This document shows positions 1 to 64,000 of a stretch of 64,000 bases of DNA, in pieces; position 1 is the stretch's first letter, and the number at the start of each line of letters is the position of its first letter. Origin of the DNA: Xestospongia muta. Lineage: Eukaryota > Porifera > Demospongiae > Haplosclerida > Petrosiidae. The stretch is from the NCBI GenBank assembly GCA_963693285.1, contig OY848920.1:4291135-4355134 (forward strand), given 5' to 3'. A model generated the notes under the pieces. It was not told the origin of the DNA, did not search any database, and saw nothing but the letters and a program-made list of their open reading frames with translations. A program made the translations under genes and the position numbers.

Positions 1-1231
1 ATGCAAGTCTACCAACAAGAGCAAAAGTCCACTGTGCGCGAGTCTACCATGTGAATAGATGTCTAACCCTTTGTCAGAAGACATGAATGATGTGTTTCAG
101 AAATGGTGTAAGTCTACCATTCTACTTTTCGTAAGAGTCTATCATTCTACTTTTTGTAAGAGTCTACCATTCTACTTTTCGTAAGAGTCTACCTTCATTC
201 ATTCTACCTTTCGTAAGAGTCTACCTTCATTCAACCTCTACCTTCTACTTTTAAGAGTCTACCTTCATTCAACCTCTACCACCCGTAAGAAGTCTACCTA
301 CCACCCGTAAGAGTCTACCTTCATTCAACCTCTACCATCCGTAAGAGTCCACTCCCAGCAGAGTCTACCTTCATTCAACCTCTACCACCCGTAAGAGTCC
401 ACTCCCAGCAGAGTCTACCTTCATTCAACCTCTACCACCTGTAAGAGTCCACTCCCAGCAGAGTCTACCTTCATTCAACCTATACCACCCATAAGAGTCC
501 ACTCCCAGCAGAGTCTACCTTCAACCTCTACCACCCATTAAGAGTCCACTCCCAGCAGTCCCAATTCAACCTCTACCACCCGTAAGCGTCCACTCCCAGC
601 AGTCCCATTCAACCTCTACCACCCGTAAGAGTCCACACTCTCAGCAGTCCCATTCAACCTCTACCACCCGAAAGAGTCCACGCTCCCAGCAGTCCCATTC
701 AACTTCTACCACCCGTAAGAGTCCACACTCCCAGCAGTCCCAGTCCACTCCCAGCAGTCCCATTCAACCACTCCCACCCGTAAGAGTCCACACTCCCAGC
801 AGTCCCATTCAACCACTCCCACCTGTAAGAGTCCACTCCCAGCAGTCCCATTCAACCACTCCCACCTGTAAGAGTCCACTCCCAGCAGTCCCATTCAACC
901 ACTCCCACCCGTAAGAGTCCACACTCCCAGCAGTCCCATTCAACCACTCCCACCCGTAAGAGTCCACACTCCCAGCAGTCCCATTCAACCACTCCCACCT
1001 GTAATCCACAACCAGCAGTCCCATTCAACCACTCCCACCTGTAAGAGTCCACTCCCACCAGTCCCATTCAACCACTCCCACCTGTAAGAGTCCACTCCCA
1101 CCAGTCCCATTCCAACCACTCCCAGCAAGAGTCCACTCCCACCAGTCCCATTCCAACCACTCCCAGCAAGAGTCCACTCCCACCAGTCCCATTCCAACCA
1201 CTCCCAGCAAGAGTCCACTCCCAGCAGTCCC
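1..1231. repeat. Nested minisatellite, 43-50 bp units
   Basis: The stretch is a graded tandem array. Up to about 300 the units are short and irregular, around the motif GTAAGAGTCTACC. From about 300 to 540 the unit is about 50 bp and combines GTAAGAGTCCACTCCCAGCA with a TTCATTCAACCTCTACCACC part. From about 700 to 1230 the unit is 43-45 bp, with CAGTCCCATTCAACCACTCC in place of the older segment. Later units are internal rearrangements of earlier ones. Open frames through this region exist only because the unit lacks stops. Confidence 0.9.
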
Positions 1232-2067
1232 AGAACCGATGGAGGTTGAGGTCGAACCGATGGAGGTCGAGGTCGAACCGATGGAGGTCGAGGTCGAACC
1301 GATGGAGGTCGAGGTCGAACCGATGGAGGTCGAGGTCGAACCGATGGAGGTCGAGGTCCACTCCCAGCAGTCCCAGAACCGATGGAGGTTGAGGTCGAAC
1401 CGATGGAGGTGGAGGTCGAACCGATGGAGGTGGAGGTCGAACCGATGGAGGTGGAGGTCGAACCGATGGAGGTCGAGGTCGAACCGATGGAGGTCGAGGT
1501 CGAACCGATGGAGGTCGAGGTCGAACCGATGGAGGTCGAGGTCGAACCGATGGAGGTCGAGGTCGAACCGATGGAGGTCGAGGTCGAACCGATGGAGGTC
1601 GAGGTCGAACCGATGGAGGTCGAGGTCGAACCGATGGAGGTCGAGGTCGAACCGATGGAGGTCGAGGTCGAACCGATGGAGGTCGAGGTCGAACCGATGG
1701 AGGTGGAGGTCGAACCGATGGAGGTGGAGGTCGAACCCATGGAGGTGGAGGTCGAACCCATGGAGGTGGAGGTCGAACCCATGGAGGTGGAGGTCGAACC
1801 CATGGAGGTGGAGGTCGAACCCATGGAGGTGGAGGTCGAACCCATGGAGGTGGAGGTCGAACCCATGGAGGTGGAGGTCGAACCCATGGAGGTGGAGGTC
1901 GAACCCATGGAGGTGGAGGTCGAACCCATGGAGGTGGAGGTCGAACCGATGGAGGTCGAACCGATGGAGGTCGAACCGATGGAGGTCGAACCGATGGAGG
2001 TGGAGGTCGAACCGACGGAGGCAGAGGTGGAGGTCGAACCCGAACCGATGGAGGCGGAGGTCGAACC
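1232..2067. repeat. 21-bp minisatellite (MEVEVEP-coding in one frame)
   Basis: About 39 copies of a 21-bp unit, ATGGAGGTCGAGGTCGAACC plus G, run almost without interruption. Variants form blocks: the GTCGAGGTC type, then GTGGAGGTC, then the same with CATGG in place of GATGG (about 1735-1940), and finally 15-bp shortened units (about 1940-1995). Because 21 is a multiple of 3, all frames stay open on both strands; one plus frame reads MEVEVEP repeatedly. There is no flanking non-repeat coding sequence, splice signal or initiation context, so I treat it as a satellite and not a gene. Confidence 0.92.
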
Positions 2068-2260
2068 GTAATATATTTTTATTTTCAGTATAATAGATAT
2101 ATGTGTTAGGGTTCATTTGTTCCTCTGTTAAAGTATAATAGACAGTATTTTCAGGTGTTAGGGTTCATTATCAGGGATATTGTGTAGGAGAAGTAATTAC
2201 GAGTGGGTGGTTAGAATGTCAGCAAACTACCCAACTCCACCCCTCTGCAATTCCACTTGA

Positions 2261-3397
2261 ATGGTTTTCTCTTTGTGGCTAGTTCTACAAACTTTATTTG
2301 CTGTTATCCTACTTGTTTATCTTTTGCTCTGTATCTACCGTACAATAAAACGTCAATGGAGAATCTATACATTGTTAAAACAACTTCCCTGTGATCCACA
2401 ACAGCATTGGTTGATGGGACATTCATTAAAAGTATATTGTTCTGTTTTAGATAATAAGAACTATGTATTCTGGTGAATTAATCGAGTATTTATCATCATG
2501 GTCAAAGCTTGGCAAGATTGTTAGGATAAAAGCTGGCCCTTTTTTGAAGCAGGAATGTCTTCATCCTGACACTGCTAAAATAGAACTTGGATCAGGTCAG
2601 AAATAATCATGTAATTATGTATACTGTCCTCCATGGTACAGATCCAAAAGCTGATGTTCACTACTACCCAATGATGCCATGGCTAGGTCTGTGATATAGA
2701 TATATAAATATTTAATGTGTTTTATTATTCAGGAGAATCTTTGTTAACTGGTAGTGTTAAGGAATGGGCTAGAACAAGACATATATACAGTAATAAAGAT
2801 GTGTGTTCAATGTAGGCTATTTGGAAGGAACAACCTGATCAAGTATTTGATGTATTTCCCAGTATTAGTTTACTAACTCTGGATGTGATGTTACGATGTA
2901 CATGTAGTTTTGAGAGTAACTGTCAGAATACAAAGTAAAAACATCTGTCTCTTTACAATATATTTACTGTTCACTTTATAGAACACATTCTCCTTATGTT
3001 TCAGCTGTTTATGAATTATCACATCTTATCATGGAGAGAGTTACGTAAGCATTATTTAATATTGGATCTATGCTCTGATGCCATCTAAACATCGTTTTGA
3101 TAAGGCATGTAATGTGGTTCATAAGTTTTCAATGGATGTTATCAAGAAACGAAGAGCTGCTTTACAAGATATGAAAGTAATTTTTGTATTATGTAATCCT
3201 TGACACATTCCTTTGTGTAGACTAAAGGTCAAGATATTCTATTAGTTGTTGAAGACACTGGTAAGATGAGGAAACATTTAGATTTTATTGATATACTTTT
3301 GGAAGCAAGAGTAAGTTTATTTTATGTATCAAATTATTATGAAGCTATTGTATGTAGGATGAAGATGACAATGGATTATCTGGTGTGAGCTGATCAC
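2261..3397 (+). pseudogene. Cytochrome P450 CYP4-like, broken, 3' part missing
   Basis: The first exon encodes a membrane anchor (VLQTLFAVILLVYLLLCIYR) and the post-anchor motif LPCDPQQHWLMGH, which is typical of CYP4-family N-termini. Later pieces continue the family order: GELIEYLSSWSKLGKIVRI, HPDTAK, GESLLTGSVKEWARTRH (matching the usual G-x-LL-x-x-G-x-x-W-x-x-x-R-x of helix C), SLLTLDVMLRCTCSFESNCQ, HKFSMDVIKKRRAALQDMK, KHLDFIDILLEAR and DEDDNGLSGV. The frame shifts near 2462 without room for an intron. The copy of helix C is disrupted after 2790, and a missing G near 3389 turns the expected GVELITK into a stop. No I-helix, ExxR or heme-binding Cys exon follows; a duplicated DD relic begins instead. 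Active enzymes of this family are ER monooxygenases; this copy cannot be one. Confidence 0.82.
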
Positions 3398-3537
3398 AAA
3401 GGTACTTTTAAATACATATAAAGCTGACTACATTACACACACACTTTATAAAAATACTGTTGTTGTGTTGTGTATTCACTTAATTAGTTTGAAATTGACT
3501 TCCTGTATGTAGGAGTGTCTCTATATCTGATTAATTT

Positions 3538-3765
3538 TTTACAGTATCCTCATCACTAACGTTTTCAAATAATCTTCATATTTCTTTACAACATTACTCT
3601 GTCTTATAGCTATTAAAGAATTAACCAATTTTCTTCTAGTTGGTTGTACTTTCATCTTTTTCACCTAATCCAAATTGATACATACGTGTCAATTCAGTAT
3701 ATCCAGCTATATAGATCTACACTCTTCAATTCTAACTGTACGTGTCCTCAATAGAAACCACTTTG
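3538..3765 (-). pseudogene. Death-domain exon relic
   Basis: On the minus strand the segment reads as a degenerate DD of the same subtype as the last DD of the two intact genes. It ends in TRRKLVNSLIAIRQSNVVKK and YEDYLKTL, against TRRNLLDALKVIRQSNVARK and YKDYLKTT at 5.3 kb. At least three stops fall in the preceding half. The surrounding 3400-3870 closely matches 61258-61700, so relic and flanks were copied as one block. Confidence 0.75.
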
Positions 3766-4023
3766 TAGTTCTAGTATAAGTAATAATTACTGAATTTGTA
3801 AAAGTTGGTTCAAGAAGCAAAAGCATACAGACCAAAATCGTACACTTCTGTATTCTGTTACGCCCACTCGAATAGTTAATTATAAAATAACATAAAAGTA
3901 TACTTGCATGTTAAAACAAACAATAGCAAAATGTACTGAAAAAGAAGTATACATATACAATTAGTTAACAACTGATCTAACAATAAGTCTGTTATTAACA
4001 GAGCATTTACAAAAATCTCTCTT

Positions 4024-7000
4024 CTAGGATATTGAGGTATGTATCTGTGGAATTAATTGATAACAATTATATACAGTAACTACAGAATATATCTAACTAC
4101 CAATATAACAACTATACATATTATTTAATCTAACAAGAACTATTGTACATGTATTTGAATTGCCTTTTCCAAAGAGACAATCATTAAACAAGAAAGTATT
4201 GTCCACAATTTATCAGGTTAATTATTCCCATTTGTTCAATAGAACAAACTTTACATGAACATATCCACATGCCATGTACATACTTTTATTAAGGTAACTA
4301 GTATACTTACTATATTGTACTTGTTGATATACATAACATCACTTATATAGATTGAACACTCTCATTATTTCCTACCTACAAAAATGAGGAAATGAGTTTG
4401 TAATACAGTGGAGTCTCATAAAACGAATTCCAGGGGACTTTCCAATATAGTTCTTTTTTATAGGAGTTTCTATTAAACAAACCAATGAAAATTATTATAA
4501 CACATCATCCTGCCTTAAATATGTTCATAGTATATAAAACACTGTATACACATACTCAAGTTTAAAAGTAATCCTAGAGCATGTGCCTTAACATTGATCA
4601 AAATCTACCTCATCTTGCTGTTTGAAAAGGACGAGAACAGTTTATCTTTCACTTATACATTTGCTATATCTGATTTACGTTTACTTCCAGCCTCAAAAGC
4701 TTCAAAAATGGAAATCTTAGTGGGTAAATCTACGGCTCAATGCTTAGTTATACTTGCTACTTAGTCTAGAACACATATTAATGAAACAGTAGCACATGAG
4801 CTACTGAAGTAACTAAAATTTGCTCTTTTGAAGCAGAATTTCATTTTAATTGTGTTCATATTAAGCAGTGAAAATTTATAGTGTCTATGGTGGTTCTGCA
4901 GGGATCACAAGTAATTATTCATTTTAACCAGAATTTACTATGTTTTTTAATGATACACCACTGTAGTTATTTGTGGTTACAAATTGTTTACATAATTATA
5001 ATTAGGAAATGAGTTATAATAACAATTGCAATTTGTGGTCACAAATTTTTATATAGTTATAAAACCAATTTCATATAGATAGTATGGGAGTATTAAATCT
5101 AAAACAATCAAGTTATGATTAGTGTTAAATTTTAATATAGATCATTGTCAGATAATAATATTGGACTATTCTTAACTAAGGGGTCCACTCTATGTACATG
5201 TATATATTGATATATGGACAATGTAACTTACTGTTGTTTTTAGATAATCTTTATACTTTCTTGCTACATTACTCTGTCGAATAACTTTTAAAGCATCTAA
5301 TAAATTCCTTCTTGTTGCATTTTTGTCTTTCTCTTCAATCCATAACTGATACATACTGGTATAATCATGACAATTCTCTAGATCCACTTTGTCCAGCTCT
5401 AGTATCACACCCAACTGATTCCATTTTGCAGTTCTAGCATGTTCAAGTAATTCTTGAATAGTAGGTTGTTGATCCAGGTAGTGATCCAGTGATATATTAC
5501 CTATATATGAATTAGATGAAATAATTATTTTAATATTGTGTAGTGTTGTAATGTAATTTTGACATTGCACTTTTTCACTGTTAAGCAATATCAAAGGATG
5601 TTGTCATGATCATTGATAAATACATCATTAATCAATACATGTAAATATTACATGTACTACTTTCTAAAGTTGGCTTTAAACTAAAAGAGATTTAATCCTT
5701 TGTAAATTATGTAATACAATTGAATTCAAATACTTACTGGAGGTTGTAATACTTTTCCTTTTTGATGGTGGCATTTTCTTTACTTGATTGGGTCGTTTAT
5801 GACCTGTACAAAAAGAATAACATGACATACTAAATTCTAAATTGAACACTAGTAAATACAAACTACTACTACTATTATTTCTGTTAAATGTTAAATGTAA
5901 GTTGCATTTGTAACAAAGTTAAAAACAATGTTAGCAAAGTTAAATACAACAATCAAGTTAATAAAATATACACAGAAATTGATCAAAACTATTGTATTCC
6001 ACTATTTCTCTCTTGTCCACCTAATGTTACAAGCAAATGAATAAATTAGTAAAGTATCTTTATTACATGTCACTAAATCAGACTATACCTTTTTGTTTAT
6101 GTGGTAATCTTTTAGGTAATGAAGATATCTTTTTGTGAGGCATTCCTTTTTTCTTATAAGGTCTCCCACTAGCAGGATCTTTACCACATCTACTTGAAGT
6201 GTCATATGACTCTACATCACTGTCAGATGATAAGGTATGAGATTTTTGCTTCCTAGGAGGTATATCTTCATCAGACTCTGATAAATTTAATCTCAGCTTC
6301 TTCTTTTTCTCTCCTGTAATCAATTGAAGAAACCTTACTGTTACAGTAGTTAGAAGTCAACATAGCATCAATATTTTTTCTTCTTAGTTGTACAATGTAC
6401 ATTAGCTTGTATACCTGACAATCTTTGTAAAGCTTACATTAGGAAGTACATTCTCAGTCACTGTTTAGGATACTTTAATGCAGGCATGTATAAATTAATT
6501 GTCTACTTCATCATATTAATAATAATGGTTAAGATTTCAAAATATGACCACAAGCTATTTTTAATGCTGTACCAGTGTTAGAATGGAATTTGCAAACTCT
6601 TCCTCTTTAGTGAGGCTAAGGGCTCCCTGCTGTTAGTTATTTCTTAAATGACACATGCTATTATGTGCTATGTAGTCCAAATATTATGTTATAAGCCTTG
6701 ACAATACTTAGATGTAGTGTTTAAAAATCCTGTATCATTATTATAACTGAGATTGAAAGCAATATATTAAGTGTCACATGTACTACCATGTAAGATTGGC
6801 TTTGATATGAAACACATCTGGTTCAAATCATGTCTAATATAATTAAATTCAATTACTGACTTGAAGAAGCAGTATATTCCCTTTTTGATGGTGGCAGTTC
6901 CTTTGTTTGGTTGGTTTGTTTATAATCTATATAAAACAAACAATGTGAGAAACTAATGTATCACATTAAACTAGTTAATATCAATTATCAATACTATGAT

Positions 7001-10000
7001 TTGTTTTAAAAGTTAAATATTATAGTTTTAACAGAGATAAAAACATCATTAACATGTTATACAATGATCAAGTTAATACAGTGTACACAGAAATTGATTA
7101 TAACTATTGTCTACCACTATTTCTCTCTTGCCTACCTAACATGACAATGAATCAGGTAAAGCATCTTCATTACATGTCAGTAAAACAAACTATACCTTTA
7201 TATTCTTGTGGTATTCTTTTAGGTAATGAATGAGTCATTTTGTGAGATATTCCTTTCTTTTTGTAAAGTCTCCCACTAGCTGGTTCCTTACCATGTCCAC
7301 TTGAAACATCATATGATTCTAAGTCACTATCAGATGAAACATAATGAGATCTTTGTTTACTAAGAGGTATGTCTTCAGACTCTGATTGAACAGGATGCAG
7401 GTCTTCTAATCTCAGTCCCTTCTGTTTCTTTCCTGAAATAAAGTATATAAATAATAATTGTTTGGACTTAATAGTTTTAACATAACATAATGTTTGTACT
7501 ATACAAGACAGTACATAGTATCATTTCATTGAGTTGATGCTTTATCAATAATTCAAATATCTATGATATCACTTGCTTAAAGTAACATTATCAGTATATT
7601 TTGGTATAATACCTAAAGTAAACCAGGAATCTATTATTAAAAAACACAAAAGGGGAAAAAGATGAAGTCCAGGTACACAATATATGTATTCTGCCTTAGA
7701 TTGAGAGTCTAACTGGCACAATTGATTGCTTGTGATTTGGCACTTGGTAATCATCATGAGTTAAATAATATTATTAATGATATTATGAGGAATGCTCAGA
7801 ATAAGGTTATTGCTACAATACTAAAAATAATTGTTAAAATACAATACTAAGTACTGTACTTGAAGTCATATGATCTGGTGTAGGATGACGATCCATTAAC
7901 TCATTTTCCTTAATAAGATCCTGAGCAAAAGGAGAGCTCAACAGCTTCTCACGATACTTTTGTTCTTCCACTTCGTATTGTTGAATAATTTTAATGGCAT
8001 CAGAGAGATTAAAGTGATCACCAATGAGTATTAGAACTTCTATGTTAACTGGAGAGCAAAACTTACGAACTACAACAAAAACACTTGAAAAGGTTTTTGC
8101 TTCTTGTATCATACTTTCAAATTGTTGGTAAGACAGGATAAGTAGCTGCTTCAGTTCATCAATATCGATATTAGCTGATTCAACTATTTTTTGAATTTTA
8201 AGCACCAGAGAACCCAACTTTCCTTGCATTATCAACAAATCACTATATTCACTTTCACCAAGTGCATGTGGCAATGTCTGAATAATGATAAGAAAAATAG
8301 TATCTGTGATTGTTCACCATTACTACTGTGCTTACTTTTAAATATTGATGATCTGTAGACTGATTCATGGGTGACATCCCTTGTGAGATCTCTGTAGGAA
8401 AAGTTGTCATTGAGGAATGTAACATAAATTATAATGACCATATTATTATATGCAAAGTTGACATTGTTGGTGTTTTACCTGTTATCATCTTTTCAGCAAT
8501 AGCACTGACTTGTGGGCCATGACGTTGTATCACTGAGATAATTTTTGTAAGGTTAGTAGGGTCAGTAGCTACTCTAGTCATTAATTCATTTAGAATATGA
8601 TAATTCCTTGCTTTTTGGTTGCTACTGTCGCTATTAATTTTCTGACAAGTTATATCTGAGATGAGTTCAGAAACAGACAAGTCAGTAGCTAATGCAACTG
8701 GATCAGTAATTGCATCAGTCAAATCACCAATGTACTTCTGTAACACCCGCAATTCCTTAGAACAAGGTTTATAGCTGACCTAAATGATTTAACCATTTCA
8801 TTTTTATTAGATTTATATTCGCAGTAACTATATACTACAGATTGTAAGCTACTTACTTCTTTATGTTGTTATGAATGAATGTTATACTTGTGCAATAGAA
8901 TAATTTACATAATGTAATATTAAAAACTAGAGTGTTTAGAGAGGGTATGTAGTGTTGTGTTTCACATGTTAAGACTGCATGCTAATAAATGTTAGGTCAG
9001 ACATCCACAAATTGAAGAATATAGTACATGATTTACTTTTATAAACTAACCATTGTTCTCCAATATTTTACAATATCATCAGCAACTTTATTCAACTTTA
9101 TGGTTCTCAGAGTATTTATCAAATTTCTCCTTGTAGCACCATCACCTTTCTCTTGAAGCCATATTTGATACATCCTGTCGTAGCCATTGCATTCACTTAG
9201 TCTCACAGCATCTAATCCTAACTTTATACCTAATTCATTCCATTCTGCTGTTCTAGCATGAGTAATCAGTTCATCTATGTCTGGACTGCCATCCAAGATA
9301 TAGTCTGGTATGGTACTTTCAGCCATTTTACCTGTTTAATAAAAAGAAATGAAGTCAATCATTAAACACTCCAATAAATGAGTGGTTGCTTACAGAAACA
9401 AATCTATTTAACATTCACGAATAAAATATATTATTGTCATAGCTACTGCATGATATGAGGAAGTGTACACATATCAATGTTCTTGTAATAATTAAACTCA
9501 CATGGACATGGGACAAAATCATGATAAGAACACCAACAAGTGTACATTCTCATAGATAACAAACGGTATATGATGTTTATATGTAATGTAGTATTGTGCA
9601 TATTAATATATACAATATAAAATACACTGAGCGTTGTTTAAAAGCAATTATAACTGTTATATGTATTATTCTGCATTATAAATATGTGTGAATGAGTGGA
9701 GAGGTTTTTTTCGTTTCTTATTTTAAGTAGACGGACAGCAAACTATATCTATTAAACCAAATTAATTAAAAAATTAAATAAATATGATTTAATAAATTAA
9801 TTCATTCCATTTTGTACAGACAATTAAAAATGTACAGTACTATTTTTCAACATAGTTGTAAATTATGTACATGTATCCTATATTGTATTGTGGACTTTAT
9901 TCATTACAGCACTATCTGCATAATAAATGTGGTTTTTTTATCAAGGTTACTATGAATTGATCCTATTGGTTTTATCACATACCAGTTTTTCTTACACATG

Positions 10001-13000
10001 TATTAGCACAATGAACTGAAAATTATAAATGAGGAAAGTGCCTATAGGTCTGGCTAGAAGGAAGTCGTACTTTGTCGTTTAGGGTTTAGGGGATGGCAAT
10101 TATTTTATTACACAAGAAAGTATGGACTTCTTGCTACACCTAGAGGTACTATTAATGAAATAGTGTTTGCCATGCTGCTCTAGTTATAAATACATCCACT
10201 AATATTAATAAAAACATAATGTGTGTAATCACAAAACGGCAATCCAGTATACTTTCCTATATAACAGAGATGAAATTATAGTTAAATACAGACTTGACTG
10301 AACATAAATTAGACATTGAATCTTCCAATAGATGACGTAATCTTAAAAGTTACTGCAGGTAAACCTAATTGTATTACATTACTTGTGCAACTGCACAAGT
10401 TGATATTAAAAAAGTATAGCAGAGCCTTTTCCTCTAAGCAAGTATCACTAACTAATAAGGTGGGAAGCGATTAAGAGCTGTTAATTCAGTGTTTAAATCA
10501 AACAGAATATTATATCTTAAAAAAAAACATTGACAACTTAAAAAGTATTTTCAAAAATATTTTCTAAATTACGTTCGTGTACAAACAGTTGTTACCAGGT
10601 GGTCCTTCCCTTTACTGAACTCTAAAATAGGACATCCAAAGAAAACTTACAGAATGCTACTGTATATTTAGCTAACGTGTGTAACTCTTTATATATAGTC
10701 AGACAAATTGTTAAACAAATTAGTAAACAAATCTATAATTTACAAGATTATAATTACAAAACTCATCCTATGAAAGGCACTAAAGTGCCGAACCTCGCTG
10801 CAGTTTCTACCTTATTTATAAATGCTATGTCAGCTTAGGCCCAGCTATGATGTTGCTAGGTAGCATTGCAAGAAAATGTATTAACATTCTAGAAGGTGTG
10901 GTCACATTTATCAATATTTCATATACAAAATTTATTGTAATTGAAGATGAAACGTTCTTTGGAAACGTCCCGTAGTACAAATATAAATCGATATATTATC
11001 TATTAGTAGCAGTTTTTTCAGTGCTTTGAGACGTTTTCTGAATGCGTTACTTCGCTCCAAGTCCATGTATAATCTTGAAAACACTTTTCAGAACTTTTAT
11101 GACGATTGCTTCGACCAACGGCCTTCTGTCTTGCTGATGAGTATTCCTTTAAGATTGCCTACAACACACTAAAAAATCTCCACATTATGGTTTTTACTTT
11201 TTGAGAAACGGCACATTGACCTCTGCAGCCTGAAAATTTTTTTGAGAGTTTTAAGCTTTCCTTTTCCCTGACGATGTTCTCGATATTAATGTTGTAAAGT
11301 ACACACGTTTTTCTATTCATTGCTAAACGTTGGTAGCTGCTAACGCTTCGTTTGCCAAGTTATAGCAGTTCAAAAACAATCCCCAGTAACAGACAGTGCA
11401 GACACACACACACTGACAGACTACAGTACCCTCGCTATGCACCCACGCACACGAGGTTAAAATTGTTTAATAGTTGTGTTGTTGATGTAAGCTAGCGACA
11501 TTTTCATTTGATTGAATCCATTGTATGGTCAATGAAGATGTATTTTAACTATAACAGTAATTGAAAGTTAAACAGATAAGGAATACTATCAAGTCAATGC
11601 ATTGGTATGGTATGTTCTATGTGTGTACATGCAATACATGATATGATATCATTTAGTGAGTGCTAGACACATCCAAAACACAATACAAGCCCATTCTAAA
11701 TACAAGTACTACATACTACATGTATGCTAAAACTCATTGAAAACGTAATTACAAAAATAATCTTAAACATTTTCCACTATACAGCATATTGACAGTAATA
11801 TTAGGTGTGTTCATATTTAATTCATTTCAATGTGCTTTACATCTACAAACTTACTTAATTCCATTCAAAAAGAATTGTTAACATTAACCACTTTTAAAGA
11901 ATTCTTACATTAATTAAAAATGGCTTCTCAGATACAGGAAGTTGGTGACACTTAGATTGCTTGTTATTAAAAATTTCATTTTTCCTTACTAAAACAAAAG
12001 CTTCTAATTTTAAAGGTAAAATAACTATAGTGCTAAAAAAAGTTTGACTATTAAGTTTACCATGATTCATACATATGATAACAAGGTTATACATTTATGT
12101 GAAAGTCAGAGCAAGGTTTTCGTCATGACATTCACGTGATTGCCTACAAACTGATAACAATTATACATAACCTATACAAAACATTCCTGTCTTCAATAAT
12201 AACTGATGCAATCAACATTAAACATATCTGAAGTGGATTGAGAGTAATTTGATTTTTCAATAACTGAATTGAATACACTTTACAGTAGTAGTCTGAACAC
12301 CACTATTAATAACCTTATTACTTAAAATTAATATCTTATTACTCTTACCTGTACTAAGATATTGACGTATTAGATCAGCTGTCTCCTTGTCATTAACAAT
12401 AGGACCCTCAATAGCAGTTATCACAGTTTCCCAGGTAACAGGAGATGGTTCAGTAGTTAGAAAATTGTCAATGACTGCCAAGAGTTTATCATCCCTCTCA
12501 CTTTGTATTAAATCATCCAAAACATTACAACGTACTTGTAATGATAATCCAATATCATACCATTTGTCACTAATATTAAATAATACACTATTTAGTTCAT
12601 ATTTTGTAGGAATCTCCTTTAATATACTGGTAATATCTGAGATAACAATAAAATAATTATTATAACAAACTGTCATTTTATAAATTAATTAACGTCTTAA
12701 AAATTATAATTTAAATGTATATATATGTGGTATTAATTAAGTGTTGACAAATTAAAACTTCAATTATCAATAAATGGACATGTAATTTAATACAAGAACT
12801 TGGAATATAAAATTGTAATTATATTTATACAATTAACTAGGACATCTACATGTACTACTATTCTTCTACTGTTAATAACATTTACTGTTTATCATTCAAT
12901 CACTTCACTCACACAGATCTAATAAATTTACTACTTATAATACAATGGTTTGTAATTGGGCTATAAATAGAATATGTGGTATGTGTAAACAAATACTAAA

Positions 13001-13705
13001 CAAAGTGGACATTGAACACATTAGGGTGGGGCTAATTATTAACTAGTAATAAATGGACAGTTATCTTTGTTACTATCTACAATTATAATGAACATTTATC
13101 TGCTGCAAATATATTCTTTCAGTACTACATCATATAGCTTTTGTGTTGTATTTAACATAAAGGAGATATGATAGATTCGTTGAACTAACTTCTTGCATAC
13201 TCAATTCAAATTATAGTTTGTATAATTACAAGCAAGAATAACAATACCTACATGAGTATTTAAAATAATTAATGAGCTGATTTCATCAACTGTTGTCAAC
13301 TGAGCTGACACTAATTAAGTTACATCATAGTTTGATGAGCTATTATTGTTTATGTAATTATCAACTATTATTGACAAGAGTAGTGTCAGATTATGTTTTA
13401 TAAACTATAATTCTAGAGTAAACTTTAACTATAATAAATGCAATCAAACTCAGAGGATGTTTTTTAATAGTAGGGTTACCTGTTTTAGGTCCAGGATTGA
13501 GTTCAACATCTCCTGATAAAATAAGGAGAAGTGAGAGAAAGACTCCTAAAGAGAAAGTAAGATCTTTAATCTTCCTGATAATAGTCACTCCATCTATCCT
13601 ACTACTGCTCTCAGTGTTTGGAATCTCTTTAGAACGAGTACTACATGATATCTGATGACATGCCCACAATCCAATACTCACTCTCCATTGAGTGACATCA
13701 ATCAT
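4024..13705 (-). CDS. 2A-peptide / death-domain / CARD-like protein, 12 exons, 817 aa
   Basis: Exons on the minus strand: 13705-13480, 12636-12349, 9331-9051, 8779-8479, 8391-8336, 8277-7860, 7432-7196, 6926-6861, 6313-6089, 5803-5738, 5500-5232, 4044-4024. All introns are GT-AG, all phases agree, and the sum is 818 codons with no internal stop. Residues 1-73 end in a hydrophobic run and a canonical 2A peptide (GDVELNPGP). Residues about 76-171 are a DD (WYDIGLSL, VTWETVITAIEGP) and about 173-265 a second DD (THARTAEWNELGIKLGL). About 266-365 is CARD-like, and about 386-525 a helical domain also seen at 22 kb. Two pairs of Lys/Ser/Asp-rich exons follow (SSDSD, KKKG), then a third DD and the tail IHTSIS. 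DDs and CARDs are assembly domains of cell-death and immune signalling; that role here is inferred. The start is uncertain, because a good acceptor (ending TTATAG) lies just before the ATG and the exon may continue upstream. Confidence 0.8.
5640..7440. repeat. Tandem duplication of a two-exon unit
   Basis: About 5640-6330 and 6770-7440 are diverged direct copies, each holding one long exon (225 and 237 nt) and one 66-nt exon of the gene above, plus introns. Corresponding protein pieces are SSDSDVESYDTSSRCGKDPA versus SSDSDLESYDVSSGHGKEPA, and KMPPSKRKS versus ELPPSKREY. All four exons enter and leave in phase 1, so the duplication kept the reading frame. Confidence 0.85.
10590..13110. repeat. 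Death-domain exon block, copy 1
   Basis: This stretch of intron plus the DD exon 12349-12636 is paralogous to 40790-43330 and to 44780-48095. Shared landmarks are the CCCTTTACTGAACTCTAAA segment near 10605, TTTGATTGAATC near 11508, the DD exon, and the AGGACATCTACATGTAC segment near 12838. Copy 1 carries a transposon at 10771-11459 that is absent from the block at 40.8 kb. Confidence 0.8.
10771..11459 (+). mobile_element. TIR element with AACCTCGCTG ends, copy 1
   Basis: One of three copies in the window (others 56453-57335 and 60099-60940). The main ends are AACCTCGCTG and CGAGGTT, preceded by a small palindrome GGCACTAAAGTGCC that belongs to the element, since copy 3 has it too. Copy 1 has internal deletions relative to copy 2. 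The uninterrupted paralogous intron near 40975-41000 shows what the site looked like before insertion. I found no transposase-like reading frame, so it is non-autonomous. Confidence 0.8.
13487..13540 (-). other. 2A ribosome-skipping peptide
   Basis: The codons read FLSLLLILSGDVELNPGP, containing the full D-V-E-x-N-P-G-P consensus preceded by a hydrophobic run. In established 2A peptides the ribosome fails to join the last Gly and Pro, releasing the upstream peptide and continuing with Pro; in some echinoderm and sponge proteins the N-terminal 2A doubles as a signal sequence. The splice donor lies seven bases after the last Pro codon, and splicing in matching phase joins it to a DD exon. Skipping is therefore predicted to give a cytoplasmic DD/CARD protein starting with Pro, while failure to skip would keep the hydrophobic N-terminus attached. 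Confidence 0.85.
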
Positions 13706-14439
13706 TACTATAACGAAAGAATAATATGTCAATATGTGAGTAGTGTCATTACCATTTCATGAACCAAAACTTTAATAAACTATTTAGTAAATGTTTCAAT
13801 CATATTTGATTGTAATACCTAACATAACACATATTAAAACATCGTCTATATATTTCATAGCTGGGACACATGAGTCAATTCAACTAATCAGACCTATAAT
13901 GCATGTATGTATATTAAACACTAAATGTTATCAGTTTTTGAAAAAGTTTTCATACTATAATGACAGGAGACTATGAATTCCTTATAAAGGCCATACTTCA
14001 ACATTCACTATAATTATGTTCATAATTATCATTACTATTAACCCAAACATTACTTCTTATCTGTATCAAGAATAACCAATTCACAGTACTTACTGAATGC
14101 TTGGTTATATGGCTAGATCGTATAGAGTATTACATCCATGCGCTATATATCATACCAATATTTATCATAACTAGCTCTATAACTGTACATAAAATGTTTT
14201 TAGTATTCAATTTTTAAATCACAATATCAATTGACAATGAAGTACAGAAGCTTGGATAATACAACTACTAAAGACACATAAGACAAAAGCTAATAAAATA
14301 TATTTCAAATGTTGTTATACAATAAGGCTTGACAATATCTATTAGGCACCATACAGTGGGGTGTGGTAGTCTGGGAATGAGGCTACTTCTTGAGTTATCA
14401 TACGTCACAATGCCAGTATCAAACCAGCAGTTTATTTAT

Positions 14440-15250
14440 AGTATATAATTATACATAGACCCATCTATTTATACATACATAGAAAGGAGCATATAAACAT
14501 ATAAGGACAGTGTGTGTTAATTTGGTAAGAATTATGTCCTCCTTGTTGACCCATTTAAAGAACTTTAAGGCAATAAAAAGGGTGTACCCTAAAGTCTTAG
14601 ATGTAAATTATAAGTTCACAATATGCAAGGAAACTATTTAATAGGTTATTATCTTATTGTTTCCAAGGACAACAACACAACAAAAATCAATATCAACTAT
14701 TAAAAAACAAGAGCTTTCTGTGAGTAGCAAGTACATACAGAGTCATAACATGGGTGTGGCCTGTGTTCTCAAATCGCAGCTAAAGTAGCCTCGTGTAGCT
14801 AGCTCCCTTCCCTGTTGATTGCAATTAAGGCACTGGCTACATGAGACTATGTACTATATAATTGGTCATATTGTTATAATGTTGCCTTTAGAGAAGTCAT
14901 TTACAGCAAGTAAAAGTTAATGTAATAATATACTTACATGTAGTCTGTGCTATCATGTTAATTATATGATTAATGCATATATATATATATATATATATAT
15001 CATGTGGTTCAAAAGAAACTGATTGTGTCTTGATCCAATTCATCAATCTTGTCATTAACAGATGTAGTAGCTCAGTATAATGAGTTGTCTAACGCTCTTA
15101 TAGTAATCAAAACCTTTGGTATAAGTTATAAAGAGGCTAGGTCAACTGTCCACAGAAAGGTTAATAACATTCATTGTGTATTTGTGCATTGTTAATGTTT
15201 TCTATAAGTAACCTCAAATGACTAAAAGATCAATCTGTACTTATTTAAAT
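14440..15250. repeat. Diverged duplicate segment, partner at 16380-17230
   Basis: Shared landmarks include TATCTTATTGTTT / TACCTTATTGTTT, GTTGCCTTTAGA followed by CATTTACA and CAAGTAAAAGT, and CATGTGGTTCAAAAGAAACT followed by GTGTCTTGA. A weaker third copy appears around 48540-49100. No coding sequence is preserved in any copy. Confidence 0.7.
14977..15000. repeat. (AT)n microsatellite
   Basis: Twelve uninterrupted AT dinucleotides inside the duplicated segment; the paralogous position near 17010 has only a short TATAT. Confidence 0.95.
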
Positions 15251-16379
15251 AACTAAAGTGGGGTTCAGTCAAGTATTCTCTTATTGACTTTTTGTCATAT
15301 TCAATATTACTAAATCATGTGAAAGGTAATATAATACATCTGGTGATGCCTTTATTGGGAACCATCACCATATGTATCATATTACATTTCACATCATATC
15401 ATAAACAATGAATATCTTTCATGTTATTTGCTGTAACATCAATGAACTACCCACTTTTACAAAATATAAAATACTGTACAGACTAAGTAGATTGAGTTAG
15501 GAGGACTCAGTCACTTACACAGACAACTATTTGCTTAATGCTACCATGTGCATCTGTTACTTTAGTCTAATTCTTGGCATTAATACCTTTATTATAAACG
15601 AGATTGTGATTCCAATAAAAAAGGCCAGGTAATACAAGAAGTAACTACTATTATTAACATTATTATGACAACCTTATATTATAACTATTAATGATATATA
15701 TTAGTGAAATCTTCAAGCACTACTTTCAGACAAAGTAATACTTATATTTAATGTAATGTTTATCACTAATAATTGGTGGAGCTATTATATAATAGAATTC
15801 AAAATATCAGATTGGCTAGTAAAAGGATTTAAAGCCAAGGAATAGAAAGGGTAAAACAAAAGGAACTTAACTCTCATGTCCTTATTTATATCAGTGTCCA
15901 TTCATTGCTATGGTCACCATCTTTTAGGACACCAAACTCTATTGGCAAACTCTATTATTAACATTATTATGACAAACTTATATTATAACTATTAATGATA
16001 TATATTGTAAAGCACTTGGAGATGAATAAAATATTGCAATTAACCATTAGTTGTTTCAAGAAAGAAAAATTGTAACATAATTATTCTGATTCATTGACGT
16101 ACACTCAGATCATGCTCAAGGGTCATAATCACAAGATTTATTATAACTACTTTTAGTCCTTGAAAACACTTTAGGTCACAAGATGCCCTTTCTCACATTG
16201 AGTGTGAAAGTATCTGGACATGACACTAAAGAGGGTTCAGTTTACTGGACTATTCCTACATGGCATTAATATGATGTATTGGTTTAAACAGTGATGATTT
16301 TAATACAAGTTTAGGTGCTAGTATCACAATTATGATAAAAGTTCTTCCTACAGTATTTTGACCAGTGAACATAAGCTCA

Positions 16380-17230
16380 ATACATAGGTTAAGTTAAACA
16401 TACAAAGGGCATTGTGTGTTGGTTTGACAAGTCTTAGTCCTTCATACAATAAAAAGGGGCGTAACCTTAAAGTCTCAGTTTTAATTGTCAATAAATAAAG
16501 AAACTACTTATAGATTATTACCTTATTGTTTGAAAGAACAACAATACCATAAATATCAACAACAACAATCAAAATGCCGGTGCTTTCACAAAGCAGTAAG
16601 TACAGTCTCTGTCGTACCTCGCGTCTGATCTGAAATACCGGAAATAAATGTGGTTCGTAAAATTTGACTGTAATTCATTCAGATCATGACTCACTCGTAT
16701 GAAGTTGGTGTTATTGTTTAGACAAGCGAAGATTCTCTGGATTATTGTTAGTTTTACAGTACGAAGTATTACAATGAAAAGAAATTCTCGTTCTCGATAC
16801 AGTAAGTTGCTAGAAGTTGTCTCACATAGCCAGCCACTCCCCCTGCTGATTCCAATTAAGGGACTTGCTACAAGAAATTATTTAAAATCAAAGTTGATAT
16901 GTCGTTATAGTGTTGCCTTTAGAAAGGTCATTTACAACAAGTAAAAGTAAATGTAATAGTATACTTATATGTAGTCTGTACTATCATGTTAATATTATGA
17001 TTGATATTTACATATATCATGTGGTTCAAAAGAAACTGACAGTGTCTTGACCTAATTCATTAATCTTGTCATATTAGCTCAGTATAATGCGTTCACTAAA
17101 GTCTTAGGAGTAATCAAAGACTTTGAATAGAGATTATTTTAACTGTGCATGCAAATTTCATAATATTCATTGATTTATTTGTGTATTCACATGTTGTAGG
17201 TATATACAACGTGTCCAGGTTGAAAAATAT
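16380..17230. repeat. Diverged duplicate segment, partner at 14440-15250
   Basis: This copy lacks the AT run of its partner. It has an extra piece near 16600-16800, with CCGGAAATAA and CGTAAAATT, that recurs near 49203-49230. Confidence 0.65.
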
Positions 17231-18575
17231 GCACTTTTTTTACTATAGAATATTTCATGTTTCTCACATCAAATTATAACATGAGTAAATAAATTAGATG
17301 AATAAGAATTTATTGTTAACATTATTAAATCCAGATATACTTTTACAAATATGGAATAATTATCAATACAATTTCATTGTCCACTATGTACTGACTAGTT
17401 GTTAGATAACATAACATTCTCAATTGGAATTATCCATTGTGATGTTAGTTCAAACACTAATCTACTCCATAACTCAACTGGTTTGCCTATTTTATTACAA
17501 AGAGGATGAGGTTTTGGCTACCTTAAAACTGAATGCATTAGTAATAAAATGATTTGCTTCACTTTTGATTGAATTAACAACAAAGTGTAATTTTTGAGCA
17601 TGATGAAGGGCAAAGTTACCAAAATAATTATAGGTTTAACTGTGTTATACAGTTGGAGTAAAATGTAGTCATTAGTACTGAGCAGAAAGTTGTTAACACG
17701 TAAGATTGTCATGTTTTGAATCAAGATAGGAGCATAATATTTTATATGCTATTCCTTCCTTTAAGAACAGATACAACAATTTGTACAATTTTTCTAAAAC
17801 ATCAACCTCCTTGTTAGAAAAGTGTCTATTGAATACTTAGTAGCAGACAGGAACTGTATGGCTGATGTACATGTAGTGACATAAAAAGAAACTGAGGATA
17901 ATCTGATGTTCATACTGAGAACAAATTTGTAGAATGAGTGTAAATTTCTTGCTTGAAAAATGATTACATTGTACCTTCAGGATAAGTACATAAAATTTCT
18001 CAAAAACAATTTTCCTTGACAATTCGTTTGAAAATCTGAGGTTAGATAGTATGATTATTGGTAGGTTGATGTCCAAGAATACCATTATATCTTTCAAATG
18101 GGAATAGTCAAATGAACTTATAGGAAAAAAAATCATTAATACAAGAAGATAAATGGCTAAACAAGGTTTGTCAGAGTTGCTTCACATCTGTTACTTGTGA
18201 GACTAACAGTGTCAGTTTATTTTGTGATTATTCATATCGCATTTACTAAAATAATTAACTTTTATAGTATGTGAGACAACTACTTACTAAAAGTGAAATA
18301 TCATAATAGTAATCCTCATAATAATTCTCACTTTTAATGGATATACTTAACCTAAATCATCTATATAAGATGCTTTAGAAGTATAGGTTTCAAAGTTTCA
18401 AGTTTAAGGTTTATGATTTTAGGTTCATGGATTAAGACTTCTACTACGATCAGACCCATTGATACAACAGTAATAAACCCGTAAACAATCCACTTGTAAT
18501 GCTACCATCAAATTTACTCTAATTACATTCATAGAATAACAAATAACTATAAAGAAAGTATATCTCAATACTTAC

Positions 18576-18963
18576 CAGCTACATGTGTAGCATCTGAAAG
18601 TCCAGTAGCGCTAATACCATTTATAACAGAAGAACTTGGAAGATTTTTTTCAAAATATTGGAGTGGTGTATCATAAGGATGTAATCGCTCTATATAATTT
18701 AAAAAATTATTAACAACAATATTCTCTACTTACGTTTGAGATACATTAGTTCTGTTGATTCTACATATTGAGATGACATAGTTGGAGGTAGTTGACTTTG
18801 TGTTAAATCCAATATTGTCGATATTGGAAGGTTGTGTTTCTTAATATTATCACATAAATGCCCACTCCATATGCCACCATTAGTATCACGATCGATATTT
18901 GCTTTATTGAGACCAGAAATAGCAATGACAATATTGTTACAACTTGGTAATTGGATAGCAGGT
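18576..18963 (-). CDS. Two exons of unknown protein, weakly caspase p10-like
   Basis: Proposed exons are 18963-18734 and 18689-18576, with good GT-AG borders and a continuous frame. The first reads LPSCNNIVIAISGLNKANID, then GGIWSGHLCDNIKKHNLPIS and TILDLTQSQL. That order (a buried I-V-I-A strand, GG-I/W-x-x-x-L, a helix, then S-x-x-x-I-L) resembles the small-subunit half of caspase-like C14 peptidases, but no catalytic His or Cys region was found upstream, where the SH2D4-like gene lies on the other strand. The second exon ends in phase 1, which fits the acceptor just before the 2A exon at 13707. It could thus be the upstream part of the 2A gene, a separate gene, or a relic. Confidence 0.4.
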
Positions 18964-18974
18964 CTGAGTCATTC

Positions 18975-20418
18975 ATGGAACCAATTGAGCCAGGTTCTCC
19001 TGACATTACGTGGAAAACTAGAGAAACTAAAGTTTTAGCACTCTGGCAAAAAGCTGTTGATATGAGAGAAACTTTAATACAGAAGTAATTATAAAATAAC
19101 TGACTACTATATAAACTTTATTATGCCTATTTTGTAGTATGAGTGAAGAAGAAAGAGCAAGTTATGAAAAGAGATGAGATGATGAGATCTATGAAAGTAT
19201 GTTGAGGATGCAAGAGTTGGCTAAACATAGAGCCGCTGATGTTGTATTGGAAGTGATGGTAAATGAGCACAATATACTGTCGCTCTTCAGGTGTTCACTT
19301 TCTCTCTCTCTCTCTCTCTCTCTCTATTTACAATGTAGGCACGTTGGAAGGAGTCTGAAGAAAAGGCAAAGGCTATAGAAAGAGAACGCAGAGAATCTAT
19401 TCGAAAAGCTAAAGAGAAAGCCAAAACAGAAGGTGTAGATGAGAGTATTCTAGATACAATTCCTGAAGAGAAGAAGAAAGAGTTAACTCGTAAAATCAAT
19501 GAAAAGAGTTTAAAGAAATCTCAAGCTCAAAAAAAGTGGAATACTTTACTAAATAAAGTATTGGTAGAATTAAGACCGTGTCGCATCAGTCAAATATCAA
19601 CACCAGTAAACCAAAGACAATGGAACAGGCTGTGAAGTGGTTTCGGAAGATTGAGGTACCAAAAGCCATTGGAAGAGAAATTAGCTTATGGTTTCATGGT
19701 ATGTACATAATAACTATTGAATAATTGTATATAGTATTAGTATCATCCTCAATCCCATTCCTGTACATCAGTATGAGCCCTAAACAAACATGTACATGTT
19801 CTTATTGTAATAGATACTACTACAAAGGCAATGGCCGATAGTCTCTTGTATCCCAAACCAGCTGGTATGTATTTAGTACGATTGAGTAACAAAATCTGGG
19901 GATACAGTATCTCTGTGAAAAGTAAGTCATTAAACATATAATCTGTTAAATGTGTTATGTCTTTATTCCTAATTCAACAGCCCATAGTAATGTAAAGCAT
20001 TATATGGTTGACGCCACTACACCAGGTGTGTATAAATTTATTGGGAAATACCAACCAGTGTTCCCAGCATTGTCAAGCTTGCTGTCCTACTACAGGTAAA
20101 TCTCGTTTATATTACCAGAAAAACAAGTATTTAGTTCATGTTGAATTGATACCTAAAGCATTACAATCTATTGAACAAAATCTACTAGATCGCAATTGGA
20201 TTCAAAAAATATTATTATTCCAGACATTGTATTAAAATCCTTGATTAACAACAGTTTAAGTTTATTTCATTTTATCATACAATGTTAGAGTCAATCCTAT
20301 CACTTGGAACAGACAGGAGGTACTCCTGCTAGCCTGTGAACAACCAAGGGAGTATTTAGAAGATACAAAGAAGTTATTTGAAGACATTGAAGATAATGAT
20401 GAAGCTACACCACTCTAA
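18975..20418 (+). pseudogene. SH2D4A/B-like SH2 adaptor, one stop and one frameshift
   Basis: Exons are 18975-19084, 19138-19258, 19339-19698, 19814-19921, 19981-20095 and 20289-20418. All junction phases fit if one base is restored near 19575, giving 315 codons in all. The protein begins MEPIEPGSPDITW and has a charged helical region rich in Glu, Arg and Lys (ARWKESEEKAKAIERE). It ends in an SH2 domain with the phosphotyrosine-binding Arg in GMYLVRLS, then WGYSIS, KHYMVDAT and YKFIGKYQPVFPALSSLLSY, and a C-terminal EVLLLACEQPREYLEDTKKL. This layout and the terminal motif match the SH2D4 family of cytoplasmic adaptors. A TGA at 19175-19177 replaces an expected Arg codon. With only two lesions, recent inactivation or assembly error is possible. 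Its start lies 12 bases from the start of the minus-strand exon at 18963. Confidence 0.8.
19299..19325. repeat. (TC)n microsatellite
   Basis: A pure CT/TC run in intron 2 of the SH2D4-like gene; it may serve as the polypyrimidine tract of the acceptor at 19338. Confidence 0.95.
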
Positions 20419-20725
20419 TTTATATGTTAAATACTATAAAACTAAATATATTATAAATTAAAAATATTTTCCTTAGACAAAATTCTACTATGCAGTGACT
20501 ATTAATATCACTACATTCCTTATTAACTTCAATTTTAAATGTAATCTTTTGTCAAAATAATGATCTATTTTTACAATAATCCTTAAACAGTTTTCAAGAG
20601 TAAAAATGGCTTATGGAAGAGATATCAACATTTACGCAAATTCCAAGAAATTTAGTTTGACAGATAGTATTCTAAATAATACATGTACATTTATGTGTAT
20701 TTAATTCTATTTTATTACTTGGCTA

Positions 20726-20980
20726 AATGTGACCTGATTTGCTATAAGGGACCACTTCTGTCAAAACATTTGTGATATGTTTTTTTAAAAAGGACTTCTG
20801 TTAAAACTTCCAAAAAACAGTTTTGTATACATATATGCGGTTATCATTAATAGTTGTGCATATATAGCAGCTGTATGTATACGAAACTGTTTTTGTGATG
20901 TTTTAACAATGGTCCTTTTTCATAAATCATGTCACAAATTTTTGCCAGAAGTGGTCCCTTATCACAAATCAGGTCACATT
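20726..20980. mobile_element. Foldback MITE, 255 bp
   Basis: The two arms of about 120 bp are reverse complements along nearly their whole length. The left begins AATGTGACCTGATTTG and continues ATAAGGGACCACTTCTG; the right ends with the complement (CAGAAGTGGTCCCTTAT, CAAATCAGGTCACATT). A short loop around GCGGTTATCATTAATAG separates them. No open frame is present and no clear target-site duplication could be assigned. Confidence 0.88.
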
Positions 20981-21125
20981 AATGTAGTATACACATTATA
21001 TAACAACTAGAATCCTTTTTGTAGCTTGGCACAAATGAAGTATGTCATATGGCTTGTGTTTACTGCAAACTCTTATTTATAGTTTTATCATAGAATACTG
21101 CCCACATCCTTAAAACCTCAAAGTT

Positions 21126-24100
21126 ATGGCAGCAAATCGTTGTGAATTGAGTGAGTTGAAGTTAGCACGCAAAGTTCAATCTATTTTTCTTTTAATTGTT
21201 TAGATGTTAGTGATCTAAAAGATATCATAGAAGCTTTGAAACAAAGCTATTTCCCAAATCACAGATGGTTTCCTTTTGGGTCTACAATTGAGTCTTTTGC
21301 ATCCTATGCTGGCAGAGATCGAGGCAAACCACAAAAATGATGTAGGGCGATGTCTTCAATAGTGTTTAACTCTGTGGTTAAGTAAAGCCAACAAGGTTAC
21401 TGAAAGTGGAGGTCCTACATGGGACTCATTAGTTGGTGCTCTTAACAAGATAGGTGAAAATGCAACAGCTGAAAAGGTGAAGGAATACAGTAAGTATATA
21501 CTTATAGTACAAGTTATCTGTCTTATTCTTTTAAAAATAGAAGAGTTGTCCACTCCAGCTTGTCAAATGTTACATAGACAAACTGACAACCTTTCATCTC
21601 TTACTCTTCCTGTGGAGATTGTTCAGATGTTATATACAGAGAGAGTGATTTCTAAGGAGACATTAGATGAAGTGAATAGATTGGGAGGTGTACTGAGAGA
21701 AGGTCCATTGAAAGCACTGTGTACTACAGTGTATGAAGATCCTAGCAAATTAAGTGTTTTTGCAAGTGTCTTATTGAAATCTGAAGAAACAGTCCTGCTT
21801 GCACAAGATCTACTCAAGGAGTACAGTAAGCAAATTTACAATAAATTTGAATATTATTTTTTTATAGACCAAACATTTCCTTCCCAAATCAATCTTCATC
21901 GAACATATCAATATGATTTTGATCAGATGAAAGTTACATTTGAAAATCTTATTGTGAAAGTTTCTCCTCTCATTTAAAAAGCTGTTCCTTCATTAGAAGA
22001 GCTCAAGATATATCTTCGAAAATGTTTCAGAGAGCTAAGACCTCAATTATCTACGTCTAAATCATTTGATGATGTTATGGAAATTGTAGAAGATAAATGT
22101 ACCATTATCAACATTTGTTGCCTGGATGCTATTGTTAATCACTACAATATCACTGAAGCTAAACAACACATTGAAGAATTCAAAGCAGAAGTTGATAGTT
22201 TTTGTCAGAAATTGAAAGCTGATGTTTGCTGTGACCAGAACTTTAAAGTATGTTCATCTTCCATCATCTCATCTGTGAAAGTATTGAGTTTGTTCTGGAT
22301 TATGAGGCTGACAAATACACTCTTAGTCACATCAAAGATTTGCTTTCAAAAGCTTTCAAGGGTATGGCAAAATTTGTCCAAGTTAAAGCCATAAAGGAAG
22401 GCTATTCTATTATGGTTACCTGTTATGCTCCACAATATATGATGGACAGTCTACTGATGACAGCAGAGGAGAATTTTAACCTATTGAAAGAAATGGGAGT
22501 TATCAAACTTACTATCAGCTACCACATCATTTATGATAAACGTAAAAGAGATGAGGTAAAAAATAAGTAGTACATTAGACAAAGGATATTATAATTAGTA
22601 CTATCATTGTAGGAGATGAAAGCTCTTGAAGAAGAGAAACAAAGAGATGTAGAGGATTTGAAACACAAACTAGATGCACAAGACACTGTTATTGAAGAGA
22701 CAACAAGAGAAATGAATAAATTGAAATCAAGACTAAAAAGCACTGAAGGTTAATAGTATGGATTGTTGTTGACTATAGGGCATAAGTCAATTTAGGAAGA
22801 TCTCCTATAATATATATTATAATATTTTCATCTTATATGCAATGCCAATGTACATTTGTGTAATAATCTTTTCTTTATAGGTCTTGAAGAAGAGTTACAG
22901 ACACTCAAGAAGAAGATACTAGAAATGTCTAGTGTGACAGAAAGTAAAGGTAAGCTCTTAACAACATATGTTGTGTACTATTTTGTTCTCTCTTGTATGT
23001 AGAGTCTGAATTAAAACAATTGTTAGAAGCAAGTACTAAAATGAACAGAGCAAAAATTATTCAGATAGAACAGTTAACAAATACCATCAAGAAAAAGGAA
23101 GATAAGTTACTAAAGATAGTATACTGTTATAAAAAATGTCTTCAGCTTTTGAAAAGGAGGTATTGTCAGTATCTACAGAGAAACAAAGAGAGATAGAGAC
23201 ACTACAGGAGATAATCACATCATTGACTTTACAATTAGGTGAGAGAGACAAATAGATTGAAGAATTGAAACAAAGTTTAAAAGGTAAGTAAATAATTGTC
23301 ACTTTTTATCCTATGACATTGTCACTAGCTTTAGCAGTCATTTCAAAGATTTAGAAACCAATTACAGATCAAAATATTAGGAACACCCAAACTAATACTA
23401 GTCAAGAAGAGTCCACACTATCTTCCAGTGAATATAAAGGTATTGTAACGAATATTAATTATATATTGTATGTACTCTTGTAGAGTAATCTATTTCAGAG
23501 ATAAAAGATCAATTTAAAAACTTAGTTGGTGAAAGAGAGTCAGATCGTGACATGTTTCCTACTCAAGGTGCAGTTTCAAAGTTAATTTTTTTCAATATTT
23601 CTCTCTTTTGCTAGTTGAGACATCAGAGAAAGCTTATAAGCGTCTAACTAAAGTAGTGTCAAGTTACACAGCGGCAAATGAAGAGGAGTTATCACTGACA
23701 TTAGGTGATATTGTAGAAGTTTTGGGAGATGATGAAAAGGGCTGGTGTCGTGGATGAATTTTCACCATATCTATGTATGTATGTGTATATTGTTATATTT
23801 CACAGTATGCATTACTAGTTATTAACTCTATAGGAGACATTGGAGGTGTTAAGCGGAATGATTATGACAACAGCGTCTATCTCACTTCTCCAACAATAGA
23901 ACAATGTGAAAATGTTATGAGTAGATTAATGGAAAACAAAAGTACAGGACAAGAATGGAGTGTTTATCTGTCTACATCAACTCCTGAAAGTACTCTAGCT
24001 ATTATTAACAATCTCAACTTGTGTGGAGTGTGGAGACTTGATATATTACGTACCCCACTGGACAGCAAGTGTGTATCCACATTGTCAGAAATACTGATGA

Positions 24101-24656
24101 ACAATAAACAGTGAGAATCTTACATTTTGTCTCCTCTCAACTTACTGGTGGTATCAAACAAGTCAGTGATGCTCTTTTTACTAACACAACACTTCAAGAA
24201 TTATGGTTGTTTAATGTTTCCATCACAGATGAACATACTACTCACTTGTCTAATATGTTGAGTAGTAATAAGACATTGAACGTACTACAACTCTCCAACT
24301 GTAACATCACTGATAATGGTGTCCAATATATCTGTGAAGGACTTACTAGAAACCAAACACTGATTACATTGAACATTGGAGGTAATTATCAGATCACTTC
24401 AGCCAGTACCAGTACAATAGTTAAATTGATAAACGCTGCAAAATCATTGACAGAACTCCACCTGGACCATACTTCACTGAAAGATGATGACATGAAGATA
24501 ATATGTACTGAACTAGCTATCAATACTACAATACAGAGACTTGTATTAACACCACAAAATAAGGAGAACCCAGGATGCACTAGGTATCAAGAACATAGTA
24601 TTAAGCGGTACGTATGCACTGTGTTCCAAAATGAACCCCTGAATGAACTATCTTAG
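21126..24656 (+). pseudogene. DD / CARD / unknown domain / coiled coil / SH3 / LRR protein, decayed
   Basis: In order: a DD (21126-21472; NVSDLKDIIEALKQSY, CLTLWLSKANKV, WDSLVGALNKIG), a CARD-like domain (21533-21824; TLPVEIVQMLYTERVIS), and a conserved helical domain (about 21900-22570; SFDDVMEIVEDKCTIINICC). Then come coiled-coil exons (22612-23280), an SH3 start (about 23640-23757; SYTAANEEELSLTLGDIVEV then GWCRG), and ribonuclease-inhibitor-type LRRs (about 23833-24570; LQLSNCNITDNGVQYICEGL). Breaks are a frameshift near 21281, TAG at 21360, TAA at 21975, frameshifts near 22248 and 23130, TAG at 23253, TGA at 23755 within the SH3, and a missing base near 24110. Exon junctions are otherwise clean. 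The last 30 residues come from a satellite-like repeat. DD/CARD plus LRR is an architecture of intracellular sensors; that role is inferred. Confidence 0.78.
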
Positions 24657-25150
24657 CATAAAGTAATTACTTAAAGGATACACAGTATTAAGTGTATATA
24701 GGTATGCACTGGGCTCCTGATACTCATCATCATAAGATGTACTAAGTATACAACGATACCATTGTTTAGGGATTTGTATGTACTGGACTCATGAATGGAT
24801 CATTCCAGGATGTACTACAGTTAGTATGAATACTTAACACTAGCTAGGAATGTGTATATCTCTTGAGTTTGGATCATATAAAGATGTACCAGTAAGACTT
24901 GGTATTGAGGAACATATACGTACTAAACACAGCCAGTATCAAGTTTAAAGGATACTCAGTGTTGACATTGGTCCAGTATTAGGGACTACTTAGTATGCTG
25001 GGATATATAGGATTGCTAATTAATACAAAGGACAAAACGTAGTAGTACTGGACATCACTCTTTATTGAAGCTAAAGATCAGAACAAGTAAAAGAAACTTA
25101 TTCGTTCAAAAAAATTATATGACTCTCTGGTATGCCAAGTAGATTATTAC
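24570..25150. repeat. Degenerate satellite block, partner at 39060-39790
   Basis: Loose tandem units of very roughly 80 bp carry CCAAAATGAACCCCTGAATG, AAGGATAC and CAGTATTAAG motifs. The whole block matches 39240-39790 on the same strand, including TTAATACAAAGGACAA and TACTGGACATCACT. Its start supplies the last codons of the LRR pseudogene. Confidence 0.8.
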
Positions 25151-25877
25151 ATAACTTCTTGTATAAACATATCTTGGTCCTAAAATTATTAGCATGATGT
25201 GTCAAGTCCATCCACTCACATTAATGATTACAAGATAAGTAACAGATTAGAAAAGATGTCACTAACAGAGAATAATGATACTTCTGACTCTATAAACTAG
25301 CATTCAAAATGATACAGGTATAATTAACAGTCATTGTTTAAATGATAAGATTAAACTCAATCAATGATTAGCTACTGGTTATAACATCATTATAACTATA
25401 CTCTTATTAGTAATACATGAATATTATTTCTAAAAACAATATAAATGAAGAAGCTTGCTACATTAGCATTAGTAAGAGGTTTCAAATTGTAGCAATCACA
25501 TGTTTTTCCACAAAGTTATATGTTCACCGAAGTCATACTGATGATGTTATTTGAAGTAAATGCACTAGACTGCCATTTCATTCAAAGGGTGTGGCAATAT
25601 GGGGATGAGACTAAGCCACCCTCTAATAGTATTTTTCTTCTATTTCTTTGAACGACAATGTCTATAAAAATTTGGGTATTTTCTATTACATCCCTCATAT
25701 AGTAGTAACCACTCTCTAACAGTATTCCCTTCTATTACTTTGAATGACAATGAAATAGATGCTCTCCTCAAATAAAAACACAACAACAAGCACTTGAAAT
25801 AATTATTGTAAATATAGCCTTTTGGGTTCGATAGCATCATAATGTATGTTAGTATCAATCTTATTCTTACACTAACT
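25151..25877. other. Intergenic, nothing recognised
   Basis: AT-rich sequence without convincing exons. A short diverged direct repeat (about 25618-25658 and 25710-25752, both containing CTATT-CTTTGAA and GACAATG) is the only structure noticed. Confidence 0.6.
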
Positions 25878-26720
25878 ATGGTCATTCTCAACATGAACAG
25901 AGTATAGTGTATGGTTATATGGATTGATTTCTTATTTGTTTCAAATGTTATATACAACAATAATTAACACACTCAAAACAGACATACAAGTACTATATAC
26001 ATATAACACATGATCAACAACAATGTGAGGATCACTTGACATGCTTTGTGCATCAGGTAAAATAACAAAATATAAGAGTGAAACATGATCGTGTCATTCA
26101 ATGAATTAGTAAGTACAATGTGTGTGGTTGACTACTATTGATGTACCAATTGAATAAATGTCTGGAATTGGGAGAAAAATATGATCATATAAGGATACTG
26201 CATCCTTTTCAACTATATAAGGAGATTTAAGAATTAATAGCAATTAAGGACAATTAGTTACATGTACATGTATGTGCTAATACAAATTTACCATCTTCCA
26301 TAACAGTTACTTGAACAATGGGATGTCAGTATACTCATTATACATGTAAGTACTATCATTACAACTTTACACATTAATGATGGACAGCATTTTTAATGTT
26401 AGCTCTTTTATTTCTTTTTAAATAGTAATCTTTAACTTCATTATAAATTATAACAATCAGGTGTGCAAGCTCCTTTGTTCATTGCTATTGTATAACAACA
26501 TACACAGATCTTGAAATAAAATAGATACTAAAACAACACTATTAATGCAAATATAAGTACTCCTAAATTGTTATAACATATTTTAAATGTAGTAATAGTA
26601 ATATTTTATGTTTTCAAGTTTATTAGATTACATACCTTGATATTTAGAGTATCTGGTTTAGTAAGGTAGTTACGTATTTTGTGTGCAATTGAGTCATGTC
26701 CTACTATTGGTCCTTCCAGT
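25878..26720. repeat. Segmental duplication, copy 1 (partner 28487-29236)
   Basis: About 360 bp from GGTCATTCTCAACATGAACA is nearly identical to 28487-28846. After small indels the similarity resumes through CATAACAGTTACTTGAACAA and the 3' half of a DD exon. The two copies are about 2.6 kb apart in the same orientation. Confidence 0.9.
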
Positions 26721-26947
26721 GAACTTATGATGTTTTCCCACGTTACTTGACTATATATCATGTTCATCCAATGAGTCAATACTTTAAAAAGTCTCACTAT
26801 ATCATCTTTTTGACTATGAAATAAATGATCAAGACTGATCCTTGTATTGGAAGTGACACACCAATATTATACCAATCATCATCAATATCTGCTAGTGGAG
26901 TGAGAAGTTCATGTTTGTCAGGGACTTTTGGAACACTGTAGTAATAT
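26636..26947 (-). pseudogene. Death-domain exon, frameshifted
   Basis: Acceptor and donor are preserved, but the frame changes twice. The DITT start is out of frame with the DKHELLTPLADIDDDWYNIG part, and that part is out of frame with DHLFHSQKDDIVRLFKVLTH and YSQVTWENIISSLEGPIVGH. The pattern (WYNIGVSL, then VTWENIISSLEGPIV) is that of the DD at 12.5, 42.9 and 46.7 kb. No neighbouring exon could be attached. Confidence 0.75.
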
Positions 26948-26949
26948 CT

Positions 26950-28486
26950 GTGTAATAAACAATGATATGTGTCATTAACAAACACACATGTAACTAATTG
27001 TTAAGTAAGATAAAAACTAAGGACAATCTGTTCGGGATATATTATTAGATGGACATATTTACTACTTACAAATAATGAAAACAAATTGTGTTAGAGAAAT
27101 TTGGAAAACTTAGTGTTTAATTGATTTGATTGTTTTGTTCTTTTGTGACACTTAGAAACCATTTATTGTCTAAGCCACTAAATAAGACATTGTAGAGACA
27201 CAAAACAAAACTACTTACATGTTTTCTTTTATCTCTAACATAACTTTGTCACCTTATATAATTATACAATAAAATGTTACCATTGGACACATGTAAAGTA
27301 CATCAATACATTCAATGCAAATGTCTTAAATTTAATTAGTGTCACCACAAGTGCTTCAAATTGTGCATTACTGATCAAGGTTGGAAAGCTTCTTTAATTT
27401 ATCTTTCCCAACTTTCCATTCTTCCTAAAGTGGTTAAAATTTCATGAGGCAAAGTCAATGAAATTTACCACTTTAAGAAACAACTCAAGAGTAATATCAC
27501 AATATATACTCAACCCTATTCTATTACAAATTAATCTTTATACTTTTATGTACTGTCTTTTTAACAGAAGGCAGCTTGACCACAAATGTGAGGCTATTCT
27601 TTCTGCCATACCCAATGTATAACTTCATGACAATATACATGTATTTTTGCTGGGAAAGAAGAGCTAGCCTTTTTAGCTTAAAATTCCTGTTAAAGCTGAA
27701 GTATTTGCTGAATTACTAAAAGATAACATTAGAAGCTAATAACATGTACACAACATTGATATCAAGATTTTTCTTTATTAGAATACATTTTTGTGATGAA
27801 ATACTGGAGTCAGTGGCTCTAAATCACAATGCCTTTGACTCTGATTTGTAAAATGATTCAATCCATTAACTCTTCTCTATAAACAAAACAGTTTGTGTAC
27901 TCAGTCAAGAGTTGTATGTAGGTGCATTGTAACAGCCAATCATACTGTAATTACACTTTATTTCATTGTTACCTGGACCAAAAGCATAATTGCAATCTCA
28001 TTGGTCAATAACAGTAAAACTTACAATTTATTTTGTATATACACTACACTCTGTTTACATTGAGAATGCTGCAGCTTATCTAATAAATGAGCTATGTCAT
28101 CAACATAACTTGGGTGTGGCATTATACTTGCAAAGTTCTTGTGAGTTAGATTGAAGCATTTTGTGTTTTTTTGTTACTGTTTCTTCTCTTATCTACCTTA
28201 CTTTTTAAAGATAATTATTTTTGACAGTTTCTAAACTTTTCTGATGAAGCTGGAAAATGATTGCTTGAATATTTGTTAATAATATGCAAATTTTACATGA
28301 CAACAGTCATGGTGGAATGCAAAGAATGCCATTCACTTTATATAAGATTACTAGTTTGCAGCTTTCTTAAATAACTATTTTTTATAGTCCTCTTGTTTTG
28401 ATAAATTGGCAGACTTGTAAGGCCTTTGAAAGGTGCAAACCAGTTCTCTCTAAGTCGATCCTAGCCAGAGTAATAACACTAAGTTA
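26950..28486. other. Intergenic, one small hairpin
   Basis: No exon is recognised. A 50-base hairpin at about 27427-27478 pairs TAAAGTGGTTAAAATTTCAT with ATGAAATTTACCACTTTA; it may be the core of a small MITE. Confidence 0.55.
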
Positions 28487-29236
28487 ATGGTCATTCTCAA
28501 CATGAACAGAGTATAGTGTATGATTATATGGATTGATTTCTTTGTTAGTTTCAAATGTTATATACAACAATAATTAACACACTCAAAACAGACATACAAG
28601 TACTATATACATATAACACATGATCAACAACAATGTGAGGATCACTTGACATGCTTTGTGCATCAGGTAGAATAACAAAACATAAGAGTGAAACATGATC
28701 ATGTCATTCAATGAATTAATAAGTACAATGTGTGTGGTTGACTACTATTGATGTACCAATTGAATAAATGTCTGGAATTGGGTAAGAAATATGATGATAT
28801 AAGGATACTGCATCCTTTTCAACTATATAAAGAGATTTAAGAATTACTAGGAATATATAATTTAGAACAATGTAAACCACAAGAAAATAGTTTATTTTAA
28901 TATTTTATTTTTTATTTATTTAATATATTTATATTGACACATACAAGTACATGTATGTGTCAATATAAATGTACATCTACCATAACAGTTACTTGAACAA
29001 TCTGATTTTTGTATATCTTGGAATAAAAATAAATAATAAAACAACACTATTAATGCAAACATAATTACTCCTAAATTGTTATAACATATTTTAAATGTAG
29101 TAATAATAATATTTTATGTTCTCAAATTAATTAGATTACATACCTTGATATTTAGAGGATATATATCTCTGGTTTAGTAAGGTAGTTACGTATTTTGCGT
29201 GCAATTGAGGCATGTCCTACGATTGTTCCCTCCAGG
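28487..29236. repeat. Segmental duplication, copy 2, cut by a retroelement
   Basis: This matches 25878-26720 and stops abruptly at about 29236 within the DD exon (after the segment coding for the DD C-terminal helix), exactly where the Ty3/gypsy remnant begins. A local AT-rich piece with a small palindrome (ACATACAAGTACATGTATGT) lies at about 28939-28960. Confidence 0.85.
29154..29236 (-). pseudogene. 3' fragment of a death-domain exon
   Basis: It reads as the end of the same DD as 26636-26947 (GTIVGHASIARKIRNYLTKP), with a small insertion, and lacks everything upstream because the retroelement remnant replaces it. Confidence 0.65.
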
Positions 29237-30566
29237 TTGTTTATTATGGGGTTCTTGTGTGATAGTACCTGTTGATGGACATAATACTGTTCTCCATCAA
29301 CTTCATGAAACACATCCAGGAATTGCATAATTAAAAATGATAGCTAGTTCATATGTATGGTAGCCTGGTAGGGATTCTGATATTAAAAACAAAAGTGCAA
29401 GTTTGCAATACTTAACAGTCTAATTGTCCACTATCTACCAGAGTGCCTTTACAATTTTGGACGTTCCCTCAACAACCTTGAACCAGAGTTGATGTTGATC
29501 ATGTTTGACTGCTTTTGGGCAAACGTTTCTTCCTTTTAAAAGATGCTCATTCAAAATGTCTCGAAGTTCACATTGTAGATTCTATCTCTTCTGAACTTAT
29601 CAAAAAACTTAAGCAACTTTTCTCAACACATTGTTCACTAGAACAACTACTTTCTGATAATGGAACTGCCTTTACCAGTCCTGTCTTTCAGTCCTTTATG
29701 AAGCAATGTGATACGAAGTACATCCAGTCCTCTCCTTATCATCCCAGTTCTAATATCCTTGCTGGATATTCAGTACAAACATTTAAACATGTTTAAGGAA
29801 GCTAAAAGGAAATGTCAAGTGTTGTCTTCTTACATTTTATCATGTTATCATGTTATATCACACTCAACCATGGATTGTCCCCAGCAGAACTTCCAATTGG
29901 TAGATGATTACAAACTCAATTAGATCTTATCCTGCAGACCTTTCTCACAAGGTATCAAATATACATAACCAACTTGTGTCAAAAAAAAAAAACTATGTAC
30001 CTTCAATATAAGAGATCAAGTGCTTGCACATAATTATTATGAATCCCTTAAATGGATTCCTGCAGAAATTATTCGAATTACTGGTTGCTTATCATATATG
30101 ATGAAAACTGCATTTGACATCATTTTGCATAGTCACATTGACCAATTATGTTATCATTTCTCTGGTAGTAACGGTCAGGATTCTGTCTCTTTCGAAGTTG
30201 ATGAGTTGCCTATGCCTAATTCAACAACAAACATTGATACCCCTTCTTCTCCTACAGTTAGTTCTAACTCATCAACTCTCCTTTGTTCAACTCATGTTCA
30301 TAAACCAATTACTCACATCAGCCCTTTTATGTCTAGCTAGATGGGGAAAGTGTGATAACCTGAAACACAAATTATACTTTGTATTCTGTGTGTATTATTA
30401 TTATTATTATTTTGGTTAGTTATCTAACTATTGTTTGGTAAATCCATATAAGTTTTGTGTATTTAACTGTTTCATACAAGATCGTCAGTTGAGAGTTGTC
30501 TTAGTTGTTGTTGAGTTGTTCGAAAAATATAGTTGGTTACTTTCATCCATTTTCTCAGTCACTACA
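29236..30566 (+). mobile_element. Ty3/gypsy retrotransposon remnant (integrase end and 3' LTR)
   Basis: The plus strand starts in the pol region just before the integrase zinc finger (CLLWGS, then VPVDGHNTVLHQLHETHPGIA). It continues, with stops and frameshifts, through the integrase core (DAHSKCLEVHIVDSISSE, LLSDNGTAFTSPVFQSF, SSPYHPSSN) and the C-terminal region (WIPAEIIRITGCLSYMMK), ending at 30340. A purine tract (ATGGGGAAAG, 30341-30350) precedes the 3' LTR. The order and motifs are those of the K02A2.6-like Ty3/gypsy group. Gag, protease, RT and the 5' LTR are absent. Confidence 0.88.
30351..30566 (+). repeat. 3' LTR of the Ty3/gypsy remnant
   Basis: A 216-bp stretch begins TGTGATAACC directly after a polypurine tract and ends CACTACA, following the TG...CA rule. 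It contains an ATT microsatellite (about 30395-30412). The 5' partner LTR is missing, so the ends rest on the tract and terminal bases alone. Confidence 0.65.
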
Positions 30567-30879
30567 ATTTCATTACCACATACCTGCACATAAATAAAGA
30601 GATCAAAATGATAAGGTTATAATAAATTTAGTGTACCCTCAAAAAAATCTAGCTGGTTAAGCCACTAATATGTTTGTACATATTAGTGCTAATTTAACAG
30701 CCAAAAACAAGACAATGTAAAATGACCACATGTGACCACGTGACTGTACTCTAGATGACATGGTATAACAATGATTGGGTATGCAATCACTGTAATAATT
30801 AACTCAAAGAGTCTAAAACTAACATGATACTAATTAAAAGTAACAAAAACAAAAAACACTGAGTATTATCTACTACAAT

Positions 30880-31875
30880 TGGGATGTTACAATGGACACA
30901 GTAGTGTAAAATTAGGACATAATATTAGGAAACAGTATAGGATAACATAGGGATGTTACACTTATACATATTAGGGTAAAATTAAGACATTTCATGAGGA
31001 CACAGTATAGGGTAACCATTGGGACATACATTAGGACATTGGTTAAATTAGGACATTTCATTACAACACAGTATAGGGTAACCATTGGGACATTACATTA
31101 GGACATGGCAAAATGTAACATTGGTTAATTAGGACATAGTTGTTTAAATTAGGACACAGTAGAATAAAAATAGGATGTTACACTAGGACAAGGGATGATA
31201 AAATTGGGACATTAAATATTTGGATGCTACATTAGCACACAGAATAGCTTTTATTTTAAGTTATATTAGGACAAAGTTTGGAGTAACATTAGGATGTTAC
31301 AAAGGACACAGTGTAGATTAAAACTAGGAAGTTACTACTAGCATTAGGACATTAGGATACATAAAGACACTGCATAGGGTAAAGTTAGGATGTTACATTG
31401 TGATATAGTAAGTGAGATTGGGAAATTACAATAGGAGACAGTATATGATAACTCTGATGTAAGGTAACATTAGGTTATTAGATTAGGACGCTGTTTCAGG
31501 TAACATTAGGACATTACATTAGTAAGATAAAATTCTGACAAATCAAATATTGGGAGATTACAATGGAACACAGTAAAGTAAAATTGATTCATTAAATTTG
31601 GACACAGTATAGGGTATAGTATAACTGGTAATTTATGGTAAAATACAGTATACAGTTATTCTTGGGTATTACATTAGACACAGTAGAGTAAAATGGGACA
31701 TTACATTTGGACAAAGTTTAAGATGAAATTGGAACATTACTGACATTAGGACATAGCAATTGAAAATTTGGACTTTAATTAAGACAAAGTAAGGTAAAAT
31801 TGGGACATTATATTGAACACAGAATAGGGTATCATTCTTTAAATTATACACAATATAGGGCAACATTGTGACATA
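30880..31875. repeat. Degenerate satellite with TTAGGACA / ACAGTATAGGGTAA units
   Basis: Loose tandem units of roughly 35-45 bp follow the pattern ATTAGGACATTACATTAGG then ACACAGTATAGGGTAAAA. Units vary in length and sequence. No reading frame is maintained on either strand. Confidence 0.85.
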
Positions 31876-32155
31876 GGATATGATCAGTCAATTTCTATCT
31901 AGACATCATAATTATACACAAATCGTATGTATTGTCTGCCACATAATCAACTTCTTTCAATCAATTTGAAGATGAGTTTTCTATGTAATAATTGTCCCAC
32001 TTATCTGATAACAAAGTGATATCACTGTTGTGTGTATGTGATACAGTAAACCAAAACTCACCATCGTGGAAAACAAAGGTCGCTGACGAGTTTTATCAAT
32101 AACATTAGAAGTACAGCTATCACAGCCAGCTTATGAGTGTTTCTTGTCTTTCTTA

Positions 32156-33070
32156 ACTGACAAATTGTTCTGTAGTTTTATTGGAACATATGATACAGTA
32201 AAAATATTCCTCCAGATTTCCTGTGTTAGACGTATATTGAAAGTTATGTATCACCTCACCAATTCTTGCATGGACAACTTCACATATAGTACTACATCTT
32301 TTGTAAGGATCTGAATAATATACTGCAATCCAATAAATCCCATCAACTAATAGAACATCACCATAATTAGTGTGTAAAGTGATCATATTACGATAACGTG
32401 GTATGGAACGTAAACCTTAAGGATGTTTAAGTTGAAATCTCAGCTGATCTTTACGATGTAAAATAGTCACAACTAATGCAGGAAATACACCTCAAGGAAG
32501 CAGCTTCATAGCCCAAGACAGAATTAGAGGATCTACATGTTCCTTAAAAGGAGATGGTATAGACTTATTCAGTGGATGGTCTAGTAGGAAGGACAGTTGG
32601 TAGAAAGTATTATGTAAGAATATTGACAGAGTGATATCATAACAAACCTGGAGGACTATTTAAAATGGCAGATTGACCACCAGTATCAACAACACCACAT
32701 ATCCATTGGGATTGATAAAGCTCTTCAGATTTCTGTACATGAGGTAAGAGCTCAATAATTTCCTGAGTTACAATAGGTTTAGGAAAGAAGAGCTTCGATA
32801 GCCCGTTTCAAAACTAGCTGTAATTGATGTTTCAAAGTCCTCACTGTCTGCAGTTTCTTCTCTTGCGTGATCAACTGATTCTTTTAATGATCTTTTTCGT
32901 TTGAGAGGTCGAACGCTGTTTGACTCCTTGAGCAACTATCTAATGCTTTAAGAGACTCGTAGTCTACTTTTCTCCACACGGAATCATCACCTACAGTGGC
33001 AGATATGATCCTTGGTTCTTTTGTTGTAATTACTGGAGTCTAAGAACTGACCGAAGCCCTTTTAAAGAAC
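32156..33070 (-). pseudogene. Collapsed copy of the Roc-COR-like GTPase gene
   Basis: Pieces correspond in order to the intact gene at 36318-38336: EPRIISATVGDDSVWRKVDY, QEIIELLPHVQKSEELYQSQ, a G3-like DTGGQS, then a jump over the whole COR region to VLPT, then ITLHTNYGDVLLVDGIYWIA and NLEEYFYCIICSNKT. The P-loop and COR are missing, and there are many stops and shifts. It begins about 200 bp beyond the terminal exon of the intact gene, on the same strand. Confidence 0.85.
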
Positions 33071-33274
33071 ACAATGTCACAATCGCATCTATTACCGTAT
33101 TCTGTAACGCCCATTATTTAATTTATTATTGCTAAATATCACAAAACAATTTTTTAAAAACAAACACTATTCTACAGATGTATAGTGATGTACATAGTAA
33201 TAGGTAAAGTAGTGTCATCAGATTCATTTCTTTGTTTAAACAATATGTCTAGAGCAGTTACAATGATCTCTCTT

Positions 33275-36200
33275 CTAGGATATTGAGGTATGTATCTGTG
33301 GAATTAACAAATAATAATTATGTACAGTATTATACAATATATCTAACTATCAATATATGGCTATTATGTAAATAGTTAAAATGTCAAATTTTCCTGCACT
33401 AGTCACTATTATTAGACACAAGCTTGAGCAACAAGACTGACTGTGAGTGAGGGATAACTAAATTATAGTTTGTTGTTTAGGTTCACCTTGTACTACACAA
33501 ATCTTAATAACAACAAGTAGCCTATGAGTAACAAAAGTCTAAGATGGTATGAAGGTTTTAGTAGAAGACTGTTATAGAAGCAGCAACAGAGACAAAATAC
33601 ACATAAGCCTGTAGTACAGATATCTGATATAAACATACATCCAAATCCATCAATTAAAATAATCAGTGTGGGAGACACTTTAATTATTTGTGTACGAGGT
33701 TCACATTTTCCTCTTCTTTGTCTTTTCTATAATCATGGACTTAGTCCTATATATGTAGTGGAACTATCTTGTCTAAAGGTACAATCTTTCAATCCAAAGC
33801 ATTGGCAACAAATCACTCAATAGTTCAATTGAACTATCATTTACATGTATACATGAACATATTACTATATTGTACTTGTTGATATATATAACATCACTTA
33901 TATAGATTGAACACTCTCATTATTTCTCACCTACAGATTTGAGGAAATGAGTTTGTAATACCAATTTGTGGTCACAAGCTATTTATATAGTCTATACTGT
34001 TATAATTTATATGAAACCCACAACTATATACATAATATACATATCAGTATATAAAGTATAGGCCAATGACAGGGAACTATTTCTTAGCTAAGGGGTCCAC
34101 TCCATTAATTATATATACACATTGATGTATACATATTGTAACTTACCATTGTCATCAGATAATCTTCATAAATTCTTGCTACATTGTTCTGTTTGATAGC
34201 TCTTAAAGCATCTAACAAACTCCTTCTTGTTGCTTTATCAGCTTTCTCTTGAATCCATAACTGATACATACTGGTTAAGCTATGACATTCAGCTAGATTG
34301 ACACTGTCCAGTTGTAATTGTGTACCCAATTCATTCCACTTTTCAGTTCTAGCATGTGTAGCTAATTCTAGAATTGTAGGTTGTTGATCCAAGAGTTGAT
34401 CCAGTGACATCTTACTATGTCCTATATGAAGTAGATTAATTACACAATAAATAATATTATAAAATCAATTTATTGTTATTCACTTTTCATTGTTTGTTAA
34501 GCAAAAGTCAACACATTATATTAACGACCACATTATGTGCAAGTGAAATCACATCTAATTTATTGTTTGATCAAAGAAATCTGAATTGATAATACTTATA
34601 GCACTGTATTTGCTGGTTATTAAGCGCATGTGCTTGTATCTCCACAGGAAGAAAATATGGGCTTAATAAGGATATGAATTAACAAATAGCTTGTGGATGA
34701 TGTCACTTTTCTGGGTGTGGCTCTCACTTGAGCATGTGGAGGATATGACTGGTGTTTCTATTGAGCTCTCAATTGACAGCGTAATTCAAGGTCATCACAT
34801 TTACAAAAAAGTATGAACAACTTCAGTTGGAGAGGTTCTTCTATTTGTGAAAGAGGAAGCAAATGAACACGACCATTTTACTATATCTGTGATGAAGGAC
34901 GGATTCATTGTTGGTCATGAATATTGCTTATTAATAATTCATCAATCGCTTAATAAAAAAGAGTTCTGACAAATGTGTGCACTTAACAAACAGTATGCAC
35001 GTAATAACCATATGCACCTAACAACCAGCAAATACAGTAGGCTTTGAAAGTAGTTGATTCTAAACAACAAAGGTGGAGCTTGTGTGTTGATATTGTTAGG
35101 ACAGGATACATAATGTACAAACTCATGTACATAGTATAGTATTATAACAAACTTTGAGTGACAGGTGGTCTTAATTAATGCTATTTAGATGGTAAGTATT
35201 TCTTAAATCACTCTTAAATAGATATTGATAAATGTGTTCACATGTGCCATCATATTATGTCTGATAATAACTAAAACAAAGTCTCGTTTTCATATTTTTC
35301 ATTTAAAAGCAATTACATAAGCAGAGCAACAACAAGCTTTCCAATAATAGCTTTGTCAGTTTTGAAGTCACTACCATGTCATGTCTGACTCCTCAGAATG
35401 TTGATTAATGTAACAATTAATGTACTGTAATACAAATGTGCTTTATATAGAATAAGTTACACTACAGGTTAACAAAGTAGAAGAAATGTTCATTGACATA
35501 CCAACTAGTTTAGGATCTTGACTAGCAGGATAAGGAGGTGAAGGTAGTGTAGCTATAGAATAAATAAGGATAATAATTAGAGAAAAAAAGTACAATATTA
35601 CAATATAAACAAGTAACTAGTAATGATATAATACGGGTGCTTCTTGGTGTAACTTGACTGATGATGTAACAACATGTCCTATGATGACATCACTATGTGT
35701 CATAGAGTTAATAATGTTAAGTTTGGTTTAGGGTTTAGGTGATGTCATCAATATTATGACATCATTATGTATCATTTCATTATGATGTCATCATAGTCAA
35801 GTTACACCAAGAACCACCCTATAATACTAACATAATACAAAGCTATTTTTAAAACATCTAGTACCTGATTTTTTAATGTACTATAATGTCAATATAGTAT
35901 CAGTATGTTGTTATATGAACATATATTCAAAAATTAAATTGAATGATTTGTTTGTATAATTCCAAGATTGTCCACTGTGTAAGTATTTTAAAGTAAAATT
36001 ATTGTTATTCACTTTTCATTGTTTCTTAACTAAAATCTCATCACATTATCATTGACAACCACATCATGTAAAAGTGAAAAGATATCTAATTTATTCTTTA
36101 ATCTAGCTATAACAACAAATTTAAATTGCTATTTAAAACATGTTTTGAATTACTGATGTTGCCTTAAAATAAAATTAACTTGAAACAAACAAAGTAATGA

Positions 36201-39200
36201 CTAAGACACACCTCCTGTTTATTATCAATTTAATATGACCAATAATGTAAAGGCAATATTTTTAATGAACCCACACATCAAACAATAATACTATATATTA
36301 GACTACTTTAAACTCACCCTCCACAGAGAACCAAGGTAGTTGACAAGATTCATTGATACAGGCAGTTGTATGGTTGTCACAACAGGAAACTGTTTTCCGA
36401 TCATCATCTACATAACAGAAATGTTCTGGAGATTCATTGGAACATATCTTACAATAAAAATATTCCTCAAGATTTTTAAAGTTAGCCATACATTGAAAAT
36501 TGCTGACAACTTTGTGGATGCCAGAATGGACAGCTTCACGTAAAACACAGCATCTTTTTAATGGGTCAGTACTGTATATTGCCATCCAGTAAAGCTCATC
36601 AACTAAGAGAATGTCACCATAATCAGTACGTAAAGTAATAGCATTACGATAACGTGGAGTGGAACGTAAAGGACGTCTAAGTTGAAACTTTGGTGAATGA
36701 TTATGATGTAAAAGGTTAACAACTAATGCAGGAAAGACACCTCGAGGAAGAGGCTTCATATCCCAAGAGAGAATTAGAGGGTCAGTGTATTTCTTGAATG
36801 GATCAGGTATAGATTTATATTCTGTAAAGGAGGTGGTAGTAGGAAGGACAGTTGGTAGAAAGTATTTTCCTTTCTCAGGTAGAGAGGCTATTATAAATAA
36901 ACTTGTCATTAACTTGAGAAAATCTTGTGGTGTAAACTCAGGATAGAATCCTTGTGATAAATGTGAATTGGGTGATGTTAACAAGTCTTCTTTAAATGTT
37001 CCTTCACATTTTAGTTCTCTATGGGCAGCAGGATTGTATAGAGAGATACCTCCTTCTTCCAAATGATCAACAGCATCAGCAAAAGAGATACTGATTAAAT
37101 CAGAGAGCCTCTCAAATAATGGTTGAGGATGAAGAAATGCTATATTAGGTAAGATTTTAGGGAAATAGAGAAAGATGGTCAAATCATGGTAGTACATCAA
37201 TGCTGCATGGACTTCTCTAGGGTTCATTTCTAAGGTCATACCAATTTCTAAACACTTAGACACAGCTACAATGCTAGATTTCGTAGATTTATGAAGCTGA
37301 TCTAATTCAAGTTGAAACAAAAACCATCGAATAGGGATTTCTGCCTCAAGAAAATATTGGCAGATTTTCTTACGAATCCTAGCAGCCAAATTTATCTCAT
37401 AATCATTTCTGGAAGTAGTATTGACAGGAAATATTACTTCATTTCCAGCTTTACGATACATAATTGTGGCTTCACTAAATTTTTCTAAAACTGTTGAGAG
37501 AATAGCATTTTTGGTTTTGAGAGACTCGCCAGACTTCAGCATTTTATCCAAGAATGTCCCTAGTACTATGTAGTAGGGTTCTTGAACGTGTTTGATCTGG
37601 ATGTTTGGTAACTCTGGAAAATGTACTGAAAATACTGAACGAAATGATGATTCAATAAGTTGCAAATTTGTAATCTGTTTTTCTACTGGCTCACCAATTT
37701 GCTTTCCCATAATACTGAAGAAGAACTTGGCTTTGTCGTTAAGCTTTTCGTTTAATTTGTGTATAAGAATATTGACAGAGTGATATCGTAACAAAATCGG
37801 AGCAATGTCTAAAAAGGCAGCCTGACCACCAGTATCAACACCATATATCCAATGAGATTGATAAAGCTCTTCAGATTTCTGTGCATGTGGTAAAAGCTTA
37901 ATAATTTCCTGAGTTACAGTAGGTTTAGAAAAAGAAGAGCTCTGATCAACTGTTTGATGACCAGCTATAGTTGATGATTCAAAATCATCACTGTCTGATG
38001 TTTCTTCTGTTGAGTGATCAACTGATTCCTCTAATGACTCTTTTGGTTTGTGAGGTCGGACACTATGTTTAACTCCTTGAGCAATTATTGCTTTAAGAGA
38101 CTCATGGTCTATTTTTCTCCACATAGAATCATCACCTATAGTCGCAGATATGATCCTTGGTTCTTTTGCTGCAATTACTGGAGTACTGCTATGGCAATGT
38201 GTAGGATCCTCGTTATAAAGCAGGTTTAAAAAGGACGACTTGCCAGTTCCAGGTGCACCTGAGACAGAAAACTTGGACCATTTAGCAGTGACGAAGCCCT
38301 CCTTCATAGCTTTGTCCAGTAACTTCTTGTTAGCACCTAATATATAATAGAAATAAAATTAAAACTTTGATTTAAGTAAATAATGTTAACAAGGATTGCA
38401 TAACACATTATAATGATTAGACTTCTAAATGTGGTAGCTATAAATTATAGATATTTTAAATTTCCAATTCAATCCTTTAGTACTAGCTAGAATATAGTCA
38501 GTTCCTATTGTCCAGTTTAACAAGTACAAGTACATAACTCTTTGTGTACATGTACAATAGATAATAGAGTAAAGGAAAGGGATAAGACTTGTGGGTGTGG
38601 TTACAATAGGACATAAATTTATATGGCTACCATAAAAGTGGACACATGTACAGTTGACTGGAATCATAATTTCAGTAATAATTACAAACAATATAGTTAC
38701 AGTAGTAATGTATGTAATGTTTGAACTTTCATTGTTATATATAAAGTTTACAAAAGCTTATACAATAGTGTTCACATTAAGGTGACAAGTGTACTTGGTT
38801 TATATTAATCACTTTTTATTAAATCAGTGGGTGTAATGTTGTGATAATTGTTGTGATAATAAGCCACAAGTATATTGATTAAAAATTTATATAAGCACAG
38901 TAAAGTTATAAGGTCTTGTGGTTAGGAATCACTGAAACAACTTGAAAACCTTCATGTGTTGTCCTAGATATATTGACAAGTGAGTATGAGAAGTAAAAAC
39001 AATTATTTTGAGTATATTATCAGTAATGGTCCTGGTAGAGATACACACTAAACTTTTCTCTAGTGACAATGGTGAGAATCCATACTAGGAATACTTAGTA
39101 TTAAGGGACATATATGCACTGGGCTCCAAAATGATCCCCTGAATAAACCATCCCAGTACATAATAAGTATCAAGGGATACTTGGTATTAATGGTTACATA

Positions 39201-42200
39201 CACATGTACTGGACTACTATAAGGACCATCCCAGGATGTACAAAGTATCAAGAACATAGTGTTAAGGGATACATATATACACTGGGTTCCAAAATGAACC
39301 CCTAAATGAACTATCTTAGGATAAAATAAGTACTAAAGGATACTCAGTATTAAATAATACATAGGAATGAACTAGGCTCCTGACACTCATCACCCCAGGA
39401 TGTACTAAGTATCTAGTGATACCATCATTTAGGGATATTATGTACTGGCCTCATGAATAGACCATTCCATGATGTATTAGAGTAGTTAGTAAATATGAAC
39501 ACTTAGCACTAAGTAATGTGTATATGTCTTGAATTGGGATCATATCAAGATGCACCAGTAATACTTGGTATTGACGAACATACATGTACTAAACACAGCC
39601 AGTATCAATTTAAGGATATTCAGTGTTGATATTGGTCCAGTCTTAGTAGGATTGCTAGTTAATACAAAGGACAACATGTGGTAGTACTGGACATCACTGT
39701 TTATTGAAACTAGAGATCAAAACAAGTGAGCGAAATCTGTTTGTTTAAAAACTATTATAGGACTGTCTGGTATGTCAAGTAAATTAAGTAATATACAACC
39801 TCTCACATGAACATTTGTTTCTAATCTAATACTAGTAGTCTTATAGGACCTTTGTTATTACTCACATTGTTTACTATGATAATATAAAACTATCAGTTAG
39901 TCCTGGGAAGAAGCTATAATTATAATACTACAGTAAATGTCCAGTGTAACAGTTAATATAATGTATCGACGACATATTATATAGAAATTAAATTACCTGA
40001 ATCAGATATTTCAGTGTTAGGATTACGATTAGATCGAAGATTGTAAATTACACCTATATGAACAAACAAATTATAGATAATATCAATAATAATAATGAAT
40101 TAATTAATAATAACCTAATGTTTGGATATACTAACTACAAGTTAATACAGTAGTTAGTTATGTTGTTCTCAAAATTGTATAAATTAATAAACTATAATTA
40201 ACTGAACTGTCAGTTCTTTCACTCAAACCTAACATTACATATTTTAGACCACATGTTCTGTTTGTATTACATAACTCTGATGTATCAGTAACTTGTACTA
40301 TGCTTTGCATTAATTAACCAATAAGGTTTCTCCATTTTTAGGTCAATAAATAACTTCCACACCTCCCATAGAGGTATATAAGTTCTAATACAATCTTTGT
40401 TACAACACTTATATCAATATGATGCAAACCCAAATCTAAGTTGCTACAAGGTCTAAACTACTGTAACTCAATATATGCATAAAGCCAACTAGTTGCATTT
40501 ACAACCACATTGTTGTTACATCCATTTTGTTATAGTAATTGAATCGTGGCTTCAATTGAAGCTATAAACGGATATTGTTTCAAGTGAACTAACCCAGTTA
40601 ATTTAGTTGAAATAGTACCTATCTGTCACTCATAGTTTCAGTTATTGGACATAAACTATAAAGAGTAATTTTTGACTTCTAGTCAGCTTTATACATATAG
40701 AATTGTACCAGTTTTGGCTTTGTTAGACCTACATCATATTGATAAGATTCTGGTAACCAAGACAACAGTTGAAATGATAAAATGCTATTTTAAGTGATAT
40801 ATATAGTTACAAGGTGTTCCCTCCCTTTACTGAACTCTAAACTGGACAGATGACAAAAGAAAAGTCACAAGATGTTATTAAGCATTTAGTGTATCTAGTT
40901 TTATATATAATATGATAAATTGTTAAACAAATTAGTGAACAAGACTATAATTTATAACATTATAATTACAAAACTCATCGTAAGATTCTTTAATAGTGAT
41001 GCTAGTGATGTAAACTAGAAAAGTTATAATTTGATTGAATCTACTGTATGGTCCTTGTAAAAACTTTAAGAAGTACTTTCAGTCTAACTTTAACTACAAC
41101 AGTAACTGTGAGTTAAACAGATAAGGATTACTATTATGTTGATGTCACAGCATCAACAATTCTTTCATACTTTTAGCAATGGCAAAGAAAGCACTTGAAT
41201 ACTTTTTCATGCTAAGGAATGATTATCTGGGGATGAGACTAGGAACATTGGTGACACTTAGATTGTTCAATATTAAAGATATCTGTTTTCTTTATAAAAT
41301 AATCTTGTGGTTATGAAGGATTAAGCTATTGCACTGACAAAACATTTGACTCTCCAGTTTACAATGGCTTCCTCATAAGATGACAAAAGATTTGATTTGA
41401 CAAAACAATTCAACTTATTATCTTTTTACTACTATTGATATTAGAACTTAGCTAAAGCTAACAAGTAGATTTGACACATGTATCCAAAGCAGCAGATGCT
41501 GAGTATCCAATATAGCAATTGAAATGAAGCAATCTGATTGGTCAATATGGTCCAAGTCTGTTATACAAAAATTCAACTCTCTAATTTCTAAATAACTAAT
41601 TATGTAGATATTTTTTCTGACTTTATCTCTAATAATTTATCATTAAAATTAATTTCCTTAAGTATTCTAATTCTGACACATCCCTCTATACTTGACAAGT
41701 GTGTTCACATGTGATATCATAGAGATGTACAAGCTCTACATCTACCTCTAACTTTGTCAAAAATAATTATTGTTAAAGAAACATCAAATTTTACCTTTAA
41801 ACAAATCTAATTTGATGAATTTTTAGAAACTTTATTGTTATTAATGATGGGTGTGTCTAGAATATTATGGGGACTGCTATGATCATCATAAGTCTAGATT
41901 CAGAGACATTTACACAGTGTACAGCTTCTGTACATAATAGTATACCATATAGCGTTTTATCTTCTAGGAGCTAAAATTTAGAGGATTGCTGTAACTGAAT
42001 TATTTTGGGGAATAAATTTCGAGGTTACTGCAATTGTTAAACTCCTTCCTAGCCGGCAAGAGTAGTGCACGTAGACCTATTGCAATAGCTACTTTTAGTG
42101 TTGAAGCGATGGTTCATGGCTACCATGTATACCAGTGTGTTTGTACTCTTATTGTTGGGAAAGAACTGCCATGCAGAAAGGAATACGGAAACACTCAAAA

Positions 42201-45200
42201 TCACTTCGCTTTGGCTGTGCTTCACGGAACTACTACTTATCACATGTGTGGGGGTGTGGCTAAAATCGACCCCATACCTGACCTTGATTATACCATATAA
42301 TTTGAGGGCACAATTTCACGTCTAAGACCAAATCCATAAAAACCTCAAAATTTAAGCTCCTCAAAAATATAGTGCTATATGGTAGTTATCTATAACATCT
42401 TTAACTAAACAGATAAGAATTACTATCAAATCAATATGTTAGTTCCATGTGTGTATATGTTATGAGACATATTGTAAGATAGACACATCCTAAAAACACA
42501 ATAAAGTTCATTCTAAATACCAGTACTACATACTACATGTATGTTGTGTAGTTAATAAAAAACTATATCAAAATCTTTGACAACAGAATGATAACATTTT
42601 GTAATTCAAAATGTTTGTACTATACAGTTTATTGACAGTGACAGTATTAATAAAACAACCTCATTACTTAATAATAATAACTTACTAGATTGAAGATATA
42701 GACGTATCCTATCAGCTATCTCCTTGTTCTTAATAACAGGACTCTCTGCAGAAGTAATCATTGTTTCCCAAGTAGTAGAGGATGACGTCTCTTCCCAGAT
42801 GTTTATTACTTTCGCGAGTTTGGTTTCATCATTGTCCTCACTTTGTTTTATCTCATCCAAAACATTGCGAGGTACTTGTAATGATAATCCAATATCATAC
42901 CATTTGTCACTGATAACATCTAATAGAGAGGATAGTTCACGTTCTGTAGGAGTCTCCTTTAATATACTGGTAATACCTGAGATAACAACAAAATAATTAT
43001 TATAACAAATTGTTACATTAAAAATTAATTAATGTCTTAAAAATTATCATTTTAAATGTATGCGCTATTGATTAAGTGTTGACAAATGAAAACTTCAATT
43101 ATCAATAAATGGACATGGAATTTAATACAGAAACTTGGAATATAAAATTGGAATTATATTTATACAATTAACTAGGACATCTACACGTACAACTATTCTT
43201 CTACTGTTAATAACATTTACTGTTTATCATTCAATGACTTTACTCACACTGATCTAACAAATTTACTACTTATAATACAATGGTTGTGGTTGGGCTTTAA
43301 ATAGAATATGTGGTAAAAGTTTGAACTAATACTGGATATTAAGCACTTTAGGGTGTGGCTTGTTTAGGTTAATTATAAATTAGTTGTACATGTGTACATG
43401 TTAACAAGTAAAGTAGTAATTTGTGTGTGTACTGTTGACATATACTAATATTAATATTGTAGGACAAGTAAAGATGACACTATTACTAACATAATCTTAT
43501 AATTAACAGACAGTGTAGGAGTAGGTCCCCAGTATTTCTATATCAATATAGCTTGTTAATTACATGGAATTATTAATTACTATTTTAAGTCATTGTAATG
43601 TGAGTATTAAGTGACTCCAATAAATGACTGATTTGTAGTAGTTTCTACTTTGATAAGAAAAGTGGATAATTTTGTTAAGGTACATGTATGTGTAAATTTT
43701 ATGCTCACTTTAAAAATTATCTTGTAAGTTTGTCCTAATAATATAGAAAGAATATATATTCTTATTACTACATGTATATAGTATTTAAAGTCATTTTGAT
43801 CATTGTAACTTAAAAAGCAAAGTATAATACTAACACTCTTTTTCATAGTAAACAGAGCTAATGTATCATAGTTTGTGTCATTATAATAACAGAAAAGTAT
43901 CCATGTTTTACTATTTTCTATAGTATATAGAGACAATGATATAAACAGTAACTACATCACAGAGACAAAGTAGAGTTCTAAAACTTAGCCTCATATCCAG
44001 ACATTCATTCAAGGGAAGGATGGGTTGTAATCTATCAAGCTAGACCCTCCTCTCTGCTAATACACACGAAGGGTCTAGTAAAGGTCACAATTCATTAACT
44101 TCAACTAAACAATCAGTTTACACTACTCATATTCTAGCTAGTGTGGGTGGTAGGAAGTAGAATATAAATGTTGTTCACTCTCTATTATTGAAGTGAAGAA
44201 AGATATTTTATTCTTGTTTTCAAACTAAGACTGTTTTATGACTCTATAAGTCAGTAACTATAATATTTTAAAGTATGTAAATCTACAAACATAATATAAA
44301 TGCATTGTAAGGGAAATAGTATGCTCCAGGAGAGGGTGTGGCTTCTGTATTCCACTTATCATTACTAATAAAATTCTGCTGTGACCTTTGCTTTATATTT
44401 CTAACACATCAGTTAAGAGGAGGGTATAGCTGGATAGACTAGATGAACTGGTAACTACTACTTGTACATGTACTAATTAATTGGAATCAATGATAAAGTC
44501 ATTCATGAGCTAATCCTTTAACAATGAAGTAGTCATAATTAAAGTAAAATAATAAATCAATGATATATATTCATTTCCTTTATATTATAGCTGACTATGG
44601 AAAGAGTTGGACTCTGTCTTCTAAAGCAGATAACATCAAGTTTGCTATGTAACATACAATAGAATGGTAAGTCTTAAAATATCAAATGAAATCAGTCACT
44701 GTTCATATCATATGAGTCATCAAATCAAGTGTATAAGTGTACATAAGGTAGATAGACATGTAATATACTGTATTGTAATGAAAAACAAACTAGAAAAAAC
44801 TGGGAAAGTTTTCATTTGATTGAATCTATTGTATGGTCAATGAAGATGTGTTTTCAGTCTAACTTTAACTACAACAGTAACTGTGAGTTAAACAGATAAG
44901 GATTACTATCAAGTCAATGTGTTGGTATGGTATGTTCTATGTGTGTACATGTTACATGTTATGAGATCATTTTGTGAGTGAAGGCTGGTTCACATAACAA
45001 CACTAAGCCTTACATCACATTGTGTCATGTTGTGTAGTGTGTACATATGTCAATTTATGAACACAGTGTGTGCATGACCTACAAATGTGACGTGTCGTAA
45101 CACGAGGCTAAAATCAAGTTTCAAGCAATGCGTTCATCCAATCAAATTTCAATAACCACATGTTTTGAGTTTTGACAGACGAGAAACTTATTGGGACTAT

Positions 45201-46796
45201 TCATTGTTTCCCTTGCTTGTGGAAAGTATCTAGCAAAAGCTACAAGGATGCAAGAGCAAGAGAAAACACATGGAAGGAAGTGGCAAGCTAGGTAACTGAA
45301 TAAACAACAAACAGAAATTATACATAACTGTTGAGTAAATATACGATACACCTACATTGTTCACTTCAGTCTCCATTTTGTACTAGTAATAGACTTTATA
45401 ATGATGAGGATGGAGTTTTGTTCACATGTATCCTCTTTTTTATATGAACAGCTTTGATGCTACACTACACAATGTGACACCAAGAGTGAAAAGTGACCCA
45501 TATACAAGTGTAGTTTGTTGAACCCATCTTTAGACACATCCAAACACATTACAAGTTCATTCTTAATATAAGTACTACATACTATACGTACGTTAAAACT
45601 CATTGACACAATATTGTAATTATTCTAAAATTTTGTGCCTCTAATTTCAATAATAACTAATTGTTTGTAAACTTTCTATAATTTTTCTCTCTAATATTCC
45701 TTTGTAAAATTAAAGCTCCATGTATTTATAATCTTGTCATTTACTTCCTTATTTGGCAAGGTATGCAATGGAGAAGATGGTGATTTGGACATTAAAGAAA
45801 GCAAAGAGGACAGCATTTTACTGTAATGATTATCATTGTTATTCATTTTAATACCATAATAGTAGATCAGTTTGGAATATTCTAATGACACATGTTCTAC
45901 TATTCTTCTATTTATTGTGATCACTACTGTGTATCTATCATGACTATTCATTTCTTCTATTTCTCTGAAACTTGTCTCCTACCTCAGGACTCCATTCAAC
46001 TTTGTAAATGTGATAACCTCTGTACTATATTGGACAAATTGGCTCCTAGAACTTAGTCTGTCGTCTCTTTATTTTTAATTAGTCTGTCCTTGTTACTGTA
46101 CATTGTTACTTTGGTACAGTGTATTGACAGTGACATTAGGTGTGGTTTATATTTAATTTAATTCAATAAAGTTTACATCTATAAACTGACTTAATTCCAT
46201 TCAAAAAGGATTGTTAATGACCTTCATTATATGGAAAGGTCAGAACAAGACATGACTACCTACAAACTGATCACAATTATTCATAACATGTACAAAACAT
46301 TCCTGTGTTCAAATTATAACTGATACAATCAACATCAAACCACTTTGAAGTGAATTGAGACTAATTTGATTTTTCAATCACATTCAACTGATGTACATTG
46401 TGTGTGAACAATGTTGATTATAACTGAATTGAATACACTTTACAGTAGTAGTCTGAACACCACTATTAATAACCTCATTACTTAATAATAATAACTTATT
46501 ACTCTTACCAGTACTAAGATATTGACGTATTAGATCAGCTGTCTCCTTGTCATTAGCAGTAGGACTCTCAATGGCAACAATTACTGTTTCCCAGTTAACA
46601 AGGGATGATTGACTAGTTAGAAAGTTGTCAATGACTGCAAAGAGTTTATAATCATTGTCCATCTGATCGTGTTTCAAATCATCCAAAACATTGCGACGTA
46701 CTTGTAATGATAATCCAATATCATACCATTTGTCACTACATAATAGATTGAATAGTTCTAACTTTGTAGGAGTCTTCTTTAATATACTGGTAATAT
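33275..46796 (-). CDS. Death-domain / Roc-COR-like GTPase protein, 5' end not found
   Basis: Exons: 46796-46509, 42976-42686, 40053-39997, 38336-36318, 35552-35502, 34421-34147, 33295-33275. All are GT-AG; every junction is phase 1 except the last (0), and they give 1000 codons before the stop. Domains are DD (WYDIGLSLQV, VNWETVIVAIES), DD (TTWETMITSAESPV), a short linker, and one 2-kb exon. That exon holds a Ras-like G1 loop (GAPGTGKSS, minus strand near 38260), a G3 DTGGQ (near 37830), a degenerate G4 (GTFLDK) and a COR-type region (IPIRWFLFQLELDQL, LTIFLYFP). It ends Cys-rich (FYCKICSN, SCCDNH). A Pro-rich linker, a third DD and IHTSIS follow. Roco proteins are dimerising GTPases; DD fusion suggests nucleotide-controlled assembly (inference). 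The first exon must end in phase 1, as the 2A exon of the other gene does, but none was seen. Confidence 0.8.
34613..35038. mobile_element. TIR element carrying a HIRAN-like fragment (A)
   Basis: The ends ACTGTATTTGCTGGTTATTA and the complement of ACTGTATTTGCTGGTTGTTA are terminal inverted repeats of about 27 bp. Inside, the plus strand reads SIELSIDSVIQGHHIYKKV, then VGEVLLFVKEEANEHDHFTI, SVMKDGFIVGHE, with one stop. This is the HIRAN-like pattern (G-x-x-Y, a V-G-E strand, N-x-x-D-x-F-A, G-x-x-V-G-H). It is too short to encode a transposase. It sits in an intron of the GTPase gene. Confidence 0.72.
35627..35827. mobile_element. hAT-type MITE with 8-bp target duplication
   Basis: The element 35635-35819 begins GGGTGCTTCTTGGTGTAAC and ends with the complement (GTTACACCAAGAACCACCC). 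It is flanked on both sides by a perfect TATAATAC (35627-35634 and 35820-35827). Eight-base duplications are characteristic of hAT-like transposons. At 185 bp it has no coding capacity. It lies in an intron of the GTPase gene. Confidence 0.92.
39060..39790. repeat. Degenerate satellite block, partner at 24570-25150
   Basis: This is the longer of the two copies, with extra tandem units at 39100-39320 (GGGCTCCAAAATG, CCATCCCAG, AAGTATCAA, AAGGATAC). It lies within the intron between exons 38336 and 39997 of the GTPase gene. Confidence 0.8.
40790..43330. repeat. Death-domain exon block, copy 2
   Basis: This matches 10590-13110, including DD exon 42686-42976 and both flanks. The position of transposon copy 1 is empty here, while an unrelated insertion (41140-42400, containing the HIRAN-carrying element) interrupts this copy. 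Confidence 0.8.
41944..42383. mobile_element. TIR element carrying a HIRAN-like fragment (B)
   Basis: The ends ACCATATAGCG and GCTATATGGT are inverted, and the similarity extends inward (TCTAGGAGCTAAAATTTAGA against the complement of TCAAAATTTAAGCTCCTCAA). Inside, the plus strand reads RRPIAIATFSVEAMVHGYHV, then VGKELPCRKEYGNTQNHFAL and AVLHGTTT. This is the same HIRAN-like pattern as in element A, but the terminal repeats differ. The open frame 42034-42300 runs from one terminal region into the other and is unlikely to be a gene of its own. Confidence 0.75.
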
Positions 46797-48095
46797 CTGA
46801 GACAACAACAAAATAAATATTATAACAAGCTGTCATATTATAAATTAATTAATGTCTTAAATTTATCATTTTAAATATATGTGGTATTGATTAAGTGTTG
46901 ACAAATGAAAACTTCAATTATCAATAAATGGACATGGAATTTAATACAGAAACTTAGAATATAAAATTTTAATTATATTTATACAATTAACTAGGACATC
47001 TACATGTACTACTATTCTTCTACTGTTAATAACATTTACTGTTTATCATTCAATGACTTCACTCACACTAATCTAACAAATTTACTACTTATAATACAAT
47101 GGTTTGTGATTGGGCTTTAAATAGAATATGTGGTATGTCAAACAAATACTATACTCTGTCCAAGTTGAGAAGAGCTCCTCATTAAAAAAGGTGTTTTATG
47201 CATGGAATGTAAGGTGAGGTATTTCCTCACTTATTATATGCATTTAGTACTGAAGTACATTTTAATGTTACTCATTATTTGGTCACATGGATGTCATGTG
47301 AACACACCATGTTTTCAATCATGTTTGTTAAGATGCCAAAGCAAAGAGACAGACGTCACAAACAAAGGAGGTTGTTACAAATGTCTATGACTATTTTGAG
47401 AAAACTCAACAGGTGTAAACAGACTCAAGGATCTCATAAACAAACATCTGATGCCACAGGAGTTTCACGTAACAGTATCAAGAGGTTATGAAAAGAGAAA
47501 GTTCTAGGCATTGTCAGCCTTCCTTCTTTGTAAAAAGGTTTTTTCAGAACCACGGTGGCTTTATAGCTGCCTTAAATCATAAAAGACAATACCTGATTAC
47601 CATTTTAATAATAATAATTGTTATAATAGAACATCTGTTCATATAATTATAACTGTAATTTTGAATTGCCATGTGACACATGGCTGACTTCTCAAGGTGA
47701 AAAGTGTTATTTGTTAAATCCTCAAAGGCACATAATTTACAGTATGACGAAGGTATGCCATTAAAAATGCATGAAGTTTTATAGTTTGCTACTTTCTCAT
47801 AGCACTAGAGAGCCACATTTTATATATAAAAGCATGTTTGCAAGCTGAATCCATTATTGAAAGTCCTCTGTAGATAGCACTTAAAACATCAAAGTTATTT
47901 ACATGTCTGAGTGGCCCAACTCAACTTGGACAGAGTATAAATAAAGTAGACATTGAACACATTAGGGTGGGGCTAATTATTAACTAGTAATACATGAACA
48001 GTTATCTTTGTTACTGTCTACAATTATAATGATCATTTACCTGCTGCCATTTTCATGTAAATATACTCTCTCAGTACTACTTCACAGTGTAGTCA
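44780..48095. repeat. Death-domain exon block, copy 3, with insertions
   Basis: This matches 11500-13110 and 41020-43330, including DD exon 46509-46796 and the distal segment CATTGAACACATTAGGGTGG at 47951, which pairs with 13013. It is interrupted at about 45000-45540, 45700-46100 and 47154-47935. Confidence 0.8.
47154..47935 (+). mobile_element. Deleted Tc1/mariner-like transposon, 782 bp
   Basis: Sixteen-base perfect inverted ends (CTCTGTCCAAGTTGAG) are flanked on each side by TATA, so the target duplication is TA or TATA. The paralogous empty site near 13000 lacks the element. Inside, the plus strand encodes a basic segment and a helix-turn-helix-like piece (QRDRRHKQRRLLQM, then TSDATGVSRNSIKRL), resembling the DNA-binding N-terminus of an IS630/Tc1/mariner-type transposase. 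The catalytic domain is missing, so it cannot move by itself. Confidence 0.85.
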
Positions 48096-48099
48096 GGAG

Positions 48100-51000
48100 T
48101 CACCTGACTTGTTAACAAGTGTCAGGTCAGACCTGACGTTTCTTCTAAAGTACCAATTCACAGATCTAAAAGATATAAAATTTATCATTAACTAATTTTA
48201 AAATGTATACATAATAAGAATTTTTGAGTAAAGTAAATTTAGCATCCACAAAAGAGGGTTCCTATAAACCAACCAAACATCACCTGTGTACAGACCAGTA
48301 CATGTAACAACTAATTACATGTAAACTTACTCACAATTAATCATATTCATTGTTAATTAATTATTTAAAAGTTAACATGATACATCTAGTGATATCTCCA
48401 TTGAGTGTCATCACAAGATGCATCATATTACAGTACAACAACTAATGATTATTAGTATTTTAATTATAGTAATTGAAGATTGGGCTAGGAGGGTCCACTT
48501 TACTGGACTATAAGTAGTATACACTAGGTATATATAGGTATATAGCTTAACTTATATACACAAAGGACAATGTCATCTAGACTGACCAGTCTTGTTTAGT
48601 CTAATATATCACACACACATTCTGAGGAAGATTTAAATAGTTGAAGCTATTCAATTAAGTACACATAGATATGACCTTATAAATTAGATTGCCTTTACAT
48701 TAGCCAATATATAACTAAGATGCATTGTCTTTTAATGTAGAAAAACTTAATTGCTTACACATTTTTCTTAGAATACCTAGTTTGTATCGGCCACAAAGGA
48801 ATATTAATGACTTTTCAATCTTCCAAATTTCATTTTAAACATACATGACATATTGAAGTTAACACATTATCTTAAACTTGATTAGGACTAAGTAATCCCT
48901 CTCATAACAAGCTTTTATTTTGTACAAGCAACCTTTTCCTCATAATATGTGTGATGTGGGAGACTAAGTCTTTATCCTTCACTTCAATAAACAATTCTTA
49001 AAAGGGGCGTGACCCATGCAATACACAAGATATACAAGATAAACTATCAATAGATTAATACCTTTTTATTACTTTCAAGTACAACTAGCACAACGAATTA
49101 ACTGGAACTATTTACAAATTGGAGCTTTTATTGAGTGAGTGAGTACAGCCTTTCTTCTGGTATTCAGCTAGATAGCGCGGTTATTGCATACACCAATACA
49201 TACCGGAAATAACTGTAATTCGTAAAATTGGAATAATAATTGAATATTAGGTGACCTGTCACACCGTAAGTGCACTGTTTTTGTCCTCCCCCAACAAATT
49301 ACACAACTCCCACATAATGTTTTTAACAAGATATCACTTTTTGTATAGTCAGTGTATATAGAGGAAGTTGTATGATTAGTTGTCATTCTAGAGTGCAGTA
49401 GTACATATACGCACGTTGTCTTATTTACTGTTAGTTTTGTTCTGAATCATGACTGACAGGGAGAACATACTTATTAATTATCCAATAACTAATGATCTAG
49501 TAACTCAAGCTCAGTTCTTGCTGTTAATAGATACAATCATATCTTCAAAATAGTCTATAGAGGGGAATCCTTGAAATTTAAAGATAAAGCAACTGAACAA
49601 CTCATTAAAAGATTCTAGAGAGAGGAGCTACTAGAGTTTTCAAAAAACAATTTAATTTAATAATAATAATAATATTGATGGTAACAAGTATCCTATTGAA
49701 TTATTATTTGAATTAAAATTTTGCTGGTGTTGACGATATTTACTAGTCTAACAAGGTATGGTAGTGCTAGCTCTTCAATCAGGTCCAGGATGTTATGGTC
49801 GGATGCACATACACAAATATAATTTTAAAGGTCATGATGTGAAGCATTACTTACTTATATAGCTTTGAAATATCTTTTAAAATTCTTTGAAAATACAAGT
49901 GTAGTGTACTTGTATATATTTTCTCTTATTGGCTATTAATATTATCATTGATGGTATTTTATATGGTTAACTCTCACTGCTCTCTTGGTGAGTGAATGTT
50001 CTAGTACTCTGTTAATTTGTTTGTATGTCTATTACTTGCCAATGCACTATAAATTGCTCTATCTCATCAACTACAAAGCTTATTAAAGCCCCAAATTTGA
50101 CAGGAAAATGGCATAGATTTAAAACTAAAAATTCGTATTAGCTATAAGGCAGCCAAAAACAGGCGTTGCTTGAAAAGTTGAAAACACCTTTATATAGAAA
50201 TTATACCCATGCTAGATACACATACCTGACAGTGACAAACATAAGACTTCCTGTTTCCTTACAAAGTTGCTGAGTATCTCTCCTATATGTTTGTTGATGA
50301 CCTACACTATGATGTTTCCTTATTATAGGCACTGAGAAGAATGAAATAACAGCCTTCAATAGTTGTAGTTGGGAATTATAATTTATGCTGTTTAAATAAT
50401 ACAAAGTTCAAAGTCAGACATCTCAACTGCTGGCTCCAGATATAATCCAAGTTCTGCTGTCTTTTCTTTAAGGATAGTAAACACTCTCTCTTTTTTGTTT
50501 CTTGTGTCTTCCTTGGTATAAGACAATAGATCTTTGTAAAATGTTTGCTAACATTTGTATATTGCATATATCATAAATATTGGTAAAAACATTCTGGACA
50601 TGGAAAAGTCAGAGGGTGCGATCATAAGAATGTTGAAGGTATTATGATAATAATAAAGAATCTCTAAAATGTGTACCAATGAAGGATATCCTGATGAATC
50701 TACTTCAATAGATACAATTGAGTTGTAAGTTCGCTAAGTTGTTTTATTAATAATTTCATTGCATTTTCAGTTATAATGTAGTTGCTCCTTTATTTAAATA
50801 TGCACAGAGTTAATTAATATTTATAAAGTATTATTTTTGCATTGTATCAGACCCCTACAAAGTGGCCAAAAAACAATAATTTATGCAAAGTGACATTTCT
50901 AGCGGAAATCCCTGATGCTCCTATCCTCTGAATACTAGTCATTGCTATTTCTGTTATATCGACATTATTGCTCCCTAAAAGTTCAACATATTTCATTTGT

Positions 51001-52070
51001 TGACCATTTAGTAACCCCTCATAATTTTGATAAGTATTATAATTTTTGTTTATTTTTTCTATTTAACCATATTTTTGATTTTTGATGATACTAATGTTCA
51101 AGAGAAGTCTAACTAGTCAATAACTTTAAAATTTTTCTCTGCTTGTTTGTGCCAATTCAAATACATATCATTTGTTCATATGTGGCTTTTGATAAATATG
51201 TAAATAGCAAAATATCGGCATACCATACATGAAAATATAATCTGATGTGTTGATTTGTCCTCAAGAGTTATATGGACAAGTCAACACATCAGATTCTCTT
51301 TCTGTCTTCTTAGTATATAGTTTGGACTATAAAACATACAATTAAATATTATTTCTGTCAGTAGAGATTTAATGTACATGTGAATATTTCAAGGAAATGT
51401 GAAAATGCCAAACCATTGTTTTTTTTTCTATTGTACAGGATATATTATTCTCAGAGATATTGCTATGTTAAAGTTTATTCACCTCCTTATGCATTATTAA
51501 AATTTGGTTGTGATCTATTCTACTCTATAAAAATCTGCTTGAGATATCATCTCCTCCTGTTAATAACAATATGACTTATAGCTTTTATCCTAACAATGAA
51601 CTGCTAAGACAGTTACAAAAGATGTTGCAATTTATAGATATTTTGAAGTCTTCATTCTCCAACTGCTCTCACGTCTTCCAAAAAACCCTTCAGTTTCCTC
51701 TGGCTACTACACATTGAGAGCTGTGAATAATTCCTCAATATCTGCTAAAAATTTTATATATGGATAATTTTGTCAAAAACGTAGCCTAAAAGGAATGGAC
51801 AAATTTTTAAGGTTTTGGTGGTGATGGAGAACTCTGAGACATAAATAGTTATTCATAACAACATATTAATTGGTCAATTAACAGATGATGCCATTGATCA
51901 ATGTAGCTAATGAGTTTGGTGGTAAAACAAAAATCCTATACATACTTTGATTACATAACAAACATAGTTTACTCAGTACCCCAATTGTCTACTTTGTAGC
52001 CCATTTATCTCAAAATATTAACACTTCCTTTCCTTCCACACTAAGTTACAAGTGGGATATATAGCAATCT
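48100..52070. other. Non-coding stretch, no gene recognised
   Basis: AT-rich sequence upstream (on the minus strand) of the GTPase gene's first identified exon, so the missing first exon and promoter may be here. A weak third copy of the 14.4/16.4 kb duplicate lies at about 48540-49100. A short frame starting ATGACTGACAGGGAGAAC at 49448 stops within about 105 bases. Near 51240-51295 a palindrome pairs AATCTGATGTGTTGATTTGTC with its complement, with ATATAA in the loop. Confidence 0.5.
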
Positions 52071-52074
52071 GTTT

Positions 52075-53395
52075 TTATCTTATTCTGGATGAGTTTCTGA
52101 CTATTATGTTTTCATTAGTAATTGTTGGAGAGAAGTGAGCACCCTCCAGGTGTGATTTTTGCTCAACTGCATCAGTATCCACATGTTCTGCATTAGTATC
52201 TTGATGTTCTGTATTAGTATCTTGATGCTCTGTATTAGTAACTGGATGTTTGTTAGTAACATCAGCAGGACTTGTAATTGGTGTTATCTGGTGAGAATGT
52301 GTCAATGGATATTCAACAACTATAGGATCAGGTAGGTCAGCATCGGTTCCTAATTAAGACAGGTATGGTATCAATTGATCCAAGTGGTATCAGTTGATCC
52401 AAATCTGTATGAACTGTTTAACTGTTTTGCATGAATAATATTAGGCCACTGGTGTCTATTTAGAAACTCTCTTAAAACACCTACATAAACCTCTCCCTCC
52501 TGAAAAGATTTAACTATTGCATGTCTATCAAATCAATTATTTGTTATTCTTGCTTCTGATTGACTCAGTTAAATTAGGATGGAGTAGATCAAATCAAGAA
52601 TGGAGAGGCCTTCCAAACATCATTTCAACTGGATATTGGCCTGTTATTGCTTTAAATGTCAGCACAGCCCTACCATTCATGGCTAGATGATAAGAAAGAC
52701 CTCTCTTGTCCTGTATTCCTTTTTCCTATATCAAACCTCTTATATACTGACAAATGTGGAACCATTGCCAGTCAAGAATGTTTGTTGTAAACTTCGAATT
52801 CAATAGTTGACTCCAATGTTGTTGAAGTCATAATGTGGACTTCATCCACTTGGACTGAGGATATTGGAATAATCAGGTACATCTTTCCTAAGAAAGGATC
52901 AGCAAATCGAAATGAATACGAGAGCATGGTTCTATTGGACCTGGCCAAAGATGTAAGAGTGATGGCTGTGGAATGTTCCTATTCATCTGACAAGATTCAT
53001 ATATTTTCACCTTTCTTTTGATATTAGAACCATGTGTGGACACCAAAAATAGCTTCTTGCCAAAACCAAGGCGTTCGTTCTAGAAGCACCTGATGACTCT
53101 GATGCAGATCATTTAAAAAGATATCTTTACCCTGTTGAGGAATACAACACGTGATCCCCACAAAAGGCAACCATCTTGTACAGACAACTCAGTTACTATC
53201 AGCTGTTCCATAGCTAACGATATTTCAAATGCCTATTTTGAAATCAAGGCTTCCCAGGAGACAATGTTGGATTCAAACATCATTAATTCCACAAATCAGT
53301 CTTTCTCGTAACATGTCATCAATACTGTCATAAACGTCACGGAATTCGGTAAGCTGTCTCAGAGCGGCTACAAAATAGATATAAATTTTCCTGGT
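52075..53395 (-). mobile_element. Ty3/gypsy retrotransposon remnant, internally deleted
   Basis: The minus strand starts in the gag/protease border region (RERLICGINDVRIQ, LLGSLDFK), then jumps to the region before integrase (PQQGKDIFLNDLHQSH). It continues through RIHFDLL, a decayed integrase core and VEMMFGRPLHS to a linker rich in TNTEHQD repeats, ending SSRIR. The order fits the K02A2.6-like group, with RT and RNase H deleted. Stops and shifts are frequent, and no LTR was identified. Confidence 0.75.
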
Positions 53396-54429
53396 TGATG
53401 ATAACATGAATTAAATTTAAAACAAATGAACTATTTGTGGGTGGAGGTAATTGTAGCTAATTTCAAGAAATTGTTGCAATTCATTGATAGATGGATGATT
53501 TGGAATAATAGCTTCTTCAATTTTACTGAAGGCTGTATATGAAATATCCTTCTTTTTGTCTCAAACACATTTTAAGGTCCTCATGAAGCGTAACATAAAT
53601 TAAAACTAAACTGTTCTAACAATAATACTAACTTTTTTTATAGATGATCTGCTGATGATAAATACTGTTGATTCAGCAGTCAATAGTGTACCTATTTTTG
53701 GAGTTCATAATATAATAATAAATTAAAAATACTACTACCTTCTTCTTTGACTCCAAAATACTATATGGATGAGGGACATCCCAAAACACTTTTGCTAAAA
53801 TATCATGCACATTGTAACAACAAAGTCTTATAAATGTTGCATACTTACCAGTCATGGCCTTAACACATGGTCATTGCTTTAAATTTTAACAGTACGGTTG
53901 CAAACACTTTAAACCTTGTGATAGTTGGTATGTACAGCATGACATACTGCTTTTAACAGGAGAAATATTACCATACCTCAGCACAGACTTCAAAATGAAT
54001 CTCAAAATATTTTAAGTCATCCCTGAAATCTTTAGATAGAGAAAATGGGCAATAATAGCTGGGCAGTGAAGAAACTGAGAGAGAGTGCTATAGTGACAAA
54101 ATAAAATGTGACTAGGATGATCCTCACAGATGTTATAATCTTTTATTATTATGTCATTCTCTAGAATCCAATGTTGTCATCTGAGAAAGTTTGAGCTAGA
54201 TGAAGATACATTAGTTAGTACAAATTAAAACACTGGTATCTTAACATATGTGTTCCAAACTGTGTCTGATAAATATTTCCCTTTTTCAAACTTGGACAAC
54301 ACAGTAGCTACTATTTGGAACTTTTTGTGATCTGAGAATACTATAATATGTATAGCAGAAAATATAGTGACATCCATTATGATTTGTGACTAGTATAAGT
54401 ATATACAGTATTTATCATTTATATTATAG
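53396..54429. other. Intergenic, nothing recognised
   Basis: No supported exon on either strand. If 5' exons of the OSCP relic survive, this is where they would be; no mitochondrial presequence-like frame was seen. Confidence 0.5.
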
Positions 54430-55271
54430 GCTCTTATGCATGTGTATGGATTAGAAAGAAGATATGCTCATGATTTGTTTTTAGTTGCTAGTAAGAAATG
54501 GCATTAGAGAAAATGAAAGAGAAACTAAAAGACTTTCAGGTAATTAATGGTCATTAACATAACTACTATTATAACTGCTTATCTATAATTAATAGTGAAG
54601 TACATATAAAGTATATATTTACATGTACTGGTTTATCTAATTGTTAATTTAAAATAATAGTTTTTTTTATAGAAACTAATGAAAGTTTTACCAAGTCTCT
54701 CTGGTTTTATTAAAATAACCCTACCATCAGAAAACAACAGAAACAAAGTAAGTAATAAAGATAAGTATTCTTTTAACACTTATTTGTCTGTAGCTGCTCT
54801 TAATGATGTTGTAAAAGAGAAGCAGTATTCTGGTCTTACTATAATTATGAAGAGCCTCTTTGGTAAGTCCTTAATCCACAGAGACATATTATCTGTTATT
54901 GTTGTCTTAATGATTTTACAGGTGCATGAAGTCAAAATAATCATTTAACCAATATGTCTGGAGTGATCAAAGCAATATTGAGTGTTTATAGAGGAGAAGC
55001 CAACAGTCTTGTCACTACTGCTAAGGTATAATAATATTCATTATTAGGTACATATAGTTATATGTGATTTTTCACTTCATGAAGTCAGTGAGTGATAAAA
55101 ACAATAACAATTGTATAATCATGTGTTTAATATTTTTCTCTTTCTCTCTCTTCCTTTTCCTAGACTGATCATGCTCTCGTTGGGGATATTGGTAATAAAT
55201 GTATTGACATGTTCATGGATATAAAGATGGAGAAAATACTTCAGTCGATGGAGCAAGGGTCATTTAGATAA
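54430..55271 (+). pseudogene. ATP5PO: ATP synthase OSCP subunit relic
   Basis: Exons are 54430-54539, 54673-54747, 54794-54862, 54922-55025 and 55164-55271, all with GT-AG borders. The reading follows OSCP, the stalk subunit linking F1 to the peripheral arm of mitochondrial ATP synthase: HVYGLERRYAHDLFLVASKK (usual YG-x-x-GRYA-x-ALY), MKVLPSLSGFIK, NNHLTNMSGVIKAILSVYRG then EANSLVTTAK, and VGDIGNKCIDMFMDIKMEKI (usual IG-x-K-Y-x-DMS). Lesions are one missing base near 54501, a TGA at 54927-54929, and shortening before VGDIGNK. The presequence exons are missing. Because introns are kept, this is a duplicated gene copy and not a processed one; a functional copy must exist elsewhere. Confidence 0.82.
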
Positions 55272-55514
55272 TAAACTATTTTATTAGATTATTGGCATAT
55301 ATTTTTAAGTTATAATATACAAGACAATTGCAATTAAACCTGTCTAGTGGTTATTTTTTCATTGAAGTATACACTCCTCCCTGGTACCCTCCTATTTTTA
55401 AAAATATTCAAAAAAATCGAATGCAGCAAGTAGGGAAGTTACATCATAATATTTGTATCATGTAACAAATGTTTCAAACTATAATATAATAACACTCCAT
55501 ATAAGGTAGTTTAG

Positions 55515-55830
55515 TTAGCTAATTATTGACATCTGGGGAGCCCTATATTTGTCACGTATTTCATTAGCTTTTGCTAAGTTACCAACAACATTTCCCTCAA
55601 TAGCAGATATCACTGTCTCCCAAGTAACAGGTGATGGCCAAGTAGTCAACCAGGTGTGGATTATGTGAATGAGATTAACTTTATTTCCTTCCTGACTGGA
55701 TTGTAAACCACTAAAAACATTTAGAAAACTCTTAACACCAAACCAATGACAAACCACAGCTAATCAATATCAGCTAACATTTCAAGTATATTGTGTTCAT
55801 CAGGGGCAGTGTTTAAAATATCTTGAGTAC
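55515..55830 (-). pseudogene. Death-domain exon relic
   Basis: The acceptor at 55831 is followed by TQDILNTAPDEHNILEMLAD, a TAG where Asp or His is expected before LW, then a frameshift, then GLQSSQ and WLTTWPSPVTWETVISAIEG with a terminal NEIRDKY. The second half is very close to the DD at 12.4 kb (PSPVTWETVITAIEG). No donor follows; the frame ends at 55515. Confidence 0.75.
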
Positions 55831-55835
55831 CTGCA

Positions 55836-56450
55836 TAAAAACAAATACATAAAAATACATTTGGAAATGTCAATACATGAAAAAGGAAGAAATCAGGTGA
55901 TAATGTAATAATTAACACTGAGAGTTCGTAGGTTAGGATTTATTTATAGCAGAATGAGCTCATTGATATCCTAACTGATGATATGTGATATGCTAAGCAG
56001 TAGAAGAACGACATGGACATAAGTCAAGATCACCTTTTGAGTCTAGTGCCTTTATGAAAAACCTTTGACATTGTTGAAACCAGACGTATTTCCAATGTAA
56101 GATTCATGGAGAAACAACTAGTTCTTAGAAGATAAAAATCAACTTTATGCTCAGGTAAACAGCTAGGATGTAACAGTATCTAGTCAACATTTGTATTATT
56201 TATAAACCTAAAGAAATCTGACGTTTTAAATTCAGGGAGATATGAGGTGGAAGAGACAGAGCTGCTACCTGGTATCATTGGAGATACACCCAGTGATAGG
56301 AGATCTCTCAATACATTAGTGTTGTAATTGTTTAACAATAACTAAAACAAAACTATTTTTGTAATGGCCAAATCATTATTATTAACAATAACAAACTATA
56401 ACTAAAATTAACCAGCCATTGATTTACAATTAATAACAAAAACTAAAATA
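55836..56450. other. Intergenic, nothing recognised
   Basis: AT-rich, with runs of AACAATAACTAAAA-type low complexity at about 56330-56460 that resume beyond the transposon at about 57720-57860. The similar A/C-rich flanks are compatible with insertion of the element into a simple-sequence region. Confidence 0.5.
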
Positions 56451-56452
56451 AA

Positions 56453-57335
56453 AAATGTACTAAAGTGCTCAACCTCGCTGCCGTGCCCAGTGTAAATCTA
56501 TACTGCAGAGTGCATGTAACATGTACATTTAAGATTGGACAAGGTGTGATCAAATTATTGATAGGATCACGTGATGTACGTTACAAACTGTTGTTTGATG
56601 ACTCAGCATTTCTCGTTAATCAAAGGGAAAAAAGCTTTGTCATTTACTGGATACATTGTACTCTGATTGACATGTCTGTGAAGCTGTAACTGAGTAAGTA
56701 ATAGTATCATTTAATTTCCAAGCAAGATTAAGTGCTAGATTCGTGATGAATGTTTCTCTGAGCCTTTACATGACGCTTTAAAATGTTTCAATATTTCATA
56801 TACAAAATTTATTGTAACTTGAAAACGAAGCGTTCTTTGGAAACGTCCCGTGGTACAAACATAAATCAATATATCATCTATTAATAGCAGTTTTTCAGTG
56901 CTTTGAGACATTTCCTGAATGCGTTACTTCGCTCCAAGTCTACATAACACTTTTCAAAACGTTTCTAACGATTGCTTCGACCAACGGCCTTCTGTCTTGC
57001 TGATTCGTATTCCTCTGAGATTGTTTACAACATACTAAAAAATCTCCACGTTAAGCTTTTTTACTTTTCGAGAAACGGCACTTGACCTCTGCAGCCTGAA
57101 AATTCTTTACAAGTTTTAAGCTTCTGTTTTCCTTGACGATGTTCTTCATACTACTGTTGTAAAGTCCACACGTTTTTCTATTCGTTGCTAAACGTTGGTA
57201 GCTGCTAACGCTTCGGTTGCCAAGTTATAGCAGTTCAAAGAAGCCAACCCCGGTAACAGACACACACACACACACACACTGACAGACTACAATTAGTACA
57301 GTACCCTCGCTATGCGCCCACGCACAGCGAGGTTA
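56453..57335 (+). mobile_element. TIR element with AACCTCGCTG ends, copy 2 (longest)
   Basis: It begins with a degenerate copy of the small palindrome (GTACTAAAGTGC), then AACCTCGCTG. It ends GCACAGCGAGGTT, so the terminal inverted repeat is AACCTCGCTG. Shared internal landmarks are CGAAGCGTTCTTTGGAAACG, TGCGTTACTTCGCTCCAAGT, TTCGACCAACGGCCTTCTGT and GACCTCTGCAGCCTGAAAAT. It is GC-richer than its surroundings. The frames inside are not conserved between copies. Confidence 0.85.
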
Positions 57336-57899
57336 ATTACACAGAAGTAATTGTGAATTTTAGCCATTTCACACAATCAGATCAGTTAACCATTCAAATA
57401 TGTAAACAGTTAAACAAAATCTAAAAGAATAATCAATTAACACAATGATCAAGCTGAATGGTCAAAAGAAAGTTGTGAGACAGACTGTCTGATTGTCCTA
57501 CAAGAGGCTTTTGGAAAGCAAAGAGAGTGTCTAATAACTGAATAGCTTCAGTAGAATAATGGCTTACAAACTAGGACTTTTTTATTGCTAGAAATGCATG
57601 TATTGGAAAAAGAAATCAGCTAAGTGGCAATAACTTTGAAAGAGAAGTATTAATCAAAAATAACAAAGATCCTTGCATATTATTTAGCATGTAGTAAATT
57701 TATTATCTTCTTTGGTTTATTGATTTATAATAACAATAACTGAAAATCTATTACTATAACTAAAACTAAAATTCTTGGAGTTTTTGTCAACAATTAATAA
57801 CTAAAACAATAATTATTACAAATGGTTTACAATAACCATAACAACTAAAATACAAATCCATTACTTTTACAACACTACAATACATCTGTATTTCTTTTA

Positions 57900-58560
57900 A
57901 GAACAGCTCTGTGTATTACTGTGTATCCAAAGACCAAAGTCATCAGGCATAGTAGGATCACCACATTTCAATAAAATCTATGATATTACTCTTTAATTTT
58001 TGTTGCTATAATTTAGTGCATACATTAAGGTTATTTCTCCATCTCTGTTTCGATGACGAATATTAGCACCAGTATTCACGAGTAAGGTAAGGATATCACA
58101 TTCAATGGCTGCTATGATAGGTGGTTTATGACAGCAATCATTCTGTTCAATATCAGCTCCTACTTCTAAGAGTAATGTCACAACATCAACTGAGCCTTTT
58201 CTGATTGTAGCATGTAAAAGTGAGTTTTCATAATGGGCTTTAGATGACTGAATATAGCAGTGATAAATTCAGATAAAGAACCAGCTTATTGGTATCAATA
58301 TGTTTAATGTAATTATGAAAGAAGTGTTTAATGACTCTTGTTATCCCCTGATGACGAGTTTCATGTAATACCAATATCAAACCACTATCAAATGTATTAT
58401 GACCAATAAATAGATGACTGTCACTTAAATGATTTTGGAGTATTTGTAGAAAGTCTTTTTGAGAAACAAGTGAACGCCAGTGGTTTGTTTCTTTAGAAGA
58501 AAGCCTCCATTCTGATAGATGATGTGAATGAAATAAAAAGAGATTTGTGTAGATACAAAA
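57900..58560 (-). pseudogene. Ankyrin-repeat protein fragment, broken
   Basis: The minus strand reads SEWRLSSKETNHWRSLVSQK and a helical stretch (LHETRHQGITRVIKHFFHNY), then after a frameshift three ankyrin-type repeats: NSLLHATIRKGSVDVVTLLL, EVGADIEQNDCCHKPPIIAA, then NTGANIRHRNRDGEITLMYA, and a decayed fourth (ILLKCGDPT). The usual G-A/T-P-L-x-x-A and V-V-x-L-L-L-x-x-G-A positions are clear. A stop follows at 57993 and further repeat sequence lies behind it. No start, partner domain or promoter was recognised. Confidence 0.7.
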
Positions 58561-58569
58561 TGTCATACA

Positions 58570-60095
58570 GTAATATTTGTGCTTCTAATAGTTTGGGTTT
58601 TGCATAGGATGCTATTATTGGCTATGTTTAAAGAATTAAAGTTGTCTACTCTTTTTTCATATGCTGCTGACTAAATTTTCATAATAAAAAATCTATAGTT
58701 ATTTAAGTAAAATGTCCAGTAATTTGTATTGTGAATGTGTGGTATAGGCTAAGTATTTTACTTTTGGATGCATGGAGACTTGTCTTGTAATTTAACTAAA
58801 AATAACAAAAATGCCATTTTAAATAAGCAACTTGATTTGATGTGTCCTGTAGTCCAGTTGACCAATTGTAGACACCCAGTTCATTGTAAATTAAATACAA
58901 ACTTGCAATTGAACTGTTTTCATAATTCAATAGATTAATTGTGAGTAGACTAAAGTAGGAGACCTTGTTACATTTGAACTGTTACAGTAAGTCAGTAACA
59001 TTAGTGAAAGAATGAACTATCCCATTCTCTCATTTTCTCTCTATCTCCTTCCTCCTCCATGCCACAGACATTATATTATGATACTATTAGTTTGTAAAGC
59101 ATGAAACTATGACTATTATAGATATATAATAATTATAAGGGTAGAATCAAAGTATAGATTTTCAAAGAGCAAGTATGCAAGTCTTACATACTTGATCTTT
59201 GAAATCAATACTAAAAATCAACAAATCTTTAACAATGTATGCTGTATATATGTTGTTAAAATGTAGTTATATAAATATATAATTATATTAAATTGACTAG
59301 TTGTTATTTAAATCAAGTTATTAAATTATGTGTTATGTATATTTCACTACACACAAGCCTCTCCCTAGGAACAAAGGTATTAAAATGTCTTAATATCAAC
59401 AGCCACCAGCTATTGTCTGAAGCTAGAATATGTCATCTCTTACTACATCAACTATGATGTCAATCTACCTGGTACCCTTCCACATGATAATTCTTGAAGT
59501 AAAGAAGATCATATCTTTAACAACAAACATTGAAAAATACAAAATATTGTTACAGTGTATAAACAGGTTGTAGTATAACAAGGATGTGTTTCTTGTCAGC
59601 CTTACAATCAAATTTGTACCATTTGTTGCCAATATCAGTGAATAATTGAAGTAATTATGTTCATTGAGAGCCTTCTGAAATACTTGAGAAGCATCTGCAA
59701 AATACAAAGGGAAATACAATAACACCTGTTCACTGTAATACATATATACACTTTAGTAACTACCTTCAAATGTATTGATAAGTTAGGCAAGAGAAAATTA
59801 TCCTGAATCAATGAAATAATACTGTTCACAAAAGCACTCTTAAATTTTGAGGCACTATTGTTGCCCACATTGTCTTTTGACCTGAGCTAAGCACAGCATA
59901 TATAGCTATGTAACAGTAAACTGATGATGTACATGTGCACAGATTTGATTTGCTACAGACTTCCATAGCTAAAATAGTACTAATGTAAAGCTTTATAGTA
60001 ATAGTGATAAAATGGTTCACTTGAGCTTATGTAGATGTCCTCGAATTAAATTTAGATAAGACATGTAGCTTTGATAACAGAAGCTAGTCATAGTA
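58570..60095. other. Intergenic, no supported gene
   Basis: Several short open frames exist on the minus strand at 59465-60020, but none joins in phase and none resembles a known family. The rest is AT-rich sequence without visible repeats. Confidence 0.5.
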
Positions 60096-60098
60096 ATT

Positions 60099-60940
60099 AG
60101 CCTCGCTGTGCGTGGGCGCAAAGCGAGGGTATTGTAGTCTATTTGTGTGTATGTGTGTGTCTGCACTGCCTGTTACCTTTGAACTACTATAACTTGGCAA
60201 CCGAAGCGTTAGCAGCTACCAACGTTTAGCAACAAATAGATAAACATGTGGACTTTACAACAGTAGTGTCAAGAACATCGTCAAGAAAAACAGAAGCTTA
60301 AAACTCGCAAAAGAATTTTCAGGCTGCAGAGGTCAAGTGCCGTTTCTCGAAAAGTAAAAAACTTAACGTGGAGATTTTTTAATATGTTGTAAACAATCTC
60401 AGAAGAATACGGATCAGCAAGATAGAAGGCCGTTGGTCGAAGTAACCGTTAGAAAAGTTCTGAAAAATGTTTTTTGGACTTGGAGCGAAGTAACGCATTC
60501 AGGAAACGTCTCCAAGCATTGAAAAGACTGCTACTAATAGATAATATATTGATTTATATTTGTACTACGGGACGTTTCCAAAGAACGTTTCATCTTCAAC
60601 TTACAATAAATTTTGTATATGAAATATTGATACATTTTAAAGGATCATGTAAAGACTCAGAGAAACTTTTCATCACGAAATTAGCACTTAATCTTGCTTG
60701 GCAATTGAATGATACTATCACTTACTCAGTTACTGCTTCACAGACATGGCAAAGCTAGAAATCAAGCAACTATTAATGAGCATATACAGAATGACAAAGT
60801 TTACCATTTTATAACCACACCTTCTGGAATGTTAATAAATTTTCTTGCAATAACAACATCATAAGCTGGGCCTAAGCTGGCATAGGATTTATAAATAACT
60901 TAAAAACTGCAGCGAGGTTCGGCACTTTAGTGCCTTTCAT
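60099..60940 (-). mobile_element. TIR element with AACCTCGCTG ends, copy 3
   Basis: Reverse orientation relative to copies 1 and 2: it starts AGCCTCGCTGTGCGTGG on the plus strand and ends CAGCGAGGTT, followed by the palindrome GGCACTTTAGTGCC. Like copy 1 it retains the TTATTTATAAAT and CAGCTTA-type segment next to that end, which copy 2 lacks, so copies 1 and 3 may be closer relatives. The 94-codon open frame inside is not shared with the other copies. Confidence 0.85.
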
Positions 60941-61373
60941 TATTTATTGAATGATATACATTTGTACCTCTAATATCAAATTTAATAGATTTACTATATA
61001 TATATATATACATGAGCCAAATTGTTAGTGCTTTCTACTGTGGTACAATGTAAATGATAGACAATACATTCAGGTTTATATGTTAGTTACCTTTCAAAGA
61101 TACATGTAGCTATGATACATATGATGTATATATAATTATAATGAAGTAAATGAGACTACAAGGTGTCTAATATTAGGACTTGTATTATGTAAACATTACA
61201 TTCAGCCTAGCCTGTTATTTAGGCAGATGGATCACAATTGTACTTTTAAGTACATGTAAAGCTGACTACACTACACACACTTTTATAAAAACACTGTTGT
61301 TGTTTATTCCTTTAATTTGAAATTAACTTCCTGTATGTAGGAGTGTCTCTAAATCTGATTAATAATTTACAGT

Positions 61374-61603
61374 ATCAGATATTCCTAAGATTCACCAGTA
61401 ACGTTTTCAAATAATCTTCGTATTTCTTAAAACATTACTCTGTCTTATAGCTCTTAAAGTATTAAACAAGTTCCTTCTAGCTTTTTAATTAATCCAAATT
61501 GATACATACATGTCAATTCAGTATATCCAGCTATATAGATCTACACTCTTCAATTCTAACTGTACGTGTCCTCAATAGAAACTACTTTGTAGTTCTAGTA
61601 TAA
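61374..61603 (-). pseudogene. Death-domain exon relic, partner of the 3.5-kb relic
   Basis: The minus strand ends in ARRNLFNTLRAIRQ-like and YEDYLKTLL-like sequence with several stops. The block 61258-61700 matches 3400-3870 along its whole length, from ACTTTTAA-TACAT through the DD relic to ACGCCCACT. The two lie at opposite ends of the window, next to unrelated genes. Confidence 0.72.
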
Positions 61604-61757
61604 GTAATAACTACTGGGTTTGTAAGACCTAGTCCGAGAAGCAAAACCATACAAACGAAAATCGTATACTTCCGTATTCAGATACGCCCACTAAAATAGT
61701 TATTACTCAATACTACAAACGTTTTTGTAGTAAATCATCAATCACAAGATAGATAAG

Positions 61758-61765
61758 TATAAAAA
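61758..61765 (+). promoter_or_regulatory. Possible TATA box of the receptor gene
   Basis: TATAAAAA stands 52 bases before the ATG at 61817. The spacing would leave a very short 5' UTR. In such AT-rich sequence this can be chance. Confidence 0.3.
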
Positions 61766-61816
61766 CATCACACCATCTCACTTGCGTTTATGCAACAAGT
61801 GAACAGAGTGCTTATC

Positions 61817-64000
61817 ATGAAGTGGACTCTTGTTTTTCTGTTTGTGTTCTTACAGTGTCTTTTATTGACCAAGTGTGCAGTTCAATATAATTATGGCACT
61901 CCTCCTGAATCTATTCTTGAAGCGGATGGAGATACTAGAATAAGTGGCATACAAGATCGTAAAAATAAAGATATCATTTTAGGTGGGTTGTTGATAGCAC
62001 ATCCACATGATCCTGCATCAGGTGGTGGTAAATGTGGTTAGATGATTTTAGGCACAAGTATAGAAAATATGGAAGCCATGTTTTTTGCAATAGATCTGAT
62101 TAACAGTGACCCTTACCTTTTACCTAATATAACACTTGGTTATGATATCAGGGACACTTGTACAAGTGAGAATATAGCTCTAGATGAAAGTGTTGACCTT
62201 GTATTTTCAAGTGGGCGATTAGAACTGGAAAGTTGTATTAATTCCGATTCAAATAATGTCTCATCTAAGCCTCCAGTTGTTGCTGTTATTGGAACAATAG
62301 TTAGTTCTGTAACTATTCCAGTTGCTAGTTTTTTTCGCGTATTCAATATGCCTCAAATCAGTTTCTCATCAACATCTCCACTTTTAAGCAATCGAGATCG
62401 CTACACATACTTTTATCGTACTGTACCTCCAGATAATCAACAAGCTCAGGCAATGATTGACTTAATACTACACTTTGGTTGGTACCATGTGTCAACTATA
62501 TATTCAAACAATTTGTATGGTCGACCTGGTATTAATGAATTTCACCTTCTGGCAGAAACAAATGGTATTTGCATTGATTTTGATAAAGGTATTGAGGACA
62601 ATTTTATAAAATCTAACTACACAGTCCTGGCTAAAAAACTAATGAATTCCTCTGCTAATGTTGTTGTATTGTTTGCTTCATATGCTCATGTAGATATGCT
62701 ATTGACAGAAATGCAAACACTGTCCTCTTCTGGTGCTTATAAAAGGCGATTCTTGTGGATTGCCAGTGATGCTTGGTCTGGTCTTTATGATACAAAGTAC
62801 AGGGACATTACTATAGGAAAATGGGGGACAGCACCATATGCTGAAATAGTGCCTTCTTTTGATGACTACTACTCACAACTTACTCCAGCAACTAACGTAC
62901 GTAATTCATGGTTTACTGAGTTTTATGAGCTATATTATGATTGTAGATTTGGTGTTAATTGTAGTAATAAAAGCATCACAAATGACCCCATTTATCAACA
63001 AGACTTTTATGATTCATTTGCTATTGATGCTGTTTATAGTGTAGCACATGCAATACATAACTTTTTAAACGAGAGTTGTGAACACCCAATAATATGGTAT
63101 CGCCAAAACCAAACATGCCTTGGACAAAGTCAAGAATTTAATGGTGAAAATTTATTGAAATACATCAAAGATCTAAACTTTAAAAGTCCAAGTGGAAACC
63201 ATGTTAATTTTGATGAGGAGGGTAATGTTAAAGCCAAATACAGAATTTACAATTACCAGATAACATCATGTCAAAACTGCACTGAAAGATTTAAGATTGT
63301 AGATATTGGTTATTGGGATGGAAGTGCATCACAACATCGACTGCAACTGAATCCTAATATCACAGAACAGTTTGGTCTTAATGAATCAGGTCATATAATT
63401 TATCAACTCAAATCACAGTGTCAAGTTTGCAACGCTGGCTTTTTTAAACGTGAAGTAACATCTTCATGCTGTGATATATGTGACCCTTGTCTTGGACAAA
63501 ACTACACTAACATCACTTCTTCAACGGAATGTCAAATGTGTCCTCAATACATGTGGGGTAATGATCCTCTTACTGGTAGCAATGGGTGTGTAGATATCAA
63601 AGAGTCATATCTCAAACCTTCTGATGCATGGTCTATTGTACTAATACTGTTAGCTATAATTGGATTATTAGCTGTAGTATTTGTGAGTGGAGTCTTCATA
63701 TATTTCTGGAACACACCAATTGTAAAGTCATCAGGACGAGAACAAATGGTACTACTATTAATTGCAATAACTCTTTGTTTTCTTATAACAGTCGTTTTCA
63801 TCCCCAAACCCTCAGTGGCTATCTGCACTTTTCAAAGGATAGGAGCATGGTTTTGCTTTTCATTAATTGTCTGTGCTGTATTCATTAAACTTGTACGAAT
63901 TGCTCGAATTTTTTTGCAAAAGAATGTTTCATCCAGACCAAACTTTATCTCACCAATGCATCAAATTTTGTTCACATTTCTATTGGTAGGAGTCGAAATG
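61817..64000 (+). pseudogene. Class C GPCR, metabotropic-glutamate-receptor-like, one in-frame TAG, 3' truncated by window
   Basis: A single long exon. MKWTLVFLFVFLQCLLLTKC is a good signal peptide, so I prefer this ATG to the one at 61790. The Venus-flytrap ligand domain follows (GGLLIAHPHD, MEAMFFAIDLINSDPYLLPN, IGTIVSSVTIPVA, PQISFSSTSPLLS, FYRTVPPDNQQAQAMIDLIL, FGWYHVSTIY). Then come the Cys-rich linker (CQVCNAGFF, CCDICDPC, CQMCPQ) and the first helices: SIVLILLAIIGLLAVVFVSG, MVLLLIAITLCFLITVVFI, and FCFSLIVCAVFIKLVRIARI. The SSTS motif occupies the position of the ligand-binding Ser/Thr in glutamate receptors. A TAG at 62039-62041 falls right after GGGKCG, near residue 75; downstream about 650 codons are open. 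It is a plasma-membrane receptor if functional. Ligand unknown. Confidence 0.85.

What the first reader, a model, noticed from the sequence alone, without database searches (positions are those of the whole stretch)
13480..13705. Canonical 2A recoding peptide at the front of a death-domain/CARD-like protein
The exon ends in a hydrophobic run plus GDVELNPGP and is joined in phase to a DD exon. Outside viruses and some retroelements, cellular 2A peptides are rare. They have been described as dual-targeting N-terminal signals in sea-urchin NLR-like proteins and in sponges. A 2A in front of DD, DD, CARD, unknown domain and DD would couple translation skipping to the location of a death-fold signalling protein.
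Basis: partly seen in the sequence, partly recalled or inferred. Interest (0 to 1): 0.88.

Follow-up and report, generated by a model that had tools for sequence, protein, structure and literature searches.

The report
2A leader exon on sponge immune genes
A short first exon ending in a virus-like "ribosome skipping" peptide occurs in at least 150 places in this sponge-like genome, many of them at the front of immune-type receptor genes, so these animals may cut their receptors free from a membrane-seeking leader while they are being made.

Summary
Window 13480..13705 (minus) is a 226-nt exon encoding a 73-residue leader with a hydrophobic stretch and GDVELNPGP, joined in phase to a death-fold exon at 12636. 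It is not alone: 150 matches to this leader lie in the same 158-Mb genome (19 with stops inside). Sixty-three have a Death-domain exon within 250 bp downstream, and 43 have a NACHT exon next, so many head NOD-like receptors (NLRs). The window gene carries death-domain exons; some close relatives also have a long P-loop, possibly ROC/COR, exon. The core is intact in 79 of 85 open copies but 2 of 9 stop-bearing ones, and pN/pS there is about 0.1. Best reading: a StopGo leader that releases cytosolic receptors beginning with Pro, with an unskipped fraction directed to membranes. N-terminal 2A on NLRs is known from sea urchin; this leader differs in layout and heads several gene classes. Its N-terminal motif MIDxxQWRxSIGLWxCHQ is also conserved although too far from the core to act in the ribosome tunnel, so the released leader may itself be a product. 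Skipping, transcripts and location are untested.

The parts
13480..13705 (-). Exon 1, 2A leader exon: 73 residues up to the final Pro of the 2A, then KT; ends in phase 1
13649..13705 (-). Conserved N-terminal motif (residues 1-19, MIDxxQWRxSIGLWxCHQI)
   Evidence: pN/pS 0.34-0.35 for residues 2-19
13511..13561 (-). Hydrophobic stretch, residues 49-65 (LTFSLGVFLSLLLILSG), mean hydropathy 2.18
13487..13510 (-). 2A/StopGo core DVELNPGP; the skipped bond would lie between codons 13490-13492 (Gly) and 13487-13489 (Pro)
12349..12636 (-). Exon 2, death-fold-like domain, phase 1 at both ends
9051..9331 (-). Exon 3, Death domain (splice sites inferred)
8479..8779 (-).
7834..8313 (-). Open frame of exon 5, unknown domain
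7170..7520 (-). Open frame of exon 6, charged linker, duplicated as exon 7
6078..6356 (-). Open frame of exon 7, charged linker, duplicate of exon 6
5190..5603 (-). Open frame of exon 8, Death domain (residues 48-120 of the frame), followed by a GTAAGT donor-like site

Best explanation
Exon 1 is a StopGo (2A) leader exon shared by a large family of immune-type genes. When the ribosome reaches NPG/P it usually fails to form the Gly-Pro bond. The 72-residue leader, whose hydrophobic stretch then lies next to its new C-terminus, is released. The ribosome goes on to make a receptor that begins with Pro and lacks that stretch, so it is cytosolic. In the fraction that is not skipped the hydrophobic stretch stays internal and would send the death-fold protein or NLR to membranes. 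Shown here: the exon, the frame, the family, its pairing with Death and NACHT exons, and purifying selection on the core. Inferred from work on other 2As: skipping itself, its efficiency and the fate of both products.
For: Canonical core with an L-rich upstream ending in SG; a representative of L-rich motif 6 was active in vitro (PMC12846837, section 10 read). 150 leader matches in the genome (150 of 176 candidates scored). Core pattern intact in 79 of 85 open copies and 2 of 9 with stops, Fisher p 5e-6 (94 of the 150 lie where pattern sites were listed). pN/pS 0.10 in the core against 0.94 in the middle over 38 leaders fetched by leader similarity. The Death exon of L036 type follows 72 of 150 on the same strand, 63 within 250 bp, 54 at 38-56 nt, 0 on the opposite strand (Death list 115 matches, 150 of 294 candidates scored). 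50 of 98 NACHT matches have a same-strand 2A (150 leader matches plus 19 other pattern sites) within 15 kb upstream, 4 on the opposite strand. Leader and Death exon lie in one open frame at L080 and L081. In a protein database 117 of the 120 listed leader matches keep the core. Sea urchin SpNLR2A6: about 80% recoding in vitro; reporter cytosolic, but in the Golgi when the core Pro was mutated (PMC4981915).
Against: No translation assay, transcript or proteomics. Sea urchin leaders are 26 residues and 12 of 14 were predicted signal peptides; here the hydrophobic stretch begins at residue 49. In viruses the L-rich motifs go mostly with Ser at the variable core position; here it is mostly Leu. 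6 of 85 open copies lack the canonical core. For 72 of 150 leaders neither the Death exon used as query nor NACHT was found next; of the 15 closest C4 copies 12 have an exon-2-type death fold downstream, 3 do not at E 1e-3. 48 of 98 NACHT matches have no 2A upstream. No full-length database protein joining leader and NLR was found: the leader query with an 842-residue protein gave 3 weak retroelement hits, and none of the 120 listed NACHT proteins, mostly unspliced open frames, has a 2A.
Confidence: 0.75

Rival explanations
1. The leader is mainly a membrane anchor of membrane-bound receptors, and its 2A-like end is not used or works poorly.
For: Hydrophobic stretch of 17 residues, mean hydropathy 2.18, under purifying selection. 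Transmembrane segments are reported in NLRs of the sponge Dysidea avara and, as cited there, Amphimedon (PMC12909245 section 4.2 read).
Against: A mere anchor does not need D-[VI]-E-x-N-P-G-P, yet this is the most constrained part of the exon (pN/pS 0.10 against 0.37 for the hydrophobic stretch).
Confidence: 0.14
2. A narrower form of the best explanation (odds overlap with it): dual targeting in the strict sea urchin sense. The purpose of the leader is a set ratio of cytosolic to exocytic receptor, and the free leader peptide is a by-product.
For: A sea urchin NLR 2A does this with a reporter in HeLa cells (PMC4981915, abstract and first part of results read); the abstract and introduction extend it to plant cells.
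Against: Residues 2-19 are conserved (pN/pS 0.35) although they lie more than 50 residues from the Gly-Pro bond and are not hydrophobic, which a by-product does not explain.
Confidence: 0.4
3. The exon is a captured or decayed piece of a 2A-bearing retroelement with no function in these genes.
For: Of 19 other 2A sites fetched, 8 look like retroelement 2As (L-rich, then a VKCVC stretch that looks PHD-like by eye).
Against: Those 8 lack the QWR leader motif. The leader has a recurrent splice phase, a short gap of 38-56 nt to the Death exon in 54 copies, and strong constraint that is lost in stop-bearing copies.
Confidence: 0.05

Closest known systems
Sea urchin SpNLR2A leaders (Roulston et al. 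2016, PMC4981915; abstract, first parts of introduction and results read)
   Same: 2A at or near the N-terminus of NLRs, hydrophobic residues just before the core, many copies (85 of 241 NLR proteins as stated there)
   Different: Sea urchin leaders are 26 residues, 12 of 14 predicted signal peptides; here 73 residues with a conserved hydrophilic N-terminal motif, in a separate phase-1 exon, on genes with NACHT, with Death only, and with death-fold arrays
2A of APE-type non-LTR retrotransposons (Odon 2013, not held; known from citation)
   Same: Similar L-rich 2A ends; such sites appear in this genome and in database proteins with reverse transcriptase or endonuclease domains (P0001-P0003)
   Different: Death-fold or NACHT exons follow the leader exon
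Viral StopGo, L-rich motif class (PMC12846837, section 10 and passages read)
   Same: LLxLSG followed by D-[VI]-E-x-N-P-G-P; one L-rich representative active in vitro
   Different: Here cellular, N-terminal, in a multigene family, with Leu rather than Ser at the variable core position
Sponge NLRs (Dysidea avara, PMC12909245; abstract, sections 3.3 and 4.2 and passages read)
   Same: Expanded NACHT genes, some with Death or CARD, and reported transmembrane segments
   Different: No 2A leader in the parts read; the text was searched for signal peptide, transmembrane, N-terminal and first exon, not for 2A (term too short)

Membership tests
2A / StopGo peptides | D-[VI]-E-x-N-P-G-P core | tested here: met
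2A / StopGo peptides | Suitable upstream context, here L-rich ending in SG | tested here: met
   sequence held by eye against the motif classes of PMC12846837
2A / StopGo peptides | Skipping of the Gly-Pro bond in translation | not testable with these tools
   needs in vitro translation
N-terminal 2A leaders of NLRs (sea urchin type) | 2A at the front of NACHT genes | tested here: met
   for the family: 43 of 150 leaders. The window gene itself has none: no NACHT match lies in the window
N-terminal 2A leaders of NLRs (sea urchin type) | Acts as co-translational signal sequence when not skipped | not testable with these tools
   hydrophobic stretch present but only from residue 49
Death-domain proteins | Pfam Death above cut-off | tested here: met
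   frames of exons 3 and 8
Death-domain proteins | Exon 2 is a death fold | tested here: inconclusive
   FADD at E 0.029; 5 of 14 members match Death, not the window's exon 2; models of pLDDT 47.6 and 54.7, Foldseek without a death fold
CARD proteins | CARD domain in exon 4 | tested here: not met
   0 Pfam families up to E 1
2A-bearing non-LTR retrotransposons | Endonuclease or reverse transcriptase frame after the 2A | tested here: not met
   seven frames after the leader frame scanned with Pfam: Death domains, no such enzyme
ROCO (Roc-COR) proteins, for relatives of the window gene | Roc and COR domains | tested here: inconclusive
   COR-A 3.9e-7 in one frame of L037 but under its cut-off; Roc or AAA only weakly elsewhere

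The most novel reading that the evidence does not exclude
The leader is a second gene product. StopGo in a gene family with at least 150 leader copies makes, one for one with each receptor, a 72-residue microprotein whose hydrophobic stretch ends 7 residues from its C-terminus. It would be tail-anchored, showing the conserved MIDxxQWRxSIGLWxCHQ motif to the cytosol, while the receptor starts with Pro in the cytosol. The membrane-bound sponge NLRs proposed in print could then be unskipped precursors, or an artefact of reading through a 2A.
Probability: 0.33. Interest if true: 0.88.

Novelty: new variant of a known kind. Interest (0 to 1): 0.8.

Why it matters
StopGo is described as only rarely used in cellular genes (PMC12846837, passages read), and sea urchin NLRs are the one cellular case that I could read about. 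A sponge-like animal with 150 leader copies, many on NLR and death-domain genes, would make translational recoding a routine part of an animal immune repertoire. Together with sea urchin it would be either an ancient or a twice-invented link between 2A and NLRs. It also gives a direct test of whether membrane-bound sponge NLRs exist, and of why immune receptors would be tied to a released leader peptide.

Tried and rejected
Structure of exon 2: single-sequence model pLDDT 47.6, three-sequence window alignment pLDDT 54.7, Foldseek best E 2.6 with no death fold among 22 rows; not used as evidence.

Leader search with an 842-residue query, scored on residues 1-78, found 3 weak hits, all retroelement proteins. 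A profile of 25 leaders then found 1685 matches at E<=10 among 7988 scored candidates, 120 listed. Those listed are short open frames on unnamed contigs (one is the window's own), so species cannot be told, and the ranking favours the core, so 117 of 120 is not an unbiased rate. Twelve contig lengths recur in the NACHT list, which suggests but does not prove shared contigs.

Leader tree: 59 rows, 53 different, few columns; 34 of 50 inner branches open and the bootstrap not settled. Only the 20-row clade is used.

The first selection run (59 leaders) included loci fetched by the 2A pattern, so it was repeated on 38 of the 40 loci L021-L060. The extraction script still asked for the core; one search shows NPGP in all 40 of those loci, and the two dropped (L057, L060) differ at the start of the leader.

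The splice check (15 of 15 death-fold exons in 11 loci at the same AG) is weaker than it looks: the exons were picked by a protein motif whose first residue after the splice, Asp or Gly, already forces a G, so only the A before it and the pyrimidine-rich stretch are informative.

Retroelement origin was considered. Of 19 further 2A sites, 8 are of retroelement type, 1 is of neither type (L065), 2 are diverged full leaders (L061, L064) and 8 are partial leaders (L069, L070, L073, L074, L075, L077, L078, L079). The string '2A-like' in a sponge paper listed (PMC5890393) proved to be a gene name.

Full report
What is there. On the minus strand, 13480..13705 is a 226-nt exon beginning with ATG at 13705 and ending in phase 1 before a GT at 13479. 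It encodes 73 residues up to the final Pro of a canonical 2A, then KT. The next exon begins after tcag at 12636 and the join keeps the frame. One 2A pattern match exists in the window, and none in any of 100 shuffles. Exon boundaries after exon 2 are inferred from splice signals. A donor-like GTAAGT follows the last Death domain, and a Death-like match broken by a stop lies at 3542-3811, so the gene may go on.

It is a family. A search of the window's own genome (158 Mb, 28 contigs) with the leader gave 150 matches, the cap of scored candidates (176 candidates), worst E 3e-6; 19 of the 150 have stops inside. The 2A DNA pattern occurs 150 times in the genome and 0 times read backwards. These are not the same 150: of the first 100 pattern sites listed, 19 lie outside the leader matches. 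Fetched, 8 of the 19 look like retroelement 2As, 1 is of neither type, 2 are diverged leaders and 8 partial leaders. In the part of the genome covered by the list lie 94 of the 150 leader matches. Of these, 79 of 85 open copies have the core intact, against 2 of 9 copies with stops inside (Fisher p 5e-6). The core is thus mostly lost when the exon is dead, as selection on it predicts.

What the leader is attached to. Of 150 leaders, 72 are followed on the same strand, before the next leader and within 15 kb, by the Death exon type of locus L036: 63 within 250 bp and 54 at a gap of 38-56 nt; none of the 150 has one on the opposite strand. Of 98 NACHT matches (E<=0.01, one under the cut-off), 50 have a same-strand 2A within 15 kb upstream, against 4 on the opposite strand. 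43 of 150 leaders have a NACHT exon next, 37 of them with the Death exon as well; 35 have the Death exon only and 72 neither. Locus L036 reads leader, Death (7.4e-5, over the cut-off), CARD (6.2e-5, half a bit under it), NACHT (1.8e-21): an NLR. At L080 and L081 leader and Death exon lie in one open frame through a 51- or 57-nt intron-like stretch, so there the frame relation does not depend on a splice guess. In the C4 group, to which the window gene belongs, an exon-2-type death fold lies within the fetched 9 kb downstream in 12 of the 15 closest copies. Fifteen such exons in 11 loci begin at the same AG, with the caveat given under Tried and rejected. Five of the 20 loci fetched at 10 kb hold an open P-loop frame of 683-761 residues (L023, L025, L033, L037 with two, L038). 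One matches COR-A at 3.9e-7, under its cut-off; the others match Roc or AAA models weakly or nothing. This points to ROCO-like proteins but is not proven, and the search that would have mapped this exon genome-wide did not complete.

Kinship. In a tree of 59 leaders the window's leader falls in a 20-row clade (support 100/99) with the leaders of L036 and L039, which have Death plus NACHT, and of L037 and L038, which have P-loop frames. One leader type thus heads different gene classes. A profile of 25 leaders found 1685 database proteins at E<=10; the 120 listed are 73-133 residues long, all E below 1e-23, 117 with the core. Of the 120 listed matches to the L036 NACHT exon one is named, from the sponge Amphimedon queenslandica, at 43% identity; another, unnamed, is identical. 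I therefore call the genome sponge-like; no tool names the species. None of those 120 NACHT proteins, the A. queenslandica one included, shows a 2A. Most come from unspliced frames, so the leader exon is not expected in them, but direct proof of a leader-NLR protein in a database is lacking.

Selection along the leader. With 38 leaders fetched by leader similarity, pN/pS is 0.35 for residues 2-19, 0.94 for the middle, 0.37 for the hydrophobic stretch and 0.10 for the core; bootstrap ranges overlap only between the first and third. In the 15 closest C4 copies alone the picture is flatter: 0.64, 0.51, 0.22 and 0.10, so the constraint on the N-terminal block shows between distant copies more than within this young group. 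The N-terminal block lies more than 50 residues from the Gly-Pro bond. The exit tunnel holds some 30-40 residues (recalled), and 2A activity resides in about 25 (PMC11512398, passage seen), so StopGo does not explain that conservation. It argues that the released leader, or the unskipped fusion, has a task of its own.

How it most likely works. The context LLLILSG-DVELNPGP fits the L-rich class of StopGo motifs, of which a motif-6 representative was active in vitro (PMC12846837, section 10). Leu is among the favoured residues at the variable core position overall, though the L-rich viral motifs go mostly with Ser there. In sea urchin a 26-residue 2A leader of an NLR skipped at about 80% in vitro and left the reporter in the cytosol, but sent it to the Golgi when the core Pro was mutated (PMC4981915). 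By analogy most product here should be a cytosolic receptor starting PKT, with a minor fused form for membranes. What differs is the leader: its hydrophobic stretch lies at residues 49-65, so after skipping it ends only 7 residues from the new C-terminus. That is the layout of a tail-anchored protein (established knowledge, not tested here).

Compared with print. N-terminal 2A on NLRs is known from Strongylocentrotus (85 of 241 NLR proteins as stated in PMC4981915). Searches of the held library combining 2A-like, 2A peptide, StopGo or ribosome skipping with sponge, Amphimedon, NLR, death domain, retrotransposon, dual protein targeting, leader peptide and tail-anchored (listings seen) showed me no paper on 2A leaders in sponges. 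Rao 2025, Odon 2013 and the A. queenslandica NLR paper of 2014 could not be read. A paper on Dysidea avara reports transmembrane segments in NLRs and calls them putatively membrane-bound, as first reported in A. queenslandica (PMC12909245). A leader like this one is a possible source of such predictions; this is a suggestion, not a finding.

Verdict. A real, selected and widespread feature, of a known kind in a new variant. Activity, expression and the fate of the leader remain to be measured.

Noticed in passing
window 34105-46848, minus strand: Death-fold-like frames (46384-46848, 42606-43028), a Death domain (34105-34464) and a 686-residue P-loop frame (36301-38358) resembling relatives of the window gene, but no leader there: the next best leader-profile match in the window has E 0.13.
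   Followed up: partly
window 495-2112: GC-rich stretch (first 2 kb 55%, most of the rest 28-35%) that reads as short repeats in several frames; no tandem-repeat program was run.
   Followed up: no
window 5712-7377: A unit of about 1.1 kb holding the charged linker exon is duplicated (stretches 75-84% identical), doubling exons 6 and 7.
   Followed up: no
window 62042-64000, plus strand: Open frame with ANF_receptor (1.6e-72) and 7tm_3 (4.3e-27) domains: a class C G-protein-coupled receptor running off the window.
   Followed up: no
window 21855-22214 and 24108-24656, plus strand: A distant relative of exon 5 (25% identity, 1e-8) and a leucine-rich-repeat frame (LRR_6, 6e-8) about 2 kb apart.
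   Followed up: no
L062, L063, L066, L067, L068, L071, L072, L076: Other 2A sites of the genome with an L-rich 2A followed by a VKCV stretch, PHD-like by eye where long enough (L062, L063, L066, L068), as in non-LTR retroelements, without the QWR leader motif.
   Followed up: partly
L061 and L064: Strongly diverged leaders (WRARIGLFN, QWRARIGSWN); the 2A of L064 lies about 1.6 kb upstream of a NACHT exon.
   Followed up: partly
L029, leader exon: Natural GNVELNPGP variant in an otherwise open copy; also in database protein P0171.
   Followed up: no
G000:C14 about 5.10-5.22 Mb and C12 about 4.00-4.05 Mb: Tandem arrays of leaders, many followed by the Death exon. In the C14 array 8 second copies lie 2.2-2.5 kb from another, and 7 of the 8 have stops at least by the listed matches.
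   Followed up: no
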